Shown here piece by piece: positions 1 to 64,000 of a DNA stretch of 64,000 nucleotides. The stretch is from Acidobacteriota bacterium. Its GTDB lineage: Bacteria > Acidobacteriota > Vicinamibacteria > Vicinamibacterales > UBA8438. The stretch's first letter is position 1, and every line of letters starts with the position of its first letter. Under the pieces are notes generated by a model. It did no database searches. It was not told where the DNA came from and saw only the letters and a list, made by a program, of their open reading frames with translations. The translations under genes were made by a program, and so were the position numbers. Where the stretch lies: NCBI GenBank assembly GCA_009838525.1, contig VXRJ01000034.1, positions 62,640 to 126,639 of the forward strand, read 5' to 3'.

Positions 1-759
1 GAGGATGACGATGTTCTCGAAATCCTGCTGATCGTAGCTCTGGCCGAGCGTCCGAACCCGCACCTCGGACCGCTCGGTATTGATGCTGCCCGCGGACAGG
101 TCCAGGGAACCGCGGCGAATCGTACTGGCGACATCGGTCAGCGTGAGCCCCAGGGCTCGCAGCCGCTGCAGCGGCACCTCGATCGAGATTTCGTAGTTGC
201 GAACCCCGCTGGTCTCGACCTGGGACACGTCCGGGAGCGAAGCGAGATCGTCCTCGATACGGTAGGCGAGCTCTTTCAGCGAGCGCTCGGGAACGTCGCC
301 GTAGAGGACGAGACGCATCATGCTCTGGGCGTTGGTCATTTCCCGGATTTGGGGCCGTTCGGCTGCGCCCGGGAACGTCTGAATGCGCCCGACCGCCGAC
401 TCGACTTCATCCCTCTTCGCGCCCATGTCCGTCCCCGAATCGAATTCGACCCTGACGGACGCCATTCCCGGGGCCGCTACGGAGCGGACCGTCTTCACGT
501 CGGCCAGTCCCCGGACCTCATCCTCGATCTTGACGACGATGGCCTCCTCCACCTCTTCGGGGGTTGCTCCGGGGAGCGCCACGGAGATTTCGAACTGGTT
601 GAAGGGCACCGTGGGCCACGCTTCCTGCTCGAGGCCGGTCAGCGACACGAGGCCCACCGCGAGGATGCCGAACATCAACAGATTGGACGCGACGCCGTTG
701 CTCGCCATGTAGGCGATCGGTCCACCGGGTTCGGCGTGGTCGCCTCGGTTGGGGCTCAT
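1..759 (-). CDS. RND efflux transporter, inner-membrane subunit (N-terminal part, runs off the window)
   Basis: Reading the minus strand from an ATG at 759 gives 253 codons with no stop up to base 1, so only the N-terminus is visible. It opens with a short cytoplasmic segment, a first membrane helix around residues 18-40, then the periplasmic porter region with typical AcrB/MexB-type stretches such as ALPGATPEEVEE and VRSVAAPGMASVRVEF. The family uses the proton gradient to extrude drugs, metabolites or metals through a periplasmic adaptor and an outer-membrane channel. It lies 67 bp downstream of the P450 gene on the same strand, so co-transcription is likely. The matching adaptor and channel genes are the divergent pair at 2974-5798. 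The visible part does not allow a choice between hydrophobic-drug and metal subfamilies. Confidence 0.9.
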   Translation of the reverse strand, partial: MSPNRGDHAEPGGPIAYMASNGVASNLLMFGILAVGLVSLTGLEQEAWPTVPFNQFEISVALPGATPEEVEEAIVVKIEDEVRGLADVKTVRSVAAPGMASVRVEFDSGTDMGAKRDEVESAVGRIQTFPGAAERPQIREMTNAQSMMRLVLYGDVPERSLKELAYRIEDDLASLPDVSQVETSGVRNYEISIEVPLQRLRALGLTLTDVASTIRRGSLDLSAGSINTERSEVRVRTLGQSYDQQDFENIVIL

Positions 760-826
760 TGGCAAAGGTCGGAGCGGGTCTGGAAAAGCACTCGGGGGTC
801 GGCTGGGCCGCTACGCGCTTCCGCGC

Positions 827-2848
827 TCACACGGGATTCGGAATCTGGGCGACGCGGAACTTCAGTTTCTTGTTGGGGGCCAGGGTCGGGAACGGGTTGA
901 TTCCCATGCTGTAATTGGCGGGCACCACTTCGAGCTGCAGGTGATGGGCGATGAGCAGGACATTCACAGCCATCTGCAGTTCCACCCACCGATGGCCGAG
1001 GCACATGTGCGTACCCAGGCCGTAGGGAGCGTAAGCGCCCGGCTGCAAGTGTTCGGCTCGCTCTGGCAGGTACCGATCTATGTCGAACTTCGACGGTTCC
1101 GGGTACAGATCGTCGTCGTAGTGCGGCGCCGTCTGGCAAATCAACGCCATCGTCTTCGTCGGGATCTCGTAGCCGCTGACGATGCACTCGTTCATGACCG
1201 TTCTCAACTGCCAGGGAATCACGGGGTACATACGCGAGGACTCCATGCAGAGACGAACCGTGACGTCGATGCTGTCGTGATTGAAATCGCCGTCCTCCGG
1301 TTCACGACCGTTCCCGAAGAGCGACTCGGCTTCGCTCCGAACTCTTGCATACACGTCCGGGTGACGAGCCATGTTGTATATGGTGAAGGCCAATCCACTG
1401 CCGAGATAGATGCTGGCAACCATGGCCGCCACGAACGGAAACGTGAGGTCGGTTTCAGGAAGAAACTGTGGATCGCTCTTGTGGAGTTCGAGGAGCGCGT
1501 CCGCTATGTCCCGCGGCTTTCCCTTGCGTTGGGCCGGCGTGTGCGATTCCAGAATCGCCTCCTGGAGCCTATTGACATGCTTCCCGTAGCGTTTCATCCT
1601 CGGCGTGGACAGCATGAAATCCGGCAAAGCGCCCTGGATCCGCGTCACCAGCGCGCGGTGTTCAAAAGCCAACAGTTCGTCAACATAGTGGCTGCAATCC
1701 ACTCCCATCGTGAGATGGGAGATCTGGCTGCTGATGTGGTTTTGAAAGTCCTCGGTGCCGCGGAAGACGTCCCCTTCCTTCCACCGACTGAGTGATTTCC
1801 GGCAGTTGTCTATCAGCTCCGGCAACCGCGACGCCAACGTGGCGCGGGAATACGCACTCTGGAGCGATTTGCGCATTCGATAGTGTTCTGCGCCATCCAT
1901 CCCCGGCATGCTCCGGGAGGCGCCGAATGCCCTCTCCAGCCCTTCGATGTAGTCCTTGGAACGGAAGTAGAACCGCCCGTGCCTGTTAATCCAATGATTG
2001 GCATCCGAACCCATCAAGGCGACCACCGGCGCGCCCCGGATCTTGAAGGGCATTCTGACGACCGGTCCATGGTCTCGGTAGATGCCGTACATCGCCTTCG
2101 GAATATTGCCCGAGAGGAAATCGCGTTGCCGCAGCATGTCGACGAATCCGAGACGCGGGATGGGTTTGGTCTGCAGAACGCGACGAGTCTTCGGCTTGGC
2201 GGTGCTGTCCTCCACGGCGCTGGCAACCGTGCGCCCGATGAGGTCCAGCTTGGCGACCAGTTCGATCCGGTCGAGGCACTCCCGGTAGTCATCTTCTTCA
2301 AGCAACAGCTTGAAACCGCCGCACGTGTGCATCAAGGCTACGAGGATCCCGTCGCGTGGGTCGGGGATCTCGTTGTTCAGGATGACGTTCAGGATTCTCG
2401 TCTTGGACTCCTCGCGAGTCTCGACCGCCTCGGTGGGAAAGACTCCCGAGCGGGCGACGGAGCGCGAGAGCCCCCAGAATCCGCCGCTCGCGTGAGTGAG
2501 GATGTTTCGCTCCACCAGGCGGTCCAGCGCGGTTGCGACGATTTCGTCGGCGTGGCGCGAGCCGCGTTCGACCCAGAACTGTGCGTCCGATTCCTCGCCG
2601 GATTCGGCGACGTCCTTGAGCGCCGGATCGAGCAGGCTGTCCCCCGTGGGCGTGGGATCCACCAGATACAGTCGTTCCTGATCGGTGTCGATGCGGTCTT
2701 CCAGCGCCAGGTCGGCGAGCACCGCGCCGGCCATGACGCACTGGAAGTTCCAGTCCGGAGCGGTTTCCAGATAGCCGCTTTGCTCGTCCAGCATCAGGAG
2801 GATCAACTCCTCGGCGATGCGTATCGGGAACTGTGGGGGCGCGCTCAT
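827..2848 (-). CDS. GPP34 domain-cytochrome P450 fusion
   Basis: The 673-aa protein has two parts. Residues about 8-230 match the GPP34/GOLPH3 fold: an EELILLMLDEQSG opening and a PTGDSLLDPALKDV stretch that is diagnostic. Residues about 235-673 are a cytochrome P450. The ExxR motif is E536-SS-R539, and the heme-thiolate loop is YGLGTHMCLG with Cys616; the usual Phe seven residues before the Cys is Tyr. In the I helix (about 472-491) the usual acid-Thr pair of monooxygenases is replaced by Ile480-Tyr481, which suggests an atypical activity such as isomerase, dehydratase or peroxide-driven chemistry. The ATG is preceded by GAGGA at a good distance. The protein has no signal peptide. Eukaryotic GPP34 binds phosphoinositide at membranes; here it may tether the P450 to the membrane, which is inference. 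Confidence 0.9.
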   Translation of the reverse strand: MSAPPQFPIRIAEELILLMLDEQSGYLETAPDWNFQCVMAGAVLADLALEDRIDTDQERLYLVDPTPTGDSLLDPALKDVAESGEESDAQFWVERGSRHADEIVATALDRLVERNILTHASGGFWGLSRSVARSGVFPTEAVETREESKTRILNVILNNEIPDPRDGILVALMHTCGGFKLLLEEDDYRECLDRIELVAKLDLIGRTVASAVEDSTAKPKTRRVLQTKPIPRLGFVDMLRQRDFLSGNIPKAMYGIYRDHGPVVRMPFKIRGAPVVALMGSDANHWINRHGRFYFRSKDYIEGLERAFGASRSMPGMDGAEHYRMRKSLQSAYSRATLASRLPELIDNCRKSLSRWKEGDVFRGTEDFQNHISSQISHLTMGVDCSHYVDELLAFEHRALVTRIQGALPDFMLSTPRMKRYGKHVNRLQEAILESHTPAQRKGKPRDIADALLELHKSDPQFLPETDLTFPFVAAMVASIYLGSGLAFTIYNMARHPDVYARVRSEAESLFGNGREPEDGDFNHDSIDVTVRLCMESSRMYPVIPWQLRTVMNECIVSGYEIPTKTMALICQTAPHYDDDLYPEPSKFDIDRYLPERAEHLQPGAYAPYGLGTHMCLGHRWVELQMAVNVLLIAHHLQLEVVPANYSMGINPFPTLAPNKKLKFRVAQIPNPV

Positions 2849-2973
2849 CGTGCTCTGTCCTCGAGCGTGGGAAGCGACTCAACCTATGGAGGTCAAAGGC
2901 TTTGGGCGCCCTCCACGTGTTCGACTACATTAGCATGGCCGATATACTGTTCGTGAGTTCCGGGTTTCAGCGT

Positions 2974-4566
2974 ATGGCGGCTTCCTGGTTGTCCCGCCCC
3001 ACTGATTGTGTGCGGCTATTGGCCGTCCTGGCGTGTTGCGTCTGCGCCGCCTGCGCGATCGGTACGAAGCCGGCATTGCCTGAACTGGAGACCGATCCGC
3101 TCCAGGAAGTTCCCGGCCAATTCGCTGAGACCGCTCCGTCAGGTGCTCATGAGCCGTTGGAATGGTGGCGGGCGTTTGGCGATCCGGTGCTCGATGAAGT
3201 GATCGAGATGGCTCTGGCCTCCAACTTCGACATGGCGGAGGCGGTGGCCCGGGTTGAGCAGGCCAGAGAGACGGCGCTGCTGGCCAAGGCCGCGATCTTT
3301 CCCGTCGTCGGGGCACGGGCCGGCGTGGACGACTTCCGGTCGCCGACCAACGCGGGCATTGGCGCACAGGTGCAGGAACTGGGACTGGAGGAGTTGCTCG
3401 GCGCCTTTGGCGATGACTTCACGCTGCCCGATCGCCTCGGGCTCACCAACTACATCCTGAGCGCCGACGTCGCCTACGAGCTGGACTTCTGGGGGCGCGT
3501 TCGCAGCAGCCGGCTGGCGGCCGGCGCCGACTACCTGGCCTCGGAGTCGGATCTCCAGGCGGTCCGCATCGGGATACTGTCGGAGACGATCACGGCGTAT
3601 TTCGAGATCGTCGACCTCCGGCGGCGGATTGCCTTGACGGGCGAGATGGTGGAGGTCCTCCAGGAGCGCGAGGACGTGGCCGCGACCCGCTACGACCGCG
3701 GACTGGCCGACTCCCTGGATCTGTACCGCGTGCGCCAGGAGCTGCGGGACACACAGGCCGGCGTGCCGCAACTGGAACGACAGCTCGCTGCCGCCGAAGC
3801 GCGCCTCGCCGTGCTCCTGGGCGGCTACCGGGAACAGTTGGACGGGATCCTGTCCGAGACGCTCTCGCCGGCGCCGCCGCCGGATCCGGTGCCCGCCGGT
3901 ATCCCGGCCGACCTGCTGTTGCAGCGGCCGGACGTGCAGGCCGCGCGCCATCGGCTCGATGCGGCCGGCTACGCGAGGCAGGCCCGCGTCGCGGAGCTCA
4001 TGCCGACGCTCTCCCTGTCGGGCTCGATCGGGCTCCAGAGCGCGCAGATCGGCAGCTGGTTCAACGTGAACCAGTGGTTCACCAATCTCGCGGCCAACCT
4101 GCTGGAGCCGGTCTTCGACGGCGGGCGGCGCGAGACGCAGGTTGCTCTCGCGGAGGCCCGCTTCAATGAGCTGGCCGCTGCCTATGGGCGCACGGTGGTC
4201 ACCGCCGTCAACGAGGTCGAAGCGGCCCTGGCCGGGCTCGAGAGCGAGGGCCGGCGCCACGCGTTTCTGTTGTCCCGGCAGGAGGAGGCCCAGGCGACCC
4301 TGGATCTCCGATCGGAGCGCTACGCCTCGGGAATTGGTGGCTACGCTGACTTCCTCGATGCGCTGCGCGCCCTCCTGAACGTCGAGTCCGCGCTAATCGG
4401 TGTCCAACGGGATCTGGCGCTGGCGCGCCTTGCCGTGCACCGCGCCCTGGGCGGAGCGTGGGTTGCCCCGGACGTGCCGGACGTGCCGGACGCGCCAGCC
4501 GCGCCGAACGAGGCGTCGGATTTCGGTCGTGCCGACGGATTCGCTGAAGAAACAGTCAAGGATTGA
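2974..4566 (+). CDS. NodT-family outer-membrane efflux lipoprotein (TolC-like channel)
   Basis: About 530 aa when started at the ATG that gives a clean lipoprotein signal: a hydrophobic run ending in a Cys-rich lipobox (VCAAC, acylated Cys near residue 27). Earlier in-frame ATGs at 2833 and 2935 would put the hydrophobic segment far from the N-terminus. Two OEP repeats are evident: the first contains WWRAFGDPVLDEVIEMAL and YELDFWGRVRSSR, the second LLQRPDVQAARHRLDAA and EPVFDGGRRETQ. These proteins trimerise into the outer-membrane duct of RND pumps. It is divergent from the P450-RND operon with 125 bp between starts and is followed directly by the adaptor gene. The C-terminal tail is a low-complexity Ala/Pro/Asp stretch (VPDVPDAPAAP). 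Confidence 0.9.
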   Translation: MAASWLSRPTDCVRLLAVLACCVCAACAIGTKPALPELETDPLQEVPGQFAETAPSGAHEPLEWWRAFGDPVLDEVIEMALASNFDMAEAVARVEQARETALLAKAAIFPVVGARAGVDDFRSPTNAGIGAQVQELGLEELLGAFGDDFTLPDRLGLTNYILSADVAYELDFWGRVRSSRLAAGADYLASESDLQAVRIGILSETITAYFEIVDLRRRIALTGEMVEVLQEREDVAATRYDRGLADSLDLYRVRQELRDTQAGVPQLERQLAAAEARLAVLLGGYREQLDGILSETLSPAPPPDPVPAGIPADLLLQRPDVQAARHRLDAAGYARQARVAELMPTLSLSGSIGLQSAQIGSWFNVNQWFTNLAANLLEPVFDGGRRETQVALAEARFNELAAAYGRTVVTAVNEVEAALAGLESEGRRHAFLLSRQEEAQATLDLRSERYASGIGGYADFLDALRALLNVESALIGVQRDLALARLAVHRALGGAWVAPDVPDVPDAPAAPNEASDFGRADGFAEETVKD

Positions 4567-4574
4567 CGAAACCG

Positions 4575-5798
4575 ATGAACAGAGCAGTCAGCTTTCTGGC
4601 AGTCATCGCCATCCTCCTCGGATCCGGGATCGTGGCTTGGGTTCTGGTTGCTCAAAGACCCGAGCCGGAGCGCCAGGAGGTCCCCTCGCGCATCCCGTTT
4701 GCAAGCACGGCGCTCGTGGCCGCTGGCTCCGGCTCCATTCCCGTGTACGGAGCCGGCACGGTTCGTCCGCGGGCGGAGGTGGATGTGGCGGCCGAGATCA
4801 CCGGTCGGGTTGTGTGGGTAGCCTCGAACTTCCAGAGCGGGGGGCGGGTCGACGCGGACCAGTTGCTGTTTCGTATCGACGATGCCGACTATCGCAACAC
4901 GGTGGAGCAGGTGGGGGCGAGCATGGCCGTTCAGGAGCTTGAACTGTTGCGGGTGACGGAAGAGGCCCGTGTCGCGCGCTCGCAGTACGAACGCTTCAGA
5001 CGTATGCGGGAAGGTGTCGCGTCCGCCGCCGAGACCAGCCCCCTGACGTTGTGGGAGCCCCAGATGAAGGCCGCCGAGGCCACGCTGGCCAGAGATCGCG
5101 CCGCGCTCGTGGCGGCGGAGCTGCAACTATCGCGCACGGAAGTCCATGCGCCGTTCGCGGGCATCGTGCTGGAGGAGTCACTGGACGTGGGTCAGTTCGT
5201 CGCGGCCGGACGGAGCGTCGGGCGTTTGTACGCCGCCGACGCCGTGGAGGTCGTGGTTCCCCTGTCGGACGCCGAGGCGGCGCTCATCCCGGGCCTTTGG
5301 GAGCTGGAAGCCGGTAGCGCCGACCCGCGCGTGCCGGTTCGCGTGATCGCGGAGTACGGCGACGCGCACTACGTGTGGGAAGGCTACGTGGACCGGGCCG
5401 AGGCGGCCCTCGACGAGATGACACGGACGATCGACGTGATTGTGCGCGTCCCGGATCCGTTCGCGGGAGGCTCGTCGATGGGGACAGGCAGTCACGATGA
5501 GGCCGCGGACAACACGGGGCCACCCCTCCTTGTCGGCAAGTTCGTGGAAGTAGAAATCGACGGGTTGGCCCCGGACGAGTACTTCAGGGTGCAGCGGGCC
5601 GCCCTCAGGCCTGGAAACGAGGTCTGGGCGGTGCGCGACGGTACGGTGCAGATTGTTCCGGTGCAGGTCCTGCAGCGTTCGGATGACGAGGTGTTCCTGA
5701 CCGGCGGGCTCGAAGCAGGCCAGGCAGTCATCGTCGGTGGAGTCCAGGTGGCCATCGACGGCATGCCGGTTCGGACCGACGCGGCAGACGCGCCGTGA
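4575..5798 (+). CDS. HlyD/AcrA-type periplasmic adaptor of an RND efflux pump
   Basis: 407 aa from the ATG at 4575; a TTG at 4563 overlapping the previous stop is the alternative. An N-terminal membrane anchor (about residues 5-26) is followed by a barrel-sandwich half (GAGTVRPRAEVDVAAEITGR), an alpha-hairpin (about 105-185, rich in Glu, Arg and Ala), the second lipoyl half (TEVHAPFAGIVLEESLDVGQ) and a beta-barrel/membrane-proximal region. This is the standard order in membrane-fusion proteins. It probably joins the NodT channel just upstream to the RND subunit encoded at the left edge, since no other RND gene is seen in the window. It ends 79 bp before the FAD protein gene on the same strand. 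Confidence 0.9.
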   Translation: MNRAVSFLAVIAILLGSGIVAWVLVAQRPEPERQEVPSRIPFASTALVAAGSGSIPVYGAGTVRPRAEVDVAAEITGRVVWVASNFQSGGRVDADQLLFRIDDADYRNTVEQVGASMAVQELELLRVTEEARVARSQYERFRRMREGVASAAETSPLTLWEPQMKAAEATLARDRAALVAAELQLSRTEVHAPFAGIVLEESLDVGQFVAAGRSVGRLYAADAVEVVVPLSDAEAALIPGLWELEAGSADPRVPVRVIAEYGDAHYVWEGYVDRAEAALDEMTRTIDVIVRVPDPFAGGSSMGTGSHDEAADNTGPPLLVGKFVEVEIDGLAPDEYFRVQRAALRPGNEVWAVRDGTVQIVPVQVLQRSDDEVFLTGGLEAGQAVIVGGVQVAIDGMPVRTDAADAP

Positions 5799-5877
5799 AA
5801 GCAGCGGTCTCAGCATGACCGCGATCCTTGATCAGATTCTGTCGAGCGCATGAATCGGAGCTGGAAGGGGTGCGGCG

Positions 5878-7236
5878 TTGCCGAGAAGGGTTGCCATCAT
5901 CGGTGCGGGCGTATCGGGCCTCGGGGCGGCCTGGGCCCTGCATCACCATCCTGATCGATTCGACTTTCGATTGTTCGAAGCGCATCCCCGGATCGGCGGC
6001 AACGCCGTAACCGCCGACATGCCGCAGGACGACGGAACCACGATTCCGTTCGACATTTCCGTCACCGCGTGCATTCCCTCCGTCTACCACCACGTCCTTC
6101 TGTTCCTGCAGCAACACGGTATCGAACTGCTGGATACCACGTTCAGTTACAGCGTGAAGTACCACGGGGGCATCTATGCCCACGACTTCGACTCCGACAT
6201 CAGGAGGCAGTTGCAGCCGGAAATCCGAAGATTCCAGAAGGTCTTGAAACGGCTGAAGTGGTTTGGCCGGCTCAACCGGTCCAGGTCCAGGTTGCTGAAC
6301 GCCCTCAACCCGTTCAATTACATCAGCATGGGCTCGGTTCTCAATCTCGGCGGATTCTCGGGGGACTTCCGTTACAAGATACTGAAGCCCATGTTCGTCA
6401 ACTTCCTCATGGCGACGAACGTGTTCGACATGCCCGCGTCCCTGTTCTCCCGGTATCTGGAGTTCTTCGATATCGAAACCGCCACGCCGATGCAGACCTG
6501 GGACCGGGGCACACGGCGCATTTACGAGGAGATGTCGTCCGCCTATAGGGACAAGATATACCTCGACCGCCCGGTCAGAAAGGTGTACCGGCGTCCGTCC
6601 GAGGTAGTCGTGGAGGACGAGAACGGCGACACCGAGGCGTTCGACGACGTGGTCTTCGCGTGCAACGCGAACCAGACGCTGATGATGTTGGACGCACCGA
6701 CTTTTCTGGAGAGCTGGCTTCTTTCGTCGATACGCTACGAGAGCGAACTGCACAACCATACCGTCGTGCATTCGGATGCCTCGGTTCTCCCGGAGAACGA
6801 GGTCGAGCCGCTCGCCACCCGAAGCAACCACATCGAGCAATATGGCTCGCGGCCGGACAACTACGAAATCACCTACATCATGCACAACCAGCAGCCCTGG
6901 GCGAACCGGTCGGACAAGCCGTGCCTCGTGACCTACAATCCGATCAGCCGTATTGACGAAGACAAAGTCGTCAAGAGGTGGTGGTTTCAGCACATAGTCC
7001 ACGACGTGCGTCACGTGACGTTGCTGGTCCAGCTCTTTCGCTTTATTCAGGGGAGGCGGCGCACGTGGCACTGCGGCGCTCACACGCTGGTGAACAGCCA
7101 GGAAACCTGCTTCGTGACCGGCCTCGTCACGGCCCGGCAGATCGGCGCCGACTACCCGTTCCGGGATTCCGAAGCCAGGAAGTGGTTCAACTTCTATGGG
7201 CGGATGATGTACGGCTGGCGCTTCAGAAAGGCGTGA
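5878..7236 (+). CDS. FAD/NAD(P)-binding oxidoreductase, COG2907-like
   Basis: 452 aa starting at a TTG with a good ribosome site (GGAAGGGG) seven bases upstream. The N-terminus has the dinucleotide fold VAIIGAGVSGLGAAWAL and the adjoining EAHPRIGGNA, as in flavin amine oxidase relatives. Typical COG2907 features follow, including the segment FDISVTACIPSVYHH and a late TWHCGAHTLVNSQETCFVTG. Relatives are often found beside cyclopropane-fatty-acid-synthase-like methyltransferases and are thought to desaturate or rearrange lipid chains; no such methyltransferase lies here. The partners are instead an efflux pump, a P450 and a Rieske oxygenase. It converges on the Rieske gene with 11 bp between stops. 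The substrate is unknown. Confidence 0.85.
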   Translation: MPRRVAIIGAGVSGLGAAWALHHHPDRFDFRLFEAHPRIGGNAVTADMPQDDGTTIPFDISVTACIPSVYHHVLLFLQQHGIELLDTTFSYSVKYHGGIYAHDFDSDIRRQLQPEIRRFQKVLKRLKWFGRLNRSRSRLLNALNPFNYISMGSVLNLGGFSGDFRYKILKPMFVNFLMATNVFDMPASLFSRYLEFFDIETATPMQTWDRGTRRIYEEMSSAYRDKIYLDRPVRKVYRRPSEVVVEDENGDTEAFDDVVFACNANQTLMMLDAPTFLESWLLSSIRYESELHNHTVVHSDASVLPENEVEPLATRSNHIEQYGSRPDNYEITYIMHNQQPWANRSDKPCLVTYNPISRIDEDKVVKRWWFQHIVHDVRHVTLLVQLFRFIQGRRRTWHCGAHTLVNSQETCFVTGLVTARQIGADYPFRDSEARKWFNFYGRMMYGWRFRKA

Positions 7237-7247
7237 CGCACAGCCTG

Positions 7248-8342
7248 CTAGCCGGCGAGTGAATGTCCCTGACGGTGTCGAGCCCCGGGATCCGAATAGA
7301 ACTGCCTGCAATAGCGGCGGTACATTCCGATCTCCCCGTCGGACCGACACAGCGCCGGGACGGACCGGTACTGTTTCCGTTGCCAGATCACGATGTCCTG
7401 CAGGACGTCTTGTTTCTGTGCGGACAGAATGATCCGGTTCATGATCCTGCCTCGAAGACTCACCGGAAGGAACCGCAAGCCGACGATCGGCCGTTTCGGT
7501 TTACGGATTTCCCGGATCTGGCCGACCAGCACCATGTCGATGTGAGTGCCATCGACGGGTGTCGCCAGCACCCACAAACGGGCGTCCATTCCAATGGTGT
7601 GCTCGCGAATCTGCACCAGCGAGTAGCCCAGCCCAAGGATGTAGGCGGTGGCGGACACGTCGAATACGGATTCCACGAACCCGGCGATGGTTCGCGTACG
7701 CCTGAAGTTGAAGCGACTCGTTAGACAGGCGCCGTCCACGGTCACCGGTTCGACCCGGTCGACGTTGCCGTAGCCGTGGACGTACCGCAGGTGCGCCAGG
7801 TCCACGACGTTCTCGGTGGTTTCCTGCGGGTGCCCGGGAAACCGCAGGGTGCGGAATCCCAGTTCCGACCAGTCGGCGCCCGTCGGCGGGTCCTCGGGCA
7901 GGTGCCATTGCGGTGGCCGTCCATCGATCCCCCACCAGGCGAAGATCATGCCGAGGACTTCCCGCGTCGGGAATACTCTCAGTTGCGCGGTTCGGGGTGG
8001 CTCTGCAAAAGGAGTGTTAACACATTGGCCGCCGATGTCGAACTCGAAGCCGTGAAACGGACAGACGATGCGGCCATCACGCACCCGGCCGCCGGCGGCC
8101 GGGCCGAGGCTGGAACCCAGATGCGGGCAGATCGCGACGGCCACGCAAACACGGTCCGTATCGTCGCACCACGCGACGATATCCTGACCCATCCAGGTCC
8201 TCTGAAGCAGCTTCGCCTTGCGTATCGAGTCACGGCTGGCAACGAAGTACCAACCCTCCGGAAACGGCGAGAGCGAGCGTTCAGCGGCAGCCTCGATACG
8301 TTCTGCTGGCTTCCTCGCTGGAGTTGCCGCGGCAACACTCAC
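7248..8342 (-). CDS. Rieske [2Fe-2S] non-heme iron oxygenase, aromatic-ring/sterol type
   Basis: 364 aa from a GTG start. The Rieske domain (about residues 27-135) carries the cluster ligands CPH and CPFH (CPHLG ... CPFHGFEF). The catalytic domain has the mononuclear iron motif NVVDLAHLRYVHG, giving Asp and two His. The single-component layout resembles KshA and cholesterol 7-desaturase (Daf-36/Neverland) type oxygenases more than two-component ring dioxygenases, but that assignment is by eye. No ferredoxin or reductase gene is adjacent, so electrons must come from elsewhere. No Shine-Dalgarno precedes the GTG; a TATATT element ends six bases before it, which would fit a leaderless mRNA. It probably acts on the same lipid-like substrate as the COG2907 protein and P450. 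Confidence 0.88.
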   Translation of the reverse strand: MSVAAATPARKPAERIEAAAERSLSPFPEGWYFVASRDSIRKAKLLQRTWMGQDIVAWCDDTDRVCVAVAICPHLGSSLGPAAGGRVRDGRIVCPFHGFEFDIGGQCVNTPFAEPPRTAQLRVFPTREVLGMIFAWWGIDGRPPQWHLPEDPPTGADWSELGFRTLRFPGHPQETTENVVDLAHLRYVHGYGNVDRVEPVTVDGACLTSRFNFRRTRTIAGFVESVFDVSATAYILGLGYSLVQIREHTIGMDARLWVLATPVDGTHIDMVLVGQIREIRKPKRPIVGLRFLPVSLRGRIMNRIILSAQKQDVLQDIVIWQRKQYRSVPALCRSDGEIGMYRRYCRQFYSDPGARHRQGHSLAG

Positions 8343-8348
8343 GCATTC

Positions 8349-8354
8349 AATATA
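8349..8354 (-). promoter_or_regulatory. Candidate -10 element of a leaderless Rieske oxygenase transcript
   Basis: On the minus strand TATATT lies six bases before the GTG start at 8342, so transcription would begin at or next to the start codon. Only a poor -35 (CTGAAT, 18 bp upstream) is seen. Confidence 0.35.
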
Positions 8355-8405
8355 ACCGTTCTGAAACGGGGCATTCAGGTCCGAACTGGCCTAACGAGGT
8401 CCGGA

Positions 8406-9290
8406 CTACCGCGACACGACCAGCAACACCCCGACGACGACTATGGTCGAGCAGCCGAACGACCAGAGCGTCAGCGTCTCGCCGGCGAGCAGGTACCCCA
8501 GGACGAGGGCAATGACCGGGTTCACGTAGGCATAGGTGGCTGCCTTGGCCGGCGTCGATGCCTTCAGCAGCCAGAGGTAGCTGCCGTAGGCGACCGACCC
8601 GAACGCCGCCACGTAGATCCACGCCCCGAAAGCGGCGGGTGACACGGCGGACCAGTCGAGTTCCGCCATCTCGCCGGACGCCGCCGATAGCGCTATGAGA
8701 GCGGCCCCGCCGCCCAGCATCTGCATGCCCGCCGAGAGCCAGTGCGACCCGGGCTGTGGGGCGTAGCGCGAATAGACGGAGCCTGCCGCCCACAGCAGGC
8801 TGGCGACGATGACCGCGCCGGCGCCGACCGCGTCGAGCGAGCGCTCGCCATCGATGTCGGAGGGATTCACGAGCAGCGCGACCCCCGTGAACCCGATCAC
8901 GAGCCCGAGGATCACCTGCGCCGGCGGTCGGGTGCCTCGGGGGCGCAGCCAGTCGCCCAAGGCCACCCAGAATGGCACCATTCCGACGAGCAGGGCGCCG
9001 AGTCCGGACGAAATCCGCTGTAGTGCCCAACTGACCAGGCCGTTGCCGCCGGTCGCCATCAGCACGCCGATGATCCCGGTGGTCAGCCAATAGTAGGCGG
9101 GTGGCCGGGCTGCTCCCCAACGCAGGGCCAGCGCGACGAACACGGCGCCCGCCGCCACGAAGCGCACGCCGGCCATCAGGAACGGCGGGATCTCCGCCAC
9201 GGCCCAGCGGATGGCGAGGTAGGTCGAGCCCCAGATGATGTAGACGGCGGCGAAGGCGGCCACGAGCGCGACGCGCGACGGCTGGGTCAT
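8406..9290 (-). CDS. EamA/DMT-family transporter (YedA-like exporter)
   Basis: 294 aa from the ATG at 9290; a TTG nine bases earlier would add three residues. The protein is hydrophobic throughout with about ten membrane helices in two EamA repeats. The opening YIIWGSTYLAIRWAV and the second-repeat AYVNPVIALVLGYLLAGE are characteristic. YedA/RhaT-like members export amino acids, metabolites or drugs. It is 63 bp upstream of the Rieske gene on the same strand, so it might export a product of that locus, or it may be an unrelated neighbour. Substrate cannot be assigned. Confidence 0.88.
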   Translation of the reverse strand: MTQPSRVALVAAFAAVYIIWGSTYLAIRWAVAEIPPFLMAGVRFVAAGAVFVALALRWGAARPPAYYWLTTGIIGVLMATGGNGLVSWALQRISSGLGALLVGMVPFWVALGDWLRPRGTRPPAQVILGLVIGFTGVALLVNPSDIDGERSLDAVGAGAVIVASLLWAAGSVYSRYAPQPGSHWLSAGMQMLGGGAALIALSAASGEMAELDWSAVSPAAFGAWIYVAAFGSVAYGSYLWLLKASTPAKAATYAYVNPVIALVLGYLLAGETLTLWSFGCSTIVVVGVLLVVSR

Positions 9291-9308
9291 CGTAGTCAAC
9301 GGCCTTGC

Positions 9309-9341
9309 GATGCTTGATGCGGCGCATCACCACTTGATAGT
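9309..9341 (+). promoter_or_regulatory. Promoter/operator of the VapBC-like operon
   Basis: An inverted repeat TGATGC-GGC-GCATCA (9315-9329), preceded by an extra GATGC at 9309, overlaps a plausible promoter: TTGATG (9314-9319), 16 bp, GATAGT (9336-9341). Ribbon-helix-helix antitoxins usually repress their own operon through such short palindromes. Confidence 0.45.
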
Positions 9342-9363
9342 CTAGCTGGAGAGGCGCCCGACC

Positions 9364-9609
9364 ATGAGAACCACGCTGAACCTCTCCGCCCAAGCGCTGG
9401 CCAATGTGCGTCAGCTTGCACAGCAGCGCGGCAAGACGCTCGGCGCCGTTGCGTCGGAACTGATTCTCAAGGCGCTGGAGCCGGAAGACGCGCCGGAGAC
9501 TCGCAACGGTGTGCCGCTCTTTTCCGCGGCCGGCGGTGCTGGAGACGGAGATCGGGAGGCCGTTCCGGACATCGAGCTGGTCAATCGGCTTCGCGACCAG
9601 GAACCGTGA
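9364..9609 (+). CDS. Ribbon-helix-helix antitoxin (VapB/CopG-like)
   Basis: 81 aa. The first 40 residues form a ribbon-helix-helix: beta strand MRTTLNLS, then two helices with ANVRQLAQQRGKTLGAVASELI. The rest is a Gly/Ala/Asp-rich tail expected to wrap and block the toxin. It overlaps the PIN-domain toxin by four bases (GTGA), so the two are translationally coupled, and a GGAGAGG ribosome site lies upstream. It should neutralise the toxin and, with it, bind the palindrome upstream. Confidence 0.85.
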   Translation: MRTTLNLSAQALANVRQLAQQRGKTLGAVASELILKALEPEDAPETRNGVPLFSAAGGAGDGDREAVPDIELVNRLRDQEP

Positions 9610-10043
9610 GCCATCTACTGGACGTCAACTTTCTGGTGGCGCTGTTCGATCCGCGGCATGTCAATCACGAAGCCGCCCACTACTGGTTCAGCACGGAATT
9701 CGCCTCCGGTTGGGCGACATGCTCGATCACGGAAGCCGGATGTAGCCGCGTGTTGTCACACTCGGCGTATCCGACTGTCTCGACGACTCCCACCGACGTG
9801 TTGAAGCGACTCTCGCAGTTCTGCGACGCCGGTGGGCACAGTTTCTGGACGGACGATGTCTCACTGCGGATTTCACTCGACGATGACGTCAAAGGCCGCC
9901 TGCAGGGCCATGGGCAGGTCACTGATTTCCATCTCGTAGCGTTGGCGGCCCACCATCGTGGTCGCCTCGCGACCTTCGATGGCCGACTCCGGCGGACACT
10001 GGCGGGGACAACTCTGGCGTCGACCGTGAGGCTGGTCGAGTAA
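9606..10043 (+). CDS. PIN-domain toxin ribonuclease (VapC-like)
   Basis: 145 aa from a GTG start inside the antitoxin stop region. PIN-domain acidic residues are in place: the opening LLDVNFLVALFD, a central ITEAG glutamate, VTDFHLVALA, and a late LATFD. These coordinate Mg2+ for RNA cleavage. Members of this branch (TA system VapC, 'DVNVLVALxD' type) usually cut tRNA or rRNA; the target here is not predictable. It converges on the DUF1501 gene with 38 bp between stops. Confidence 0.87.
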   Translation: MSHLLDVNFLVALFDPRHVNHEAAHYWFSTEFASGWATCSITEAGCSRVLSHSAYPTVSTTPTDVLKRLSQFCDAGGHSFWTDDVSLRISLDDDVKGRLQGHGQVTDFHLVALAAHHRGRLATFDGRLRRTLAGTTLASTVRLVE

Positions 10044-10081
10044 CGCTTTCGCTTCCGACCAGCGGCCGCTACGTGGAGCCG

Positions 10082-11524
10082 TTACGCCAGGATGCCGTTG
10101 ACGAGATCGCCGTGGACGTCCGTCAACCGGAAATCGCGCCCCTGGTATTGGTACGTCAGCCGGGTGTGGTCGATGCCCAGCAGGTGCAGCATGGTGGCGT
10201 GCAGGTCGTGGACGTGCACCGGATCCTTCACGATGTTGAACCCGAAGTCGTCCGTCTCTCCGTAGCTGATGCCCGGCTTGACCCCGCCTCCCGCCATCCA
10301 GATGGTGAAGGCACGCGGGTGATGGTCGCGGCCGTAGGTCTCCTCGGTCAGCCGGCCCTGGCAGAAGATGGTGCGGCCGAACTCGCCTCCCCAGATGACG
10401 AGGGTGTCTTCCAGCAGGCCGCGCTCCTTCAATTCCATGACCAGCGCTGCCTGCGGCTGGTCGACGTCCTTGGCCTGCACCTGGATTCGCTTGGGCAGCC
10501 CGGTGTGCATGTCCCAACCGCGGTGGAAGACCTGGATGAACCGCACGTCGCGCTCCGCCAGCCGCCGGGCGAGCAGACAGTTGGCCGCGAACGTCCCGGG
10601 CGTTCGGGAATCGGGCCCATAGCGCTCGAATACGCTGTCCGGCTCGTCCGACAAGTCGGTCAGGTCCGGCACCGAGGCCTGCATCCGGTAGGCCATCTCG
10701 TACTGGGCGATTCGGGCGGTCGTCTGCGGGTCGCCGGCCGCCGCATGGTCGATCTCGTTGAGCTTTCCGAGGTCGTCGAGGAACCGCCGCCGGGCGTCCC
10801 GGCTGACGCCGGGCGGATTCGACAGGTAGAGGACCGGGTCGCCGGTCGAGAGGAACTTGACGCCCTGATACTCGGAGGGCAGAAATCCGCTGCCCCACAA
10901 CCGGTCATAGATCGGGTTGCCGCCGCGGTTGGTGACCATGGCGACAAAGGTCGGCAGATCGCGGTTCATGCTGCCGAGTCCGTAGGAGAGCCAGGCCCCG
11001 ACGCTGGGCCGGCCCGCCAGTTGGGCTCCGGTCTGGAAGAAGGTGACGCCGGGATCGTGGTTGATCGCCTCGGTGTGCATCGTCCGGATGAAGCAGAGCT
11101 CGTCGACGATCTTGGCGGTGTGGGGCATCAACTCGCTGACCCACGAGCCCGACTCGCCGTGCTGCTCGAACTGGAAGGTGGATGGGACGACGGGAAAGCT
11201 GGCCTGGTTGACCGTCATCCCGGTCAGGCGGTGCCCTTCCCGGATTGACTCGGGCAATTCGGTCCCGCGCAGGTCGGCGATCTGCGGCTTGTGGTCCCAC
11301 AGGTCATGCTGTGATGGCGCGCCACCCTGGAACAGGTAGATGATCCGCTTCGCCTTTGGAGCGAAGTGGGGCAGTCCGGGCAACCCACCGATGGACGGTG
11401 GCGCCTGGGCCAGCAGGTCGTCGTTGAAGAGCGTCGCCAGGGCGGCTGCACCGATTCCGGTGCCCGAGAGTTCAAGAAACCGCCGGCGCGTGAGCAACTG
11501 CTGCAGTTGAGTTTGCGGCTTCAT
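10082..11524 (-). CDS. DUF1501 protein, exported (sulfatase/alkaline-phosphatase-like fold)
   Basis: 480 aa. The N-terminus has a twin-arginine-like signal ([21 protein letters not shown]), suggesting Tat export after folding. Family landmarks are [16 protein letters not shown], the central [16 protein letters not shown], the GGEFGRT segment and the terminal [22 protein letters not shown]1501 proteins are structurally related to metal-dependent phosphatases and sulfatases, but no activity is established. It starts three bases after the DUF1553 gene ends and has an AAGGA ribosome site inside that gene. The pairing of DUF1553 then DUF1501 is the standard order in Planctomycetes and Acidobacteria, where both are predicted to act together in the periplasm. 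Confidence 0.92.
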
Positions 11525-11527
11525 CTT

Positions 11528-14500
11528 TCAGTCCTTCGTGATGGTGCGATCGAGGTTCAGGATCATGCTGGCGACCATCGTGTAGGAGGCAAGTTCCGCG
11601 ATGTCCAGTGTTTCGTCACGCGGCGACTCGCCCACGCTGACGAGTCCGAGCGCCGCCGCCCGGTCGGCCTGGTAGCGTTCCAGATAGTCGTGAAAGGCGC
11701 TCGACAGCACGTCGTGCGCCTCGGGCCGCGGCCGGTGGGCCGTAGTCAGGCGATAGGCGAACGCCACGCGTTCTTCCGGTGTCGCGCCCCCCTCGGTCAT
11801 CATGCGCTCGGCCACTCGCCGCGCCGCCTCGACGTAGGTGACGTCGTTCATCAGGTTCAGGGCCTGGAGCGGCGTGTTCGTCCGATCGGTGCGCACGATG
11901 CAGGTCTCGCGGGTCGACGAGTCGAAGGTGAGCATCGAGGGCGGCGCCAGTGTCCGCTTCCAGTAGGTATAGAGACTGCGTCGGTAGAGGTCGTTCCCCT
12001 CGGACTGGTCGTAGCGCTGGCTCGCCTGATCCCACAGACCTTCCGGCTGGTACGGCTTGACGGACGGTCCGCCGACCTGGTCCACGAGCAGCCCGGCGAC
12101 GGTCAGAGCCTGGTCGCGGATCATCTGCGCCGGCAACCGCAGGCGTGGTCCGCGGGCCAGCATGCGGTTCTCCGGGTCGGACTCGAGCTGCTCCGGCGTC
12201 ACCGCGGACGCCTGACGGTAGGTGGCGCTGATGACGATCTCCCGCAGGATCGACTTCACGTCCCAGCCGGAGTCGATGAAGCTGGTCGCCAGCCAGTCGA
12301 GCAGGTCGGGATGGCTGGGGTACTCGCCCTGCAGCCCGAAGTTCTCGGCCGTCTTGACGATGCCGGTTCCGAACAGCATCTGCCAGAAGCGGTTCACGGT
12401 GACCCGCGCGGTGAGCGGATGGTCGGGCTCGACGAGCCAGCGGGCGAACGCCAGCCGGTTGTTCTCCCCGCCCTCGGGAAGTGGCGGCAGCACCGCAGGA
12501 ACGCCCGGGCTCACCTGCTCGCCCGGCACGTCGTAGGCGCCGCGGACCAGCAGGAACGTATCGCGCGGCGGGTCCATTTCCTCCATCACCATGACGGTCT
12601 GGATGTTGTCCCACAGCTCCGCCCGCTTGCGCTCCAGATCCCCGGCGGCACGCCAGGCTTCCTGGATCTTTTCCGACGCGTACTGGTCGAGGAAGGCGAG
12701 ACGGAGCTTCTCCGCCTGTCCGGCCGTGCGGTCGGCCGCCGGGAGGTTCGCGATCTCGGTCAGCGAGTCTGCGGTCGCGACGACCGCCGCCTGCTCGGGC
12801 GTCAGTGCCTGCGTATAAACCCGGACGTCGTCAATGAGGCCCTGGAAACGCGGCGCGCTATCCGTACCGCCGGAATCCTCCGGCGGAGGTCCGCTCGCTC
12901 CGATGCGCAGCGGCTCGCGCGTCCGCATCGGGTTGTTAATGCCGTCGACCTGCGGCGTGAGTTCCACCGACTCCCCGTTGACGTAGACCCGGAAGCTCGC
13001 GGGGACGCGTTTCCCGTCGTAGGTCATCAGCACGTGGAGCCATTCGTCGAGAGGCAGCACGTCCTGCGTTTCCACCCGTACTCCGTCGTCCTGCCAGCGT
13101 TCGGACAGGTTCACCTGCAACTTGCCGTCGGCGAGGTACAGTCCCCAGCCCCGCTCTCCCTGGTCGCCGGCGAGCGCCCGCGACACGATCACGCCGTCAC
13201 CGGCGGTGGGATGAATCCAGGCGGCTACGCTGAACGGGTCGTTGTAGGTGAAGTTGGCGATGTCGCCCGCGTCGATGAAGCGCTGGCCGTCGAAGCTGAC
13301 CGCTTCACCAATCCGGCCGGGCACGAAAAGGGGCTGGCCGTCCACCAGCTTGACGTTGACGGGGAGTTCGGCGAGCTCCGGCTCCTGCTCGCCCCGCACA
13401 TCGGAGGTCACGTTGGGCGAAAGGAAGACCGGCTCCGAGGTATAGACCCCCGCGATGTCACCGTCGAGGGGATGGTGGACGAGCAGCTTGTCGCGGAGTA
13501 CCCAGTCGACATCCCCGGCGGCCGCCAGGGAGGCTTCCCACTCCCGCTGCGCGTCGCCTGCCTCGGTCTCGAGGGTCGCAAGCGCCTCCCGCGCCGCGGC
13601 GAGCTCCTCGTCCAGCTCGGCCAGCTCCGCGAACTGCTCGTCGGTCGGCGCGGTAATCATCGGGGGCGAGTTGCCGTACTTGAACGCCTTGCCACGCTCC
13701 GGCACGTTGTTGAAGAAAGCGAAGAGCTCATAGAACTCCCGTTGCGAGAGCGGGTCGAACTTGTGGTCGTGGCAGCGGGCGCAGCCGAGCGTGAGGCCCA
13801 TCCAGACCGTCCCGGTGGTCGACACGCGATCAACCACGTTCTCCACGAGGAACTCCTCGGGAACGATGCCTCCTTCTCCGTTCTGGCTGTGGTTCCGGTT
13901 GAAAGCGGTGGCGATGCGCTGGTCCAGCGTCGCGCTCGGGAGCATGTCGCCCGCGAGCTGCTCGATGGTGAACTGGTCGAACGGCATATTGCTGTTGTAG
14001 GCGTCGATCACCCAGTCCCGGTAGCGCCACATGGAACGCGGCGCGTCCGTCTGGTAGCCGCTGGAGTCTGCGTACCGTGCCCCGTCGAGCCACTCGACCG
14101 CCATGCGCTCGCCGAAGGCGGTGGAGCCGAGCAGCCGGTCGACAGCGTTCTCGTAGGCGTCCGGCGAGTCGTCGTTGAGGAAAGCGGCGACATCACCTGC
14201 CGACGGCGGCAGGCCGGTCAGGTCGAGCGTCACCCGCCGGAGCAGAGTCGTCCTATCGGCTTCCGGCGCGGGGCCCAGCCCCTGGGCTTCCAGGCTGGAC
14301 AAAACGAAACTGTCGATCGGGTTGCGTCCCCACTCGGGGTCGGCGACCGGCGGAACCGACGGGCGTTCGGGTGGGACGAATGCCCAGTGCGACTGCCATT
14401 CGGCTCCCTGATCGATCCAGAGCCGAAGGGTCTCGATCTCACCAGGGCTCAGGGCGTCCTCCGCCGTGCCCGGCATGACCGGCGTGTTCAGGCCGAGGCG

Positions 14501-15163
14501 GTAGGGCATCCGCACCCGGTCTTCGGTGGCCGTGACCCGGTGGATCAGCAGGCTGTCGTCCGCGTTGCCGGGAATGACGACCGCGCCGCCGAACGTGCCA
14601 CGTTCCGCGAACGGCCCCTCCGCCACGTCGAGGCGCAGGCCGCGCTGGCGGGTGCCCTCATCCGGGCCGTGGCAGGTAAAGCAGTTCTGGGAAAGAATGG
14701 GCCGCACCTCGCGGGCGAAGTCGACCACCCGTTCGGGCATCGGTAGCGCGTCGGCGTCGGCCAGTTCCGCCCCCCATTCCGCACCTCCGTCAATCCATCG
14801 GCGCACCGCGTCGATCTGCTCGTCGGTCAGTGACTGGCCCGACGAGACGGGGGGCATCCGCCCGATGCGATCCTCGGTGGTCAGCCGCTGGTACAGCGGG
14901 CTTGCCTCCGCATCGCCCGTCACGACGACGGTTCCGATGAAGTCGTCGGTATCGAACCGCAGGTCGGCCTGCCGCGTGGTCTCGTTCGGGCCGTGGCAGA
15001 TCAGGCACGACTCGTTGAGAATCGGCCGGATGTCACGGTTGAACTCGAGCGGTTCCGCCGGCTGCTGTGCCGACGCGGTGGCGGGAGGACCTGAGAAGTA
15101 ACCGCCGAACCCGATCGCGAGTGCGGCGAGCGGAATCACGACGCGGAACGGTGCCTGCCCCAT
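11528..15163 (-). CDS. Exported DUF1549/DUF1553 protein with two planctomycete-cytochrome domains and a LamG insert
   Basis: 1211 aa from the ATG at 15163, which has an ideal GGAGGT site; the open frame continues upstream to 16261 only as a shadow of the protease gene. Order: signal peptide; PSCyt domain with CLICH (Cys53, Cys56, His57); second PSCyt domain with CFTCH (161-165); DUF1549 with the conserved CARCHDHKFDP; a coiled-coil Glu/Ala stretch; a concanavalin/LamG-like domain (about 640-850); then DUF1553. The CxxCH motifs would bind heme c. LamG domains bind glycans or proteins, so this copy may dock on a polymer; the homologue at 60558 lacks the insert. It is co-transcribed with the DUF1501 gene. 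Confidence 0.9.
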   Translation of the reverse strand: MGQAPFRVVIPLAALAIGFGGYFSGPPATASAQQPAEPLEFNRDIRPILNESCLICHGPNETTRQADLRFDTDDFIGTVVVTGDAEASPLYQRLTTEDRIGRMPPVSSGQSLTDEQIDAVRRWIDGGAEWGAELADADALPMPERVVDFAREVRPILSQNCFTCHGPDEGTRQRGLRLDVAEGPFAERGTFGGAVVIPGNADDSLLIHRVTATEDRVRMPYRLGLNTPVMPGTAEDALSPGEIETLRLWIDQGAEWQSHWAFVPPERPSVPPVADPEWGRNPIDSFVLSSLEAQGLGPAPEADRTTLLRRVTLDLTGLPPSAGDVAAFLNDDSPDAYENAVDRLLGSTAFGERMAVEWLDGARYADSSGYQTDAPRSMWRYRDWVIDAYNSNMPFDQFTIEQLAGDMLPSATLDQRIATAFNRNHSQNGEGGIVPEEFLVENVVDRVSTTGTVWMGLTLGCARCHDHKFDPLSQREFYELFAFFNNVPERGKAFKYGNSPPMITAPTDEQFAELAELDEELAAAREALATLETEAGDAQREWEASLAAAGDVDWVLRDKLLVHHPLDGDIAGVYTSEPVFLSPNVTSDVRGEQEPELAELPVNVKLVDGQPLFVPGRIGEAVSFDGQRFIDAGDIANFTYNDPFSVAAWIHPTAGDGVIVSRALAGDQGERGWGLYLADGKLQVNLSERWQDDGVRVETQDVLPLDEWLHVLMTYDGKRVPASFRVYVNGESVELTPQVDGINNPMRTREPLRIGASGPPPEDSGGTDSAPRFQGLIDDVRVYTQALTPEQAAVVATADSLTEIANLPAADRTAGQAEKLRLAFLDQYASEKIQEAWRAAGDLERKRAELWDNIQTVMVMEEMDPPRDTFLLVRGAYDVPGEQVSPGVPAVLPPLPEGGENNRLAFARWLVEPDHPLTARVTVNRFWQMLFGTGIVKTAENFGLQGEYPSHPDLLDWLATSFIDSGWDVKSILREIVISATYRQASAVTPEQLESDPENRMLARGPRLRLPAQMIRDQALTVAGLLVDQVGGPSVKPYQPEGLWDQASQRYDQSEGNDLYRRSLYTYWKRTLAPPSMLTFDSSTRETCIVRTDRTNTPLQALNLMNDVTYVEAARRVAERMMTEGGATPEERVAFAYRLTTAHRPRPEAHDVLSSAFHDYLERYQADRAAALGLVSVGESPRDETLDIAELASYTMVASMILNLDRTITKD

Positions 15164-15270
15164 GGACACACCTCCAACCATGCATAGTAGGACTGCGGCC
15201 GGATTTCCGCAACTTGGTTTTGTTGCGCGGTCGCGGCATAGGCCTCCGGTGCCGCTGGGGCCGTGCCTCC

Positions 15271-16506
15271 TCAGCTCGTCCGCCGCAGCGCGGCGATCCG
15301 CTGCAACACCGGCGGATGTGAATAGCCCAGGAAGACAGCGAGCGGGTGCGGTGTCAGATTGGTGAGGTTGTCGGCGGACAGCTTCTTGAGAGCGCTGATG
15401 AGCGGTTCCCCGCTGCCGGTGGTCTCGGCCGCGAACCGGTCGGCTTCGAACTCGTTGCGGCGGGAGAAGAGGTTGACGAGCACCGACAGGACCAGTTCGA
15501 CCGGCGTGAAGAGCAGGCCGAAGAAGAGGAGTCCGGCGTAGACGGACGGCTCGCTCACGTAGAAGGCGGAGAACAGTCCGTCCTGCTGCAGGAAGAAGGA
15601 GAGGATCCAGAGCATCGCTCCGAGATGGGCTATCGACAGCGCCATGCCCTGCCAGATGTGCCGCTTCTTGTAATGGCCGACCTCGTGGGCGACCACCGCG
15701 ACCAGCTCCGGCACCGTGTGCTGTTCGATGAGGGTGTCGAACAGGCCGATCCGCTTGTGCCGGCCGAAGCCGGTAAAGAAGGCGTTCGCCTTGGATGAAC
15801 GGCGCGATCCGTCGACGACGAAGATGCCGCGGAGGGGAAAACGGGCCGACCGTGCGTACTGCAGAATGGCGTCGTGCAGGTCGCCCGTTTCGAGGAGCGT
15901 GAACTTGTTGAACAGCGGCATGATCCAGGTCGGCGCGATGAATTGGACGGCCAGCATGAACAGGGTGGCGGCGATCCAGCACCAGAGCCAGGCAAGCGAT
16001 CCCGCCCACTCGAAGAACGCGAGAACGATGGCCAGCAGCGCGCCGCCCAGCACGACGGCTAGCAGCCCGCCCTTGAGGAGATCGGACACGAACGTCTTCG
16101 CGGTCGTGCGGTTGAACCCATAGCTGGCTTCGATGCCGAACGTGGAGTAGATGCGGAACGGCAGGCCCAGCAGCGTAGACGCCAGGCCGAGTCCGCCGAT
16201 GTAGAGAAGCCCCGTGATGATCGGTCCGTGGTCCAGCCCGCGGATCGTCTGGTCGAGCCATTCGAAGCCGCCCGCGAACCAGAAGAGCAGCACCACGGCG
16301 AGATCGAACGCGCCCCGGATCAGGCCGAAGCGGGTCCGCGTCGTCGTGTAACGCTGCGCCTGCGCGTATTTGTCGTCGTCGAACACGCCGGTGAACTCGG
16401 CCGGCAGGGTCGGCGAGAAGGCGCGCGCGTTAAGAATGCCGCTGGCCAGGCGGAGCAGGTACTCGCCAATCAGGGCGACCAGGATGATGACGGCGAACGT
16501 GTTCAT
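15271..16506 (-). CDS. M48 integral-membrane metalloprotease (Ste24/CAAX protease-like)
   Basis: 411 aa with about seven membrane helices. The zinc motif is HEVGH (in [15 protein letters not shown]) and the third ligand is in [10 protein letters not shown], as in Ste24 and HtpX-type enzymes. The N-terminal half ([23 protein letters not shown]) is typical of the Ste24 subfamily, which cleaves prenylated peptides in eukaryotes; bacterial members probably take part in membrane-protein quality control. Start is set by homology of the first helix ([18 protein letters not shown]). It is divergent from the fumarase with only 14 bp between start codons. Confidence 0.92.
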
Positions 16507-16508
16507 CT

Positions 16509-16516
16509 AAGATCTT
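16509..16516. promoter_or_regulatory. Palindrome between divergent start codons
   Basis: AAGATCTT sits in the middle of the 14-bp gap separating the protease and fumarase starts. No Shine-Dalgarno fits on either side, so leaders of both genes must extend into the opposite coding sequence or be absent. Confidence 0.3.
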
Positions 16517-16520
16517 CGGG

Positions 16521-18161
16521 ATGGCCCACTTCCATTATCAGCCGATCTTCGAGTTCGGACCGGACGAAACGCCGTACCGGCACCTCGGCGCGGAGGGTGT
16601 TTCCACCGTCTCGATGAACGGCCGCGAGATGCTGACGGTGGAAGCGGACGTGCTACGGAACGTCGCGCGGCAGGCGTTCGACGACGTCGCCCACCTGCTT
16701 CGGCCGGCGCACCTCGCCCAGCTCCGCTCGATCATCGACGACCCGGAGGCGTCGGCGAACGACAAGTTCGTTGCCCTCGAATTGCTGCGCAACGCCAACA
16801 TCGCGGCCGGCCGCGTCCTGCCCGGCTGTCAGGACACCGGAACGGCGATCGTCATGGGGCACAAGGGGGAGCAGGTGCTCACCTTCGGCGACGACGCCGT
16901 CGCCCTCTCGCGCGGGGTCTACGACGCCTACAACGAGCGGAACCTGCGGTATTCGCAGATGGCGCCGCTCGACATGTACACGGAGACGAACACAGGGTCG
17001 AACCTGCCGGCGCAGATCGAAATCTACGCGGAACCGGGCGACGAGTACGAGCTGCTGTTCATCGCCAAGGGGGGCGGATCCGCCAACAAGAGCTTCCTCT
17101 ACCAGGAGACGAAGGCGCTGCTGAACCCGACGTCGCTCCTGGCCTTCGTCGAGGCGAAGCTGAAGACGATCGGCACCGCGGCCTGCCCGCCGTACCACCT
17201 GGCACTGGTGATCGGCGGGACCTCGGCGGAGTTCACGCTCAAGACGCTGAAGTTGGCGACGACCAAATACCTCGACCGGCTCCCAACCGCCGGCAACGAG
17301 TACGGCCGCGCCTTCCGCGACGTCGCCCTGGAGCAGCAGATCTTCGAGCTTGCGCGCCAGATCGGGGTCGGCGCGCAGTTCGGCGGGAAGTACTTCGCCC
17401 ACGACGTCCGTGTGATCCGTCTGCCGCGCCACGGCGCGTCGTGTCCGGTCGGCCTTGGGGTTTCATGCTCGGCCGACCGGCAGGCGCTCGCGAAGATCAC
17501 GCGGGAGGGCGTTTTCCTCGAGCAGCTCGAGGAGAATCCGGCGAAGTACCTCCCGGAGGTGACCGACGAGGAACTGCCGGGCGACGTCGTCCGGATCGAC
17601 CTGAACCGGCCGATGCCGGACATTCTGGGCGAGCTGACCAGGTACCCCGTGGCTACGCGCCTGTCGCTGAGCGGACCGATGGTGGTGGCGCGCGACATCG
17701 CGCACGCGAAGTTGAAGGAACGGCTCGACGCGGGCGAGGAGCTGCCCGCCTACATGCGCGACCACATGGTCTACTACGCCGGCCCGGCGAAGAAGCCGGA
17801 CGGGCGTCCGTCCGGTTCGTTCGGCCCTACCACGGCGGGCAGAATGGACGCCTACGTCGACCTGTTCCAGTCGCACGGCGGCAGCATGGTGATGCTCGCC
17901 AAGGGGAACCGGTCACCCCAGGTGGCCGAGGCGTGCAGGCGTCACGGCGGCTTTTACCTGGGCTCCATCGGTGGTCCGGCGGCCCGGCTCGCCGACCACA
18001 GCATCCGGAAGGTGGAGGTGCTCGAGTACCCGGAGCTGGGGATGGAGGCCATCTGGTCGATTGAGGTCAACGATTTCCCCGCCTTCATCGTCACAGATGA
18101 CAAGGGGAACGACTTCTTCACGGAACTGCTGGCGACGAAGCCGGCGACGTTGATCAAGTAG
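16521..18161 (+). CDS. fumA: Fumarate hydratase, class I (iron-sulfur)
   Basis: 546 aa, near full length for FumA/FumB. It interconverts fumarate and malate in the TCA cycle, in the cytosol, with an oxygen-sensitive [4Fe-4S] cluster. Cluster cysteines are in [13 protein letters not shown] (Cys103), TAACPPYH and [16 protein letters not shown]; the alpha and beta domains are fused, and the C-terminal part contains [11 protein letters not shown] and GPTTAGRMD. The N-terminus FHYQPIF matches the Escherichia coli enzyme, which fixes the start despite the short gap to the divergent protease. This is the only central-metabolism enzyme in the window. Confidence 0.96.
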
Positions 18162-18258
18162 CGACGTTCGATCCAGACTGATGGGTCGGGCAGACCGTTC
18201 TCGGGTTCGGCAACTGGTAACACGGGGCATGGGTCCAACTCTCGGAGGGAAAAGAGCA

Positions 18259-18891
18259 ATGCGGGCAGCGAAGATCTTCGGCGTCGTCGCGACGGTCGTG
18301 GCGGCAGGGATGATGGCAAGCCTCGTCGAGGCGCAGAACCGGCCAGCCAGTACGCGGGGGCATACGGCCACACAACTCGGAGGCTCCTACAACGACGAGG
18401 GTCGCTACGAAGGCGGGAACTGGATCGACATCCACTATGGTCGCCCGATTCTCCGCGGCCGGCAGGGCATCTTCGGCGAGGGCGCCGAGTACGCCCAGGG
18501 GATCTACGCCGGGGCCCCGCTCTGGCGGGTCGGGGCGGACCAGACGACCACGTTCACGACCGAGGCGGACCTGCTGATCGGCGGTCAGCGTCTCGCGGCG
18601 GGCGAGTACACGATGTTCGCCGACCTCGGGAATCCCACAGCGTGGACGCTCATCTTCACCACCTGGGGCGTCAAGCAGCAGTTCCGCGAGGACAACCCCA
18701 ACGCGCTCTGGGGCGCCTACGGTTACGACGACAGCAAGGACGTCATGCGGACGACGATGTCGGTGGAGACGGTCGAGTACTCCATGGACCAGTTGCAGGT
18801 CGGTTTCGTCGACATGACGCAGCAGGGCGGCGCGATGTACGTCCTCTGGGACAACCAGTTGGCGACCGTCCCGATTCAGCTCGCCAACTAG
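18259..18891 (+). CDS. Exported DUF2911 protein
   Basis: 210 aa from the ATG at 18259, which has GGAGGG nine bases upstream; the open frame extends earlier without a ribosome site. A Sec signal peptide ends near VEAQ (residue about 25). The mature part shows the DUF2911 pattern: IHYGRPILRGRQGIFG, PLWRVGADQTTTF, LAAGEYTMFADL and a final LWDNQLATVPI. The family is common in Bacteroidetes and Acidobacteria and is probably periplasmic with a beta-sandwich fold; its role is unknown. It lies 97 bp after fumarase and has a strong hairpin behind it. Confidence 0.88.
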   Translation: MRAAKIFGVVATVVAAGMMASLVEAQNRPASTRGHTATQLGGSYNDEGRYEGGNWIDIHYGRPILRGRQGIFGEGAEYAQGIYAGAPLWRVGADQTTTFTTEADLLIGGQRLAAGEYTMFADLGNPTAWTLIFTTWGVKQQFREDNPNALWGAYGYDDSKDVMRTTMSVETVEYSMDQLQVGFVDMTQQGGAMYVLWDNQLATVPIQLAN

Positions 18892-18902
18892 TCGCTTGCG
18901 AC

Positions 18903-18930
18903 GGCGCGCCCCGCGCTGGCGGGGTGCGCC
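18903..18930 (+). terminator. Strong GC hairpin after the DUF2911 gene
   Basis: A 12-bp stem (18903-18914 with 18919-18930, one G-U pair) closes a GCTG loop 11 bases after the stop codon. There is no T-run, so it may be an intrinsic terminator lacking a U-tract, a pause site or an mRNA 3' stabiliser. Confidence 0.5.
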
Positions 18931-19063
18931 GCGTACGGGCTCCTCGGCTACCGTCCACCGCGCACCGGCCTCGGCTGGCAGCACAGGTGCGCGCATCTGT
19001 CGCTGCGCCGGATGACGGGCAGCGTCTGTACAGGCGCGCGCCCGGTCCCGGCCGGCTTACACG

Positions 19064-20647
19064 ATGAGTACCGCCCCCACCGCCTTCACGCACCGCCAGG
19101 TCCTCATCATCTACGTCGGCCTGATGGCCGGGATGTTTCTGTCGGCGCTCGATCAGATGATCGTGGCGACCGCGCTCCCGACCATCGTCGGCGAGCTGGG
19201 CGGCCTCGACTACTACTCCTGGGTCGTTACCGCCTACCTTCTCTCCGGCACCGTCACGCCTCCGCTCTTCGGCAAGCTGGGCGACCTGTACGGCCGGCGG
19301 ATCGTCTACCAGGCGGCGGTCGCGATCTTCCTGCTCGGATCGCTGATGGCGGGTCTGGCGCCCGGGATGATGGAACTCGTGATCGCACGTGGCGTGCAGG
19401 GTGTCGGCGCGGGCGGTCTGGCCACGTCGGCGTTCGCCATCATCGGCGATGTCGTCCCCGCCCGGCAGCGTGGGCGCTACATCGGCTACATGGGTTCCGT
19501 CTGGGCGGTGGCGAGCGTCGTCGGGCCTCTGGTGGGCGGTTTCATCGTGGACAACGTCTCGTGGCGGTGGGTCTTCCTGGTCAACCTGCCGATCGGTGCG
19601 GTGGTGCTCGCGGTGGTTGCGGTGGTGTTGAAGCTGCCGCCCGTACATCGCCCAGCGAAGCTCGACATCGGTGGCGCCGTGCTGTTGATGTGCGGCGTCA
19701 GTCTCGTCCTTCTCGCGCTCCTTCAGGTCGAACGCGGTGGACCAGCGGCGTGGCGCACGGTCCCGTTCCTCGCATCCGCGGCCGCCGGGGCGGCGTTGCT
19801 CGCGGCGTTCGTCCGCTGGGAGGCCGCCGCGGAGGAACCGTTGCTGCCACTTCGGCTGTTCCGGATCCGCATCTTCTCGGTCTGCGCGGCCCTTGGTCTG
19901 GCGACCGGCAGCGCGTTCTTCGGGACGGTGGTCTTCCTGCCGCTCTTCCTCCAGGTGGTAACGGGGGTCTCCGCCACCAACTCCGGCCTGCTTCTGCTGC
20001 CGCTGACCGCCGGCATCGTGGCCGGATCGGCTGGCTCGGGACGTCTCATCACGGCCACGGGCCGCTACCGTATCTATCCGATCGCCGGCGGCATCTGCAC
20101 CGTAGTCGGCATGGCGTTGCTGAGCGTCATGCAGGGCGGCACGTCGCCGCTTGTCATTTCGGGGACGATGCTCCTGGCCGGTCTTGGTTTCGGCATGATC
20201 CTGCAGACGTCATTGCTCGCGGTGCAGAATGGCGTGGACCACCGCGACCTGGGCGTCGCCACTTCGTCGACACAGTTTTTTCGCCTGTTGGGGGGCTCGT
20301 TCGGCGTTGCGGTCTTCGGCTCGATTTTGAACGTCCGGCTCGCCACCGAGCTGCCCGCCCGTCTCCCCGCCGCCACGGTTGCGGAGGTAGGGGGCGAGGT
20401 GACTCGGCTGCTCCAGAGCCCGACCGCCATCCGGGCGCTGGCCCCCGAAGTCGCGACCGGCGTCGCCGCCGCCGTGGAGGCTTCGATTCAGACGATCTTC
20501 TTGTCTGCCGTCCCTCTCACCGTTCTCTGTGTCATCTTCGGTTTCCTCCTTGACGAGATCCCGCTCCGCGAGACCATCGGCGCTCCGCGGGCGGCGCCGT
20601 CAGAGGTTGCAGGATCACCCCGGATCAGGGAGAATCGCCAGACCTGA
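19064..20647 (+). CDS. MFS drug transporter, DHA2 family (EmrB/QacA, 14 helices)
   Basis: 527 aa, the usual length for 14-helix DHA2 proton antiporters. Signature stretches include the helix-1 motif LDQMIVATALPTIVGELGG, motif A as GKLGDLYGRR, and the helix-5 antiporter motif region WRWVFLVNLPIGAVVL. It would export hydrophobic or cationic compounds across the inner membrane. There is no EmrA-like adaptor next to it. The gene stands alone between the DUF2911 hairpin and the first DUF1592 cassette. The ribosome site is weak. Confidence 0.92.
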   Translation: MSTAPTAFTHRQVLIIYVGLMAGMFLSALDQMIVATALPTIVGELGGLDYYSWVVTAYLLSGTVTPPLFGKLGDLYGRRIVYQAAVAIFLLGSLMAGLAPGMMELVIARGVQGVGAGGLATSAFAIIGDVVPARQRGRYIGYMGSVWAVASVVGPLVGGFIVDNVSWRWVFLVNLPIGAVVLAVVAVVLKLPPVHRPAKLDIGGAVLLMCGVSLVLLALLQVERGGPAAWRTVPFLASAAAGAALLAAFVRWEAAAEEPLLPLRLFRIRIFSVCAALGLATGSAFFGTVVFLPLFLQVVTGVSATNSGLLLLPLTAGIVAGSAGSGRLITATGRYRIYPIAGGICTVVGMALLSVMQGGTSPLVISGTMLLAGLGFGMILQTSLLAVQNGVDHRDLGVATSSTQFFRLLGGSFGVAVFGSILNVRLATELPARLPAATVAEVGGEVTRLLQSPTAIRALAPEVATGVAAAVEASIQTIFLSAVPLTVLCVIFGFLLDEIPLRETIGAPRAAPSEVAGSPRIRENRQT

Positions 20648-20693
20648 GCAGCGCTGGCGTTTAGCCCAGGAAGGCGGGCCGGGGGGCCCGATA

Positions 20694-23099
20694 ATGGGAC
20701 TGACCGGGGGGATTCTGCGAGTCTCGGTTGCGGCGCTTGCGTTGGCGTCCGCCGTACCGGCCGAAGCGCAGGAGCTCGACCATCGGGCGCTGCTCGATCG
20801 CTACTGCGTCACCTGCCACAACGAGCGGCTTCGCACCGCCGAGCTGCAACTCGACACCGCGGACGTGGCCAACGTCGCGACGGACCCCGCGCTTTGGGAG
20901 AAGGTGGCGCGGAAGCTGCGCGCGGGCGCCATGCCGCCGGCCCCGCGCCCGCGGCCCGACGAGGCTACCTACGCGCGCTTCATCGGGTGGATCGAATCGG
21001 AGCTCGATGCGGCGGCTGCAACCAGTCCCGATCCGGGGCGGACGGAGACGTTCCACCGGCTGAACCGCGCCGAGTACCGCAACGTCATCCGCGACCTGCT
21101 CGCGCTGGACGTCGATGTCGCGGAGCTGCTCCCGGCCGACGACGGCAGCTACGGCTTCGACAACATCGCTGGCGTCCTGGGCGTCTCGCCGACCCTGCTC
21201 GAACGCTATCTGTCCGCGGCCAAGAAGGTGAGCCGCCTGGCAATCGGCAATCCGGACGTCACGCCGACCGCGATGACCTACCGGCTCGCGGCCGACTATC
21301 CGCAGGACGACCGAATCGATGGCCTGCCGTTCGGCACCCGCGGCGGAATGGCGATCCCGTTCGCCTTCCCGGCCGACGCGGAGTACACCATCCGCGTCCG
21401 GCTGAGCCGCGACACGGCGGACAACATCAAGACTTTCGTGGAAGCGCATGAGCTGGACGTCAGCCTGGACGGGGAGCATCTCGAAACCTTCATCGTCGGC
21501 GGCGAGACGGCGCCGGAGGATCGGCGGAGCGATGAGTATCGCGAGTGGCGACTCGCCCAGGGACGGATTGACGAGGACTGGGTGATACGCCTTCCGGTGC
21601 GGGCCGGCCCCCGGACGCTGCGCGTCGCGTTCCGGAAGAAGACATCCGCCTATCCCGAAACGCTCCGGCAGCCGTACCTACGGCCGTACACCAATACCAC
21701 GGGCGGCGACACCCGCTATCAGCCGTACCTCGAGAGCGTTGTCATCACGGGACCGTTCGAGGGGAGCGGCGCGCCGCCCGCCGTGGACACGCCGAGCCGC
21801 GCGCGCGTATTCACCTGCCTGCCGGCAAACGACGCGGACGCGACGGAGGCGCGAGCCTGCGCCCGCGAGATCCTGTCGACGCTGGCCCGGCGGGGTTACC
21901 GGCGCCCGGTGACCGACCGAGATCTGGACATCCTGCTCGGGTTCTACGAGGACGGCGCGGCGGACGGCAACTTCGAACGCGGCGTCGAACTGGCGGTCCG
22001 CCGCCTCCTCGTCAGCCCCGAGTTCCTGTTCCGGGTCGTCCGCGATCCGGAGGACGTCGGCCCGGGCGAGAACTATCGGCTGGGCGACCTGGAGCTCGCG
22101 TCACGTCTCTCGTTCTTCCTCTGGAGCAGCATTCCGGACGACGAGCTGCTCGACGCGGCGGTAGAGGGACGGCTGAGCGATCCGGACGTGCTGGAGGCGC
22201 AGGTCCGCCGGATGCTCGACGACGAGCGGTCGCGCGCACTGGTCGAGAACTTCGCCGGGCAGTGGCTCTACTTGCGCAACATCCCGGCCCTGGTGCCCGA
22301 CGAGAACCGGTACCCGGAGTTCGGCGAAGGTTTGCGGCAGGCGATGCGCCGCGAGACGGAGCTCTTCTTCGAGAGCATCGTGCGCGAGGACCGGAACGTC
22401 CTGGAGCTGCTGACCGCGGACTATACGTTCGTCAACGAGCGGCTTGCGCGCCATTACGGCATTCCGGGGGTATCCGGGAGCCACTTCCGGCGCGTGACGC
22501 TGCCCGATGCGACGCGGCGCGGCCTGCTGGGACACGGCAGCATCCTCGCGGCGACCGCCTATCCGACGCGAACCTCGCCGGTCCTGCGCGGCAAGTGGGT
22601 GCTGGAGAACCTGCTGGGCACGCCGCCGCCGCTTCCGCCGCCGGACGTGCCTTCCCTCGAGGAGACGACCAGCGAAGGGCGCGCGTTGTCGATGCGCGAG
22701 GCGATGGAACAGCATCGCGCCAGCCCGGTCTGCGCGAGTTGCCACCGCCTGATGGATCCGCCGGGCTTCGCTCTCGAGGAGTTCGACGCGGTCGGCAAGC
22801 ACCGGACGCGCAACGAGGCCAACCTGCCGATCGACGCCTCCGGCATGCTGCCGGACGGCACCGGGTTCGAGGGCGCCGCCGGCCTGCGCGACGCGCTGCT
22901 CAAGCGACCTGACCTGGTGGTCACCACGCTGACCGAGAAACTGATGACCTACGCGCTCGGCCGCGGCGTCGAGCACTACGACGCACCCGCCGTCCGCACG
23001 ATCACCCGCGCCGCCGCGCGTGACGGCACGACGTTCTCGTCGATCGTCCTGGGCATCGTCCGAAGCGTGCCCTTCCAGATGAGGAGATCCGCATCATGA
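20694..23099 (+). CDS. DUF1592-type exported protein with two heme-c motifs, cassette copy 1
   Basis: 801 aa from the ATG at 20694, which gives a signal peptide (cleavage near AEAQ); the frame is open upstream to 20529 without a site. Order: cytochrome-like CVTCHNERL (Cys38-His42), DUF1587 (FHRLNRAEYRNVIRDLLALD ... YGFDNIAGVLGVSP), a beta-rich carbohydrate-binding-like section, DUF1595, DUF1592 (LASRLSFFLWSSIPDDELL), DUF1588 (GLLGHGSIL ... CASCHRLMDPPG near residue 680), DUF1585 (MTYALGRGVEHYD). The family is found in Planctomycetes and Acidobacteria and is predicted to be a periplasmic redox protein; its activity is unproven. It overlaps the DUF1552 gene by four bases (ATGA). The copy at 28808 has the same length. 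Confidence 0.93.
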   Translation: MGLTGGILRVSVAALALASAVPAEAQELDHRALLDRYCVTCHNERLRTAELQLDTADVANVATDPALWEKVARKLRAGAMPPAPRPRPDEATYARFIGWIESELDAAAATSPDPGRTETFHRLNRAEYRNVIRDLLALDVDVAELLPADDGSYGFDNIAGVLGVSPTLLERYLSAAKKVSRLAIGNPDVTPTAMTYRLAADYPQDDRIDGLPFGTRGGMAIPFAFPADAEYTIRVRLSRDTADNIKTFVEAHELDVSLDGEHLETFIVGGETAPEDRRSDEYREWRLAQGRIDEDWVIRLPVRAGPRTLRVAFRKKTSAYPETLRQPYLRPYTNTTGGDTRYQPYLESVVITGPFEGSGAPPAVDTPSRARVFTCLPANDADATEARACAREILSTLARRGYRRPVTDRDLDILLGFYEDGAADGNFERGVELAVRRLLVSPEFLFRVVRDPEDVGPGENYRLGDLELASRLSFFLWSSIPDDELLDAAVEGRLSDPDVLEAQVRRMLDDERSRALVENFAGQWLYLRNIPALVPDENRYPEFGEGLRQAMRRETELFFESIVREDRNVLELLTADYTFVNERLARHYGIPGVSGSHFRRVTLPDATRRGLLGHGSILAATAYPTRTSPVLRGKWVLENLLGTPPPLPPPDVPSLEETTSEGRALSMREAMEQHRASPVCASCHRLMDPPGFALEEFDAVGKHRTRNEANLPIDASGMLPDGTGFEGAAGLRDALLKRPDLVVTTLTEKLMTYALGRGVEHYDAPAVRTITRAAARDGTTFSSIVLGIVRSVPFQMRRSAS

Positions 23100-24448
23100 T
23101 CATCACCAAGCTCGCCCTGCCACGCCGGACGTTTCTCCGCGGCGTCGGCGCCGCGGTGGCGCTGCCCCTGCTCGACGCGATGTCGCCGGCGCTGACGGCG
23201 CTTTCGAAGACCGCGGCGGCGCCGGTCAAGCGACTCGGCTTCATCTACCTGCCGAACGGCGCGGTGATGCAGACCTGGACGCCGGAGAGCAACGGCACGG
23301 AGCTGGCGCTCTCGCCGTCGCTCGGTCCGCTCGCACCGTTCCGCGATCAGACGATCGTCTACAGCCGGCTTGCTCATGGGCAGGCGGAGCCGCTCGGGGA
23401 CGGCAACGGCGAGCACTCCCGGGCCAGCTCGGTCTGGCTGAACGGCGTCCACCCGAAGCAGACGGAGGGAGCCGACGTGCGGGCCGGGATCACGGCGGAT
23501 CAGGTGGCGGCGGCCGAGATCGGACGCGACACGCCGCTACCGTCGCTGGAGCTGGCGATCGACCTCGACTTTCTCGTTGGCAATTGCGAGAACGGCTACT
23601 CGTGCGTCTATATGAACACGGTGGCGTGGCGCACCGCGACGACGCCGCTGCCGATGGAGAACAACCCGCGCGTCGTCTTCGAGCGGCTCTTCGGCGATGG
23701 CGGCACCCGCGAGGAGCGGCTCGCCGAGTTGCGCACGGACCGGAGCATCCTCGATTCGGTGACCGACGACCTGACGCATCTCGAGCGGAGCCTCGGCAAC
23801 AGCGACCGCCACCGCCTGGATCAGTACCTCGACGCGGTGCGCGCCGTGGAGCGCCGCATCCAGTTGTCGGAAGCGCAGGGAGCCGATACGGCGCTGCCCG
23901 ACGAACTGGAGCGCCCCGCAGGGATTCCCGACTCGTACGAGGAACACGTCAAGCTGATGTTCGACCTGATCTCGCTCTCCTACCAGGCGGACATCACGCG
24001 CGTCTTCACGTTCATGGTGGGGCGCGAACTGGGCGGCCGGACCTATCCGCAGATCGGCGTGCCGGATCCTCACCACGGGCTCTCGCACCACCGCAACGAT
24101 CCGGAAAAGCTGGCGAAGCTGACGAAGATCAACCGGCACCACGTCGAGCTGTTCACGCACTTCCTGGGAAGCCTCGCGGAGGCGCCCGACGGCGAGGGGT
24201 CGCTGCTCGACAAGTCGATCGTGCTCTATGGCGCCGGCCTGGGCGACAGCAACGACCACCTGCACTACGACCTGCCGGTCCTGACCGTAGGCGGGAAGGC
24301 GGCGGACATGCGGGGCGGCCGCCACCTCGAGTATCCGAAGGACACGCCGATGACCAACCTGCTCATCAGCATGCTTGCCAAGGCGGGCCTGCCGGCCGAG
24401 CAGTTGGGTGACAGCACCGGCCGCCTGACGGCGCTCACCGACGTCTAG
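23096..24448 (+). CDS. DUF1552 exported protein, cassette copy 1
   Basis: 450 aa, translationally coupled to the DUF1592 gene through ATGA. The N-terminus PRRTFLRGVGAAVALPLLDAM is a twin-arginine signal typical of this family. Landmarks are GFIYLPNGAVMQTWTP, GNGEHSRASSVWLNGVHPKQT, YSCVYMNTVAW, GVPDPHHGLSHHRND and the late YGAGLGDSNDHLHYDLPVL. The fold is related to DUF1501/alkaline-phosphatase-like proteins, and several His/Asp clusters look suited to metal binding, but no reaction is known. DUF1592 and DUF1552 genes almost always occur together, so the products probably cooperate in the periplasm. Confidence 0.93.
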   Translation: MIITKLALPRRTFLRGVGAAVALPLLDAMSPALTALSKTAAAPVKRLGFIYLPNGAVMQTWTPESNGTELALSPSLGPLAPFRDQTIVYSRLAHGQAEPLGDGNGEHSRASSVWLNGVHPKQTEGADVRAGITADQVAAAEIGRDTPLPSLELAIDLDFLVGNCENGYSCVYMNTVAWRTATTPLPMENNPRVVFERLFGDGGTREERLAELRTDRSILDSVTDDLTHLERSLGNSDRHRLDQYLDAVRAVERRIQLSEAQGADTALPDELERPAGIPDSYEEHVKLMFDLISLSYQADITRVFTFMVGRELGGRTYPQIGVPDPHHGLSHHRNDPEKLAKLTKINRHHVELFTHFLGSLAEAPDGEGSLLDKSIVLYGAGLGDSNDHLHYDLPVLTVGGKAADMRGGRHLEYPKDTPMTNLLISMLAKAGLPAEQLGDSTGRLTALTDV

Positions 24449-24483
24449 AAGTGAGGGCGCGCCGGACTCGGTTCTGAGTGACT

Positions 24484-25998
24484 ATGCGGTCAAACGGGAA
24501 CTTGCGGCGCAGGGCGACCGCGGTGCTCGCTGTCGCTTGGCTGGCGGTCGGGTTCGCCGCTGGCGTTCGAGTCGCGGTGGCGGCGCCGGCCGATCTGCCG
24601 TTGATCGAAGCGGTGCGGGCGGGCGATCAGGAGCAGGTGCGGGCGCTGATCGCCAGCGATGTCGATGTCAATGCGGCCGACGCCGACGGCGCGACGGCGC
24701 TCCATTGGGCTACGTTCGACGATGAGGTCGAGATCGGCCGCGCGCTGATCGAGGCGGGCGCGCACGTCGATGCCGTGACCCGGTTCGGCGCGACGTCCAT
24801 CGCACTCGCCGCCGAGAACGCCAGCGTCGCCTTCCTCACCGTGCTGCTCGATGCGGGCGCCGATCCGGACTGGGCGACCCCGGAAGGCGAGACCCTGCTG
24901 ATGACGGTTGCCCGCACCGGCCGGACCGATGCGGTGCGGCTTCTGCTGGAGCGGGGCGCCGATCCGAACCGCGCCGAGTCGTGGCGGGGCCAGACCGCGC
25001 TGATGTGGGCGTCCACTGAAAACCGTCTCGAAGTGGCGGCGGCGCTGCTCGCGGCGGGCGCTGACGTGCACGAGCGTTCCACCGGGAGCCTCGGGTTTAG
25101 TCCACTGCTGTTTGCCGTGCGCGCGGGCCACCTCGAGATGACGCGACGCTTGCTCGACGCCGGTGCGAACCCGGACGAAACGTTGCTCGACGGCACCAGC
25201 GCCGTCGTCCTCGCGACGAAGAACGGCCACTACGAGTTGGGCGCCGTGCTGCTCGACGCGGGCGCCAATCCGAACGCCGACGACAATGGCTGGACAGCGC
25301 TGCACGAGATCAAGTGGACGCGGCGGCCCAATCTCGGTTTCAACAACCCGCCGCCCATCGTCACCGGTACGATGAGCGACCTGGCATTCGCCCGGGAGCT
25401 GGTCGAGCACGGCGCCGACCTGAACGCCCGGATGACGAAGGAGCCGAACAACCGCTACCGCAACGTCCTGAACCGGATCGGATCCACGCCGTTTCTGCTG
25501 GCCGCAAAGGGCGCCGACGTGGAAATGATGCGCCTGCTCGTCGACCTGGGCGCCGACCCGCTGATTCCGAACGAGGACGGCACCACGCCGCTGATGGTCG
25601 CGGCCGGCGTCGGCATCTGGGCCGTCGGCGAGAGCCCCGGCACCAACGCGGAGGCGCTGGAGGCGGTCCGGTACGCCCTGGAGCTGGGGGGTGACGTCAC
25701 CACCGTGGACGACAACGGCGACACCGCCCTGCACGGCGCCATCATCCGCGGGTCCGAACCGCTCGTCCGGTTCCTGCTGGACCAGGGTGCGGACATCGAG
25801 GCGGCCAACGAAAAGGGCTGGACGCCATTCCGCATCGCGAAGGGCGTGTTCTATTCCAACACCGGCAAGCGCTGGCCCGAGATGGAAGCGCTGTTGCTGG
25901 AGCTGGGCGCCGACCCCACGACTGCCGTCGGCGCCGACAACACGATCGACTGGACCCTTGGCGATCCGGACGCTACCGAGCCGCGCGACGACCGCTGA
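24484..25998 (+). CDS. Secreted ankyrin-repeat protein, cassette copy 1
   Basis: 504 aa from the ATG at 24484; a GTG six bases earlier is possible. A signal peptide (hydrophobic run ending VAVAAP, about residue 35) precedes roughly ten ankyrin repeats, seen as recurring DADGATALHWAT, LLLERGADPNRAE, LLLDAGANPNADDNGWTALHE and similar. No catalytic domain is seen. Ankyrin arrays bind other proteins, so this is probably a periplasmic scaffold or inhibitor for the DUF1592/DUF1552 pair upstream (36 bp gap). The stop codon abuts the stop of the convergent esterase gene with no base between. Confidence 0.92.
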   Translation: MRSNGNLRRRATAVLAVAWLAVGFAAGVRVAVAAPADLPLIEAVRAGDQEQVRALIASDVDVNAADADGATALHWATFDDEVEIGRALIEAGAHVDAVTRFGATSIALAAENASVAFLTVLLDAGADPDWATPEGETLLMTVARTGRTDAVRLLLERGADPNRAESWRGQTALMWASTENRLEVAAALLAAGADVHERSTGSLGFSPLLFAVRAGHLEMTRRLLDAGANPDETLLDGTSAVVLATKNGHYELGAVLLDAGANPNADDNGWTALHEIKWTRRPNLGFNNPPPIVTGTMSDLAFARELVEHGADLNARMTKEPNNRYRNVLNRIGSTPFLLAAKGADVEMMRLLVDLGADPLIPNEDGTTPLMVAAGVGIWAVGESPGTNAEALEAVRYALELGGDVTTVDDNGDTALHGAIIRGSEPLVRFLLDQGADIEAANEKGWTPFRIAKGVFYSNTGKRWPEMEALLLELGADPTTAVGADNTIDWTLGDPDATEPRDDR

Positions 25999-27603
25999 CT
26001 ACTCAGACGGCATCCGGCAACTGAAGTTGGCGGCGTCGTCCGTGCTGCCGCTGCCGTCGTACACCGCCTGCTCCGGATACGGGCACAGCGGCCGGGTGCG
26101 GTCGACCCGGCCGTCACGCTGCCGCTCGGCGAGGACGGAGTTGGGAGCGTTTCCCTCTTCCACCCACGCTTCCAGCGCGGCGAGCATGTCGAAGCGGCTC
26201 GGCCCGTTGCCGCCGGCGCAGTGGCCCATGCCGGGGGCCATGAAGAGGCGGTAGTTGTCGTGGACGGCGTCGCGCCCGCCGAGGGTGTCGAGGACGCGGC
26301 TGTAGTACTGCGTCGCGTTCGCCGGCGAGATCTGCGGGTCGCTCCAGCCGTGGTAGGCAATCAGCTTGCCCCCCCGGTCGAAGAAGGGCCGCAGGTTGGG
26401 GTCGAGCGCGTTCAGGGTGTCGTCGTCCACCTCTTCGGCGCGGACGATGTCGGTCTCGAAGTTGAACTGATCGATCGTCCACTCGGGGTCGGCGAACGTC
26501 AGATAGCGGAACTGCTCCAGACCGGTCGAGCGGGCCGAGTTGGTCCACCCCAGGTCGGTCCAGCCGAGCTCGCTGCCAGGCAGCAGCCCCGTGATCGGCC
26601 GTCCGGTCGCCGGATTCTCGGGGGACGAGTAGATCATCCGCACCGCGTTCAGCTGCGGTTGCGTCAGGCATCCTTCGCGGTCCGAGCCCTGGCACGCGAG
26701 CGCCGCCGGATCGAAGTCGCAGCGCTCGGGATCGCCCACCACGCCGTCGGTTACGCCGTCGCCGGCGTCGCACGCCTCCAGGACCGCGTTGTGGACGAGC
26801 TGGCGCGTCGCTTCCGGCAACTGCATCGCCGGGTCGGCCGCGAGCGGCTTCGCCACGCGGAGCGACGCCGCGGCGCGGTCGGTCCAGGCGTTGCCCGGCG
26901 CGCCGGCGATGATTCCGTCGAAGTCGTCCGGGAAGCGCTGGGCCGCCTTCATCGCCTGGCGCCCGCCGGCCGAGCAGCCCACCCAGTACGAGTAGCGGGG
27001 CGCCTCGTCGTAGTAGGCCTCGATCGCCGCCTTCGAGACGACGGTCATCTCGTGCACGGCGCGCCAGCCGAAGTCGATCACCTTTTCGGGGTGGCCGAGA
27101 CCGAAGCTGGCGGTGTTCCCCTCGTGGCCGGTGTCCGTCGAACTGCCCGCATAGCCGCGTGCGAGCGCCTGGGCCAGCGAGTTGTGGCGGATGGACCCGG
27201 TGAACGCGCCGTTCCCGACCGCCTGATACTTGCCGTTCCAGTCGTTCGCGTCCGCGGGCAGCCAGATCTCCACCTTGATGTCGGAATCGGCGGATGGCGT
27301 CAGCGTCGCCAGGACGCGGCAGAAGGCGGGCAGCGCGGCGTACATCTCCGCGCCGCGCCCGCCGCCGCCGGGGGGCGTGAACGCGCCCGCCGCCACTCCT
27401 TCCGCGCCGGTGATCTCCGTGTTCGGCAGCGAGAGCGACATCAGGTCCGCGCAGGCGGCGGACTGCGCCGCGGCCGGGGCGGCGGCGCCGAAGTGAGCCG
27501 GCTCGGCGGCCGCGACGGCGGTCCCGCGGGCGGCGTCGTCGATGCCGGCGCCAACGCTGGCGGCCACAGCGGCGATCAGGGCGGCGGTGAACGTGCGCTT
27601 CAT
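25999..27603 (-). CDS. Exported tannase/feruloyl esterase-family hydrolase
   Basis: 534 aa with a Sec signal peptide and GGAGAAG ribosome site. The alpha/beta-hydrolase catalytic set is visible: nucleophile GCSAGGRQAM, acid in YHGWSDPQI and base in GMGHCAGGNGP. A Cys next to both the Ser and the His matches the tannase CS-D-HC arrangement, where the two cysteines form a disulfide that ties the triad. Family members cleave ester bonds of gallate, ferulate or related plant phenolics, or mono-hydroxyethyl terephthalate. It follows the cyclase-family gene on the same strand (76 bp) and lies between the two DUF1592 cassettes. The exact substrate cannot be set from sequence. Confidence 0.92.
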   Translation of the reverse strand: MKRTFTAALIAAVAASVGAGIDDAARGTAVAAAEPAHFGAAAPAAAQSAACADLMSLSLPNTEITGAEGVAAGAFTPPGGGGRGAEMYAALPAFCRVLATLTPSADSDIKVEIWLPADANDWNGKYQAVGNGAFTGSIRHNSLAQALARGYAGSSTDTGHEGNTASFGLGHPEKVIDFGWRAVHEMTVVSKAAIEAYYDEAPRYSYWVGCSAGGRQAMKAAQRFPDDFDGIIAGAPGNAWTDRAAASLRVAKPLAADPAMQLPEATRQLVHNAVLEACDAGDGVTDGVVGDPERCDFDPAALACQGSDREGCLTQPQLNAVRMIYSSPENPATGRPITGLLPGSELGWTDLGWTNSARSTGLEQFRYLTFADPEWTIDQFNFETDIVRAEEVDDDTLNALDPNLRPFFDRGGKLIAYHGWSDPQISPANATQYYSRVLDTLGGRDAVHDNYRLFMAPGMGHCAGGNGPSRFDMLAALEAWVEEGNAPNSVLAERQRDGRVDRTRPLCPYPEQAVYDGSGSTDDAANFSCRMPSE

Positions 27604-27679
27604 CGGTCTTCTCCTCGTCTATTGATCCTGCGGCGCAGCCGGGCGCGTCGCCGGGCCGGCCGCTTGTGCTTCCGGACTA

Positions 27680-28657
27680 CTAGAACATGGCGATTGGATT
27701 CGTGGGGCTGCCCGTGCCGCGTGCGATGTTGAGGGGCAGGCCCATGAACATGAACTCGTAACGGTTCTCCTCGGCGCACGCGCCGGCGAGCGGTTCGAGC
27801 AGCGCGTTGTCGAGCAGGGCGACGCCGAAGTTGAAGAGCACGCCGTGCATCGGGAACGCCAGGTTGTAGGGGTCGGGCCGCGCGTCCATCATGTCCCAGC
27901 CGAGCAGGGCGACGTCATGGTCCCGGATGAACTTCGCGCAGGTGGCGCTCAGTCCCGGGCGGTCCCCGCCGGCGTACTCCCCGCCGGCCCTGACGAACGC
28001 GTCCTTGCCGCTATAGACGAGCAGCGCATCTCCCGGCTCGACGCTCACTCCCTCCGACTCGGCGATCTCCTCGAGTTCCCATCCGTGCACCGGACGGTCG
28101 GGCTCGACGTAGGGCTCGCCCCGGTGGCGCGGCACGTCGAGCAGGACGCCCTTCGTGACGATGCCGTCCTTCCAGGCGTCAACCGCGCCCCACTGCGCCC
28201 CCTGGGTCGTCACGCCTTCGTCGGGGTCGCGGCCGCCCCACATCCCATCGACGTCCCACATGTGGCAGAGCGCGTCGATATGGGTGACGGTCTGGCCGTG
28301 GTAGATGAATCCCAGGTAGTCGACGCAGGCGCCGGCCCCGCTCGGACGCGGGCTCTTCCGGATGAAGTGCTGCTCCGGCTCGAAGACCCGGCTCATCGAG
28401 ACACGCCGACCGTTCCGGACCAGCCGGGCCGCGGCGGCGCTCTTCTCCGCCGTCACCAGGTTGACGGCGCCCTTCTGGTCGTCATCGCCCCAGCGGCCCC
28501 AGTTGCGGCGGTCCGCGTAGACCGCTTCCATTTCCGCCTGGCTGGGCATTCGTGGGTCGGACTGCAACGCTTCGGCCGCCCGGGCGCTCCGCGCCATTCC
28601 CGCACCGGCCGCCGCCGCGCTCACCGTCGACAGGAACCGCCGTCTGGTCGGAGCCAT
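27680..28657 (-). CDS. Exported cyclase-family protein (kynurenine formamidase-like hydrolase)
   Basis: 325 aa from the ATG at 28657, six bases after an AGGGGAG site; an ATG two codons earlier would sit directly on that site. A twin-arginine signal (TRRRFLSTVSAAAAGAG) marks export. The PF04199 metal-binding motif appears as HGQTVTHIDALCHMW, and further ligands may come from the GWDMMDARPD region. Cytosolic relatives hydrolyse N-formylkynurenine or cyclic amides. The exported Acidobacterial/Proteobacterial group has no known substrate. It heads a two-gene unit with the tannase-like gene and is divergent from the second DUF1592 cassette. Confidence 0.9.
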   Translation of the reverse strand: MAPTRRRFLSTVSAAAAGAGMARSARAAEALQSDPRMPSQAEMEAVYADRRNWGRWGDDDQKGAVNLVTAEKSAAAARLVRNGRRVSMSRVFEPEQHFIRKSPRPSGAGACVDYLGFIYHGQTVTHIDALCHMWDVDGMWGGRDPDEGVTTQGAQWGAVDAWKDGIVTKGVLLDVPRHRGEPYVEPDRPVHGWELEEIAESEGVSVEPGDALLVYSGKDAFVRAGGEYAGGDRPGLSATCAKFIRDHDVALLGWDMMDARPDPYNLAFPMHGVLFNFGVALLDNALLEPLAGACAEENRYEFMFMGLPLNIARGTGSPTNPIAMF

Positions 28658-28711
28658 GGACATCTCCCCTGAAGCGTGATTCCGGCTCATGCTACCGCAC
28701 TCCGACGCCGA

Positions 28712-28741
28712 TTGACACGCCTCCGCGCTTCGATTCAGAAT
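28712..28741 (+). promoter_or_regulatory. Candidate sigma-70 promoter of the second DUF1592 cassette
   Basis: TTGACA (28712-28717), an 18-bp spacer and CAGAAT (28736-28741) lie in the 150-bp gap between the divergent cyclase and DUF1592 genes. A transcript starting near 28748 would have a leader of about 60 bases. Confidence 0.4.
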
Positions 28742-28807
28742 GGCGTGTTTTCCATGTGGGACGAAGTTTGTGCGCTGCCGCGCGCGGTCCTCGTCCCGGG
28801 GCCTCAG

Positions 28808-31213
28808 ATGCCGAGAAGCGCGCGACTCGCATTCGCGGCGGTGGCAGGCGGCGTCGCCGTCTTTCTGACGGTGGCCGCGCCGGCTACGTCCGCCCCGCAG
28901 GCCTCCGGTGCGCCCGGCGCCCCGGTCGAGCTCGATCAGCAGGCGCTCCTCGACCGCTACTGCGCCACGTGCCACAACGACCGCCTGGAGACTGGCGGCT
29001 TCTCGCTCGAATCCCTCGACGCGGCGGACGTGGCAGCGCATCCGGAGCAGTGGGAGAAGGTCGTGCGTAAGCTCCGCGCCGGGGCGATGCCGCCCCGTCC
29101 GCGTCCGCGCCCGGACGATGCGACCTACGGCGCCTTCCGCGCCTGGCTTGAGGGCGAACTGGACACGGCGGCAGCCGCCGATCCGAACCCGGGCCGTACC
29201 GAGACGTTCCACCGGCTCAGCCGCACGGAGTACCGCAACGCCATCCGTGACCTGCTCGCGCTCGACGTGAGCGTCGACGAACTGCTGCCGGCGGACGACA
29301 CCAGCTACGGCTTCGACAACATCGCCGGCGTGCTGGGCGTCTCGCCGACGCTGATGGATCGTTACCTCTCCGCAGCGCGCAAGGTCAGCCGCCTCGCCGT
29401 GGCCTCGCCCGTGCCGTCCCCCACCGCCGAGACCTTCCGGATCGCGTCCGATCTGGGGCAGGACGTTCGGATGGAGGGCCTCCCGTTCGGTACGCGGGGC
29501 GGAATTGCGGTCGAGTACAACTTCCCGGAGGACGCCGAGTACGTCATCCAGGTGCTGCCGGACGGTCCGCTGCGGATCGAGCCGCACGATCTGGAGATCA
29601 CCATCGACGGCGAGCGGATCGAGTTGCTCACTGTCGGCAAGGCGCCCGACGAGAACGACCCGCGCGGCCTCTACGTGCCGGAGATCGAAACGCTGGAGGT
29701 GCGGGTCCCGGTCACCGCCGGACCCCATGAAGTCGGCGTGGCGTTCCTCCGCAAGACGTCGGCCGAGCCGGAGGGGATTCGCAAGCTGTACCTCCGGCCG
29801 TTCACCGGCGAAGGCTCCGGCGGTGATTCCCGCTACCAGCCTTATGTGGAGAGCGTGACGATCGCGGGACCTTACGAGTCCAGCGGCGCGCGGCCGGTCG
29901 ACGAGACACCGAGCCGTGAGCGGCTCTTCACGTGCCGGCCGGCGGCGGGAGCGGCCGCTGGCGAGGAGGCCGCCTGTGCGCGGGAGATCCTCTCGACTCT
30001 CGCGCGGCGCGCGTTCCGCCGGCCGGTCGACGGTGAGGACGTGGATCGCCTGTTTGACTTCTACGAACGTGGCCGCGCCGGCGGCAGCTTCGACGCCGGG
30101 ATCGAGATGGCGCTTCGCCGGCTGCTCGTCAGTCCGGAATTCCTCTTCCGCGTCGAGCGGGATCCGGAGGACGCCGGGGCGGCCAGCATCTACCGGGTCG
30201 GCGACCTCGAGCTGGCATCGCGCCTGTCGTTCTTCCTCTGGAGCAGCATCCCGGACGACGAGCTTCTGGAGCTTGCCGAGCAGGACGAGCTGAGCGACCC
30301 TGCCACGTTCGAGGCGCAGGTGGAGCGGATGCTGGCCGATCCGCGCTCAGACGCGCTCACGAGCAATTTCGCCGGGCAGTGGCTGACGCTTCGAAACGCC
30401 GCCGCGGTGCAGCCGGACGAGGATGTCTTTCCAGACTTCGGGGAGGGGCTGCGTCTGGCCTTCCGCCGCGAGACAGAACTGCTCTTCGACAGCGTGCTGC
30501 GCGAGAACCGGAGCGTCCTCGACCTGCTCGCGGCCGACTATACGTTCGTCAACGAGCGGCTTGCCCGCCACTACGGCCTGCCGGGAGTCCGTGGCAGCCA
30601 TTTCCGTCGCGTCACGCTTGACGAGCCGGCTCGCGGCGGCCTGCTGGGTCACGGCAGCATCCTGACCGTTACGTCGTACGCCAACCGCACGTCCCCGGTG
30701 AATCGCGGCAAGTGGGTGCTCGAGAACATTCTCGGAACCCCGCCGCCTCCGCCGCCCCCGAACGTGCCGGAACTGGAGACGGCGGAGGGGGGAGAGGCCC
30801 TTTCGATGCGCGAGGCGATGGCCCAGCATCGCGCCAACCCGGTCTGCGCAAGCTGCCACCGCCTGATGGATCCGGTAGGCCTGTCGCTGGAGAACTTCGA
30901 TGCCGTCGGCCGCTGGCGGGACCGGAGCGAGACGAAGCATGTGATCGATGCCTCCGGGGAGCTGCCCGATGGCTCCACGTTCGATGGGCCCGGCGAGTTG
31001 AAGGCGGCGCTGCTGCGTCACCCCGACCGCTTCGTTACGACCGTTACCGAGAAGCTGCTGACCTACGCCCTGGGGCGTGGGGTGGAGTACTATGACGCCC
31101 CCACGGTGCGGGCGATTGTCCGGGAAGCCGCGGCTGACGACTACCGGCTGTCGACCCTCATCAAGGGGATCGTTCGGAGCGCGCCGTTCCAGATGAGGAG
31201 AACGCCGTCATGA
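28808..31213 (+). CDS. DUF1592-type exported protein with two heme-c motifs, cassette copy 2
   Basis: 801 aa from the ATG at 28808, chosen because it starts a normal signal peptide; ATGs at 28676 and 28754 only add residues before it. Domain order equals copy 1: CATCHNDRL (Cys52-His56), DUF1587 (FHRLSRTEYRNAIRDLLALD), DUF1595, DUF1592 (LASRLSFFLWSSIPDDELL), DUF1588 with CASCHRLMDPVG near residue 680, and DUF1585 (LTYALGRGVEYYD). Length is identical to copy 1, and much of the core is the same residue for residue, while the signal peptide and the middle beta-rich part differ. This indicates a duplication followed by divergence, perhaps for another substrate. It overlaps the DUF1552 gene by ATGA. 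Confidence 0.93.
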   Translation: MPRSARLAFAAVAGGVAVFLTVAAPATSAPQASGAPGAPVELDQQALLDRYCATCHNDRLETGGFSLESLDAADVAAHPEQWEKVVRKLRAGAMPPRPRPRPDDATYGAFRAWLEGELDTAAAADPNPGRTETFHRLSRTEYRNAIRDLLALDVSVDELLPADDTSYGFDNIAGVLGVSPTLMDRYLSAARKVSRLAVASPVPSPTAETFRIASDLGQDVRMEGLPFGTRGGIAVEYNFPEDAEYVIQVLPDGPLRIEPHDLEITIDGERIELLTVGKAPDENDPRGLYVPEIETLEVRVPVTAGPHEVGVAFLRKTSAEPEGIRKLYLRPFTGEGSGGDSRYQPYVESVTIAGPYESSGARPVDETPSRERLFTCRPAAGAAAGEEAACAREILSTLARRAFRRPVDGEDVDRLFDFYERGRAGGSFDAGIEMALRRLLVSPEFLFRVERDPEDAGAASIYRVGDLELASRLSFFLWSSIPDDELLELAEQDELSDPATFEAQVERMLADPRSDALTSNFAGQWLTLRNAAAVQPDEDVFPDFGEGLRLAFRRETELLFDSVLRENRSVLDLLAADYTFVNERLARHYGLPGVRGSHFRRVTLDEPARGGLLGHGSILTVTSYANRTSPVNRGKWVLENILGTPPPPPPPNVPELETAEGGEALSMREAMAQHRANPVCASCHRLMDPVGLSLENFDAVGRWRDRSETKHVIDASGELPDGSTFDGPGELKAALLRHPDRFVTTVTEKLLTYALGRGVEYYDAPTVRAIVREAAADDYRLSTLIKGIVRSAPFQMRRTPS

Positions 31214-32565
31214 TCATCACGAAGATGTCCTTGCCCCGCCGGACTTTCCTGCGCGGGGTGGGCGCGACGCTGGCGCTGCCGCTGCTCGACGCGATGGTGC
31301 CGGCCGGCACCGCGCTGGCGCGGACGGCCGCGAAGGCGTCGCCGCGCCTCGGCTTCATCTACATTCCGAACGGCGCCAACATGGCGGAGTGGACGCCGCC
31401 TGGCGACAGCGGTGCGCTCGAGCTGTCGCGCAGTCTGCAGCCGCTCGCCAACGTGCGCGACCACGTCGTCATCCCGACCGGCCTGGACCATCGGCAGGCG
31501 GAGGCGTGGGGCGACGGGAACGGCGAACACTCGCGGGCCAGCGCGGTCTGGCTGAACGGCGTTCACCCGAAGCGGACCGAGGGCGCGGACGTCCGCGCGG
31601 GCACGACGGCGGACCAGATTGCCGCCGCCACGCTCGGCCAGGAGACGCCGCTGCCGTCGCTGGAACTGGCGCTCGAGAACAGCTACGTCGTAGGAAACTG
31701 CGACAACGGGTACTCCTGCGTCTACACGAACACCTTCTCCTGGCGGACGCCCACGACGCCGCTCCCGATGGAGCACAACCCGCGCGTCGTCTTCGAGCGC
31801 CTGTTCGGCGAGGGCGGGACCGAAGAGCAGCGGGTCGCCCGCCTGCAGGACGACCGGAGCATCCTCGATGCGGTGCGCGAGGACATGGTGCGGCTCGACC
31901 GGAGCCTCGGCGCCGCCGACCGGTCGCGGGTCACGCAGTACCTCGAGGCGGTGCGCGAGATCGAGCGCCGCATCTCGCGGGCGGAGGCGCAGAGCGACGC
32001 TGCGTTACCGGACGTACTGGAGCGACCGGTGGGGATCCCGGAGTCGTTCGACGAGCATGCGAAACTGATGTTCGACCTGCAGGCGCTCGCCTTCCAGGCC
32101 GATATCACGCGGGTCTTCACGTTCCTGATCGGCCGGGAGCAGACCGCGCAGAGCTTCCCCGAGATCGGCGTGCCCGACCCGCATCACGCGATGTCGCATC
32201 ACCAAATGGATGCCGAGCGGCTCGAGAAATACGCCATGATCAACACCTACGAGGTAAGCCTGCTGGCCGGCTTCCTCGAAAAGCTGGCGGCGACGCCGGA
32301 TGGTGACGGCACGCTGCTCGATCAGGCGATGATCCTCTACGGCGGCGGCATCAGCGACGGCGATCAGCACTCGCACATGGATCTGCCGCTGATCCTGGCA
32401 GGGGGCGGAGCGGGCGCGCTGAAGGGAGGCCGCCACCTGAAGTACGAGGGCGAGACCCCGATGACCAATCTGCTGGTCAGCGTTCTCGACAAGGCGGGCG
32501 TCCCGGTCGACGAGCTGGGCGACAGTACCGGCCGCCTGCCGATGGAAACGCTCGCGAACGTCTGA
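31210..32565 (+). CDS. DUF1552 exported protein, cassette copy 2
   Basis: 451 aa, one residue longer than copy 1. It has the same twin-arginine start (PRRTFLRGVGATLALPLLDAM), GFIYIPNGANMAEWTPP, GNGEHSRASAVWLNGVHPKRT, YSCVYTNTFSW, GVPDPHHAMSHHQMD and GGGISDGDQHSHMDLPLIL. The His-rich and Asp-rich landmarks are kept between copies, so they are the likely functional sites. Coupled translation with the DUF1592 gene suggests equal amounts of the two products. Biochemical role unknown. Confidence 0.93.
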   Translation: MIITKMSLPRRTFLRGVGATLALPLLDAMVPAGTALARTAAKASPRLGFIYIPNGANMAEWTPPGDSGALELSRSLQPLANVRDHVVIPTGLDHRQAEAWGDGNGEHSRASAVWLNGVHPKRTEGADVRAGTTADQIAAATLGQETPLPSLELALENSYVVGNCDNGYSCVYTNTFSWRTPTTPLPMEHNPRVVFERLFGEGGTEEQRVARLQDDRSILDAVREDMVRLDRSLGAADRSRVTQYLEAVREIERRISRAEAQSDAALPDVLERPVGIPESFDEHAKLMFDLQALAFQADITRVFTFLIGREQTAQSFPEIGVPDPHHAMSHHQMDAERLEKYAMINTYEVSLLAGFLEKLAATPDGDGTLLDQAMILYGGGISDGDQHSHMDLPLILAGGGAGALKGGRHLKYEGETPMTNLLVSVLDKAGVPVDELGDSTGRLPMETLANV

Positions 32566-32584
32566 CATGGCTGCCGGTTGGCGC

Positions 32585-32632
32585 GCCGGCGCCCGCGCCG
32601 GCAACGAGAGGTGCGCCGGCCTCCAGGCCGGC
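32585..32632. repeat. Two tandem palindromic elements (8-bp stem, 2-nt loop)
   Basis: GCCGGCGC-CC-GCGCCGGC (32585-32602) and GCCGGCCT-CC-AGGCCGGC (32615-32632) lie between the DUF1552 stop and the ankyrin start. The two inner stem pairs differ but remain paired. A third copy with inner pairs GT/AC is at 56292-56309. Confidence 0.6.
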
Positions 32633-32641
32633 ATTTCGACA

Positions 32642-34111
32642 ATGCGAGTCACCACCATCGCCGTCGTCGCCCTTGCGCTCGCCTGCACGGCCGGTGTGGC
32701 GGCGCGCGCGGTCGATGCGCCGCTCATCGACGCCGTCAAGGCGGGCGACGCGCAGGCGGTCCGCGCACTGCTGGCCGATGGCGTTGCGGTCGGGACGGCG
32801 GAGGCCGACGGAACGACGGCCCTCCACTGGGCGGCTCATCACGACCGTCTCGACATCGTACAACTGCTGCTGGACGCTGGCGCGGCGGCCGATGCGACCA
32901 CCCGCTACGGGGTCACGCCCCTCGCGCTCGCCTCGCTCAATGGCAGCACGCCGATGATCACGCGCCTGCTCGAGGCGGGGGCCGACCCGAACCGCGCCAA
33001 CCCGGAAGGGGAGACGCCCCTGATGACCGCGGCGCGGACCGGACACGGCGCCGCCATCGACGCGCTGCTCGCGCACGGCGCCGACGTGGATGCGGTGGAG
33101 GAGTGGCGCGGCCAGACCGCGCTCATGTGGGCGGCGGCGCAGAACCAGGTGACATCGGTCGAACGGCTGCTCGCGGCGGGTGCGGATCCGAATGCCCGCT
33201 CCGCGCGAGGCTTCACGCCGGTGCTCTTCGCGGCGCGCGAAGGCAATGTGGAAGTACTGGCGCCACTTGTCCGGTCCGGCGCCGATGTGGACGACGTGCT
33301 GCCCGAACGCGGCATGAGCGGTCTGGTGCTCGCTGTCTACAACGCGCAGTACGACTTCGCCAAGGCGCTGCTCGACGAGGGCGCCGACCCCAACGCGTCC
33401 GGGAACGGCTGGACCGCGCTTCACCAGGTAGTGTGGACTTACCGTCCCAACCTGGGTCGCAATCCGCCCTTCCCGGTGCCGCTGGGCGAGCTGGACGCCT
33501 TCGACATGGTGCGCGAGCTTGCCGCCGCCGGAGCGGATCTGAACTTGCGCCAGACGAAGGAGCCGCGCGACGGCAACCGGAACGTGCTGAACCGGATTGG
33601 TTCGACGGCGTTCCTGCAGGCGGCGAAGGTGGCGGACATCGAGATGATGCAGTTGCTGGTCGATCTGGGCGCCGATCCGTCCATCACGACGGAGGAGGGC
33701 GCCACGCCGCTGATGGCGGCGGCCGGCGTCGGCATTTGGAAGATTGGCGAGAACCCCGGCACCAACGAGGAAGCGCTCGCCGCCGTCGAACTGGCCTGGG
33801 AGCTGGGGAACGACGTGAACGCCGTCGACGTGAACGGCGACACCGCGCTGCATGGCGCAATCCACCGTGGCGCGGACAATATTGTCCGCTTCCTGGTCGA
33901 GAAGGGAGCGAACATCGACGCCGTGAACGAGAACGGTTGGACGGCGCTCTCCGTCGCGCAGGGGGTCTTCTATCCCAACACTTTCAACCGGCATCCGGAG
34001 CTTGTGGACCTACTGCTTGATCTGGGCGCCGATCCGGACGCCGGAACCCGGCGGCCGGAAGATCTTTCGCCGGCGGAACGCCTGGCCCTGGCCGAGGAGC
34101 AGGAGCAGTAG
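32642..34111 (+). CDS. Secreted ankyrin-repeat protein, cassette copy 2
   Basis: 489 aa from the ATG at 32642; the frame is open to 32567 but that part is made of palindromic repeats. A signal peptide (VALALACTAGVAARA) is followed by about ten ankyrin repeats, for example EADGTTALHWAAHH, LLEAGADPNRANPEGETPLMTAAR and VNGDTALHGAIHRGADN. Repeat-by-repeat order and the unusual insert with NRNVLNRIGSTAFLQAAK are shared with copy 1. It is 76 bp after DUF1552 copy 2. The C-terminus is a charged tail (LALAEEQEQ) absent from copy 1. A protein-binding role in the envelope is the best inference. Confidence 0.92.
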   Translation: MRVTTIAVVALALACTAGVAARAVDAPLIDAVKAGDAQAVRALLADGVAVGTAEADGTTALHWAAHHDRLDIVQLLLDAGAAADATTRYGVTPLALASLNGSTPMITRLLEAGADPNRANPEGETPLMTAARTGHGAAIDALLAHGADVDAVEEWRGQTALMWAAAQNQVTSVERLLAAGADPNARSARGFTPVLFAAREGNVEVLAPLVRSGADVDDVLPERGMSGLVLAVYNAQYDFAKALLDEGADPNASGNGWTALHQVVWTYRPNLGRNPPFPVPLGELDAFDMVRELAAAGADLNLRQTKEPRDGNRNVLNRIGSTAFLQAAKVADIEMMQLLVDLGADPSITTEEGATPLMAAAGVGIWKIGENPGTNEEALAAVELAWELGNDVNAVDVNGDTALHGAIHRGADNIVRFLVEKGANIDAVNENGWTALSVAQGVFYPNTFNRHPELVDLLLDLGADPDAGTRRPEDLSPAERLALAEEQEQ

Positions 34112-34259
34112 GCGGCTGGAAGATCGGGGAAAGCTGTCGAGGAACCATAAACAGAACGGGACAATCGGCCGAAACCGATCCATAATCGCGCCTTGCGAAC
34201 GCCACGATAGAAGAACTTGATAGCGACCCGGGACTGACGCGGACTCAGGAGGAGAAAAC

Positions 34260-36497
34260 ATGAACGCGCGCACATTCACATCATGGCGCAGGCTGCGGCT
34301 GGGAGCCGTCAGCGCCGCCGTCGTCGGCGCCATTGCCCTCTTTGGGGCGATGCCGACCGCCGAGGAGGCGCAGATGGCCGAGGGCTACATCAGCGGCGTC
34401 GTCGAAAGCAGCAGCGGCCCGGAAGGAGGCGTCTGGGTCATTGCCGAAACGGAGGAGCTGGAGACGAGGTTCGTCAAGATCGTCGTCACCGCTGATGACG
34501 GCCGCTTCGTCCTGCCGCAGTTGCCCGACGCCACCTACGACGTCTGGGTCCGCGGCTACGGGCTGGTCGACTCCGAGAAGGTACAGCTGTCGCCGACCAA
34601 CGAGGACGTCACGCTCGAGGCGGTCATCGCCCCGAACGAGCAGGCGGCGGCGGAGTATTACCCGGGCAACTACTGGTACTCGCTCATCAAGCCGCCGCCG
34701 GCGAGCGAGTTCCCCGGCACCGGGCCGGACGGTAACGGCATCGCCGAGAACATGCGGACGCAGCAGCACTGGCTCGACGTCATGAAGCAGGGCTGCCAGC
34801 TCTGCCACCAGCTCGGCAACACGGCGACGCGAGTCGTCCAGCAACTCGACGACTTCGACTCGGCGGTCGAGGCCTGGGATCACCGGGTGCAGACCGGCCA
34901 GCGCGGTACCTCGATGAGCGCGGCGATGAGCCGCATGGGCCGCGGGCGCGCGCTCGAGATGTTCGCGGACTGGACCGACCGGATCGCCGCCGGCGAGACG
35001 CCGCCTCGGCCGCCGCGTCCGGATGGCATGGAGCAGAACCTCGTGGTCACGCTGTGGGACTGGGGCACCGACAGCTCCTTCATCCACGACGAGATCACGA
35101 CCGACAAGCGGAATCCGACCGTCAACGGTGGCGGCCCGGTCTACGGCGTATCGGCGGGCCACGGCAGCCTGACGATCGTCGACCCGGTTGAGAACTCCGC
35201 GGTCGAGCTGCCGATCCCGGTGCGGCCGGCGGATCCCAACTCGGTCCCGTCACGCTTCCCGCAGGAGCAGCTCCAGCCGTCGTACTACTGGGGCGATCAG
35301 CTTCTCTGGGGCCGGGGCGGTCCGGACGGGAACGAGAACTCGTCCGACCCGCACAACCCGATGATGGATCAGGACGGCCGCGTCTGGATGACCTCGACCA
35401 TCCGCGCCCGCCCGAACCCCGACTGGTGCCGGGAGGGGTCGGACAACAAGTACGCCGAGTACTTCCCGCTGAATCAGAGCGGCCGGCAGGCGTCCTACTA
35501 CGACCCCGAGACGGAGAAGTTCGTCCTGGTCGACACGTGCTTCGGGACGCACCACCTGCAGTTCGGTGAGGACGCCAACGACACCCTCTGGTTCAGTGGC
35601 GACAGCAACGCGATCGGCTGGATCGACACCAAGCTGTACGACGAGACGGGCGACGAGCAGTACTCGCAGGGCTGGTGCCCGACCGTCATCGACACGAATG
35701 GCGACGGCAGGATCACGAAGCCGTGGAACGAGCCGAGCCGCGGGGGCGAGGTGGAGATCGATCCGAGCCTCGACACGCGGATTGTCGGCTTCGGTTACGG
35801 CATCATCGCGCACCCGTCGGACGATTCCATCTGGATCACCCGCACCGGGCCGTTCCCGGGCCGGCTGGTCCGCCTCGACCGGGGCGACAATCCGCCCGAG
35901 ACCTGCATCGCCGAGGTCTACGAGCCGCCTTCCATCGAGAACCCGAACGTCGACGCGAGCCAGACCGGCTTCGCGCCGCGCGGCATCGACGTCGATCGGA
36001 ACGGCGTCATCTGGACGGCGCTCTCGGGCAGCAGCCAGATGGCCAGCTTCGACCGGACGAAGTGCGCCACGCTGAACGGTCCGGATGCGACCGGCCAGCA
36101 GTGCGCCGAGGGGTGGACGCTCTACACGGTGCCGGGCCCGCAGATGGAAGGGGTCGACACGCCGGGTAGCGCGGACTTCCACTACTACAGCTGGGTCGAC
36201 CAGTACAACACGCTGGGTCTGGGGGAGAACGTTCCGATCGCGAACGGATCGTCGTCCGATTCGCTGCTGGCGCTCGACCCGGATAGCGGCGAGTGGACGA
36301 TCCTGCGGGTGCCGTACCCGATGGCGTTCTACTCCCGCGGGCTCGACGGGCGCATCGACGACCCGAACGCCGGGTGGAAGGGCCGTGGCCTCTGGGCCAA
36401 CTACGGTTCCAACTACATCTGGCACACCGAGGGCGGCAAGGGCACCAAGAGCAAGATGGTGCACTTCCAGCTTCGGCCCGACCCGCTCGCCAGGTAG
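34260..36497 (+). CDS. Exported carboxypeptidase-regulatory-like/propeller protein with a heme-c motif
   Basis: 745 aa with a strong AGGAGGAG ribosome site. After a signal peptide comes a transthyretin-like beta-sandwich (YISGVVESSSGPEGGVWVIAE ... LPDATYDVWVRGYG), then a single heme-c motif CQLCH (Cys179-His183), and then a long beta-propeller with repeated structure such as MMDQDGRVWMTSTIRA, DANDTLWFSGDSNAIGWID and FAPRGIDVDRNGVIWTALSG. A DTNGDGRIT loop resembles an EF-hand calcium site. Similar proteins are frequent in Acidobacteria and marine metagenomes without a known function; a virginiamycin B lyase/streptogramin-lyase-like propeller is the nearest fold. It is a monocistronic unit ended by a strong terminator. 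Confidence 0.88.
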   Translation: MNARTFTSWRRLRLGAVSAAVVGAIALFGAMPTAEEAQMAEGYISGVVESSSGPEGGVWVIAETEELETRFVKIVVTADDGRFVLPQLPDATYDVWVRGYGLVDSEKVQLSPTNEDVTLEAVIAPNEQAAAEYYPGNYWYSLIKPPPASEFPGTGPDGNGIAENMRTQQHWLDVMKQGCQLCHQLGNTATRVVQQLDDFDSAVEAWDHRVQTGQRGTSMSAAMSRMGRGRALEMFADWTDRIAAGETPPRPPRPDGMEQNLVVTLWDWGTDSSFIHDEITTDKRNPTVNGGGPVYGVSAGHGSLTIVDPVENSAVELPIPVRPADPNSVPSRFPQEQLQPSYYWGDQLLWGRGGPDGNENSSDPHNPMMDQDGRVWMTSTIRARPNPDWCREGSDNKYAEYFPLNQSGRQASYYDPETEKFVLVDTCFGTHHLQFGEDANDTLWFSGDSNAIGWIDTKLYDETGDEQYSQGWCPTVIDTNGDGRITKPWNEPSRGGEVEIDPSLDTRIVGFGYGIIAHPSDDSIWITRTGPFPGRLVRLDRGDNPPETCIAEVYEPPSIENPNVDASQTGFAPRGIDVDRNGVIWTALSGSSQMASFDRTKCATLNGPDATGQQCAEGWTLYTVPGPQMEGVDTPGSADFHYYSWVDQYNTLGLGENVPIANGSSSDSLLALDPDSGEWTILRVPYPMAFYSRGLDGRIDDPNAGWKGRGLWANYGSNYIWHTEGGKGTKSKMVHFQLRPDPLAR

Positions 36498-36528
36498 GGC
36501 GCGCCGGGTTCGTTCGTAACGTTTCGGA

Positions 36529-36557
36529 GGGGGCAGGCGCCGCGCGCGCCTGTCCCC
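36529..36557 (+). terminator. Intrinsic terminator
   Basis: A 12-bp stem (36529-36540 with 36546-36557, one G-U) with a CGCGC loop lies 32 bases after the stop codon and is followed by the T-rich TTCGTCTATTCT. It separates the 34260 gene from the propeller lipoprotein operon. Confidence 0.7.
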
Positions 36558-36639
36558 TTCGTCTATTCTGGCGAGGTTGCGCGCACGTATCCCTGTGAGG
36601 ACCATCCCTGGGCGATGGAGCAGGGATGGTGATGGAGCC

Positions 36640-37746
36640 ATGAAGATGACAACTACAGAGAGGCCACGCGATTGGGTTGCTGTCGCTGCGACGGTAGCCA
36701 CGGCGTTCGCGGTTGCGTGCGGCGGTGGCGGCGGGGGCGAGGCCCCGGCCGAGGACGCGGCGGCGATGGACGAAGCGCCCGCGGCGCCTTCGTACATGGT
36801 CTACGTCACCAACGAGTATTCCGGTGACCTGACCGTCATCAACGGCGCGACTAACGAGGCGGTGGAGACCATTCCGCTCGGCAAGCGCCCCCGCGGCATC
36901 AAGGTGTCGCCGGACGCCACGCAACTGTTTGTCGCGCTGAGCGGGTCACCGCCGTCACCGCCCGGCACCGACGAGAGCACGCTCCCGCCCCCGGATCGCT
37001 CCGCCGACGGCATCGGAGTGGTCGACCTGGCCGCCGGTGAAGTGGTCAACATGGTCCGCGCCGGCACCGACCCGGAGCAGATGGCGGTGAGCAATGACGG
37101 CACGCGGCTCTACGTCGCGAACGAGGACGCCGGGATAGCGAGCGTCGTCGACATCGCGACCGGCGAGATCCTGGCCGAGCTCCCCGTCGGCGGCGAACCC
37201 GAGGGGGTGCGCATCAGCCCCGACGGCCGCGTCGTCTACGTCACCTCGGAGGAGGACAATCGGGTGACCGCCATCGACACCGCGACCAACGAAGCGATCG
37301 CGCAGTTCGAGGTAGGCGCCCGCCCGCGGGCCAGCGCGTTCTCGCCGGACAGCAACCGGGCCTACGTAACCGCCGAGAACAGCGGCACCGTCCATGTCGT
37401 GGACACGTCGACGCACGAGGTGCTGCACACCATCGACCTTTCCGATCTGGGTGATCTGGTCCGTCCCATGGGCGTCGTCGTATCCCCCGACGGCACCCGC
37501 GTCTACGTCACCACCGGCCGCGGGCGCACCGTCGTTGTCATCGACGCCGCCACCTGGGAGCCGCTGTCAACCATCGAAGTGGGCGAGCGTCCCTGGGGGA
37601 TCGGAATCACGCCCGATGGCCGCTATCTCTACACCGCCAACGGTCCGTCCAACGACGTCAGCGTCGTCGACACGGAAACCAACCAGGTCGTCGGGACCAT
37701 TCCGGCGGGCGAGCGCCCCTGGGGCATCGCTATCATCGGCGAGTGA
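36640..37746 (+). CDS. YVTN-repeat beta-propeller lipoprotein
   Basis: 368 aa from the ATG at 36640. The lipobox FAVAC puts the lipidated Cys at residue 27, followed by a poly-Gly and Ala/Glu-rich tether. The rest is a seven-bladed propeller with repeats such as MVYVTNEYSGDLTVINGATNEAV, RLYVANEDAGIASVVDIATGE and YLYTANGPSNDVSVVDTETNQ. These surface-layer/YncE-like propellers bind protein or cofactor partners and some accompany PQQ dehydrogenases. It overlaps the VOC lipoprotein region, so both belong to one transcript. No catalytic residues are evident. Confidence 0.9.
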   Translation: MKMTTTERPRDWVAVAATVATAFAVACGGGGGGEAPAEDAAAMDEAPAAPSYMVYVTNEYSGDLTVINGATNEAVETIPLGKRPRGIKVSPDATQLFVALSGSPPSPPGTDESTLPPPDRSADGIGVVDLAAGEVVNMVRAGTDPEQMAVSNDGTRLYVANEDAGIASVVDIATGEILAELPVGGEPEGVRISPDGRVVYVTSEEDNRVTAIDTATNEAIAQFEVGARPRASAFSPDSNRAYVTAENSGTVHVVDTSTHEVLHTIDLSDLGDLVRPMGVVVSPDGTRVYVTTGRGRTVVVIDAATWEPLSTIEVGERPWGIGITPDGRYLYTANGPSNDVSVVDTETNQVVGTIPAGERPWGIAIIGE

Positions 37747-37775
37747 GCCGTCAGACGGAGCAGCTGCCCGGACAC

Positions 37776-38918
37776 ATGACTTCTCTGCGGGTGCTTGCCG
37801 CCGCCTGCGCCCTCGCCACTGCGATGGCATGTTCCGGCGCGCCCGGTACGACCGGCGACGAGGTCGAACCGGCTGAAGCGGCCGCCGCCGATCCAGCACC
37901 GGCACTGCCACGTCCGGCCTTTCACCACATCCACATCAACTCCGTCGATCCGGAGCGCGCCCTCGACTGGTGGTCGACGTTCTGGCCGGCGGGTGAGCGG
38001 ACGACCTTCGCGGGGATGCCGGCGTTCGCGGCGGACGGGATCTACTTGCTGTATACGCAGGTGGACGAACCGGCGCCGGGCGCCTTCGATCCGGAACGGC
38101 GGCAGTCGATTCCGCAGAGCCCGTTCTGGACGACCGGACCGAGCACGGACGGGCTGGCGCTGTACGAGCGGCTGACGGCACTCGATCCGGACGGGGAACG
38201 GTTCGCCTTCCTGCCCGTGTTTACGGGGCCGGACGACACGGTCGGCGTGCCGCACTCGGGGCTGGCGCCGTTCGGCGATCAACTGCTCACGGTCGCCGAG
38301 ATGGAGGAGCGGCGGGCGCGCGAAGGCCCGAACCCGACGCGCGACCGGGGGAGCGGGCAGGACTTCGGCTATCTCGTCGATCCCGACGGGATACTCGTAG
38401 AGTTCAACGGGAACGCTGAGACCGACGATCTCTTCTACGGCCACACGCACTTCTGGCACGAGCAGCCACTCTGCGCCGCCAACTGGTACGTCGAAACGCT
38501 TGGCGTGACCCTGCCGCCCCAGCGCAACCCGGACACCGGTGAGTTGGAGCCACGCCCGCTCTACGACCCGTGCGACGTCCCGATCGGCGACGTCAGCTAT
38601 GCGTCGTTCCTGCCGATGGGGCAGCTCCGGCGTCCGATTGCGAGCGTCCGCCTCGAGAACGCGGGATGGGCCTGGTATACGCGCCAGTGCCGCGACGGCC
38701 GCTGCGGCCCGGAGCTGGACGTGCCTTTGTCACCGTCCCGCGGCCAAGTCGTCGATCGTGTCGGGATCGCGTATCCCGATCTTGATCCCGTGCTCGCCCA
38801 TCTGGAGTCGCGCGGCGTTCCAATCATCGAGGGGCCCTACCCGTTCGGCGAGACGCGCGCGGTCCTGATCGAAGACCTCGACGGCCTGGCGCTGGAGCTG
38901 ATCGAAGCGGCGCCCTGA
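37776..38918 (+). CDS. Exported VOC (glyoxalase/dioxygenase-fold) lipoprotein
   Basis: 380 aa from the ATG at 37776, which begins a lipoprotein signal with lipobox TAMAC (Cys19); a GTG at 37743 overlapping the previous stop is the alternative start. Two VOC-type modules can be seen: the first begins with FHHIHINSVDPERALDWWSTFW and ends at DFGYLVDPDGILVEFNG; the second begins YGHTHFWHEQPLCAANWYVETLG and ends AVLIEDLDGLALELIE. His and Glu at these strand positions are the usual metal ligands. VOC enzymes (glyoxalase I, extradiol dioxygenase, fosfomycin-resistance proteins) are normally cytosolic, so membrane anchoring outside the cytoplasm is unusual. Substrate unknown. Confidence 0.82.
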   Translation: MTSLRVLAAACALATAMACSGAPGTTGDEVEPAEAAAADPAPALPRPAFHHIHINSVDPERALDWWSTFWPAGERTTFAGMPAFAADGIYLLYTQVDEPAPGAFDPERRQSIPQSPFWTTGPSTDGLALYERLTALDPDGERFAFLPVFTGPDDTVGVPHSGLAPFGDQLLTVAEMEERRAREGPNPTRDRGSGQDFGYLVDPDGILVEFNGNAETDDLFYGHTHFWHEQPLCAANWYVETLGVTLPPQRNPDTGELEPRPLYDPCDVPIGDVSYASFLPMGQLRRPIASVRLENAGWAWYTRQCRDGRCGPELDVPLSPSRGQVVDRVGIAYPDLDPVLAHLESRGVPIIEGPYPFGETRAVLIEDLDGLALELIEAAP

Positions 38919-38984
38919 GCGATATACTCGCGGATCGGTCCGTCTCCGGACCGGTCGTTCTCGTCGGCGCCAAGGGGTGATCCG

Positions 38985-41900
38985 TTGGGTCGAGCTTCGC
39001 GCTTCGTCGTCGCGTCGGCCATCGCCGGGGTGGCAATCGTCGCCACCGGTCGGAATACCACCACCGAACCGCAGTCAGGCGTCGTGCACGTGTCGGTAGG
39101 CCATGCCTCCACCGTGGAAGAACTTCGGCACTGGGAGGCGGTGGTCGAGCGCATGACGCGCACCGGAGAACTGCGCGTTGCATCCCGCCGCCCGGACCCC
39201 GTGCTGAACGGCCGCACGCACGAGTACCTCGCCCAATATGTCGGCGGCGTGCCCGTGCATGGCGGCGGCCTCGTGCGGCAGCTCGATCGCGGCGTGACGG
39301 TCTCGATGCTCGGCTCGATTCATCGGGGGATCGATGTGGAGCCGGGATCGCTTCTGTCCGACGTCGAGGTCACGGCGAGCATCCAGCACGCCACCGGCGC
39401 GAGGCCGGCGCCGGACGACCCGGTTCGGCTATTCATCCTGGCATTCCCGAATGGCGCCTACCGACTGGCCTACCGGATGTTGTCCATCGACGAGCGCGCC
39501 TTCTTCGGCGACGCGATGGACGGCCGTGTCGCGCACGTGGAGGAGGCCATCGGTGCCGCCGAGCGCGACGGCGGTGTGCCGGAGGGCGCCGGGATCGCCA
39601 CCGCGATCCCGGACTTCGCGGCCGCCGCGCGGCTCGGGCCGCGGCAGTTCACCGACGAATACGGGCACATCCAAACCTGCGATAGCGCGATGTTCCCGGT
39701 TCAGGCGGAGGGCGTCTGGCAATCGATGCCCGCCTGGTGCGAGGACGGCCGGTTCGTGCTCGCGTCGTCCCAGGGAGGTGCCGTGGGCCAGGCCTACGCG
39801 GATATCTTCTCGACCGCGGCCGACGGGAAGGGGCCCGGTGCCCGCGTGCTCCAGGTGGATCAGCGTGCCGGAGGAAGTCCGGTCGCCTATTCCTCACGCC
39901 TGGAGTTTGCGCTCGTTGCCGATGGAGGGCGCTGGCGCTACTCGGGCGTCGCTTTCACCGACGGACAGTTCGCTGGCGCTACCGGGGATTGCTGCGACGG
40001 GGCGGAGCGGTGGAACGCGACGATCCTGAGCCGGGCGTTTCATCTTGCCGTCGAGGGTGGAACGAACGGGGCGACGGGGCTGACCGTAGACGGCGCGGGC
40101 CTCGCGAATCGCGACCGGATCGAAGCGATCTTCCTCCGCGCGCGGCATGTGCTGATGCCGCCGGTGCTGTCGTTTCCGCTCGCGGCGGAGGCCATCCGCC
40201 AGTCCGCGCACGATCTGGAGGCCGGTTCGGTCGTTCAGCAGGCGGTCGAGCAGTCGTTGCGGGCCGTCGGCCTGCCGCCGTTGCGGGAACAGGAGGACGT
40301 TCGGGAGGGCGAGCGCCGCGCCGCCGGCGCCCGCAACGATGTCGCCGCTGCTGCCGCTACTACTGACGCCGGCCGAAACGACGCTGGCGGGGCGGCGACC
40401 AATGAGCAGGTGGCCATCGGCGCCTTGGGGGCCACGACGGACGTTGCCGGGCCCCAGGCGGACGGATTCGACGTGGAAGCGTCGGGCGTTGGCTACATGA
40501 GCTACGAGAGCCCCTACTCGAACCCGATCGCCCTGCTGCCGGACTCGTCCCTGCTCTACACCGTCAACACCCCGTCCGACACCGTCGACGTTATCGACCC
40601 GGCCACGCGGGCCATCGTTGCGCGCATCCCGGTCGGAATCGACCCGGTCGGCATAGCGGTGCGTCCGGACGGCCGGGAAGTCTGGGTGTCCAACCACATT
40701 TCCGATTCCGTCAGCGTCATCGACTCCGACCCGGCCAGCCCCACGCGGCACCAGGTACTGGCCACCATCCAGCGCTACGACAACACGGGCCGGACGCGCT
40801 TCGACGAGCCGGTCGGAATCGCTTTTGCAAACAACGAAAAGGCCTACGTCGCCCTGTCGTCGTCCAACCGGGTCGCGGTTGTCGACGTGGCGGCGCGCAG
40901 CCTGACGTACATGCTCGAGTTGAGCGCGCAGGATCCGCGCGCCCTGACCGTGAGCGGCGACCGGCTCTACGTCGTGCCGTTCGAATCGAACAACCAGACG
41001 CAGCTCTCGGGCTGCTGGCCGCGCTACATCGACGGCGATCTCTGCACCTTCGACGCCCGCAAGCACGTGACCGAGGCGGAACCGGGCAACGCGCCGACGC
41101 TGTCGTTGAACTACGTCGCGGATGTGGTTCGGCATCCTCGAATCCCGGATCGGGACCTGTTCGTCTACGACACGGCGACGGACGCTCTGGTCGAGGTGGT
41201 GGACACGCTGGGAACCCTGCTCTATGGGATCACCGCCGATTCGCAGGGCCGCATCTTCATTTCGCAGACCGAAGCCCGCAACGACAAGAACGGCAAGGCG
41301 GGTACCGCGAACCATGGCCTCGCGGAGCTGGAGAACCGCCCCTACCTCAACCGGATCACCCGCCTGCCCTGCGACGGCGGGTGCGGTGAGCCGACGTTGT
41401 TTGAACTGGAGCCCGTGCCTCCTGCCCACCCCGCTCCCGGCACGGCTCTGGCGACGCCCTTCGCCATCGCGGTCAGCGATGACGACGCGACGCTGGTGGT
41501 CACGGCGTCGGCATCCAGCCGCGTTTTCACGGTGGATGCCGGATCCGGCGCGGTGCTCGGCCGGGTTGAAGTCGGTTCAGGCCCGCGAGGCGTCGCCCTG
41601 GAGACGACGGCGGCCGGAGCGCCCGCGCGGGCGTGGGTCCTCAACGCGCTGGAGAACAGCGTGTCGCTGGTCGATCTGCGAAATCGCGCGGCGCCACGGG
41701 TGGTGACCACGATTGCCCTGCACGACCCGACGGATCCCGAGCTGAAGCAGGGCCGTATCGCGTTCAACAATGCGGAGGGATCCAGCACGGAGACGTTCGC
41801 CTGCGCCAGTTGCCATCCGGACGGGCACACCGATCAGTTGATCTGGGTGCTGGATACCCCGTTGTGCGATGTGGGTTGCGACCAGATTCAGCCGCGCCTG

Positions 41901-43616
41901 GTGCAGGACGTTCGCGGGTTGCGCGGCAGCGCGCCGTATCACTGGGACGGCACGCTCGGCGATCCGTTCGGCGGCATCAACACCCCCAACATCACCAGCC
42001 TGGTCGAGCCGAACTGCGATCCGGAGGTTCCGGAGAGCTGCACGCTCCATGTCATGGAAACCGCCTTGCGCACCACCATGTGCGACCAGACCGACTGCGA
42101 GACCAACGAAGAAGGCAAACCGGGTCGGCTCTCCGGGGCGGAGCGGGCCGCCATGGCGAAGTACCTGCTAAGCGTTCCCTATCCGCCATCGCCGGAGCGG
42201 CCGTACACCAACGCCATGTCCGCGACGGCGATGGAGGGTGTGCGCCTGTTCCACTTCAGCCGGCAGTGCGCCAACTGCCACCGCCTGCCGTTCTGGACCA
42301 TGACCAACATGGGCGGCAGCGGCATGGACGTGCCGTCGTGGCGGGGCGCCAACGACCGCTGGAAGACGTCCCCCCAGAATCGCTTCTTCTTCGCCGACCT
42401 CGTGGGTGGCGACACGCGGGGTTTTCCGGAGCGCAACACTTTCGTCAACGACAACAACCTGTTCCAGATGATTGTGGAGGGAAGCGTCGGCTTCTCCGGC
42501 GCGCTCGGGCGGCAGGTGACCCTGAATCAGGAGACGGCGGGCGCCGACGCAACCCGGGATCTGCTGGATGCGCTGGAGCAGGCGGCCGCCGAGGGCGGAG
42601 TCGTTCTGCAGGCGGAAGGCCTGCGACTCCACGCAACCGGGGCGGGCGCGCCCCTGGCGCTGCAGTTCAGCGGCGGCGTCTACCGCAGCCGGCTTGGCGA
42701 CGGCGCCTCGCACACGCGCAGCGAGTTGACGACTTCAGCCGCGGCGGGCGAAGTGCTGCTGACCATTACCGCGCGTCTCGGCTACCTCGCGGACTACGAT
42801 CATCCGCAGCCGACGCTGTATCCGCACGAACTTCCCGTATTGCCGAGGTTCCCCGGAGGGCGTCCTGCGGAGTTTCCCGAATTGCATGCCGCCGGGCCAA
42901 TGCGGCTGCGGGGCGAGCACATACAGCTCGGCGCCTACGTGTTGGTCAACGGACGCCGCGTGGCGGGCTCTGTCGTCTGCGAGGCGGGCGTCCTGCCGGA
43001 CTGCGAGGGCGATACCGTGGTCGTCCAGCTCGCCCGGTTGCCGGCGGAGACGGGGCTCCACATGCTGCAGGTGCAGAATCCCGAGGGCCTGTTCAGCAAC
43101 GACCTGCCGTTCCACGTGATCGAGGCGGCGCCGCGGGCCGAGTCCGGGAATCTCATCACGAGCGGCGGCAGGTTCGACGTGCAGGGTTCCTGGCGGGTGA
43201 ACCTGACGAACGCGTCCGTCACCTGGAACGGAGAGGCGGATTTCACTATCGACGCACCCGCGGTCCAGCCGTGGCGCGTGCAGCTCTCTCACAATGTGGT
43301 GATAGAGGAGGGGGCGGAGTATACGCTCTGCTACTCTGCCCGAGCCGACGACTTTCGCTACATCCAGGTCAACGTGGACACCGGTGCGACGGAGTACCGT
43401 AGCGTGATGGGCACTGGCATCAGTCCGGATGTCGGTGGGGCGGTCCGGGGCTCGGGGGCGAGTCTGACGCGCGACTTCCACCAGTTCCGGCACCGGTTCG
43501 TCAGCCCGGAAGCGGACTACAACGCGAGAATCGCCTTCACGCTGGCGCAGAGCGACGTGGACGTGCAGATAGACAACGTCGGGCTCTACAAAGGCAGGGG
43601 ATGCGGCGCCCCATGA
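38985..43616 (+). CDS. Giant exported mosaic: FTP propeptide, inactive M4 peptidase, YVTN propeller, cytochrome c, carbohydrate-binding domain
   Basis: 1543 aa from a TTG with AAGGGG seven bases upstream. Residues about 35-140 match the FTP propeptide of thermolysin-type proteases. Residues about 255-430 match the C-terminal half of an M4 peptidase (GQAYADIFS, FHLAVEGGTNGATGLTVDGAG, QQAVEQSLRAVGL), but the HExxH helix is absent and the third zinc ligand position is Gln, so it cannot be a protease. An Ala/Asp-rich linker leads to a YVTN propeller (about 500-900), then two CxxCH heme motifs (Cys940-His944 and Cys1095-His1099) in a cytochrome-peroxidase-like arrangement, an IPT-like section, and a C-terminal CBM4/9-like module (about 1390-1543) ending VQIDNVGLYKG. 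The role may be redox at a polymer surface; that is inference. Confidence 0.85.
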   Translation: MGRASRFVVASAIAGVAIVATGRNTTTEPQSGVVHVSVGHASTVEELRHWEAVVERMTRTGELRVASRRPDPVLNGRTHEYLAQYVGGVPVHGGGLVRQLDRGVTVSMLGSIHRGIDVEPGSLLSDVEVTASIQHATGARPAPDDPVRLFILAFPNGAYRLAYRMLSIDERAFFGDAMDGRVAHVEEAIGAAERDGGVPEGAGIATAIPDFAAAARLGPRQFTDEYGHIQTCDSAMFPVQAEGVWQSMPAWCEDGRFVLASSQGGAVGQAYADIFSTAADGKGPGARVLQVDQRAGGSPVAYSSRLEFALVADGGRWRYSGVAFTDGQFAGATGDCCDGAERWNATILSRAFHLAVEGGTNGATGLTVDGAGLANRDRIEAIFLRARHVLMPPVLSFPLAAEAIRQSAHDLEAGSVVQQAVEQSLRAVGLPPLREQEDVREGERRAAGARNDVAAAAATTDAGRNDAGGAATNEQVAIGALGATTDVAGPQADGFDVEASGVGYMSYESPYSNPIALLPDSSLLYTVNTPSDTVDVIDPATRAIVARIPVGIDPVGIAVRPDGREVWVSNHISDSVSVIDSDPASPTRHQVLATIQRYDNTGRTRFDEPVGIAFANNEKAYVALSSSNRVAVVDVAARSLTYMLELSAQDPRALTVSGDRLYVVPFESNNQTQLSGCWPRYIDGDLCTFDARKHVTEAEPGNAPTLSLNYVADVVRHPRIPDRDLFVYDTATDALVEVVDTLGTLLYGITADSQGRIFISQTEARNDKNGKAGTANHGLAELENRPYLNRITRLPCDGGCGEPTLFELEPVPPAHPAPGTALATPFAIAVSDDDATLVVTASASSRVFTVDAGSGAVLGRVEVGSGPRGVALETTAAGAPARAWVLNALENSVSLVDLRNRAAPRVVTTIALHDPTDPELKQGRIAFNNAEGSSTETFACASCHPDGHTDQLIWVLDTPLCDVGCDQIQPRLVQDVRGLRGSAPYHWDGTLGDPFGGINTPNITSLVEPNCDPEVPESCTLHVMETALRTTMCDQTDCETNEEGKPGRLSGAERAAMAKYLLSVPYPPSPERPYTNAMSATAMEGVRLFHFSRQCANCHRLPFWTMTNMGGSGMDVPSWRGANDRWKTSPQNRFFFADLVGGDTRGFPERNTFVNDNNLFQMIVEGSVGFSGALGRQVTLNQETAGADATRDLLDALEQAAAEGGVVLQAEGLRLHATGAGAPLALQFSGGVYRSRLGDGASHTRSELTTSAAAGEVLLTITARLGYLADYDHPQPTLYPHELPVLPRFPGGRPAEFPELHAAGPMRLRGEHIQLGAYVLVNGRRVAGSVVCEAGVLPDCEGDTVVVQLARLPAETGLHMLQVQNPEGLFSNDLPFHVIEAAPRAESGNLITSGGRFDVQGSWRVNLTNASVTWNGEADFTIDAPAVQPWRVQLSHNVVIEEGAEYTLCYSARADDFRYIQVNVDTGATEYRSVMGTGISPDVGGAVRGSGASLTRDFHQFRHRFVSPEADYNARIAFTLAQSDVDVQIDNVGLYKGRGCGAP

Positions 43617-43642
43617 CGGTGGCGGACGGGGGGAGGAGATCA

Positions 43643-44662
43643 ATGCGGGTACGAACAACGCAATCGCGGTTCCGGATGGGGTTCCTGACCGTGCTGGCGA
43701 TACTGCTGATGCCGGCGGCCGCCGCCGCGCAATCGTCCGAAGCCCCGCGCACGCCGTGGGGCGATCCCGATCTCGGTGGCGTGTGGGACTACTGGACGTT
43801 CACGCCCCTCGAACGTCCGGAAGCGCTCGCCGACCGGGCGACGCTGACCGAGGAAGAGGCGGCGGCGGTGGCGCAGGAGGCCAACGAGGCCGCGCTGGCG
43901 CGTGACCTGGCCGCTCCGCCCGGGGATCCCGGCGCCTACAGCCAGGCGGTCTGGACGGATCGCGCCCGGGCGACGGCGCTGACCCAGACGGCGCTCATCG
44001 TTGATCCGCCCGACGGCCGGGTCCCGCCCCTGACGCCCGAGGCCGAGGCGCGCGAGGAGACGAGGCTGGCCGGCGACGGACTGCCGGTGCGGATTCGCGT
44101 CGGCGGTTTTGGCGCAGCGGGACCCGAAGAGCGTGGACTGGCCGAGCGCTGCCTGCTCGGATTCAGCACTGGACCGCCCCTGCTGCCCGGCGGCTACAAC
44201 AACAACGTGCAGGTGTTCCAGACGCCTGACGCGGTCGTGCTGCTGATTGAAATGAACCACGATGTGAGAGTGGTGCCGCTCGACGGCCGCGCCGCGATAG
44301 CCGACGGAATCCGGCAGTGGATGGGCAGCTCGCGCGGCCGTTGGGAAGGTGACACGCTGGTCATCGACACCCGCAACTTCACCGGCCGGACGGCCAGCTT
44401 CGCACTGACCGGCAGTGCGTGGGGCTCGGCGGAAGGGCTGCATCTGGAGGAGCGGTTCACCCGGGTGGACGGCGACACGCTCCTCTACGAGTTCACCGTA
44501 AACGATCCGGCCAGCTTCACTCGTCCCTTCAGCGGGCGGCTTCCGATGAACCGGAGCGACCTGCCGCTCTACGAGTACGCCTGCCACGAGGGCAACTACG
44601 GGATGGAGAACCTCCTGCGCGGCGCCCGGGCCGAGGAGCGGGAAGCGGCCGAGCAGCAGTAG
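43643..44662 (+). CDS. Secreted protein of an unnamed 'TPWGDPDL/YACHEGN' family, member 1
   Basis: 339 aa from the ATG at 43643 after GGGAGGAG; earlier in-frame ATGs at 43601 and 43613 overlap or crowd the previous gene. A signal peptide ends near AAAAQ. The mature protein starts with RTPWGDPDLGGVWDY and keeps the family marks LIVDPPDGRVPPLTPEA, YNNNVQVFQTPDAVVLLIEMNHDVRVVPLDGR, SRGRWEGDTLVIDT, ERFTRVDGDTLLYEFTV and YEYACHEGNYGMENLL. I do not recognise a characterised relative. Conserved His, Asp and Cys residues in the late segment may be functional. Members 2 (44953) and 3 (63284) are in this window. A small membrane-protein gene on the other strand follows. Confidence 0.85.
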   Translation: MRVRTTQSRFRMGFLTVLAILLMPAAAAAQSSEAPRTPWGDPDLGGVWDYWTFTPLERPEALADRATLTEEEAAAVAQEANEAALARDLAAPPGDPGAYSQAVWTDRARATALTQTALIVDPPDGRVPPLTPEAEAREETRLAGDGLPVRIRVGGFGAAGPEERGLAERCLLGFSTGPPLLPGGYNNNVQVFQTPDAVVLLIEMNHDVRVVPLDGRAAIADGIRQWMGSSRGRWEGDTLVIDTRNFTGRTASFALTGSAWGSAEGLHLEERFTRVDGDTLLYEFTVNDPASFTRPFSGRLPMNRSDLPLYEYACHEGNYGMENLLRGARAEEREAAEQQ

Positions 44663-44677
44663 GGGCGGGCGGCCCCG

Positions 44678-44878
44678 CTAGGCGAACCGAGGGCCGCCGA
44701 GCACGCGAGCGGGCAGCATGATGACCGCCGCGATGAAGCTCAGCGCGCCGCCGACCGCGATCCCGATTAGCCGGAACGGCAGCAAGACGAGCCAGACGAT
44801 CGGGTAGACGAAGAGTGCCAGCAGGGCAAGCGGCCAGCACAGCACGAACAGGATGCACCAGAGGAGGAACTTGGTCAT
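44678..44878 (-). CDS. Small two- or three-helix membrane protein
   Basis: 66 aa, hydrophobic almost end to end: MTKFLLWCILFVLCWPLALLA, a Pro-containing turn, then LLPFRLIGIAVGGALSFIAAVIM, and a basic tail LPARVLGGPRF. An AGGAT site precedes the ATG at a normal distance. It lies alone on the minus strand between two paralogous secreted-protein genes and converges on the first. Coding is supported by composition, ribosome site and lack of an overlapping gene. Function unknown. Confidence 0.7.
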   Translation of the reverse strand: MTKFLLWCILFVLCWPLALLALFVYPIVWLVLLPFRLIGIAVGGALSFIAAVIMLPARVLGGPRFA

Positions 44879-44952
44879 TGTCTATCCTTAGAATACGAAG
44901 GAGACGCCAACCGGTTCCCCGGGAGATTGGCAACGCGCACGCAGGAGGTCAG

Positions 44953-45987
44953 ATGCCGAGATCAGCAGTTCGCAGGATGAGCAGGGTGGGAGCGGTGTGT
45001 GCGGCCGCATTGCTGGCTGCGGCTCCGGTGGCGGCCCAGAACGGCGATGAAGCGCTCCCACGAACACCGTGGGGCGATCCCGATCTGCAGGGGATCTGGA
45101 ACAACTCGACGACGACGCGCCTCGAACAGTTGACCGAGGCGGAGGTGCAGCGAGACCGCGACGCACGGGCTCCGGTCATCGAGGCGACGCGGGGGACCGG
45201 GGCGGCGTGGCCGGAGACGGGGGGAAACCTCGAGCAGCCGTCGCTGATCATCGATCCGCCGGACGGGCGGATCACGATGACGCCGGAAGCGATCGCCCGT
45301 CTCGTGGCGCGCGAGAAGGCTCGGGAAGGCCGGGGCGAGGGGGATTCCTGGCTCGACCGGAACAGTTGGGAGCGCTGCATCTCGCGGACGATGCCGGTCC
45401 AGATGATCCCCAACCTCTACAACAACAACTACCAGATCTTCCAGACGCCCACCCACGTCGTCATTCAGATCGAGATGATTCACGAAACCCGGATCATCCC
45501 GATAGACGGCCGGCCGCATTCGTCGGACGGGATTCGCCAGTGGCTAGGAGACTCGCGCGGCCGCTGGGAAGGCGACACCCTCGTCGTCGAGACCATCCAC
45601 TTCCACGACCGGATGGACGGCGGCGACTATCAGCCATCGCACATTCTGCAGACGGGTCATCGCGGCCCCGGCGACACCCTGCGCATCGTGGAGCGCTTCA
45701 CGCGTGTCGACGCCGAGACGATCGACTACCGGTTCACGGTGGAGGACCCGTTCACCTACACCCGCCCGTATACCGTGGCGATTCCCTTTCGATGGCGGGA
45801 GAATCAGGAGCCCATCTACGAATACGCCTGTCACGAGGGCAACTACGGTATGGTGAACCTGCTCAGCGGCGCCCGCGCCAATGAGCCGCTGGCGATCAGG
45901 GCTTCGACGCTGGTCTCGCGGCAGCGGACGGAGGCGGGGCATCCCGGCGTTCGGGAGCCGGCGGTGCCGTTCGTGACGGACCCGTAG
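44953..45987 (+). CDS. Secreted protein of the 'TPWGDPDL/YACHEGN' family, member 2
   Basis: 344 aa from the ATG at 44953, four bases after GGAGG. Signal peptide to about residue 28 (APVAAQ). Family marks: RTPWGDPDLQGIWNNSTTT, LIIDPPDGRITMTPEA, YNNNYQIFQTPTHVVIQIEMIHETRIIPIDG, SRGRWEGDTLVVET, ERFTRVDAETIDYRFTV and YEYACHEGNYGMVNLL. Compared with member 1 the middle holds a WERCISR segment, where member 1 has ERCLLG, so a Cys after Glu-Arg is conserved. Alternating polar/aromatic strands suggest an all-beta fold. Role unknown; likely periplasmic. Confidence 0.87.
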   Translation: MPRSAVRRMSRVGAVCAAALLAAAPVAAQNGDEALPRTPWGDPDLQGIWNNSTTTRLEQLTEAEVQRDRDARAPVIEATRGTGAAWPETGGNLEQPSLIIDPPDGRITMTPEAIARLVAREKAREGRGEGDSWLDRNSWERCISRTMPVQMIPNLYNNNYQIFQTPTHVVIQIEMIHETRIIPIDGRPHSSDGIRQWLGDSRGRWEGDTLVVETIHFHDRMDGGDYQPSHILQTGHRGPGDTLRIVERFTRVDAETIDYRFTVEDPFTYTRPYTVAIPFRWRENQEPIYEYACHEGNYGMVNLLSGARANEPLAIRASTLVSRQRTEAGHPGVREPAVPFVTDP

Positions 45988-46042
45988 GGCGCCGGGGGCA
46001 GGTGTTATGATGCGGAACACGGTGGTCGACAGGGGGTTCAGG

Positions 46043-46519
46043 ATGCGTCAGTTCAGCCGCACGGTGCTTGTTGGTTTCGCGCTCGTCGCTTTCGGTTTCG
46101 CCGGTACGGCGGGAGCGCAGGACTCGGTTATCACCCGTGGGGACGCGATCGGGAATTCACCGGTGGTCGACCTCGCGGACGCGCTCAGCACCATTCACGC
46201 GTACACGGACACCAGCGTGATTCTGGAAGGGTCGGTGCGCCGGGTGTGCCAGGTGAAGGGATGCTGGATGGAGCTGGTGCAGGAGGGCGCGTCGCGTGGC
46301 CTGCGCGTCACGTTCAAGGACTACGGCTTCTTCGTCCCCACCGACTCGGACGGCCAGGCGGCGCGGATCGAGGGGGTCTTCGAGACCAACGTCTTCTCGA
46401 AGCGCCAGGCGGACCACCTCATCGAAGAGGGCGTGGAGCTGACCCGCAATCCCGACGGCACAGCGACCGAGGTGAGCTTCGTCGCCGCCGCCGTCGAGCT
46501 CCGGCCGGCCGGCAACTAA
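46043..46519 (+). CDS. Exported DUF4920 protein
   Basis: 158 aa from the ATG at 46043; the frame reaches back to 46007 without a better site. A signal peptide ends at GTAGAQ. The DUF4920 signature is the strand pair with VILEGSVRRVCQVKGCWMELVQ, where the two Cys of the CQVKGCW motif are invariant, then FKDYGFFVPTDSDG and ARIEGVF. The fold is OB-like, and the Cys pair could hold a metal or form a disulfide. The role is unknown; family members are exported small proteins in Bacteroidetes and Acidobacteria. Confidence 0.9.
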   Translation: MRQFSRTVLVGFALVAFGFAGTAGAQDSVITRGDAIGNSPVVDLADALSTIHAYTDTSVILEGSVRRVCQVKGCWMELVQEGASRGLRVTFKDYGFFVPTDSDGQAARIEGVFETNVFSKRQADHLIEEGVELTRNPDGTATEVSFVAAAVELRPAGN

Positions 46520-46732
46520 AAGCGTCAGCGCCCGCGCTGGCACGTGACGCGGATTCACATCGCCATCGGCCCTCGGTCCAGCGGGGCTTGACCACGGGCT
46601 CCCACCCACCCGTGGCGAAGAACGCGCCCACGAGGCGGCGCTCCGGTCCATTGTTGATCCCGCAATTGCGGAAACGAAGGCCGGAATCGACGCCGGTTGA
46701 CGCATAATGGAGCCGTTGCGAGGAGAACCGTG
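46520..46732. other. Longest gene-free stretch, with inverted repeats
   Basis: It holds an imperfect hairpin with outer stem GCGTCA/TGACGC (46518-46523 with 46541-46546) just after the DUF4920 stop and a perfect 12-bp palindrome CCGCAATTGCGG (46660-46671) about 60 bases before the next start. The palindrome is a possible operator. No small gene is convincing. Confidence 0.35.
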
Positions 46733-47644
46733 ATGCGCAGACCGAGATTGGTGGCGGCAGTGGCCGTGGGAGGGTTGGCGGTCCTGGCGGTAGTGGCGGC
46801 GGAGCGTCCGGCCGCCCAGCAGGAGATCACGCCGGAGCGGCTCGCCGAGTTGACGGCCATTCGACCCGTTCCCGGTAAGAACGGCCTGTACGTCATCCCG
46901 GGTCTCGACGGCGGTGTCACGGGCGGCAACGTCGCGGTGCGGGTCACCAACGACGGCGTCGTCCTCGTCGACAACAAGTTCCCCTACAGCTACGAGATGA
47001 TCACGACCGAAGTGCGGAAGATGACGTCCCTGCCGATCCGGTACGTGCTCGATACGCACCACCACGGCGACCATTCGGGAAGCAACGCCGACTTCATGGC
47101 GGTGAGCGAGGTGATCTCGCACAAGAACGCGCGCGGCAACATGATCCGGAACAACCAACCGGGCGCGCCGCGCGTCGTCTTCAGTGACGAGACCTCCATC
47201 TTCATCGGCGGCGTCGAAGTGCAGGCGCACCACTTCGGGCGCGGCCACACCGACGGCGACGCCGTCATTTATTTCCCGGACCTGCGCACGATCCACACCG
47301 GCGACCTGTTCATCTGGGGGCAGCGCTCCGACGGCAGCACGCTCTCGCCCTTCATGGACTTCGGTAACGGCGGCAGCGGGCTTGCGTGGACGGGAACTCT
47401 CGACGGCGTGCTGGAGCTCGATTTCGATACTGTCATCCCGGGCCACGGGCCGATCCTGGGCAAGGACGAGGTCCGCATCTTCCGCGACCGGATGCAGACC
47501 TTGCAGGACAGGATGCGAGAGGCGGTCGAGGCGGGTGTCAGTCGCGACGACGTGCCGGGCCGCATCCAGACCGACGACCTCGATTGGCCGCTGAGCGACG
47601 TGGCGCTTCAACGCTTCTACGACGAAGTGTCCGAGAGCCAGTAG
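46733..47644 (+). CDS. Exported metallo-beta-lactamase-fold hydrolase
   Basis: 303 aa from the ATG at 46733 after AGGAG at seven bases. An N-terminal hydrophobic signal (VAVGGLAVLAVVAA) precedes the MBL domain. The zinc motif is THHHGDHSG, followed by further ligands in HHFGRGHTDGDAV, HTGDLF and PGHGPILG, so both metal sites look complete. The HTDGD segment resembles quinoprotein relay-type MBL proteins and B3-like hydrolases rather than glyoxalase II. Exported members include lactonases, sulfatases and factors linked to PQQ dehydrogenases. It is 45 bp ahead of the copper monooxygenase-like gene on the same strand. Confidence 0.92.
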   Translation: MRRPRLVAAVAVGGLAVLAVVAAERPAAQQEITPERLAELTAIRPVPGKNGLYVIPGLDGGVTGGNVAVRVTNDGVVLVDNKFPYSYEMITTEVRKMTSLPIRYVLDTHHHGDHSGSNADFMAVSEVISHKNARGNMIRNNQPGAPRVVFSDETSIFIGGVEVQAHHFGRGHTDGDAVIYFPDLRTIHTGDLFIWGQRSDGSTLSPFMDFGNGGSGLAWTGTLDGVLELDFDTVIPGHGPILGKDEVRIFRDRMQTLQDRMREAVEAGVSRDDVPGRIQTDDLDWPLSDVALQRFYDEVSESQ

Positions 47645-47689
47645 CGTGAGATGCAGCCGTGGTGCAGGGCCACGGCGGGAGGCTGAACG

Positions 47690-48970
47690 ATGAACCGCAC
47701 GTGCTACACGGTCGGCGTCATCCTGGCGCTATTCTTCGTTGCCGCCGCGACCGCCGAGGGGGCTCAGGCGCCGGCCGAGACCACCTTCACCAAGGACGTG
47801 CTGCCGATCCTGCAGCGCGCCTGCCAGCAGTGCCATCGGCCCGGATCCGTCGCGCCGATGTCGCTCCTCACCTACGAAGACGTTCGGCCTTGGGCGCGCG
47901 CCATCCGCGACAAGACGGCGCAGCGCGAGATGCCGCCGTGGTTCATAGAACGGAACGTCGGCGTTCGCGCCTTCAAGGAAGATCCGTCGCTGTCGGACGA
48001 GGAGATCGCCACCATCGATCGCTGGGTGGAGGCCGGCGCGCCGCGGGGCAACCCGGCCGACGCGCCGCCGCCGGTTGAACTGGCGGACCTTGACGAGTGG
48101 CGCATCGGCACCCCCGAGTGGATTGTCGAGTTGCCGGAGGAAGTTGTCGTCGGCGCGGTAGATGCCGACCGCTGGCTCGACATCTGGGCCGACTCGCGGC
48201 TCACGGAGGACCGCTACATCAAGGCGGTCGAGACCAAGCCATCGCCCGGCGCCTACCCGGTGGTCCATCACGTCGCCACGTCCATGACGTGGGAAGAGGA
48301 GGACGGCGAAGAAGGGGGCGGCTTTCTCAACGAGTACGCGATGGGGAAGAACGGCGACATCTTTCCCAACGGAACCGGCCGCCTGATCAAGGCGGGCACG
48401 CAGATCCGCTTCAACATGCACTACAGCTCGGTGGGCGAGGAGATTCGCGACCGGACCCGCGTCGGCTTCCAGTTCTACCCGCCGGGGTACGTGCCTGACC
48501 AGGTCCTGATCTCGCGCCACGTGGGCGACAGCTTCGATACGCTCGACATCCGCGCCGGCGAGAGAGACGCGCGGAGTGACGGCTACTACGTCCTGCCCGA
48601 GCCTACGCAGGTGACCGGCTTCCAGCCGCACATGCACATCCGCGGCGACCGGATGTGCGTCGAGGCGATCTACCCGGACGGCAGGATCGACACCCTGAGC
48701 TGCACGAAGCACAACTTCGGCTGGCACATCGTCTACAACTACGCTGACCACGAGGCGCCGTTGCTGCCGGCCGGGACGATCCTTCACGTCATCGGCTGGC
48801 ACAACAATACGGCGACCAACCGCTACAACCCCGACCCGAAGAACTGGGTCGGCTTCGGCAACCGTTCCATCGACGACATGAGCTTCGCCTGGATGAGCTT
48901 CTTCCACATGTCGGACGACGAGTACGAGCGGCGGATCGAGGAGCGGGCGCGCCAGACGAACAACAACTGA
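47690..48970 (+). CDS. Exported heme-c/copper type II monooxygenase-like protein (PHM/DBM fold)
   Basis: 426 aa with a signal peptide. The first domain has one heme-c motif, CQQCH (Cys45-His49), in a planctomycete-type cytochrome. The rest fits the ascorbate-dependent type II copper monooxygenase fold of peptidylglycine alpha-hydroxylating monooxygenase and dopamine beta-monooxygenase. Candidate ligands are all in order: His193-His194 and His244 for one copper, and His314, His316 and Met397 for the other. Fused heme could supply electrons in place of ascorbate; this is inference. It overlaps the next gene by one base (TGATG). An NHL protein resembling the amidating lyase partner is 2.7 kb away. 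Confidence 0.85.
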   Translation: MNRTCYTVGVILALFFVAAATAEGAQAPAETTFTKDVLPILQRACQQCHRPGSVAPMSLLTYEDVRPWARAIRDKTAQREMPPWFIERNVGVRAFKEDPSLSDEEIATIDRWVEAGAPRGNPADAPPPVELADLDEWRIGTPEWIVELPEEVVVGAVDADRWLDIWADSRLTEDRYIKAVETKPSPGAYPVVHHVATSMTWEEEDGEEGGGFLNEYAMGKNGDIFPNGTGRLIKAGTQIRFNMHYSSVGEEIRDRTRVGFQFYPPGYVPDQVLISRHVGDSFDTLDIRAGERDARSDGYYVLPEPTQVTGFQPHMHIRGDRMCVEAIYPDGRIDTLSCTKHNFGWHIVYNYADHEAPLLPAGTILHVIGWHNNTATNRYNPDPKNWVGFGNRSIDDMSFAWMSFFHMSDDEYERRIEERARQTNNN

Positions 48971-49818
48971 TGCGCGCCGCCGGGCCCACCGCCATTCGGC
49001 TCTGCTCCGCCCTCACCGCGGCCTGCCTGCTGGCGTCCGCGCCGCCCGCTGGCGCGCAGACCTACCACAGCGGGCAGAACCTGCAGCCGGTGTTCGAGGG
49101 ATGGGAGGAGAATCCCGACGGCAGCTTCAACATGGTCTTCGGTTACCTCAACCGCAACTACGAGGAGCACCTGAACATCCCGGTCGGTCCGGACAACCAC
49201 TTCGAACCCGGACCCGCCGACCGGGGTCAGCCCACCTACTTCTACCCGCGCCGCCAGCGGGTCATCTTCCGGGTCCGCGTTCCCGCCGACTGGGGCGACA
49301 AGGAACTCGTCTGGACCGTTACCGCGCACGGCAAGGCCGACCGCGCCGTTGGCTGGCTGGTGCCGGAGCAGATCATCGACGAGCAGGTAATCGCCATGAA
49401 TCGCGCCGGCGGGGGCGCGCCGGAGATGGCCAACGCGGCCCCGACGATCCACATCGAGGAGGGCCTGGAGCGAACCGCCAGCGTCGGCGAGGCGCTCGCC
49501 CTCACCGCGGTGATTGCCGATGACGGTATCCCCGAGATGCGCCCCGCCCGCAACAGCCGCCCGCCCGGCCGCCGGAACGCCCGCGGTCTGCGCCTGGCCT
49601 GGATTCACTACCGCGGTCCGGCCGATGTCGCCTTCGACCCCTGGACGCCGCCGATGGAGGACCACACGCCCGGCTGGACCCCGCCGGAGCTGCCGCCGGA
49701 CGGCCGCGTCGTCACCACCGTCACGTTCACCGAGCCAGGCACTTACGTGCTCCGGGGAATGGCTGACGACGGCTTCCTGTATTCCCACGCCGACGTCACG
49801 GTGACGGTGACGCCGTAG
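48970..49818 (+). CDS. Exported protein of unknown function coupled to the copper monooxygenase-like gene
   Basis: 282 aa, start overlapping the preceding stop by one base. Signal peptide to about residue 29 (PPAGAQ). The mature part opens LQPVFEGWEENPDGSFNMVFGYLNRNYEEHLNIPVG, keeps RVPADWGDKELVWTVTAHGK, and ends in an Ig-like module (TVTFTEPGTYVLRGMADDGFLYSHADVTV). I recognise no named family; similar sequences accompany the monooxygenase-like gene in related genomes as far as I recall, but this needs a search. The two-sandwich layout suggests a binding subunit or partner of the enzyme. No catalytic site is evident. Confidence 0.8.
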   Translation: MRAAGPTAIRLCSALTAACLLASAPPAGAQTYHSGQNLQPVFEGWEENPDGSFNMVFGYLNRNYEEHLNIPVGPDNHFEPGPADRGQPTYFYPRRQRVIFRVRVPADWGDKELVWTVTAHGKADRAVGWLVPEQIIDEQVIAMNRAGGGAPEMANAAPTIHIEEGLERTASVGEALALTAVIADDGIPEMRPARNSRPPGRRNARGLRLAWIHYRGPADVAFDPWTPPMEDHTPGWTPPELPPDGRVVTTVTFTEPGTYVLRGMADDGFLYSHADVTVTVTP

Positions 49819-49886
49819 GACCGGCAGTGGAACCGCACGCTCCTCGGTGTTGGCGTTCGCGGCCAGCCGGGAGCAAGGAGCAAGAG

Positions 49887-51701
49887 ATGATTTCATCCAA
49901 CTGGGCGGCAACCCGACGACTCCTCGTAGCCATGACCGCGGTTGCCATGGTCACTGGCACATCGACGGCGGCTGGGCAGCAGGGACGGACCACCCGGCAG
50001 GGAGCGCCGCCGAACATCACGGCGGGCGGCCAGACCAACTGGACGAGCCACAACCTCGACCTCGACAACAGCCGCTACTCGGAACTCGACCAGATAAACG
50101 CGGGAACGGCTGGCCGATTGTCCGAGCAGTGGTCCTACGAGGTCGCGGCGGGGATCGATGTCGCCCAGGTGACGCCGCTCGTGGTCGACGGCCTCATGTA
50201 CCTGCATGCGGGCCCCAGAGTGATTGCCATCAATGCCGTCACCGGGGAGGAGGTCTGGAACCTCGAGCTGAACGAGGCGCGGACCAACCGCGTGCGGGGG
50301 CCGACCTACGCGGAGGGGAAGATCTACTCCTACAACGGCCCCAACCTCGTCGCGGCCGACGCGAAGACCGGCGAACTCGTGGAATCGTACGGCGACGGCG
50401 GCGTTCTGCCGGTCGTCGGATTGGCGCTGCAGGCCAAGTATCCGGACGTTTATCCGCCGACCCTGGATCCGCACGAGCTGGGCTATCGGATCACGGCCGC
50501 GCCCGCGTACCACGACGGCACGCTTTACGTCGGCGCGGCGCTTTCGGAGGGGCACATCCCGGGTGGCCTGGTGATTGCCACCGATGCCGCCACCGGGGCC
50601 ATCAAGTGGGTCTTCAACACGATCCCGCAGCGGCCGCAGGACGACGGGTGGGAGATCGCGCGCGACACGTGGGGCGACGGCCAGCGTGCCGGCGGCGGGG
50701 TCTGGACGCAGCCCGCCATCGACCTCGACTTGGGGCTCATCTACTTCAACACCGGCAACCCATCGCCCGACTACGACGGATCGGCGCGACCCGGCGCGAA
50801 CCTGTTCACCAACGCCACCGTCGCTCTCGACCTGGAAACCGGCGCGCTCCGCTGGTACTACCAGGCCATCCATCACGACCTGTGGGACTGGGACCACGTC
50901 ACCGGACCGGTGCTTTTCGATGTGACACGCAACGGCGAGACGATCCGGGGCGTCGGTTCGGCCGGCAAGAACTGCCTGCTCTACCTGTGGCACCGCGAGA
51001 CCGGCGAGCCGATCAACCCGATGGTGGAGACGCTGGTGCCGACCGAGACGAACGTGCCCGGCGAAGTGGTCTATCCGACCCAGCCCATCCCGCATAACGC
51101 GCGCGGCGTGCCGATGATGCCGTTCTGCGCCACGTACGTGCACCTGGACGATCCGGAGATGCAGTCGAGGTCGCGACAGATGTACACGCCGTACTCCATC
51201 GAGGAGCACCTGATCGTCGCTCATGGCGGATCAAGCTTCGGCTCGCCCGCATTCAGCCCGCGCACGGGGCTGCTCTACGTCACCGGCAAGAACGCGGCGG
51301 TCTCGATGATCGTCCGGCCGGTCGGCGACAGCCTGGAGCCGGGGCCGCACGGCGACGGCCACAGCGCGAACTTCGAGGAGATCAGCCGCATTCCCGAATT
51401 CACGCCGACCACGACCCTTACTGCCTACGAGCCGGCAAGCGGGGAAGAGGTGTGGCAACAGGTGTTTCCGGCCCTCACCACCATCGGGGCGAGCGGCAAC
51501 CTTGCTACGGCGGGCGATCTGGTTTTCCAGGGCGCGGACGACGGCGCCTTCTATGCGTTCCACGCGGAGACCGGCGAGTTGCTGTTCGAACACCGGGCGC
51601 CGCGTCCCGTTCGGTCGAGTCCGATGACCTACCAGGTCAACGGAAAGCAGTACGTCACGGTGATCGCGACCAACACCGTGTTGACGTTCACGCTCCCGTA
51701 A
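49887..51701 (+). CDS. Exported PQQ-dependent dehydrogenase-type eight-bladed propeller
   Basis: 604 aa from the ATG at 49887 after AAGGAG; upstream in-frame ATG at 49827 has no site. After the signal peptide the protein has repeated propeller blades, including NWTSHNLDLDNSRYSELDQIN, LMYLHAGPRVIAINAVTGEEVW and LVIATDAATGAIKWVF. It also has the quinoprotein-type DLWDWDHVTGPVLFDV segment, typical of glucose and alcohol quinoproteins. Electron transfer would pass from substrate to PQQ and then to a cytochrome. No PQQ synthesis genes are in the window. A separate heme-c domain is lacking, so a partner cytochrome is needed, perhaps the neighbour at 47690. Confidence 0.88.
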   Translation: MISSNWAATRRLLVAMTAVAMVTGTSTAAGQQGRTTRQGAPPNITAGGQTNWTSHNLDLDNSRYSELDQINAGTAGRLSEQWSYEVAAGIDVAQVTPLVVDGLMYLHAGPRVIAINAVTGEEVWNLELNEARTNRVRGPTYAEGKIYSYNGPNLVAADAKTGELVESYGDGGVLPVVGLALQAKYPDVYPPTLDPHELGYRITAAPAYHDGTLYVGAALSEGHIPGGLVIATDAATGAIKWVFNTIPQRPQDDGWEIARDTWGDGQRAGGGVWTQPAIDLDLGLIYFNTGNPSPDYDGSARPGANLFTNATVALDLETGALRWYYQAIHHDLWDWDHVTGPVLFDVTRNGETIRGVGSAGKNCLLYLWHRETGEPINPMVETLVPTETNVPGEVVYPTQPIPHNARGVPMMPFCATYVHLDDPEMQSRSRQMYTPYSIEEHLIVAHGGSSFGSPAFSPRTGLLYVTGKNAAVSMIVRPVGDSLEPGPHGDGHSANFEEISRIPEFTPTTTLTAYEPASGEEVWQQVFPALTTIGASGNLATAGDLVFQGADDGAFYAFHAETGELLFEHRAPRPVRSSPMTYQVNGKQYVTVIATNTVLTFTLP

Positions 51702-51720
51702 CCCCGGGGCGGTGGCGCGT

Positions 51721-52797
51721 TCATCGTCCGCCCGGCTCGTCCGGCCGGACGTACTTCAGGAGCGCGCCGCCGTACGCCACCACGGCGCCGTAGACCGTTC
51801 CGTCGGCGGCGACGGTGACTCCTTCGGGATTGGATCCGTCGATGAACCAGTCCAGTGAACCGGTGCGCAGGTTGCCGATGCGGACGCCGTATTCCCAGCC
51901 CGGATGCTGGCCGTTCCGTGACGACGCCGAGTCGGCGACGTAGACCGTGTCGTCGGCGGTGATGTGGAGGCCGCTCGGCCGGCTGTACTGGTAGAACTCC
52001 TCGATGAACGCGCCGTCGGGGCTGAACACCTGGAGCCGGTCGTTGCCTCGGTCGGCGACCACGACCCGGCCCCGCGAGTCGAGATCGATGGCGTGCGGCG
52101 TGCGGAACTGGCCCGCTCCGTCGCCCCACGAGCCCCATTCCGCCAGATAGGTTCCGTCGGGCGCGAACTTTACGACGCGGGCCGTCGTGTGGGGACCGGC
52201 CCCGGGAAGCTGGCCCCCGTGTCCGTCGGCGACGTAGATCGTGCCGTCGCCCGCAACCACCACGTCGCAGGGCTGGTCGAGGGTGTTTGGCCCGGCGGTG
52301 CCGACGCCCGGCGTGCCGAGCGTCATCAGCAGCTCTCCCTCCGGGCTGAACTTCATGACGACGTGACCCTTGCCCTCCCGGTGCGGATCCGTGCCATCCG
52401 GCCCCTGGGCGTCGGTGACCCAGACGTTGCCCTCGGGATCGACGTGCAGCCCATGAGGCTGGATCATCAAACCGGCCCCGAAGCTGGCGACGAGGTTCCC
52501 TTCCGGGTCGAACTTCAGCACGGGGTCGAGGTCGAGGCCCACGCAGGAGTTGCCGCCGCAGCGCTCGGCGACCCAAACATGGCGGCCGTCCCGGTCCATG
52601 TCGACTCCGCCCGTCGATCCCCACTCGCGACCGTCCGGCAGCTTTGCCCACCCGCGGACCGTGACATAGGGATTGGGGGCATCATTCTGCGGCGCGATGT
52701 CGGGTTGCGCGAAGGCTGGACTAGCGGTCCCGACGCAGGCTCCGAGAACGAACAGTGGGGACAGCACGCGCAAGGAGGCCGCCAGGCGAGTTGGCAT
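51721..52797 (-). CDS. Exported NHL-repeat protein resembling peptidyl-alpha-hydroxyglycine amidating lyase
   Basis: 358 aa from the ATG at 52797; a longer open frame to 53679 is only a shadow of the divergent gene. A Sec signal ends near SPAFAQ. Six NHL-type blades follow, with landmarks IQPHGLHVDPEGNVWVTDAQG, LDQPCDVVVAGDGTIYVADGHG, FRTPHAIDLDSRGRVVVADRGNDR and RPSGLHITADDTVYVAD. The HGLHVDPEGNVWVTD type of stretch is the one used to recognise the amidating-lyase half of peptide alpha-amidation, but many secreted NHL proteins share it, so activity is unproven. It converges on the PQQ-type gene (19 bp) and is divergent from the aldolase-like gene. Confidence 0.85.
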   Translation of the reverse strand: MPTRLAASLRVLSPLFVLGACVGTASPAFAQPDIAPQNDAPNPYVTVRGWAKLPDGREWGSTGGVDMDRDGRHVWVAERCGGNSCVGLDLDPVLKFDPEGNLVASFGAGLMIQPHGLHVDPEGNVWVTDAQGPDGTDPHREGKGHVVMKFSPEGELLMTLGTPGVGTAGPNTLDQPCDVVVAGDGTIYVADGHGGQLPGAGPHTTARVVKFAPDGTYLAEWGSWGDGAGQFRTPHAIDLDSRGRVVVADRGNDRLQVFSPDGAFIEEFYQYSRPSGLHITADDTVYVADSASSRNGQHPGWEYGVRIGNLRTGSLDWFIDGSNPEGVTVAADGTVYGAVVAYGGALLKYVRPDEPGGR

Positions 52798-52917
52798 GTC
52801 GAACCGTAACACGCGCGGCGGTGGATGGCGGGGCGGGTCACGGGGTAGACTCGCCCGGTAGACAGAGTCGGCGCGGCGTACGCGCAAGACGCGGGACAGC
52901 ACCAAGCGAGGGATGTC

Positions 52918-54060
52918 ATGAGAATCACCACGTTGTTCAAGGTCGCCGTCGTGGTCGGGGCGCTGGCCGCCATGACCGCCGGAGATGCGACCGCCCAGTT
53001 CCGGGCCTCGGAATTCGACTTCGGATCGCGTTTCGACCTGCCGCAAGGGGAGACGGCCGAGATCTGGAATCCCGCCAAGCGCAAGCTGGTGGCCGGCGGA
53101 CCGATGATTGGGGGAACGGTCCGGGGAACGGATCCGCGCATGTACTGCGCGATGGCGGCAGCCGGCTACGACTTCATCTGGGTCGAAATGCAGCATGAGG
53201 CCATTTCGTGGGAGCAGGTTGCGCGCATGTGGCGGACGTGCCCCGGGCCGGCCGCGCCCGGCGTGCGCGTCGCCTATGCCGACGAGCGTGAGATTCAGCA
53301 CGCCACCGACATGGGCGCTCTGGTCATCGTGGTGCCTACCGTCGACAGCGTAGAAGAGGCGCAGGCCGCGGTCGACTGGACCTATTTCCCTCCGCTCGGG
53401 CGCCGGAGCGCGGGTGGCGGCCAGGGCCCCGGCGAGATGTGGAACCAGGTGCCCGGCGGCTACCGCCAGACATGGAACGACAACGTCGTCCTGTTCCTGA
53501 TGATCGAGACACTCGAGGGGGTCGAGGCGGCGCGTGAGATCGCCAGGCTTCCGGGCGTCGACGGGCTGTTCGCGGCAAGCGGCGACCTTGGCAACTTCTC
53601 CGGCTTCGGCGAGGGCGACACGGAGTACGAGGCGCTGATCACCGAGGTGTCGGAGGCGGCCATCGAAGCCGGCATCCATGCCTGCGCCCCGCTCCGCTGG
53701 GCCAACCGCGCGTCGTTCACCTGTTTCCAGGCGGGCACCGAGGCGGCGAACATCCGCCGCGGCGCGGCGGCGGAGATCGAGCAGGCCAACCAGAGCTTCG
53801 CTGCCACCGGCGGCGGCGCCCCAATGGAGCGCTCCGGCGTGGCGGCGTTGCTTGCCGAGCTGACCGCGCAGTGCGGTTCGATCACGTATGAGGACGACTG
53901 CTACTCGGCGGTCCGGAGCGCGGCGAGCGGAGCCAGCGGCATGTCGGACGCGGAGCAGGGGCAGGTGATCCGCCGGCTGCGCGAGATCATGGGCAACAAC
54001 CCGAACCAGGCGGCCCGCATCGGCGAGATTGCATCCGACGCGGGACTGTCGGTCGACTAG
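52918..54060 (+). CDS. Exported HpcH/HpaI aldolase-family protein
   Basis: 380 aa. The N-terminus is a clear signal peptide (VAVVVGALAAMTAGDATAQ), which is unusual because the family is normally cytosolic. The class II aldolase barrel is recognisable: GTVRGTDPRMYCAMAAAGYDFIWVEMQHE, with His as catalytic base, an Arg in GVRVAYADE, a metal-binding Glu in FLMIETLEGVE and Asp in ASGDLGNFSGF. The family cleaves or forms 2-keto acids with pyruvate using a divalent metal. A C-terminal extension of about 60 residues (after QCGSITYEDDC) is not part of the usual 250-residue barrel. It is alone on its transcript, ended by the structured convergent region. Confidence 0.86.
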   Translation: MRITTLFKVAVVVGALAAMTAGDATAQFRASEFDFGSRFDLPQGETAEIWNPAKRKLVAGGPMIGGTVRGTDPRMYCAMAAAGYDFIWVEMQHEAISWEQVARMWRTCPGPAAPGVRVAYADEREIQHATDMGALVIVVPTVDSVEEAQAAVDWTYFPPLGRRSAGGGQGPGEMWNQVPGGYRQTWNDNVVLFLMIETLEGVEAAREIARLPGVDGLFAASGDLGNFSGFGEGDTEYEALITEVSEAAIEAGIHACAPLRWANRASFTCFQAGTEAANIRRGAAAEIEQANQSFAATGGGAPMERSGVAALLAELTAQCGSITYEDDCYSAVRSAASGASGMSDAEQGQVIRRLREIMGNNPNQAARIGEIASDAGLSVD

Positions 54061-54074
54061 GCGCTTGCGCCGTA

Positions 54075-54118
54075 GAAGTTGCGCGCCAGCGGAACTTCCA
54101 ACGCGCCCGCAAGGGCGC
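54075..54118. terminator. Bidirectional structured region between convergent genes
   Basis: Two hairpins fill the 59-bp gap: GAAGTT/AACTTC (54075-54080 with 54093-54098) and a perfect GCGCCC-GCAA-GGGCGC (54103-54118) with a GNRA tetraloop. They could end transcripts from either side. Confidence 0.5.
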
Positions 54119-54119
54119 C

Positions 54120-54542
54120 TCAGTCGGAATCCTGCGTGAGGACGTGCGGCCGCACGCGCTCAACCACGAGCCGGGCGGCCGCGCGCGCCTCCTCGGCGTC
54201 GCGTTCCCGGTAGAAGTCCGACGGCGTCAGGTCTTCGGCGCCGTAGAAAGCAAGCTCGCGGTCACGCCGCAGGAGGCGGGAGGCCGCGGCGAGCCGGTCG
54301 ATCTCGCTGGCCAGGCCTGCCGGCAACTGGCTCCGCTCGGCCTCCAGAACGTCGGCGACGTCGTGCACGCGCGGCGGGTCGATGCCGGCGGCGCGCAGCA
54401 GGCCCTTAAGGGCGAGTTCGACGACCTCCTGCGATTCCCGAACGACATCGGCCCAGCTCCCCGACTCGTACAGGACGTCTAGCGCCCGCAGGCGCGTGGC
54501 GGCGCGTCTGACGTAGTCGGTGGCGAGGGCGCGATTGCGCAT
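54120..54542 (-). CDS. HEPN-domain protein
   Basis: 140 aa, almost all a single four-helix HEPN domain. Typical parts are RNRALATDYVRRAATRLRALDVLY, SWADVVRESQEVVELALKGLLRA, VHDVADVLEAE and a late RELAFYGAEDLTPSDFYRERDAEEA. HEPN proteins act as RNases or RNA-binding toxins, often beside a minimal nucleotidyltransferase that inactivates them by AMPylation. A canonical RxxxxH RNase motif is not clear here, so it may not be a nuclease. Start and stop overlap with the nucleotidyltransferase by one base (TGATG), giving coupled translation. Confidence 0.85.
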   Translation of the reverse strand: MRNRALATDYVRRAATRLRALDVLYESGSWADVVRESQEVVELALKGLLRAAGIDPPRVHDVADVLEAERSQLPAGLASEIDRLAAASRLLRRDRELAFYGAEDLTPSDFYRERDAEEARAAARLVVERVRPHVLTQDSD

Positions 54543-55114
54543 CAGGAGGTCTCCGTCCAGTAGGGCTGTCCGTGCACGACCCGCCTCACGAGCCGTCCCG
54601 CGGCGATCGCGCGACGAATCTTCGCCAGGTGCGCTGACACCTTCCAGTCACGCTCGTACAGGACGATTCCGTCCAGCGCCACCTCGGCCCACAGGCCGCT
54701 GAACTGCCCTTCCCCGGCGGCCGGCTGCACGAAGTGAGGGTCCATCCGGCGGCCCCGCCAGGTGATCGGCTGGGCGTCCCACTGACGATACAGGTCACGG
54801 CTCAGCGAGAGGCGGGAATCGACGACGATCAGGGCGTCGACGTCGGAGGCGGGTGTCGCCTCTCCGCGCACCCAGGAGCCGTGGAGCAAGACCGCCGACA
54901 GCGCGTCACCGGCTACCGCGCGGGCGCGCGTGATGAGCGCGCCCGCGTCTTCGTCACCTGCCGCGCCGAGGCCGGCCGCCGCCAGGTGCCGCACGCAGTA
55001 CGCGTTGAGCGACAGCCCGCTCGCCTGGGCCGCGCCGTCGAGCGCCGTGTGCAGCGCCGGTGGCATGCGGAGAACAAAGCGTCCGGACTTCGGCTGAGCA
55101 CGAGTAGATGTCAT
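54542..55114 (-). CDS. Ribbon-helix-helix/nucleotidyltransferase fusion, antitoxin-like partner of HEPN
   Basis: 190 aa. The first 45 residues (SGRFVLRMPPALHTALDGAAQ, then LSLNAYCVRHLAAAG) match the HicB-type/Arc ribbon-helix-helix DNA-binding domain. A short linker leads to a minimal nucleotidyltransferase with the motif GSWVRGEATPASDVDALIVVD, where the Gly-Ser and the two Asp are the catalytic set. In MNT-HEPN systems the nucleotidyltransferase is the antidote. Here it also carries its own DNA-binding domain, so it can repress the operon; two TGATATCA palindromes lie upstream. It is divergent from the lipocalin-like lipoprotein. Confidence 0.85.
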   Translation of the reverse strand: MTSTRAQPKSGRFVLRMPPALHTALDGAAQASGLSLNAYCVRHLAAAGLGAAGDEDAGALITRARAVAGDALSAVLLHGSWVRGEATPASDVDALIVVDSRLSLSRDLYRQWDAQPITWRGRRMDPHFVQPAAGEGQFSGLWAEVALDGIVLYERDWKVSAHLAKIRRAIAAGRLVRRVVHGQPYWTETS

Positions 55115-55126
55115 GGCTTGTTCCGC

Positions 55127-55161
55127 ATGATATCACTCATTCCTGACAGGATGATATCACT
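55127..55161 (-). promoter_or_regulatory. Operator of the RHH-MNT/HEPN operon: two TGATATCA palindromes
   Basis: The 11-base direct repeat ATGATATCACT occurs at 55127-55137 and 55151-55161; each contains the perfect palindrome TGATATCA (55128-55135, 55152-55159), spaced 24 bp centre to centre. The nearer one is 13 bases from the start codon at 55114. It is AT-rich in a GC-rich setting and suits a ribbon-helix-helix repressor. Confidence 0.6.
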
Positions 55162-55181
55162 TTGGCTTTCGCGGTCTTTTG

Positions 55182-55211
55182 TTGACCCCAAAGTCCATTG
55201 CATCGGATAGA
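55182..55211 (+). promoter_or_regulatory. Weak candidate promoter of the lipocalin-like lipoprotein
   Basis: TTGACC (55182-55187) with an 18-bp spacer and GATAGA (55206-55211). It lies 20 bp beyond the TGATATCA repeats, so the divergent promoters may influence each other. Confidence 0.25.
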
Positions 55212-55254
55212 GTGCGGTCGTACGGATTGAGAGCCGGAAGGCCAGGAGGGCATG

Positions 55255-56259
55255 ATGCGGAAGACGTGGATGCCATGTTTCGTTCTGTTCGCCTCGGTAG
55301 CCGTCATTGCCGCGTTCGGCTGCAGCGGCGAAGCCCCGCCGGCGGAACCGGAGGCCGAAGCCGCGGCTCCCGCGGAGACAGCCATTGATACGTCGGCGAA
55401 CGAACGGTTCGCGGGGGTCTGGTCGTTAACCCGGATCGAGCGGCGGGACGTGAACGGCGAACTGTTGGGCGAGCCGACGACGGACCGGTTGGGCTACCTC
55501 ATGTACGACGCGTCGGGTCACATGGGAGTCACGTTGATGCAGCCGGATCGGCAGCCGTACGCCGGGGACACTCCGACCGCGGACGAGGCGTTGGATCGCC
55601 TCGGCACGTACACGTCGTACTTCGGGCCGTTCACCGTCAATGAGGCGGATGGGTACGTCACCCATCACCTTCTGGGGAGCGTGAACCCGTCCGGAGCCGG
55701 ATCCGACTATCAGCGTTTCTTCACGTTCGGCGACAACACGCTGACGCTGCAGCCGCCGCCGAACGACCGGGGCGAGAAATCGTTCATCACCTGGACGCGG
55801 CTGCCGGATCTACCCGAGTCCGAGTTGACCGACACGCACCGGCGCCTGGTCGGCGTCTACAGCGTCGAATCCGTGGAGCGCCGGACGGGGGACGGGGAGG
55901 AGGTGCCGGCGAATCAGTACGAAGTCGCGTACATCATGTACGCGCCGTCCGGCCACATGTCGGTCCACCTGATGCGGCCGGGCCGGACGCCATACGCTGG
56001 CGACCGGCCGACGCCGGAGGAGGCCTTGATGGCGACCGACACGTACGGCAGCTACTTCGGGCCCTTCTCGGTCAACGAGGAGGAGCGGTATCTGGTCCAC
56101 CATCGGATTGGAAGCGAGAACCCCAACGCCGACGGAAGCGACGCGCAGCGGTTCTACGAGTTGACCGATACGCACCTCGTACTCATGCCGCCTCCGGGCA
56201 CCGACGACGAGGGCCGGCCGGTGCAGAGCAGGCTTACGTGGAGGCGGATCAGCGACTAG
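55255..56259 (+). CDS. Lipoprotein with two tandem lipocalin-like domains
   Basis: 334 aa from the second of two adjacent ATGs, five bases after AGGAGG. The lipobox AAFGC gives a lipidated Cys23 and an Ala/Glu/Pro tether. Two lipocalin-like (PF13924) domains follow, about residues 45-180 and 190-334, each with the same order: FAGVWSLTRIERRD / LVGVYSVESVERR, GYLMYDASGHMGVTLMQPDR / AYIMYAPSGHMSVHLMRPGR, SYFGPFTVNEADGYVTHHLLGSVNP / SYFGPFSVNEEERYLVHHRIGSENP. Both domains look intact and may bind small hydrophobic ligands at the envelope. It converges on the TonB-dependent receptor gene. Confidence 0.9.
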   Translation: MRKTWMPCFVLFASVAVIAAFGCSGEAPPAEPEAEAAAPAETAIDTSANERFAGVWSLTRIERRDVNGELLGEPTTDRLGYLMYDASGHMGVTLMQPDRQPYAGDTPTADEALDRLGTYTSYFGPFTVNEADGYVTHHLLGSVNPSGAGSDYQRFFTFGDNTLTLQPPPNDRGEKSFITWTRLPDLPESELTDTHRRLVGVYSVESVERRTGDGEEVPANQYEVAYIMYAPSGHMSVHLMRPGRTPYAGDRPTPEEALMATDTYGSYFGPFSVNEEERYLVHHRIGSENPNADGSDAQRFYELTDTHLVLMPPPGTDDEGRPVQSRLTWRRISD

Positions 56260-56340
56260 GGCTAGGCGCCCTCAAGGGGAGTGAGGTAGTGGCCGGCGTA
56301 GACGCCGGCGGACCACCGGAAGCCGTGCCTGGCCCTAGCC
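56260..56340. terminator. Convergent cruciform: outer stem joining two stop regions plus a palindromic repeat
   Basis: GGCTAGG (56260-56266) pairs with CCTAGCC (56334-56340), enclosing the gap between the lipoprotein and receptor stops. Inside is GCCGGCGT-AG-ACGCCGGC (56292-56309), the third copy of the repeat seen twice at 32585-32632. Likely a bidirectional terminator. Confidence 0.5.
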
Positions 56341-58932
56341 TCCCCACGAGTGGCGGATCCGGGCGTAGTAGTAGGCGCCGTTGAAGCCCCATGGCGTGTA
56401 TTCACTGTAGCGCTCGCCGACGCTTCTCGCGTTCGGGCTCTCGTCCGGGAACGTGTTGAAGACGTTCTGGCTGCCGATCGCCAATGCCGTCCCGCCGGCC
56501 AGGGGGATGCTCACCTCGACGTCCACCACCGGCTTGCCGCTGAACAGCGTCTGTGCGCTGTCCCAGTCGAACCACGCCCCGTAGTAGTTGACACGCCCGA
56601 GGACGTTCACGCGTCCGGCGGAGTGGTTGATCGCGAAGTTCCACCGGTTCTTCGGAAGCGCCTCCTGAAGCTCGCGGATGCGGCGGCTGACGTTCAGGAG
56701 GCCGTCGTCAAACTTCGTCACTTCGGTGTTCGTGTGGTTGAAGACCGCACTGAAAACGGTATTGCCATTCAGCCCCGGCGGCATGTAGGTCGACACGATA
56801 TCGACGCCTTGGGTGGTGGTGGAGATCTCGTTCGTGAAGAAACGGAAGCTGGCGAGCCCGCGGGCGTTCTCGACGCCGGCTGCGAGCAGACCGTCTATCT
56901 CGTCGGCGGTCAGTGAGAAATCGCGCGTGACGGCGAGCCGGTCGTCCAGGTCGATCCGGAAGTAGTCGACGGTCAGGGTGAACGGACCGTTGTCGGCAAC
57001 GATGCCGACCGTGTAGTTCCGGGACCTTTCCGGATCGAGCGGTGCGCCGCCGCGCAGCGCGGCGACGGGATGGATCGACGGGACGGTGCCCCGCTCGGTG
57101 AGGTCCATCAACACCGGGTCAAACGTCGTCGAGACGTTGAAACCGTTCTGCTGCCCCGGCGTCGGCGCGCGGAAGCCGGTGCTGACGCTGCCGCGCAGCG
57201 AAGCGTAGTCGCCCATCGCCACGCGGGCCGACACCTTGCCGTTCGCGGTCGCGCCGAAGTCCTCGAACCGCTCCAGCCGGAGCGCGCCGCCGAGTGTCCA
57301 GCGGTCGTCCGTGCCCGTCGCTTCGAGGTCGCCGTACACGGCAACGTTGTTGCGCGACCACTCGCCGGCCGCGAGCGGACTGTAGCCGCTGAAGCCATTC
57401 GATCCGGCGCTGAAACCCTGTGCGGCGTACGGGCCGACCTGCCACGATTCCGGCTGGCCCTGGCTCGTCCGGTACTGCTCGTCGCGCCACTCCGCGCCGA
57501 ACGCGAAATTGACCTGGTCGCTTACCGGATACGAGACGTCGAAGTTGAACGCGAGGTCCTGCTGGCGGTTGCTGCCCAGGTCGAACTCGGTCGGCGTCTG
57601 GGGGCCGAGCGAGGCGTTCACGGTATTGCGGATGAACAGGTCCGCCTGGTGCGCCCCGAAGCTGGCGCTCGCATCCCAGGTCAGGCCGTTGGCGCCGAAG
57701 CCCCGGATGCCGCCGACGACCGACATGTCGCGGGCGTCGCCCCCGAAGTTGGGCGTGAAGCCGCCGGGAAACCGCTCCTGAAACGAGAAACAGTTGTCGT
57801 TCGCCCGGATCGCGTCAAGAGCCGCCGGGTCCGGTACGTTGCCCGTGACCGCCACCGCCGGGCAATTGGCCGACCCCATGCCCCGTGCCGCGAGGGCATC
57901 GCCGATCAGCAACGTTTCGCCGCCATCCGCACTGAAGACGCCGCCGCGCGTGTTCGGGTTGCGGAAGAAAAATCCCCCCACCACGCGCTTGCTCGCATAG
58001 TTGGTGTGGGCGTAGAACTGCGTGCCGTTGGCAAACAGGTGGCCGAAGTTGCCGAAGGCCTTGAGGTCGTTGTCGATGTCCGGCGAACCCCAGATCTGTG
58101 CCGGCTCGTTGATGTCGTTGAAGACGCCGGTGCCGACCAGCGTTTCAACGTCGTTGCGCCGGATGCTGCGGTCGGTCGCGCCCGAACCGCCATATTCCAG
58201 ACTCAGGTTGGCGAATCCCGTCTGGCCCAGGGGCAACCCGACATTGCCCGCGAAGGTGGCAGTCTGACCATCCCATTGCTCTCCGTAGATGCCGGTTGTG
58301 AACTCGACGCTGCCTCCCTCGCGCGCATCCTTCAGGAGGAAGTTCATGACGCCGGCGATGGCGTCGGATCCGTACTGGGCCGCCGCGCCGTCGCGCAGCA
58401 CCTCCACCTGCCGCAGGGCGATCGCCGGAATGGCGGAGAGATCCGGGCCCTGCGATCCGAACGCGACGCCATTGCCGCCGTGCCAGTCGATGATCGACGA
58501 GCGGTGCCGGCGCTTTCCGTTCACGAGCACCAGCGTGTGATCCGGCGCCAGGTTCCGCAGCATGGCCGGCCGGACGACGGTCGAGGCGTCGCTGATTGGC
58601 TGCATGTTGACGTTGAACGACGGGACGACGGTGCGCAACTGATCCTGCAGCGTCACCAGCCCCTGGCTGACCAGCTCGGTAGCCGGAATGGCGTCGACGG
58701 GCACCGGTGATTCCGTTACGGATCGGGGTTCCGCGCGAGTGCCGACGACGACAACCGTCTCGGTGAACGTCGGTTGCTCTTCTTCGTCCGGATCCTGCTG
58801 CTGGTTCTGGGCAGCCGCCGCCTGAGCCACCGCCATCTCGACCGGTAGCGCCGCTGCCAGCAGGCCCACCGTCAGGATTCCTGTCAGCGCGCGCAAGGCA
58901 CCCGGCATGTCAATGGATTCAGTTCTCGTCAC
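56335..58932 (-). CDS. TonB-dependent outer-membrane receptor
   Basis: 865 aa from a GTG with GGAG six bases upstream; an ATG eight codons later is the alternative. Signal peptide, then a Gln/Asp/Glu-rich segment and a TonB-box-like TFTETVVVVGTRAE. The plug (about 65-200) shows LVLVNGKRRHRSSI and AIALRQVEVLRDGAAAQYGSDAIAGVMNFLL; the rest is a 22-strand barrel. The receptor imports siderophores, cobalamin, glycans or other large ligands using TonB energy. The plug is of the iron-siderophore/general catecholate style. It ends in HSWGG, not the usual aromatic last residue. It follows the DUF1501 gene by 109 bp on the same strand and may take up the product of that pair. Confidence 0.93.
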   Translation of the reverse strand: MTRTESIDMPGALRALTGILTVGLLAAALPVEMAVAQAAAAQNQQQDPDEEEQPTFTETVVVVGTRAEPRSVTESPVPVDAIPATELVSQGLVTLQDQLRTVVPSFNVNMQPISDASTVVRPAMLRNLAPDHTLVLVNGKRRHRSSIIDWHGGNGVAFGSQGPDLSAIPAIALRQVEVLRDGAAAQYGSDAIAGVMNFLLKDAREGGSVEFTTGIYGEQWDGQTATFAGNVGLPLGQTGFANLSLEYGGSGATDRSIRRNDVETLVGTGVFNDINEPAQIWGSPDIDNDLKAFGNFGHLFANGTQFYAHTNYASKRVVGGFFFRNPNTRGGVFSADGGETLLIGDALAARGMGSANCPAVAVTGNVPDPAALDAIRANDNCFSFQERFPGGFTPNFGGDARDMSVVGGIRGFGANGLTWDASASFGAHQADLFIRNTVNASLGPQTPTEFDLGSNRQQDLAFNFDVSYPVSDQVNFAFGAEWRDEQYRTSQGQPESWQVGPYAAQGFSAGSNGFSGYSPLAAGEWSRNNVAVYGDLEATGTDDRWTLGGALRLERFEDFGATANGKVSARVAMGDYASLRGSVSTGFRAPTPGQQNGFNVSTTFDPVLMDLTERGTVPSIHPVAALRGGAPLDPERSRNYTVGIVADNGPFTLTVDYFRIDLDDRLAVTRDFSLTADEIDGLLAAGVENARGLASFRFFTNEISTTTQGVDIVSTYMPPGLNGNTVFSAVFNHTNTEVTKFDDGLLNVSRRIRELQEALPKNRWNFAINHSAGRVNVLGRVNYYGAWFDWDSAQTLFSGKPVVDVEVSIPLAGGTALAIGSQNVFNTFPDESPNARSVGERYSEYTPWGFNGAYYYARIRHSWGG

Positions 58933-59041
58933 CGTTGGCTCCGTTCTGGGTACGTGCGTGCGCGGACACCTCTCGGTTCCGGGGAAAGGTGCACCCGCGC
59001 GTGCTGGCTAGTGTTGCTAGTGCTGATCGCCGGGAGACGGC

Positions 59042-60508
59042 CTACGCGATGATCTGCGGAATCGGCACTCCGTGGACATCCGTCAGGCGCATGTCGCGGC
59101 CGTTGTAACGGTACGTGAGCTTCTCGTGATCGATGCCCAGCAGGTGCAGGATCGTGGCGTGCAGGTCGTGCGGCGAGACGCGCTGCTCGGCTGCCTTGTA
59201 GCCGAACTCGTCGCTCGCGCCGATGACCTGGCCGCCCTGAATTCCGGCCCCCGCCATCCAGCCGGTCATCGTCCCCGGGTTGTGGTCGCGGCCGACGCCA
59301 CGCTGCGAAATCGGCATCCGGCCGAACTCGGCGTGCCAGACGAGGAGCGTGGAGTCGAGCATGCCACGCGCCTTCAGGTCGGTCATCAGCCCGGCGATCG
59401 GCTTGTCCGTCTCCTTGGCGTGCAGCGTGTGGTTCTCCACCAGGTTGCTGTGCGCATCCCATGTGTCAGTGTTCTGCTGCCCGATGCCGCCGTGGAAGAG
59501 CTGCACGTAACGAACGCCCCGTTCAACCAGCCGCCGCGCCATCAGGCACTGCCGTCCGAACGGTTCCGTAATCGGATCGTCGAGCCCGTAGAGCTTCTTC
59601 GTCGCCTCGGACTCCACGGTGGTGTCGACCGCCTCGGGCGCGCAACCCTGCATCCGGTAAGCGAGCTCATACGACGAAATACGCGCCGCCAATTCCGAGT
59701 TGCCCGGATTCTCTGCCAGGTCGATCTCGTTCAGCTTCGCCAGCGTGTCGAGGCGGGCGCGCTGCTGTGCTTCCGTCATCCCCTCGGGCGGCGCCAGATC
59801 GACGATCGGATCGCCCACCGCGCGGAACAGCGTTCCCTGGTAGCTGGCCGGCATGAATCCAGCGCTCCAGTCGTTCGGCCCGCCGAGGGGTCCACCCCGG
59901 TGGTCGTTCATCACGACGTACGCCGGCAGGCTGGCCGCCTCGGAGCCGAGGCCGTAAGTGACCCACGACCCGACGCTGGGGAAGCCCATGCGGATCTGGC
60001 CGCTCTGCATCTCGTACGTGGCCTGGATGTGATCGTTCGACCGGCCGTAGAGCGACCGGATGAAAGCCATCTCGTCCACCTTCGAGCCGATGTGCGGGAA
60101 GAGCTCGGAGACCTCGATGCCGCTCTCGCCGTGCCGGTGGAACTCGAACGGGCTCGGCATCAGCGGACCGGGATGCCCCTGCCGGACGACGACCGATTCG
60201 GCCATCGGCTGCCCCGCGTACTGCTTCAGCGCCGGCTTCGGGTCGAACGTGTCGACCTGGCTGACGCCACCGCTCATGAAGAGCGAGATGACCGCGGTGG
60301 CGCGGGGCGTGAAATGCGGGTCCTTCGGCGCGAACGGGTTGCCCGGGATCGGCGCCTCGCAAGTGTCGGACTGCCCGGCCGCGAGCAGTCCCTCACGGCT
60401 GAGCATGTCGGCCAGGGCGAGTCCGGCGATGCCGCCCCCCGACTGGAACAGAAAGTCGCGCCGCGACCAGAACGTCCGCTTCCGGCAGTGATGATGGTGG
60501 TCAGCCAT
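59042..60508 (-). CDS. DUF1501 exported protein, second copy
   Basis: 488 aa, with AGGAAG before the ATG. After a natural MADHHHHC start comes a twin-arginine signal (WSRRDFLFQSGGGIAGLALADML). Landmarks match the family: SLFMSGGVSQVDTFDPKP, HRHGESGIEVSELFPHIG, FGRQCLMARRLVERGVRYVQLFHGG, WHAEFGRMPISQ and [33 protein letters not shown]. It differs from the copy at 10082 by a longer N-terminus and by its linkage to a receptor gene. It follows the DUF1553 gene by 49 bp, so it is again in the DUF1553-DUF1501 order. Confidence 0.93.
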   Translation of the reverse strand: MADHHHHCRKRTFWSRRDFLFQSGGGIAGLALADMLSREGLLAAGQSDTCEAPIPGNPFAPKDPHFTPRATAVISLFMSGGVSQVDTFDPKPALKQYAGQPMAESVVVRQGHPGPLMPSPFEFHRHGESGIEVSELFPHIGSKVDEMAFIRSLYGRSNDHIQATYEMQSGQIRMGFPSVGSWVTYGLGSEAASLPAYVVMNDHRGGPLGGPNDWSAGFMPASYQGTLFRAVGDPIVDLAPPEGMTEAQQRARLDTLAKLNEIDLAENPGNSELAARISSYELAYRMQGCAPEAVDTTVESEATKKLYGLDDPITEPFGRQCLMARRLVERGVRYVQLFHGGIGQQNTDTWDAHSNLVENHTLHAKETDKPIAGLMTDLKARGMLDSTLLVWHAEFGRMPISQRGVGRDHNPGTMTGWMAGAGIQGGQVIGASDEFGYKAAEQRVSPHDLHATILHLLGIDHEKLTYRYNGRDMRLTDVHGVPIPQIIA

Positions 60509-60557
60509 GTTCGTCTTCCTCTGTCGTCGGTCGTTGTGAGTGTGGTCTGTCTGGTTG

Positions 60558-63248
60558 CTACCGCAGGTACAGGAACTCGTTCAGGTTCATCATGACGTGG
60601 GTGAAGTCGACCAGCGACTCGTCCGCGATCAGATCGCGGGCGATCGCCCTTTCCCCATCGGTCGGTTGCCGCGTCAGGGCGATCAGGTACGCGCGCTCGA
60701 TCTGCGCATCGACGTCGCCGGGCGCCTCGCGCTCGAGCCGGTCGGCGAACAGTTGCGCCTGGTTCAGCACGAACGGGTTGTTCATCAACGTCAGCGCCTG
60801 CGTCGACACGGTCGAGACGTTGCGCGCCGCCGCGGTCTGGTTCTGATCCGGCAGATCGAAGGTGTCGAAGAAGGGGAAGCCGAGCGACCGGCGCCGGAAG
60901 ACGTAGACACTGCGGCGCCACACTTCCGGACGATCCGGCTCCTCGCACCAGATGCCCGTTGACGGCGCCGTGATCCGCCGTCCCGGCTCCGGGCTGCCGC
61001 ACCAGAAACCCTTGCCGTCCGACTGGAACAGGATGTCGGCGGGGATGTGCGGGAAAATTGCGGGGCCGCCTACCGTCAGGTCGATGCCGCCGCTCACGGT
61101 CATGATGGCGTCGCGCAGGACTTCGGCCTCCAGGCGCTGTCCGCGGTAGCGCCAGAGGAGGTTGTTCTCGGGATCGGCGGCCACGTTCGATTCATTGGCG
61201 AACGACGACGCCATCCGGTAGGCCTCCGATGTCATGAGGAACCGGTGCATCTCCTTGATGCTCCAGCCCCGGTCCATGAACTCGACGGCAAGCCAGTCGA
61301 GCAACTCGGGATGCGTCGGCGCATCGCCCATCCGGCCCAGGTTGTCCAATGTCCGGACGATGCCACGGCCGAAGTGGTGGTGCCAGATCCGGTTGACTAT
61401 GACGCGGGCCGTCAGCGGGTTGTCACGTGACGCGATCCACTCGGCGAGGGCGAGCCGCCGGCCGGACGTGCGACCGTCGGGGCGGGGGATCTCGGTGGGC
61501 GGATCGCCGTAGGTCGCGGCGGTCAGGAACCCGGGGGACATCTCCGAACCAGGACTGAACGGATCGCCCCGAATCAGGAAATAGTTGGGAGGCGACTGGT
61601 AAGCGGGTCCGCCCTCCTCCCACAGGTACGTTCCCTCCGCGTCAGGCGCCGTCCGGCATTCGGGACACCCGATCACCTCGTCTCCCGGGCCGTCGGGCGC
61701 GAAGCGGTAGTCGCCGTCGGTGACGATGTGGGCCATCGGCGGCTCGGATGGCCGCTGCTCGTTGAACGCCGCGATCTGTGCCCGGAGTTCCTCCACCCGG
61801 GCCGCATCGTCGGGGCTGAGCGCCTCGGTTACCTGAGCCCGCGGCGGATTGATGGTGAGCACCTGCGTTGCCAGGAGCTGCTCGCCCGGCGTGCGTTCCG
61901 CCTCCGGCTTGAATGCAGCGGCCTGGACGTTCTCCGGGAAGTTCTCCCGGATCATCTTCGCGCGGAGCTCTTCGCGGTACGGGTTCTCGATGGCGTCGAT
62001 CTGGTCGCGTAGCGGCTGCTGCTGGCGGTCGATGTCGGCGTTCGCGGCGCGCCAGACGTCCGCCTCGGCGCGGTCGAGGAGCGGCTGATCGATCTCGACG
62101 TAGCCGTAGATCGACGCCTGCATGCTGTAGTAGTCCTTCTGCAGGATCGGGTCGAACTTGTGGTCGTGGCAGCGGGCGCAGTGGACGGTCATGCCGAGGA
62201 CCCCGCGCCCGAGCGTCGCCAGCATGTCGTCGAGATAGTCGTGCCGCCGCTCCGGGTTGTCTTTCTCCCGGAAGTTGACGCGTGGTCCCGAGCGGAGGAA
62301 GCCGGTCGCGATCAGCGTCTCGTCCGTCACGTGGTCCAGCTCGTCACCCGCGATCTGCTCGCGCAGGAACTGGTTGTAGGGCTTGTCCCGGTTGAACGCG
62401 TTGATGACATAGTCCCGGTAGCGCCAGGCGTTCATCCGGACGTAGTCCTGCTCGAAGCCGTCCGTGTCGGCGTAGCGCGCGACGTCCAGCCAGTGGCGGC
62501 CCCAGCGCTCGCCGTAGTGGGGGGAGTCGAGCAACTGCTCGATGAGCCGTTCCCAGGCGCCGCGCTCGGTGTCAGCAAGGAAGGCCTCGACCTGCTCCGG
62601 CGTCGGCGGCAATCCGGTGAGGTCGAGGTACGCGCGCCGCAGCGCCGTCAGTCGGTCGGCCCGCGGCGCCGCCTCAACACCCGCACCGCCCCGCGCCGCC
62701 GCGAGGAAGCGATCGACCGGGTGGGTGTAGACGTCCGACGCGGGCACGTCCACTTGCACCGGGTGCTGGAACGCCCAGTAGTCACGTGCGCCGGGAGGCA
62801 GCTCGCTGTTCTCGAGGGCGGCGAGGGCAACGTCGGCATCGATCGCGCCACCCGCATCCCAATGCGCGCCCTCGTCGATCCAGGTACGCACCATGGCAAG
62901 TTCGGCGTCCGTCAACGCATCGCCGCTCATCGGCATGGGCGGCTGATCCAGCCCCGCCACCATCCGATAGAGACGACTGCCGTCGGCGTCGCCCGGCACG
63001 ATCGCCGGACCCTTCGTTCCGCCCGCGAGCGCGCCGTCGCGCGAACTCAGGTCGAGATCGGAGAGCTGCGCCGCCTCGCCGTGGCAGTTCCAGCAGCTCC
63101 GCTCCATGATCGGACGGATGTGGTCGGTAAAGGTGACCGGTCCCGTCTGTGCGGCGGCCGGCGCCGCGGAGCTCGCGACGAGGAGAATGGCTGCCGCCGC
63201 AACCAGAAGCGTCCGGGGGGCTGGGGACGTGGGTGTGAGGCTGCGCAT
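60558..63248 (-). CDS. DUF1549/DUF1553 exported protein without LamG insert
   Basis: 896 aa from the ATG at 63248; the open frame to 63785 overlaps the next gene and is not used. Signal peptide to about residue 34 (PAAAQT). One PSCyt domain with CWNCH (Cys52-His56), DUF1549 with CARCHDHKFDPIL, a linker with a CPEC pair (GCPECRTAPDAEGTYLWEEG), and DUF1553 (NPLTARVIVNRIWHHHFGRGIV; STVSTQALTLMNNPFVL). The copy at 11528 has two PSCyt domains and a LamG insert, so the pairs are diverged. Predicted periplasmic; no enzymatic role is proven. It begins 35 bp after the partial secreted-protein gene ends. Confidence 0.92.
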   Translation of the reverse strand: MRSLTPTSPAPRTLLVAAAAILLVASSAAPAAAQTGPVTFTDHIRPIMERSCWNCHGEAAQLSDLDLSSRDGALAGGTKGPAIVPGDADGSRLYRMVAGLDQPPMPMSGDALTDAELAMVRTWIDEGAHWDAGGAIDADVALAALENSELPPGARDYWAFQHPVQVDVPASDVYTHPVDRFLAAARGGAGVEAAPRADRLTALRRAYLDLTGLPPTPEQVEAFLADTERGAWERLIEQLLDSPHYGERWGRHWLDVARYADTDGFEQDYVRMNAWRYRDYVINAFNRDKPYNQFLREQIAGDELDHVTDETLIATGFLRSGPRVNFREKDNPERRHDYLDDMLATLGRGVLGMTVHCARCHDHKFDPILQKDYYSMQASIYGYVEIDQPLLDRAEADVWRAANADIDRQQQPLRDQIDAIENPYREELRAKMIRENFPENVQAAAFKPEAERTPGEQLLATQVLTINPPRAQVTEALSPDDAARVEELRAQIAAFNEQRPSEPPMAHIVTDGDYRFAPDGPGDEVIGCPECRTAPDAEGTYLWEEGGPAYQSPPNYFLIRGDPFSPGSEMSPGFLTAATYGDPPTEIPRPDGRTSGRRLALAEWIASRDNPLTARVIVNRIWHHHFGRGIVRTLDNLGRMGDAPTHPELLDWLAVEFMDRGWSIKEMHRFLMTSEAYRMASSFANESNVAADPENNLLWRYRGQRLEAEVLRDAIMTVSGGIDLTVGGPAIFPHIPADILFQSDGKGFWCGSPEPGRRITAPSTGIWCEEPDRPEVWRRSVYVFRRRSLGFPFFDTFDLPDQNQTAAARNVSTVSTQALTLMNNPFVLNQAQLFADRLEREAPGDVDAQIERAYLIALTRQPTDGERAIARDLIADESLVDFTHVMMNLNEFLYLR

Positions 63249-63283
63249 CGTTTCGGTTCCTTCGCTCTTTGGACCAGCGATCG

Positions 63284-64000
63284 CTACCTGGCGATCTTCG
63301 GCAGCTTCGACCGGTACTCCGGATCCTCGGCGTACCGGTAGTTGTGCACGATGTTCTCCACGCCACGGTTGCCTTCGTGGCAGGCGTACTCGAACATCGG
63401 CTGATCGGTCTTGTGCATCGGGATGACGGCCGTCCAGTGCCGCTCCCAGGTCGCGGGATCGTCGAAAGTCACCTCGTACTCGATGACGTCGGGCGCGACG
63501 CGCGTGAAACGCTCCGTCAGTACCATCCCGGCCGTCGCGCCGCGCGGGGCGCCGTGCGGCACGAAGTTGGTGGTCTCCACCACCAGCGTATCGCCGTCGT
63601 AATAGCCGCGAGACGAGCCGTGCCACTGCGGGATGGCGCCGGCCAGGTGCGGACGATCGTCCAGCGGGACGATCCGGACGGCGTGAATCATCTCCTGCAT
63701 GATCGCCACGTGCGTCGGCGTCTGCGCTAACTGGTAGTTGTTGTTGTAGGCGCCCGGCAGCCGCGGCACGCCGAACGTGATGCAACGCTCGCCCAGGCTC
63801 CGGTCCTGAACCGAATGTGTCAGTCCGCGGCGCGCGCTACGTTCGCGTCCAGCCGCGCGGGCCGTCTCGGTGGTCGGCGGAATGCGGCCGTCAGGCGGGT
63901 CGACGATGAGTGACGTACGCCGGTCGGCGGTCATCTCGCGTCCGTTGTCCAACCACCACTTCGCGTGCACGCTGGGCGAGCGGTCGTAGTCGTCGAGGCG
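63284..64000 (-). CDS. Secreted 'YACHEGN' family protein, member 3 (5' end beyond the window)
   Basis: 238 codons are visible plus the stop, open to the right edge; the start and signal peptide are outside. The visible part has LIVDPPDGRIPPTTETA, GERCITFGVPRLPGAYNNNYQLAQTPTHVAIMQEMIHAVRIVPLDDRPH, SRGYYDGDTLVVETTNF, ERFTRVAPDVIEYEVTF and MFEYACHEGNRGVENI, all family marks shared with the genes at 43643 and 44953. It heads the visible part of a minus-strand series ending in the TonB-dependent receptor, which ties this unnamed family to DUF1553/DUF1501 systems. Confidence 0.87.
   Translation of the reverse strand, partial: RLDDYDRSPSVHAKWWLDNGREMTADRRTSLIVDPPDGRIPPTTETARAAGRERSARRGLTHSVQDRSLGERCITFGVPRLPGAYNNNYQLAQTPTHVAIMQEMIHAVRIVPLDDRPHLAGAIPQWHGSSRGYYDGDTLVVETTNFVPHGAPRGATAGMVLTERFTRVAPDVIEYEVTFDDPATWERHWTAVIPMHKTDQPMFEYACHEGNRGVENIVHNYRYAEDPEYRSKLPKIAR

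Follow-up and report, generated by a model that had tools for sequence, protein, structure and literature searches.

What are the short GC-rich palindromes that recur between the genes of this locus, and how did they come to be there? The window, i.e., the whole 64,000-nucleotide stretch of DNA that was analyzed (G000:C34:62640-126639, contig C34 of the genome denoted G000 here), contains three copies, and all three are found where the sequence-only reading had placed them and with the inner base pairs that it had given. The hairpins themselves (32585-32602, 32615-32632 and 56292-56309) are as described there, and each belongs to a longer unit of 24 nt, with a 5' head GGTNC and, usually, an A 3' of the stem. 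Unit 1 (32580-32603, plus strand) starts 30 nt ahead of unit 2 (32610-32633, plus strand; G000:C34:95249-95271), and the two lie downstream of the gene for an HXXSHH/DUF1552 protein (31210-32565, plus strand), a host gene outside the element, and upstream of another host gene that encodes an ankyrin-repeat protein (32642-34111, plus strand). Unit 2 is identical to the consensus GGTGCGCCGGCCTCCAGGCCGGCA and its fold is well separated from shuffles (z -3.3); unit 1 is diverged (head GGCGC, inner pairs GC/GC, three mismatches to the consensus), and its fold, with a 7-bp stem and a 4-nt loop, is alone no better than that of shuffles (z -0.2). Unit 3 (56291-56314, minus strand; head GGTCC, two mismatches, z -2.9) represents a GT..AC sub-type and lies between two convergent host genes, those for a Lipocalin_5-domain protein (55252-56259, plus strand) and a TonB-dependent receptor (56335-58932, minus strand), both with the 3' end towards it. 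A scan of the window against Rfam matches no family. The pattern GCCGGC-N6-GCCGGC, with at most one mismatch, is present at 12 places in the window (3 of the 12 exact) vs 2.6 expected.

A search of the genome (4,292,814 bases, or 4.29 Mb, in 38 contigs) reveals that the window hairpins are members of a dispersed family of the form GGT[G/C/T]C-GCCGGC-CT-CC-AG-GCCGGC-A, with more than 100 short hairpin repeats scattered across this one genome. GCCGGC-N6-GCCGGC matches 193 places, vs 32 when the pattern is reversed; for GCCGGCCTCCAGGCCGGC, the 18-mer taken exactly, the counts are 96 and zero. The 59 relatives, of which 27 share the family and 32 the order, include 54 that lack this 18-mer and five with one copy each. 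When 28 of the 96 exact copies are aligned with their flanks, the unit is delimited as GGTNC-GCCGGCCT-CC-AGGCCGGC-A, 24 nt in length, in which the foot is adjoined by a short complementary palindrome with an 8-bp stem and a 2-nt tip (CC). The first G, the T and the last C of the head are present in 28/28 copies and the second G in 27/28 (one copy reads GAT..), the fourth base is G in 22 copies, C in five and T in one, and the base 3' of the stem is A in 26/28; outside the 24-nt unit, no position is conserved in the aligned copies.

The strict pattern GGTNCGCCGGCNTCCANGCCGGC, in which the inner pair is left free, matches 63+53 = 116 places in the genome and none in the reversed control; the free bases pair in all 100 of these places that were listed (80 C..G, 19 G..C, 1 A..T). 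In a second test, run on a sampled part of the sequence, sites were chosen without regard to the 3' arm, by the CC loop, the 5' head and the outer part of the 5' arm; 76 of the 101 sites form at least 7 of the 8 pairs, and the 25 that form fewer are chance sites and half-units. Pair 7 in this selection is C-G in 75 sites and G-C in 14, and pair 6 is C-G in 78 and T-A in 5. Given that the inner pair varies with the pairing kept, the claim of the sequence-only reading that pairing is under selection is right. The 100 listed places include 20 adjoining pairs less than 100 nt apart, 13 in the same direction and 7 inverted, and the heads point outward in 7/7 of the latter, so that the closely spaced, head-outward inverted pairs of BIMEs and REPINs are present in this family. 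Some units are preceded by 12-nt head halves (GGTGCGCCGGCC), as seen at C16:167235-167270 of the same genome.

The presence of a RAYT-type transposase had been anticipated for such repeats, and the genome encodes exactly one. The only Y1_Tnp match is the product of a gene at G000:C14:22929-23555 (the same as L040:7929-8555), embedded in a dense cluster of units. This protein (208 aa, intact frame) contains the HuH motif NHVH and the sequence YIQWNP, with Y1_Tnp as its only Pfam domain. It matches the NCBIfam profile REP_Tyr_transpos (NF047646) with 89.4 bits (cut-off 80) and the IS200 model with 32 bits, below the cut-off of 55; against the PDB, it gives a weak match to E. coli TnpArep (4er8, E 0.031). 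Directly upstream of the gene are three direct units, 37 nt apart, and directly downstream are two inverted units together with three 26-nt half-unit repeats and a diverged fourth; this bracketing of the RAYT gene by units is the REPtron layout. The 26-nt copies form a tandem at L040:8626-8726, 3' of the transposase gene, with the sequence GGTGCGCCGGCCTCAACGTTCCCCAC on the minus strand. The neighbors of the RAYT gene are an ApbE gene on one side and, on the other, a gene for a Fer2/FAD/NAD-binding protein, the domain make-up of which we read as NqrF-like.

The genome holds, then, a repeat family with pairing-preserving variation and a distinct distribution, associated with one RAYT gene with an intact frame, and the hairpins are very probably non-autonomous REP-type mobile elements of one REPtron with a single host-encoded RAYT/TnpAREP, the gene for which (on contig C14) is outside the window. 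The one transposase gene sitting among the hairpins most likely spread them. By analogy with the characterized REPtrons, the HuH/Tyr transposase would recognize the unit as folded single-stranded DNA, via the 5' foot GGTN-C and the 8-bp hairpin with its CC tip, cut beside the unit and join it elsewhere. The units could spread singly, as head-outward inverted pairs of the REPIN/BIME type and as tandem arrays, and would persist where they are least harmful, i.e., 3' of genes and between convergent ones, seldom in divergent gaps (which hold promoters), and sometimes as in-frame protein linkers. Several points count against the mobile-element reading: no transposition event was seen, the foot departs from GT[A/G]G and two guide-contact residues are changed, a genome with 184 related units gave no RAYT match (see below), 13 of the 40 sampled units are in called genes, and 25 of the 101 sites above form fewer than 7 pairs. 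On the whole, the proposal that these are REP/BIME-like elements accompanied by a RAYT is supported by the genome, and the non-canonical foot is an addition to it.

The placement of the units relative to genes was analyzed in a 784-kb sample (C18:1-400000, C16:1-220000 and C14:20001-120000 plus the window), with genes called by a simple home-made codon-usage caller and units counted at up to three mismatches (the reversed control yields none at up to four). There are 27 units in 57,090 intergenic bases vs 13 in 726,910 called coding bases, so that the density is about 26-fold higher between genes than within called genes; in other words, 27 of the 40 units reside in 7.3% of the sampled sequence. 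Hairpins with both inner pairs number 34 (23 intergenic and 11 coding), vs a mean of 0.10 and a maximum of one when the 784 kb are shuffled 20 times (order 1), and their density is equal neither between coding and intergenic sequence nor between the genome and the shuffles. With the ATG at 32642 as the start of the ankyrin gene, none of the window copies lies in a gene, as the sequence-only reading had stated; across the sample, intergenic placement is a strong tendency and not a rule. The ATG at 32642, with its signal-peptide-like sequence, probably is the start codon of the ankyrin gene, rather than the in-frame ATG at 32567. Within called genes, 11 of the 13 units are no more than about 100 nt away from an end of the called gene or of its neighbor; the window pair, units 1 and 2, is among these 11 and is coding only because the caller used the ATG at 32567, not the one at 32642, so that start-codon uncertainty contributes to the in-gene count of 13/40. 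By gap type, 13 intergenic units are in convergent gaps (6.8 kb in total), 13 in co-directional gaps (30.9 kb) and one in a divergent gap (17.2 kb); neighbors sharing a gap are counted singly here, and the 27 intergenic units are not 27 independent events.

Some units are found inside open frames. The gene for an Lhr-type helicase (DEAD, WH_Lhr and DEAD_assoc domains; C16:101978-106351, i.e., L162:1981-6351 on the minus strand, P0002) has an open frame with an in-frame REP array that translates as a GAPASRPA-rich linker, and a FeS_assembly_P protein (L042:6572-7228, contig C10, P0003) contains two in-frame units in an N-terminal linker (GGAPASRPAD and TGPPASRPAP). REPs inside repair and helicase genes are reported for other species (PMC3733652).

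Units downstream of genes and in convergent gaps, a strong hairpin, and compensatory change that keeps the pairing are all features that could be expected if the hairpins were kept as host regulatory signals, either terminators or stabilizers of mRNA 3' ends, with the RAYT being incidental. We consider this improbable: no intrinsic terminator is called at the window copies; the head GGTNC is conserved although it lies outside the hairpin and was not used in choosing the copies; 54 of the 59 relatives lack the exact unit, which clusters at the RAYT gene; some copies are in frame within genes; and counter-selection of insertions would give the same placement. A present role of the mobile elements, such as mRNA 3'-end protection or an effect on supercoiling, is possible as a side effect. 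The 193 GCCGGC-N6-GCCGGC places, some with unpaired inner bases, might also suggest a HIP1-like iterated palindrome or a restriction-site effect, with GCCGGC over-represented in the genome; however, GCCGGC itself is near expectation (1838 observed vs 1777 predicted from sub-words in 789 kb sampled), and the signal is a 24-nt unit with head and loop that is absent from the reversed control, which makes such an effect highly implausible. Chance hairpins of a GC-rich sequence can practically be dismissed, despite the GC content of 67% and the poor fold of unit 1 alone, in the face of the 34 hairpins vs the shuffle mean of 0.10, the empty reversed controls and the failure of all 100 dinucleotide shuffles of the window to reach 12 matches.

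Comparisons with related sequences bear on the turnover of the units that we regard as REP-type mobile elements. A scan for matching sequences, in a set from which near records may be absent, yields two contig stretches, one from the Holophagales genome discussed below and one, VXMF01000032 (L046), from a congener (Terriglobia bacterium SB0661_bin_30), which is 94.5% identical to C16:165409-176074 over 10.5 kb. The unit at C16:167235 is common to both species, and another is intact in VXMF01000032 and looks degenerate in the window's species. Only one difference in length concerns the units: the window's species has an additional head half of 12 nt, GGCCGGCGCACC. This alignment shows half-unit turnover and not transposition, with units growing or decaying by half-unit steps. 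Beyond VXMF01000032, SB0661_bin_30 contains no strict unit and no RAYT match (in a RAYT search run without a positive control), so that VXMF01000032 may be mis-binned.

The window itself offers a paralogous comparison. Segments 20529-25998 and 28676-34111 are diverged tandem copies of one block of genes, with an offset of about 8.1 kb and 68-75% identity across 300-nt stretches (repeats D1-D6); each contains a DUF1552 gene and an ankyrin gene. The gap of the paralogous DUF1552-ankyrin pair (24449-24483, plus strand) is 35 nt long and contains no unit, vs 76 nt with units 1 and 2 in the other copy; the two are too diverged to place exact ends. The absence of a unit there fits insertion after the duplication and, equally, loss. 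One congener contig and one paralogous junction having been compared, no unit-exact empty site was found.

The foot of the unit raises a further question, because REPs are defined by a hairpin with the foot GT[A/G]G (PMC3686654), which was looked for here and is replaced by GGTN(C). Within the order, close homologs of the RAYT are rare (at E 1e-20, 2 of 162 genomes have one, the window's genome included), and across the phylum RAYTs are found in 66 of 396 genomes at E 1e-15, again including the window's own. Ninety loci were examined, with the nine weakest matches of the phylum list left out. Hairpin families flank most of the homologous RAYTs examined in the phylum, and many of the 90 loci possess their own family on both sides, with the foot GG[AT]NC, often within CTGGG[AT]NC, and a pyrimidine-rich tip. 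Related families are multi-copy, with 47 to 244 copies in 8/8 genomes (seven of one genus, searched with one degenerate pattern) and a reversed control of zero except for one match in one genome; another pattern, not fitted to all eight, gives 24 to 66 copies in four genomes, 2 in one and none in three. RAYTs from plasmids, sought as an independent source, are represented by only two distant records. Many of the RAYT genes (L051, L057, L059, L062, L131 and others) are part of exceptionally long open frames that run for as many as 1811 codons from stop to stop, which probably are an effect of the GC-rich sequence and not long proteins. In the Holophagales genome SB0675_bin_5 (G516), units of sister REP families number 184, in several stem and loop types, and no RAYT match is seen at E 1e-5 (in a search without a positive control); either the transposase was lost and the units have outlasted it, or the assembly has gaps.

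Of the guide-contact residues of the RAYT, the tryptophan (in FWMRDYF), D100 and R104 (E. coli numbering) are retained, Q95 is replaced by methionine and H101 by arginine, so that two residues of the full guide-contact set of RAYT/TnpAREP differ. This set consists of W94, Q95, E/D100, H101 and R104, not all of which are strictly conserved in the survey that lists them (PMC6006769); H101, the residue found in E. coli TnpAREP in the alignment, is listed with those that contact GTAG (PMC6006769). Feet were called by an automatic rule, which takes a family of at least two similar hairpins with the foot visible in at least half of them. Among the 66 loci with arginine at position 101, the foot is GG[AT]NC in 47, GT[AG]G in one, both in three and uncalled in 15, whereas the 16 loci with histidine include none with GG[AT]NC, seven with GT[AG]G and nine uncalled; the eight loci with another or an unread residue divide into two with GG[AT]NC, two with GT[AG]G and four with neither foot. 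The comparison set from the same loci, 1157 oriented hairpins without a similar partner, contains 63 GG[AT]NC and 39 GT[AG]G.

With the guide motif masked, a tree of the RAYTs (89 in all) places 52 in a single clade (SH-aLRT 99), in which all members with a readable motif have Arg101. A second Arg101 group of six sits in a clade with His101 rows and has GG-type feet (two called automatically and three by eye). The number of independent contrasts between residue and foot is accordingly two, or three counting weak branches; the foot changes the same way in 1.7 contrasts on average and never the opposite way, and with so few contrasts significance is out of reach. In a scan of alignment columns, position 101 (R166 of P0001) is the best single predictor of the automatic foot calls (56/58). 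Outside the main clade (38 rows, with 16 automatic and 10 by-eye calls and 12 rows left uncalled), position 98 (Y163 of P0001) predicts 25/26 vs 22/26 for position 101; inside the main clade, L071 and L072 combine Ser98 with a GG foot and break the Ser/Tyr98 split. The notion of Arg101 as the only determinant of the foot is weakened by six loci, namely the Arg101 rows L112 (by eye) and L117 with GT-type feet, the Arg101 rows L056, L114 and L130 with both types, and the His101 row L121 with a GGAG foot (by eye).

These data point towards the guide-contact segment and not to one proven residue. A tentative reading, which we rate as possible and somewhat less likely than not being the case, is that a RAYT branch came to read GG[A/T]N(C) in place of GT[A/G]G as the tag of its repeats. 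The switch would be written in the guide-contact segment (E. coli positions 94-104), above all in His101 -> Arg and Ser98 -> Tyr, as an amino-acid/base code with at least two origins. An occasional R at H101 is, however, reported for subclasses 2.5 and 2.7, which the same source links to GT[AG]G repeats (PMC6006769), and this slightly lowers our estimate for this reading; with the small number of contrasts added, the specificity switch is put forward as a hypothesis. If true, it would predict different cleavage dinucleotides and offer a way to retarget RAYTs. Extended to the present feet, the published guide model (PMC8266576) would have GGTG direct cutting to CA and GGTC to GA. Alternatively, the foot could be a shifted, degenerate GT[A/G]G head (CTGG) followed by a G[AT]NC spacer, as in the REPs of Pseudomonas and Stenotrophomonas (GTGGGAGC- and GTGGGTGC-), and not GG[AT]N by the stem. 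Many relatives indeed have CTGGG[AT]NC ahead of the stem, and gamma-proteobacterial REPs combine GT[A/G]G with a GA-type spacer (PMC2817692, PMC3686654); a head with its spacer in these, e.g., GTGGGAGC-stem, contains GGGAGC (PMC2817692, PMC3686654), so that GG[AT]NC may derive from such a head. The shifted head is nevertheless unlikely, because the bases before GGTNC are unconserved in the window's genome (position -6 is C in 15, T in 9, A in 2 and G in 2 of 28 copies), several relatives differ before the foot (CGGTGC, TCGGAAC, CATGGAAC), and the first base is C, not G. Whatever the origin of the foot, searches for GT[A/G]G can overlook families such as the GGTNC one. Where a RAYT locus has hairpins of its own, transposase and tag form a natural pair, which makes the reading of the guide and the choice of the cut site by TnpAREP testable via one or two residues.

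Among the known systems, the closest are the REPtrons of E. coli, Pseudomonas and Stenotrophomonas (PMC2817692, PMC3686654, PMC8266576, PMC6006769). As these sources describe them, they share with the present family a short GC-rich hairpin, a conserved unpaired 5' foot, high copy number, mostly extragenic location, compensatory sub-types, head-outward inverted pairs and a RAYT bracketed by its own repeats, and they differ in the foot, GT[A/G]G vs GGTN-C. Of the features by which REPs are defined (PMC3686654), the complementary palindrome, the high-copy, almost exclusively intergenic occurrence and the flanking cognate RAYT are all present; the protein has the HuH and Y...NP motifs and the NF047646 score above cut-off that characterize RAYT/TnpAREP, and differs from the E. 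coli one by methionine for Q95, aspartate for E100 and arginine for H101, and by what appears to be an acidobacterial host. Since the units appear to work as REPs do and GT[A/G]G is missing, they are counted as a REP variant. The GTAG- and CGTC-tagged REP super-families (PMC3733652) resemble them in size, stem length, tiny loops, convergent and unidirectional placement, and occasional in-gene copies, including those in repair genes and helicases; head-outward pairs occur there as well, and direct pairs are rarer. Neither terminal tag is found in the present family, and the degenerate forms of GTAG given in the sections of PMC3733652 consulted are GYAG, GYRG, GTRG and GTMG, with GG not included.

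Other systems are more distant. Class 3 TnpAY1, known from Solibacter usitatus together with about 600 atypical hairpins (PMC6006769), is similar in the possible acidobacterial host and in its high-copy hairpins, which lack GT[A/G]G and accompany a Y1 transposase, but has the motifs W[TA] and Y....Q (Table 1 of PMC6006769), in place of which the present protein contains WM (in FWMRDYF) and YIQWNP, a class 2 Y...NP motif; the distinction is made by protein motifs and not by hairpin sequences. The TIRYTs (PMC3733652; mostly subclass 2.1, PMC6006769) are also Y1 transposases, presumably of the same phylum, some with repeated flanking repeats, and their shared terminal motif GGGGWSAS resembles GGGWSC; one such TIR family is known from Koribacter (PMC3733652). 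Subclass 2.1 differs, by its description in these sources, in its C-terminal HTH-like domain, its long TIRs and the lack of REP hairpins, whereas the present protein is 208 aa long, with Y1_Tnp as the only Pfam domain, and accompanied by hairpins. The IS200/IS605 family would share the HuH/Y1 chemistry and the recognition of a hairpin with a 5' guide tetranucleotide, which for the present family is presumed by analogy; it differs in that here a single-copy class 2 Y...NP transposase (one Y1_Tnp match) coexists with more than 100 free hairpins and no multi-copy IS.

REP-like sequences have been recorded in three Acidobacteriota species by the RepRanger survey (PMC12306157). A GG[AT]N foot is described nowhere in the literature searched, also by the letters of the repeat and with supplements outside the scope; one may nonetheless be in print, since atypical feet without GT[AG]G are reported for subclass 2.6 and class 3 (PMC6006769). 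Short hairpin repeats with a RAYT are a known kind of element, and it is the unusual recognition tag that sets the present ones apart.

Follow-up and report, generated by a model that had tools for sequence, protein, structure and literature searches.

The window, the whole 64,000-nucleotide stretch analysed here, contains a long run of exported redox-type genes between positions 28676 and 53679. The run includes a cytochrome-like protein with a CxxCH motif (28676-31213), a YVTN protein (36577-37746), a glyoxalase-fold protein (37743-38918), another cytochrome-like protein (47690-48970), and a PQQ-dehydrogenase-like protein (49827-51701); the cytochrome-like and PQQ-dehydrogenase-like proteins were named by eye from the sequence. 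Within this run, a plus-strand open reading frame of 1543 codons occupies 38985-43616 and is intact throughout. Its TTG start codon aligns with the ATG starts of related M4 (thermolysin-type) peptidases, and a GGGG Shine-Dalgarno-like run lies ∼7 nt upstream of the TTG (38972-38987, AAGGGGTGATCCGTTG). GC content by codon position follows the pattern of the neighbouring genes along the whole frame, M4 part included. Two related genes come after it (43601-44662 and 44815-45987), the first of which has no Pfam match.

The initial annotation had described the product as a mosaic built on a dead thermolysin-like domain, and its coordinates and parts were right. All features lie on the plus strand. 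Residues 1-30 (38985-39074) form a signal peptide without a lipobox, which aligns with the signal peptides of the M4 relatives and is modelled as a helix at residues 6-19. An M4 propeptide, FTP then PepSY-like, spans residues 31-190 (39075-39554); Pfam FTP (PF07504) matches residues 62-111 (E 4e-6, 26.9 bits against a cut-off of 21), in agreement with the FTP propeptide named earlier. A tblastn gap and the alignment mark a deletion scar at residues 197-209 (39573-39611). Residues 210-432 (39612-40280) are a remnant of the M4 helical lobe, with 41–51% identity to the M4 peptidases of the host family. An Ala/Asp-rich linker without a lipobox (residues 433-494, 40281-40466) leads to a seven-bladed YVTN propeller (residues ∼502-915, 40488-41729) and then to a diheme region resembling CCP and hydrazine synthase (HZS) gamma (residues ∼916-1240, 41730-42704). 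The two heme c motifs that had been noted are indeed there, CASCH at residue 940 (41802-41816) and CANCH at residue 1095 (42267-42281), both of the CxxCH type. The C-terminal domain, residues 1386-1543 (43140-43613), is CBM4/9-like and was seen otherwise only in gammaproteobacterial relatives.

The propeller identification is solid: Pfam gives YVTN-type propeller matches, and the best PDB match is HZS beta (5c2v_B, Z 38.5). The first heme region is nearest to HZS gamma (5c2v_C profile, E 6.6e-5), and Pfam CCP_MauG was found in 13 of the 21 aligned members of the C-half family; in the AlphaFold model the diheme region falls partly under pLDDT 50. As its YVTN propeller precedes a CCP-like region with two CxxCH motifs, the protein belongs to the broad group of fused HZS beta-gamma homologues. 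We rejected an assignment to HZS beta itself (75 bits against an NCBIfam equivalog cut-off of 560) and to HZS beta-gamma itself (51 bits against 1250). No match to HZS alpha (PF18582) was found at E≤1 in this genome, which is 97% complete. The carbohydrate-binding module (CBM) proposed initially is supported at the family level only, the window copy itself having no Pfam match: Pfam CBM_4_9 matches four of eight family members (best E 1.3e-4), and the profile of the region matches the CBM of laminarinase 16A (1gui, E 9e-6).

Over their whole length, CBM included, residues 495-1543 are 57–70% identical to stand-alone gammaproteobacterial relatives, while relatives without a CBM occur in Verrucomicrobiota and Planctomycetota. 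Among the complete stand-alone relatives, most have a leader of the signal or lipoprotein type a short way ahead of the point where homology to the window copy begins. The window copy keeps 291 of 307 conserved positions of this half, plus both hemes.

Residues 1-483 were searched against 162 genomes of the order, 84 of which had matches. The best relatives were complete peptidases from the same family, with 45–50% identity to both retained blocks. Pfam M4_C at residues 343-429 (E 1e-3, 19.1 bits) stays under its cut-off of 24.4, yet the M4 assignment is secure because of the identity to full M4 peptidases and the fold match described below. The relatives have ∼170 extra residues between query residues ∼197 and 209, which make up the N-terminal lobe and HExxH helix. 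HExxH was kept in all ∼40 M4 relatives scanned from the same order and was absent only from this reading frame, where, as the initial annotation had it, the motif occurs nowhere. The annotation also called a Gln at the third zinc ligand, and the alignments confirm it: the GAxNEAxSD motif reads GAVGQAYAD here, placing Gln269 (39789-39791) at the position of thermolysin Glu166. A further loss, absent from that annotation, is the catalytic His. GAERWNATILSRAF stands where the relatives have GGxHWNSTILSHAF, and alignment to thermolysin itself pairs Arg342 (40008-40010) with His231. The loop bearing the RSLxxP motif, which we take to be the thermolysin Arg203 region, is also deleted, and the alignment to relatives shows several indels within the lobe. 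We had considered Tyr287 as a catalytic site and dropped it, since thermolysin Tyr157 precedes Glu166. HExxH, the Glu zinc ligand, and the catalytic His231 of an active M4 peptidase are thus all missing. The Glu-to-Gln and His-to-Arg changes fall outside the deletion; several independent catalytic requirements are therefore gone, beyond those removed in one deletion.

The rest of the M4 half is better kept. Of the deeply conserved sites, invariant in the sister M4 peptidases, the propeptide retains 18 of 19 and the lobe 19 of 22. The two catalytic residues that fall within the retained M4 part have both been replaced (Fisher p 0.03 against the kept conserved sites, a test that counts these two catalytic sites only). 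The AlphaFold model has a mean pLDDT of 80, and residues 31-188 and 210-466 are mostly above 85. The propeptide exceeds 90 over most of its length and matches YpeB, YpmB, and M4 propeptides. Structure prediction, the check suggested with the initial annotation, identified the lobe as the helical C-terminal lobe of M4 peptidases: it overlays thermolysin 150-316 with Z ∼18 and an rmsd of 2.1–2.4 Å over 146 residues. Intact M4 relatives were present in the alignment used for AlphaFold and may have imposed the fold. Solved structures of the thermolysin fragment 255-316 exist (1trl); a literature search on the folding of thermolysin fragments found no useful paper.

These data fit a retained non-catalytic M4 domain under relaxed constraint. 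We also considered whether the M4 part has been decaying as a passenger since the fusion: only the signal peptide would matter, and the frame would stay open because the cytochrome lies downstream. Indeed, the end branch of the M4 half (0.94) is the longest in the M4 tree (0.11–0.41 for the nearest sisters), and such fast evolution is also expected if the half is merely decaying. The indels in the lobe and the occurrence of the fusion in one genome only point the same way, and with the cytochrome half downstream, stop codons in the M4 half would be selected against regardless. Against decay, the conserved core sites are largely kept while about half of the variable sites of the M4 half have changed, the GC content by codon position matches that of the neighbours, and the predicted fold is confident. 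A very recent fusion could also leave a kept core, a coding signal, and a fold. On balance, we regard decay as unlikely, though a reading of some weight.

Phylogenetic trees placed the two halves apart. The M4 half groups with M4 peptidases native to the host family. The C half falls among Gammaproteobacteria, with SH-aLRT values of 97–98 for a group of five and 99–100 for a wider group, and a tree rebuilt without two very long rows gave the same placement. A constrained tree holding the C half with the host family's copies was rejected (p-AU 3e-44). The host family has its own YVTN-diheme version, found in eight family genomes including this one, where the copy lies on contig C32. That version has 54–63% identity to the window copy across the shared core and, where it was read through, a different C-terminal tail; Pfam glucose/sorbosone dehydrogenase was found in five aligned members. 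The C half of the window gene is thus intact and of foreign origin.

The native-type copy in this genome (L065, C32:143833-146466) shares the YVTN-diheme core at 56–59% identity. It differs from the window protein in having its own leader and, in place of the CBM, a C-terminally fused glucose/sorbosone dehydrogenase-like propeller. It adjoins an ankyrin gene that is 43% identical to window 32567-34111. The sole other M4 in the genome, on contig C18, belongs to a different subgroup, so the window gene is probably the genome's only descendant of its own M4 subgroup. Homologues of the genes at 43601-44662 and 44815-45987 lie near this intact C18 M4 (L077:11722-13819), on the opposite strand; the co-occurrence may be chance, since the family seems to be multi-copy. 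Host-family genomes (L073, L074, L079) have tandem M4 pairs, with two complete FTP-M4 genes adjoining.

We looked for the fusion elsewhere. None of the other genomes tested, 162 of the order and 396 of the phylum, gave a junction-spanning match; none of 22 GTDB loci matched the M4 half, the GTDB scan giving relatives of the C half only. A family-wide architecture was accordingly rejected. Gene order around the fusion gene showed no conservation with the gammaproteobacterial or the M4 relatives, and the literature searched contained no case of an M4 pseudopeptidase fused to a redox protein. The suggestion that a dead M4 fold had been reused in a redox protein stands insofar as a dead fold, its conserved non-catalytic residues retained, lies N-terminal to a two-heme protein. 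It does not extend to wider reuse, or to a general architecture, with one fusion in one genome and a foreign redox half. The gene is best read as a chimera confined to a single lineage, which carries a dead thermolysin-type domain and is made of known parts.

The initial annotation held that orthologues with a complete M4 domain would imply a local deletion or an assembly error. Such relatives exist for the N-terminal half (∼40 of ∼40 complete), but an assembly error does not seem to follow. Were the gene an artefact of assembly or binning, an M4 gene would have been wrongly linked to an unrelated cytochrome gene and the deletion would be false. The assembly is a draft of 38 contigs, the halves differ in phylogenetic origin, and the fusion is known from one sequence, as such a misjoin would have it. 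However, the junction is in frame with the coding signal intact on either side, the Glu-to-Gln and His-to-Arg substitutions are not part of the deletion, and the missing M4 lobe is not found elsewhere in the assembly, all of which makes a local error unlikely. The C half is, moreover, GC-rich, and its codon-position pattern is that of host genes. We therefore hold an artefact to be very improbable.

With the architecture, the loss of the determinants of catalysis, the mixed ancestry, and the retained conserved core established, we think it fairly probable that a resident M4 peptidase was fused in frame to an acquired YVTN-diheme-CBM protein and that the pseudopeptidase stays as a non-catalytic N-terminal domain. 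The resident gene would have been joined to a horizontally acquired one, and either the fusion or the M4 inactivation could have come first. The leader that the acquired protein once had, lipoprotein or secretory, would have been lost. Heme attachment to CxxCH requires export, and the linker offers the C half neither a leader nor a plausible internal start followed by one; export would thus now depend on the M4 signal peptide. Without its N-terminal lobe and HExxH helix, and with the Glu166 ligand and His231 replaced, the M4 moiety would bind no catalytic zinc, and with catalysis lost the propeptide could not be self-cleaved. Propeptide and half-lobe would then stay on the propeller-diheme protein as its N-terminal domain. 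The diheme protein may do peroxidase-like or electron-transfer chemistry, and the C-terminal domain may bind a surface glycan. We infer that the protein is synthesised, folds, and is exported as a single chain, in which the dead domain may serve for folding or tethering and be more than baggage. That the thermolysin-type propeptide and half-lobe are in stable non-catalytic use (chaperone, tether, or binding) on an exported HZS-beta-gamma-like diheme protein is a possibility we put forward tentatively. Finally, that the dead M4 is a decoy or regulator, binding substrates, propeptide, or M4 inhibitors and bringing them to the heme protein or the cell surface, would suit the retained propeptide and helical lobe and the protein-protein interactions through which pseudopeptidases of other metallopeptidase families work (PMC11266112), but the deletion has removed half of the substrate cleft and the genome has just one other M4; we give this reading hardly any credence.

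The fusion protein combines traits of several known systems. It shares signal peptide, propeptide, helical lobe fold, and domain order with FTP-PepSY M4 peptidases of the thermolysin/vibriolysin type, and departs from them by the deletion of the N-lobe with HExxH, the two substitutions, and the C-terminal fusion. YpeB/YpmB and other PepSY proteins likewise have an M4-type propeptide fold without an active peptidase (5boi, Z 10.8) but have no helical M4 lobe and no heme protein. The gammaproteobacterial YVTN-diheme-CBM proteins (L032-L040) cover all of residues 495-1543 at up to 70% identity and share the domain order and both hemes; unlike the window protein, they have their own signal or lipoprotein leader and no M4 part. 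Fused HZS beta-gamma homologues are widespread in environmental bacteria, and some have extra N-terminal cytochrome domains (cytochrome c554), as a 2025 study reported (PMC12758564). They share with the window protein a propeller nearest HZS beta followed by a CCP-like diheme region nearest HZS gamma; here, however, scores are far under the NCBIfam cut-offs and the add-on is a dead protease, a new type of N-terminal addition for these widespread relatives.

The main interest of the gene lies in the demonstrably different origins of its halves and in a dead half that keeps its core, a tangible example of an M4 pseudopeptidase. Should the dead domain be functional, gene fusion would have converted a protease into a structural or export module, and a horizontally acquired cytochrome would have gained its export leader from a resident gene; if the M4 domain is only baggage, the gene is a one-genome curiosity. 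Another long frame occurs among the C-half relatives: on two Akkermansiaceae contigs (L046 and L047, 7671-12866), a YVTN-diheme protein lies within a 1732-aa open frame, which is possibly the one of 21 aligned relatives with a Pfam Sulfatase match.
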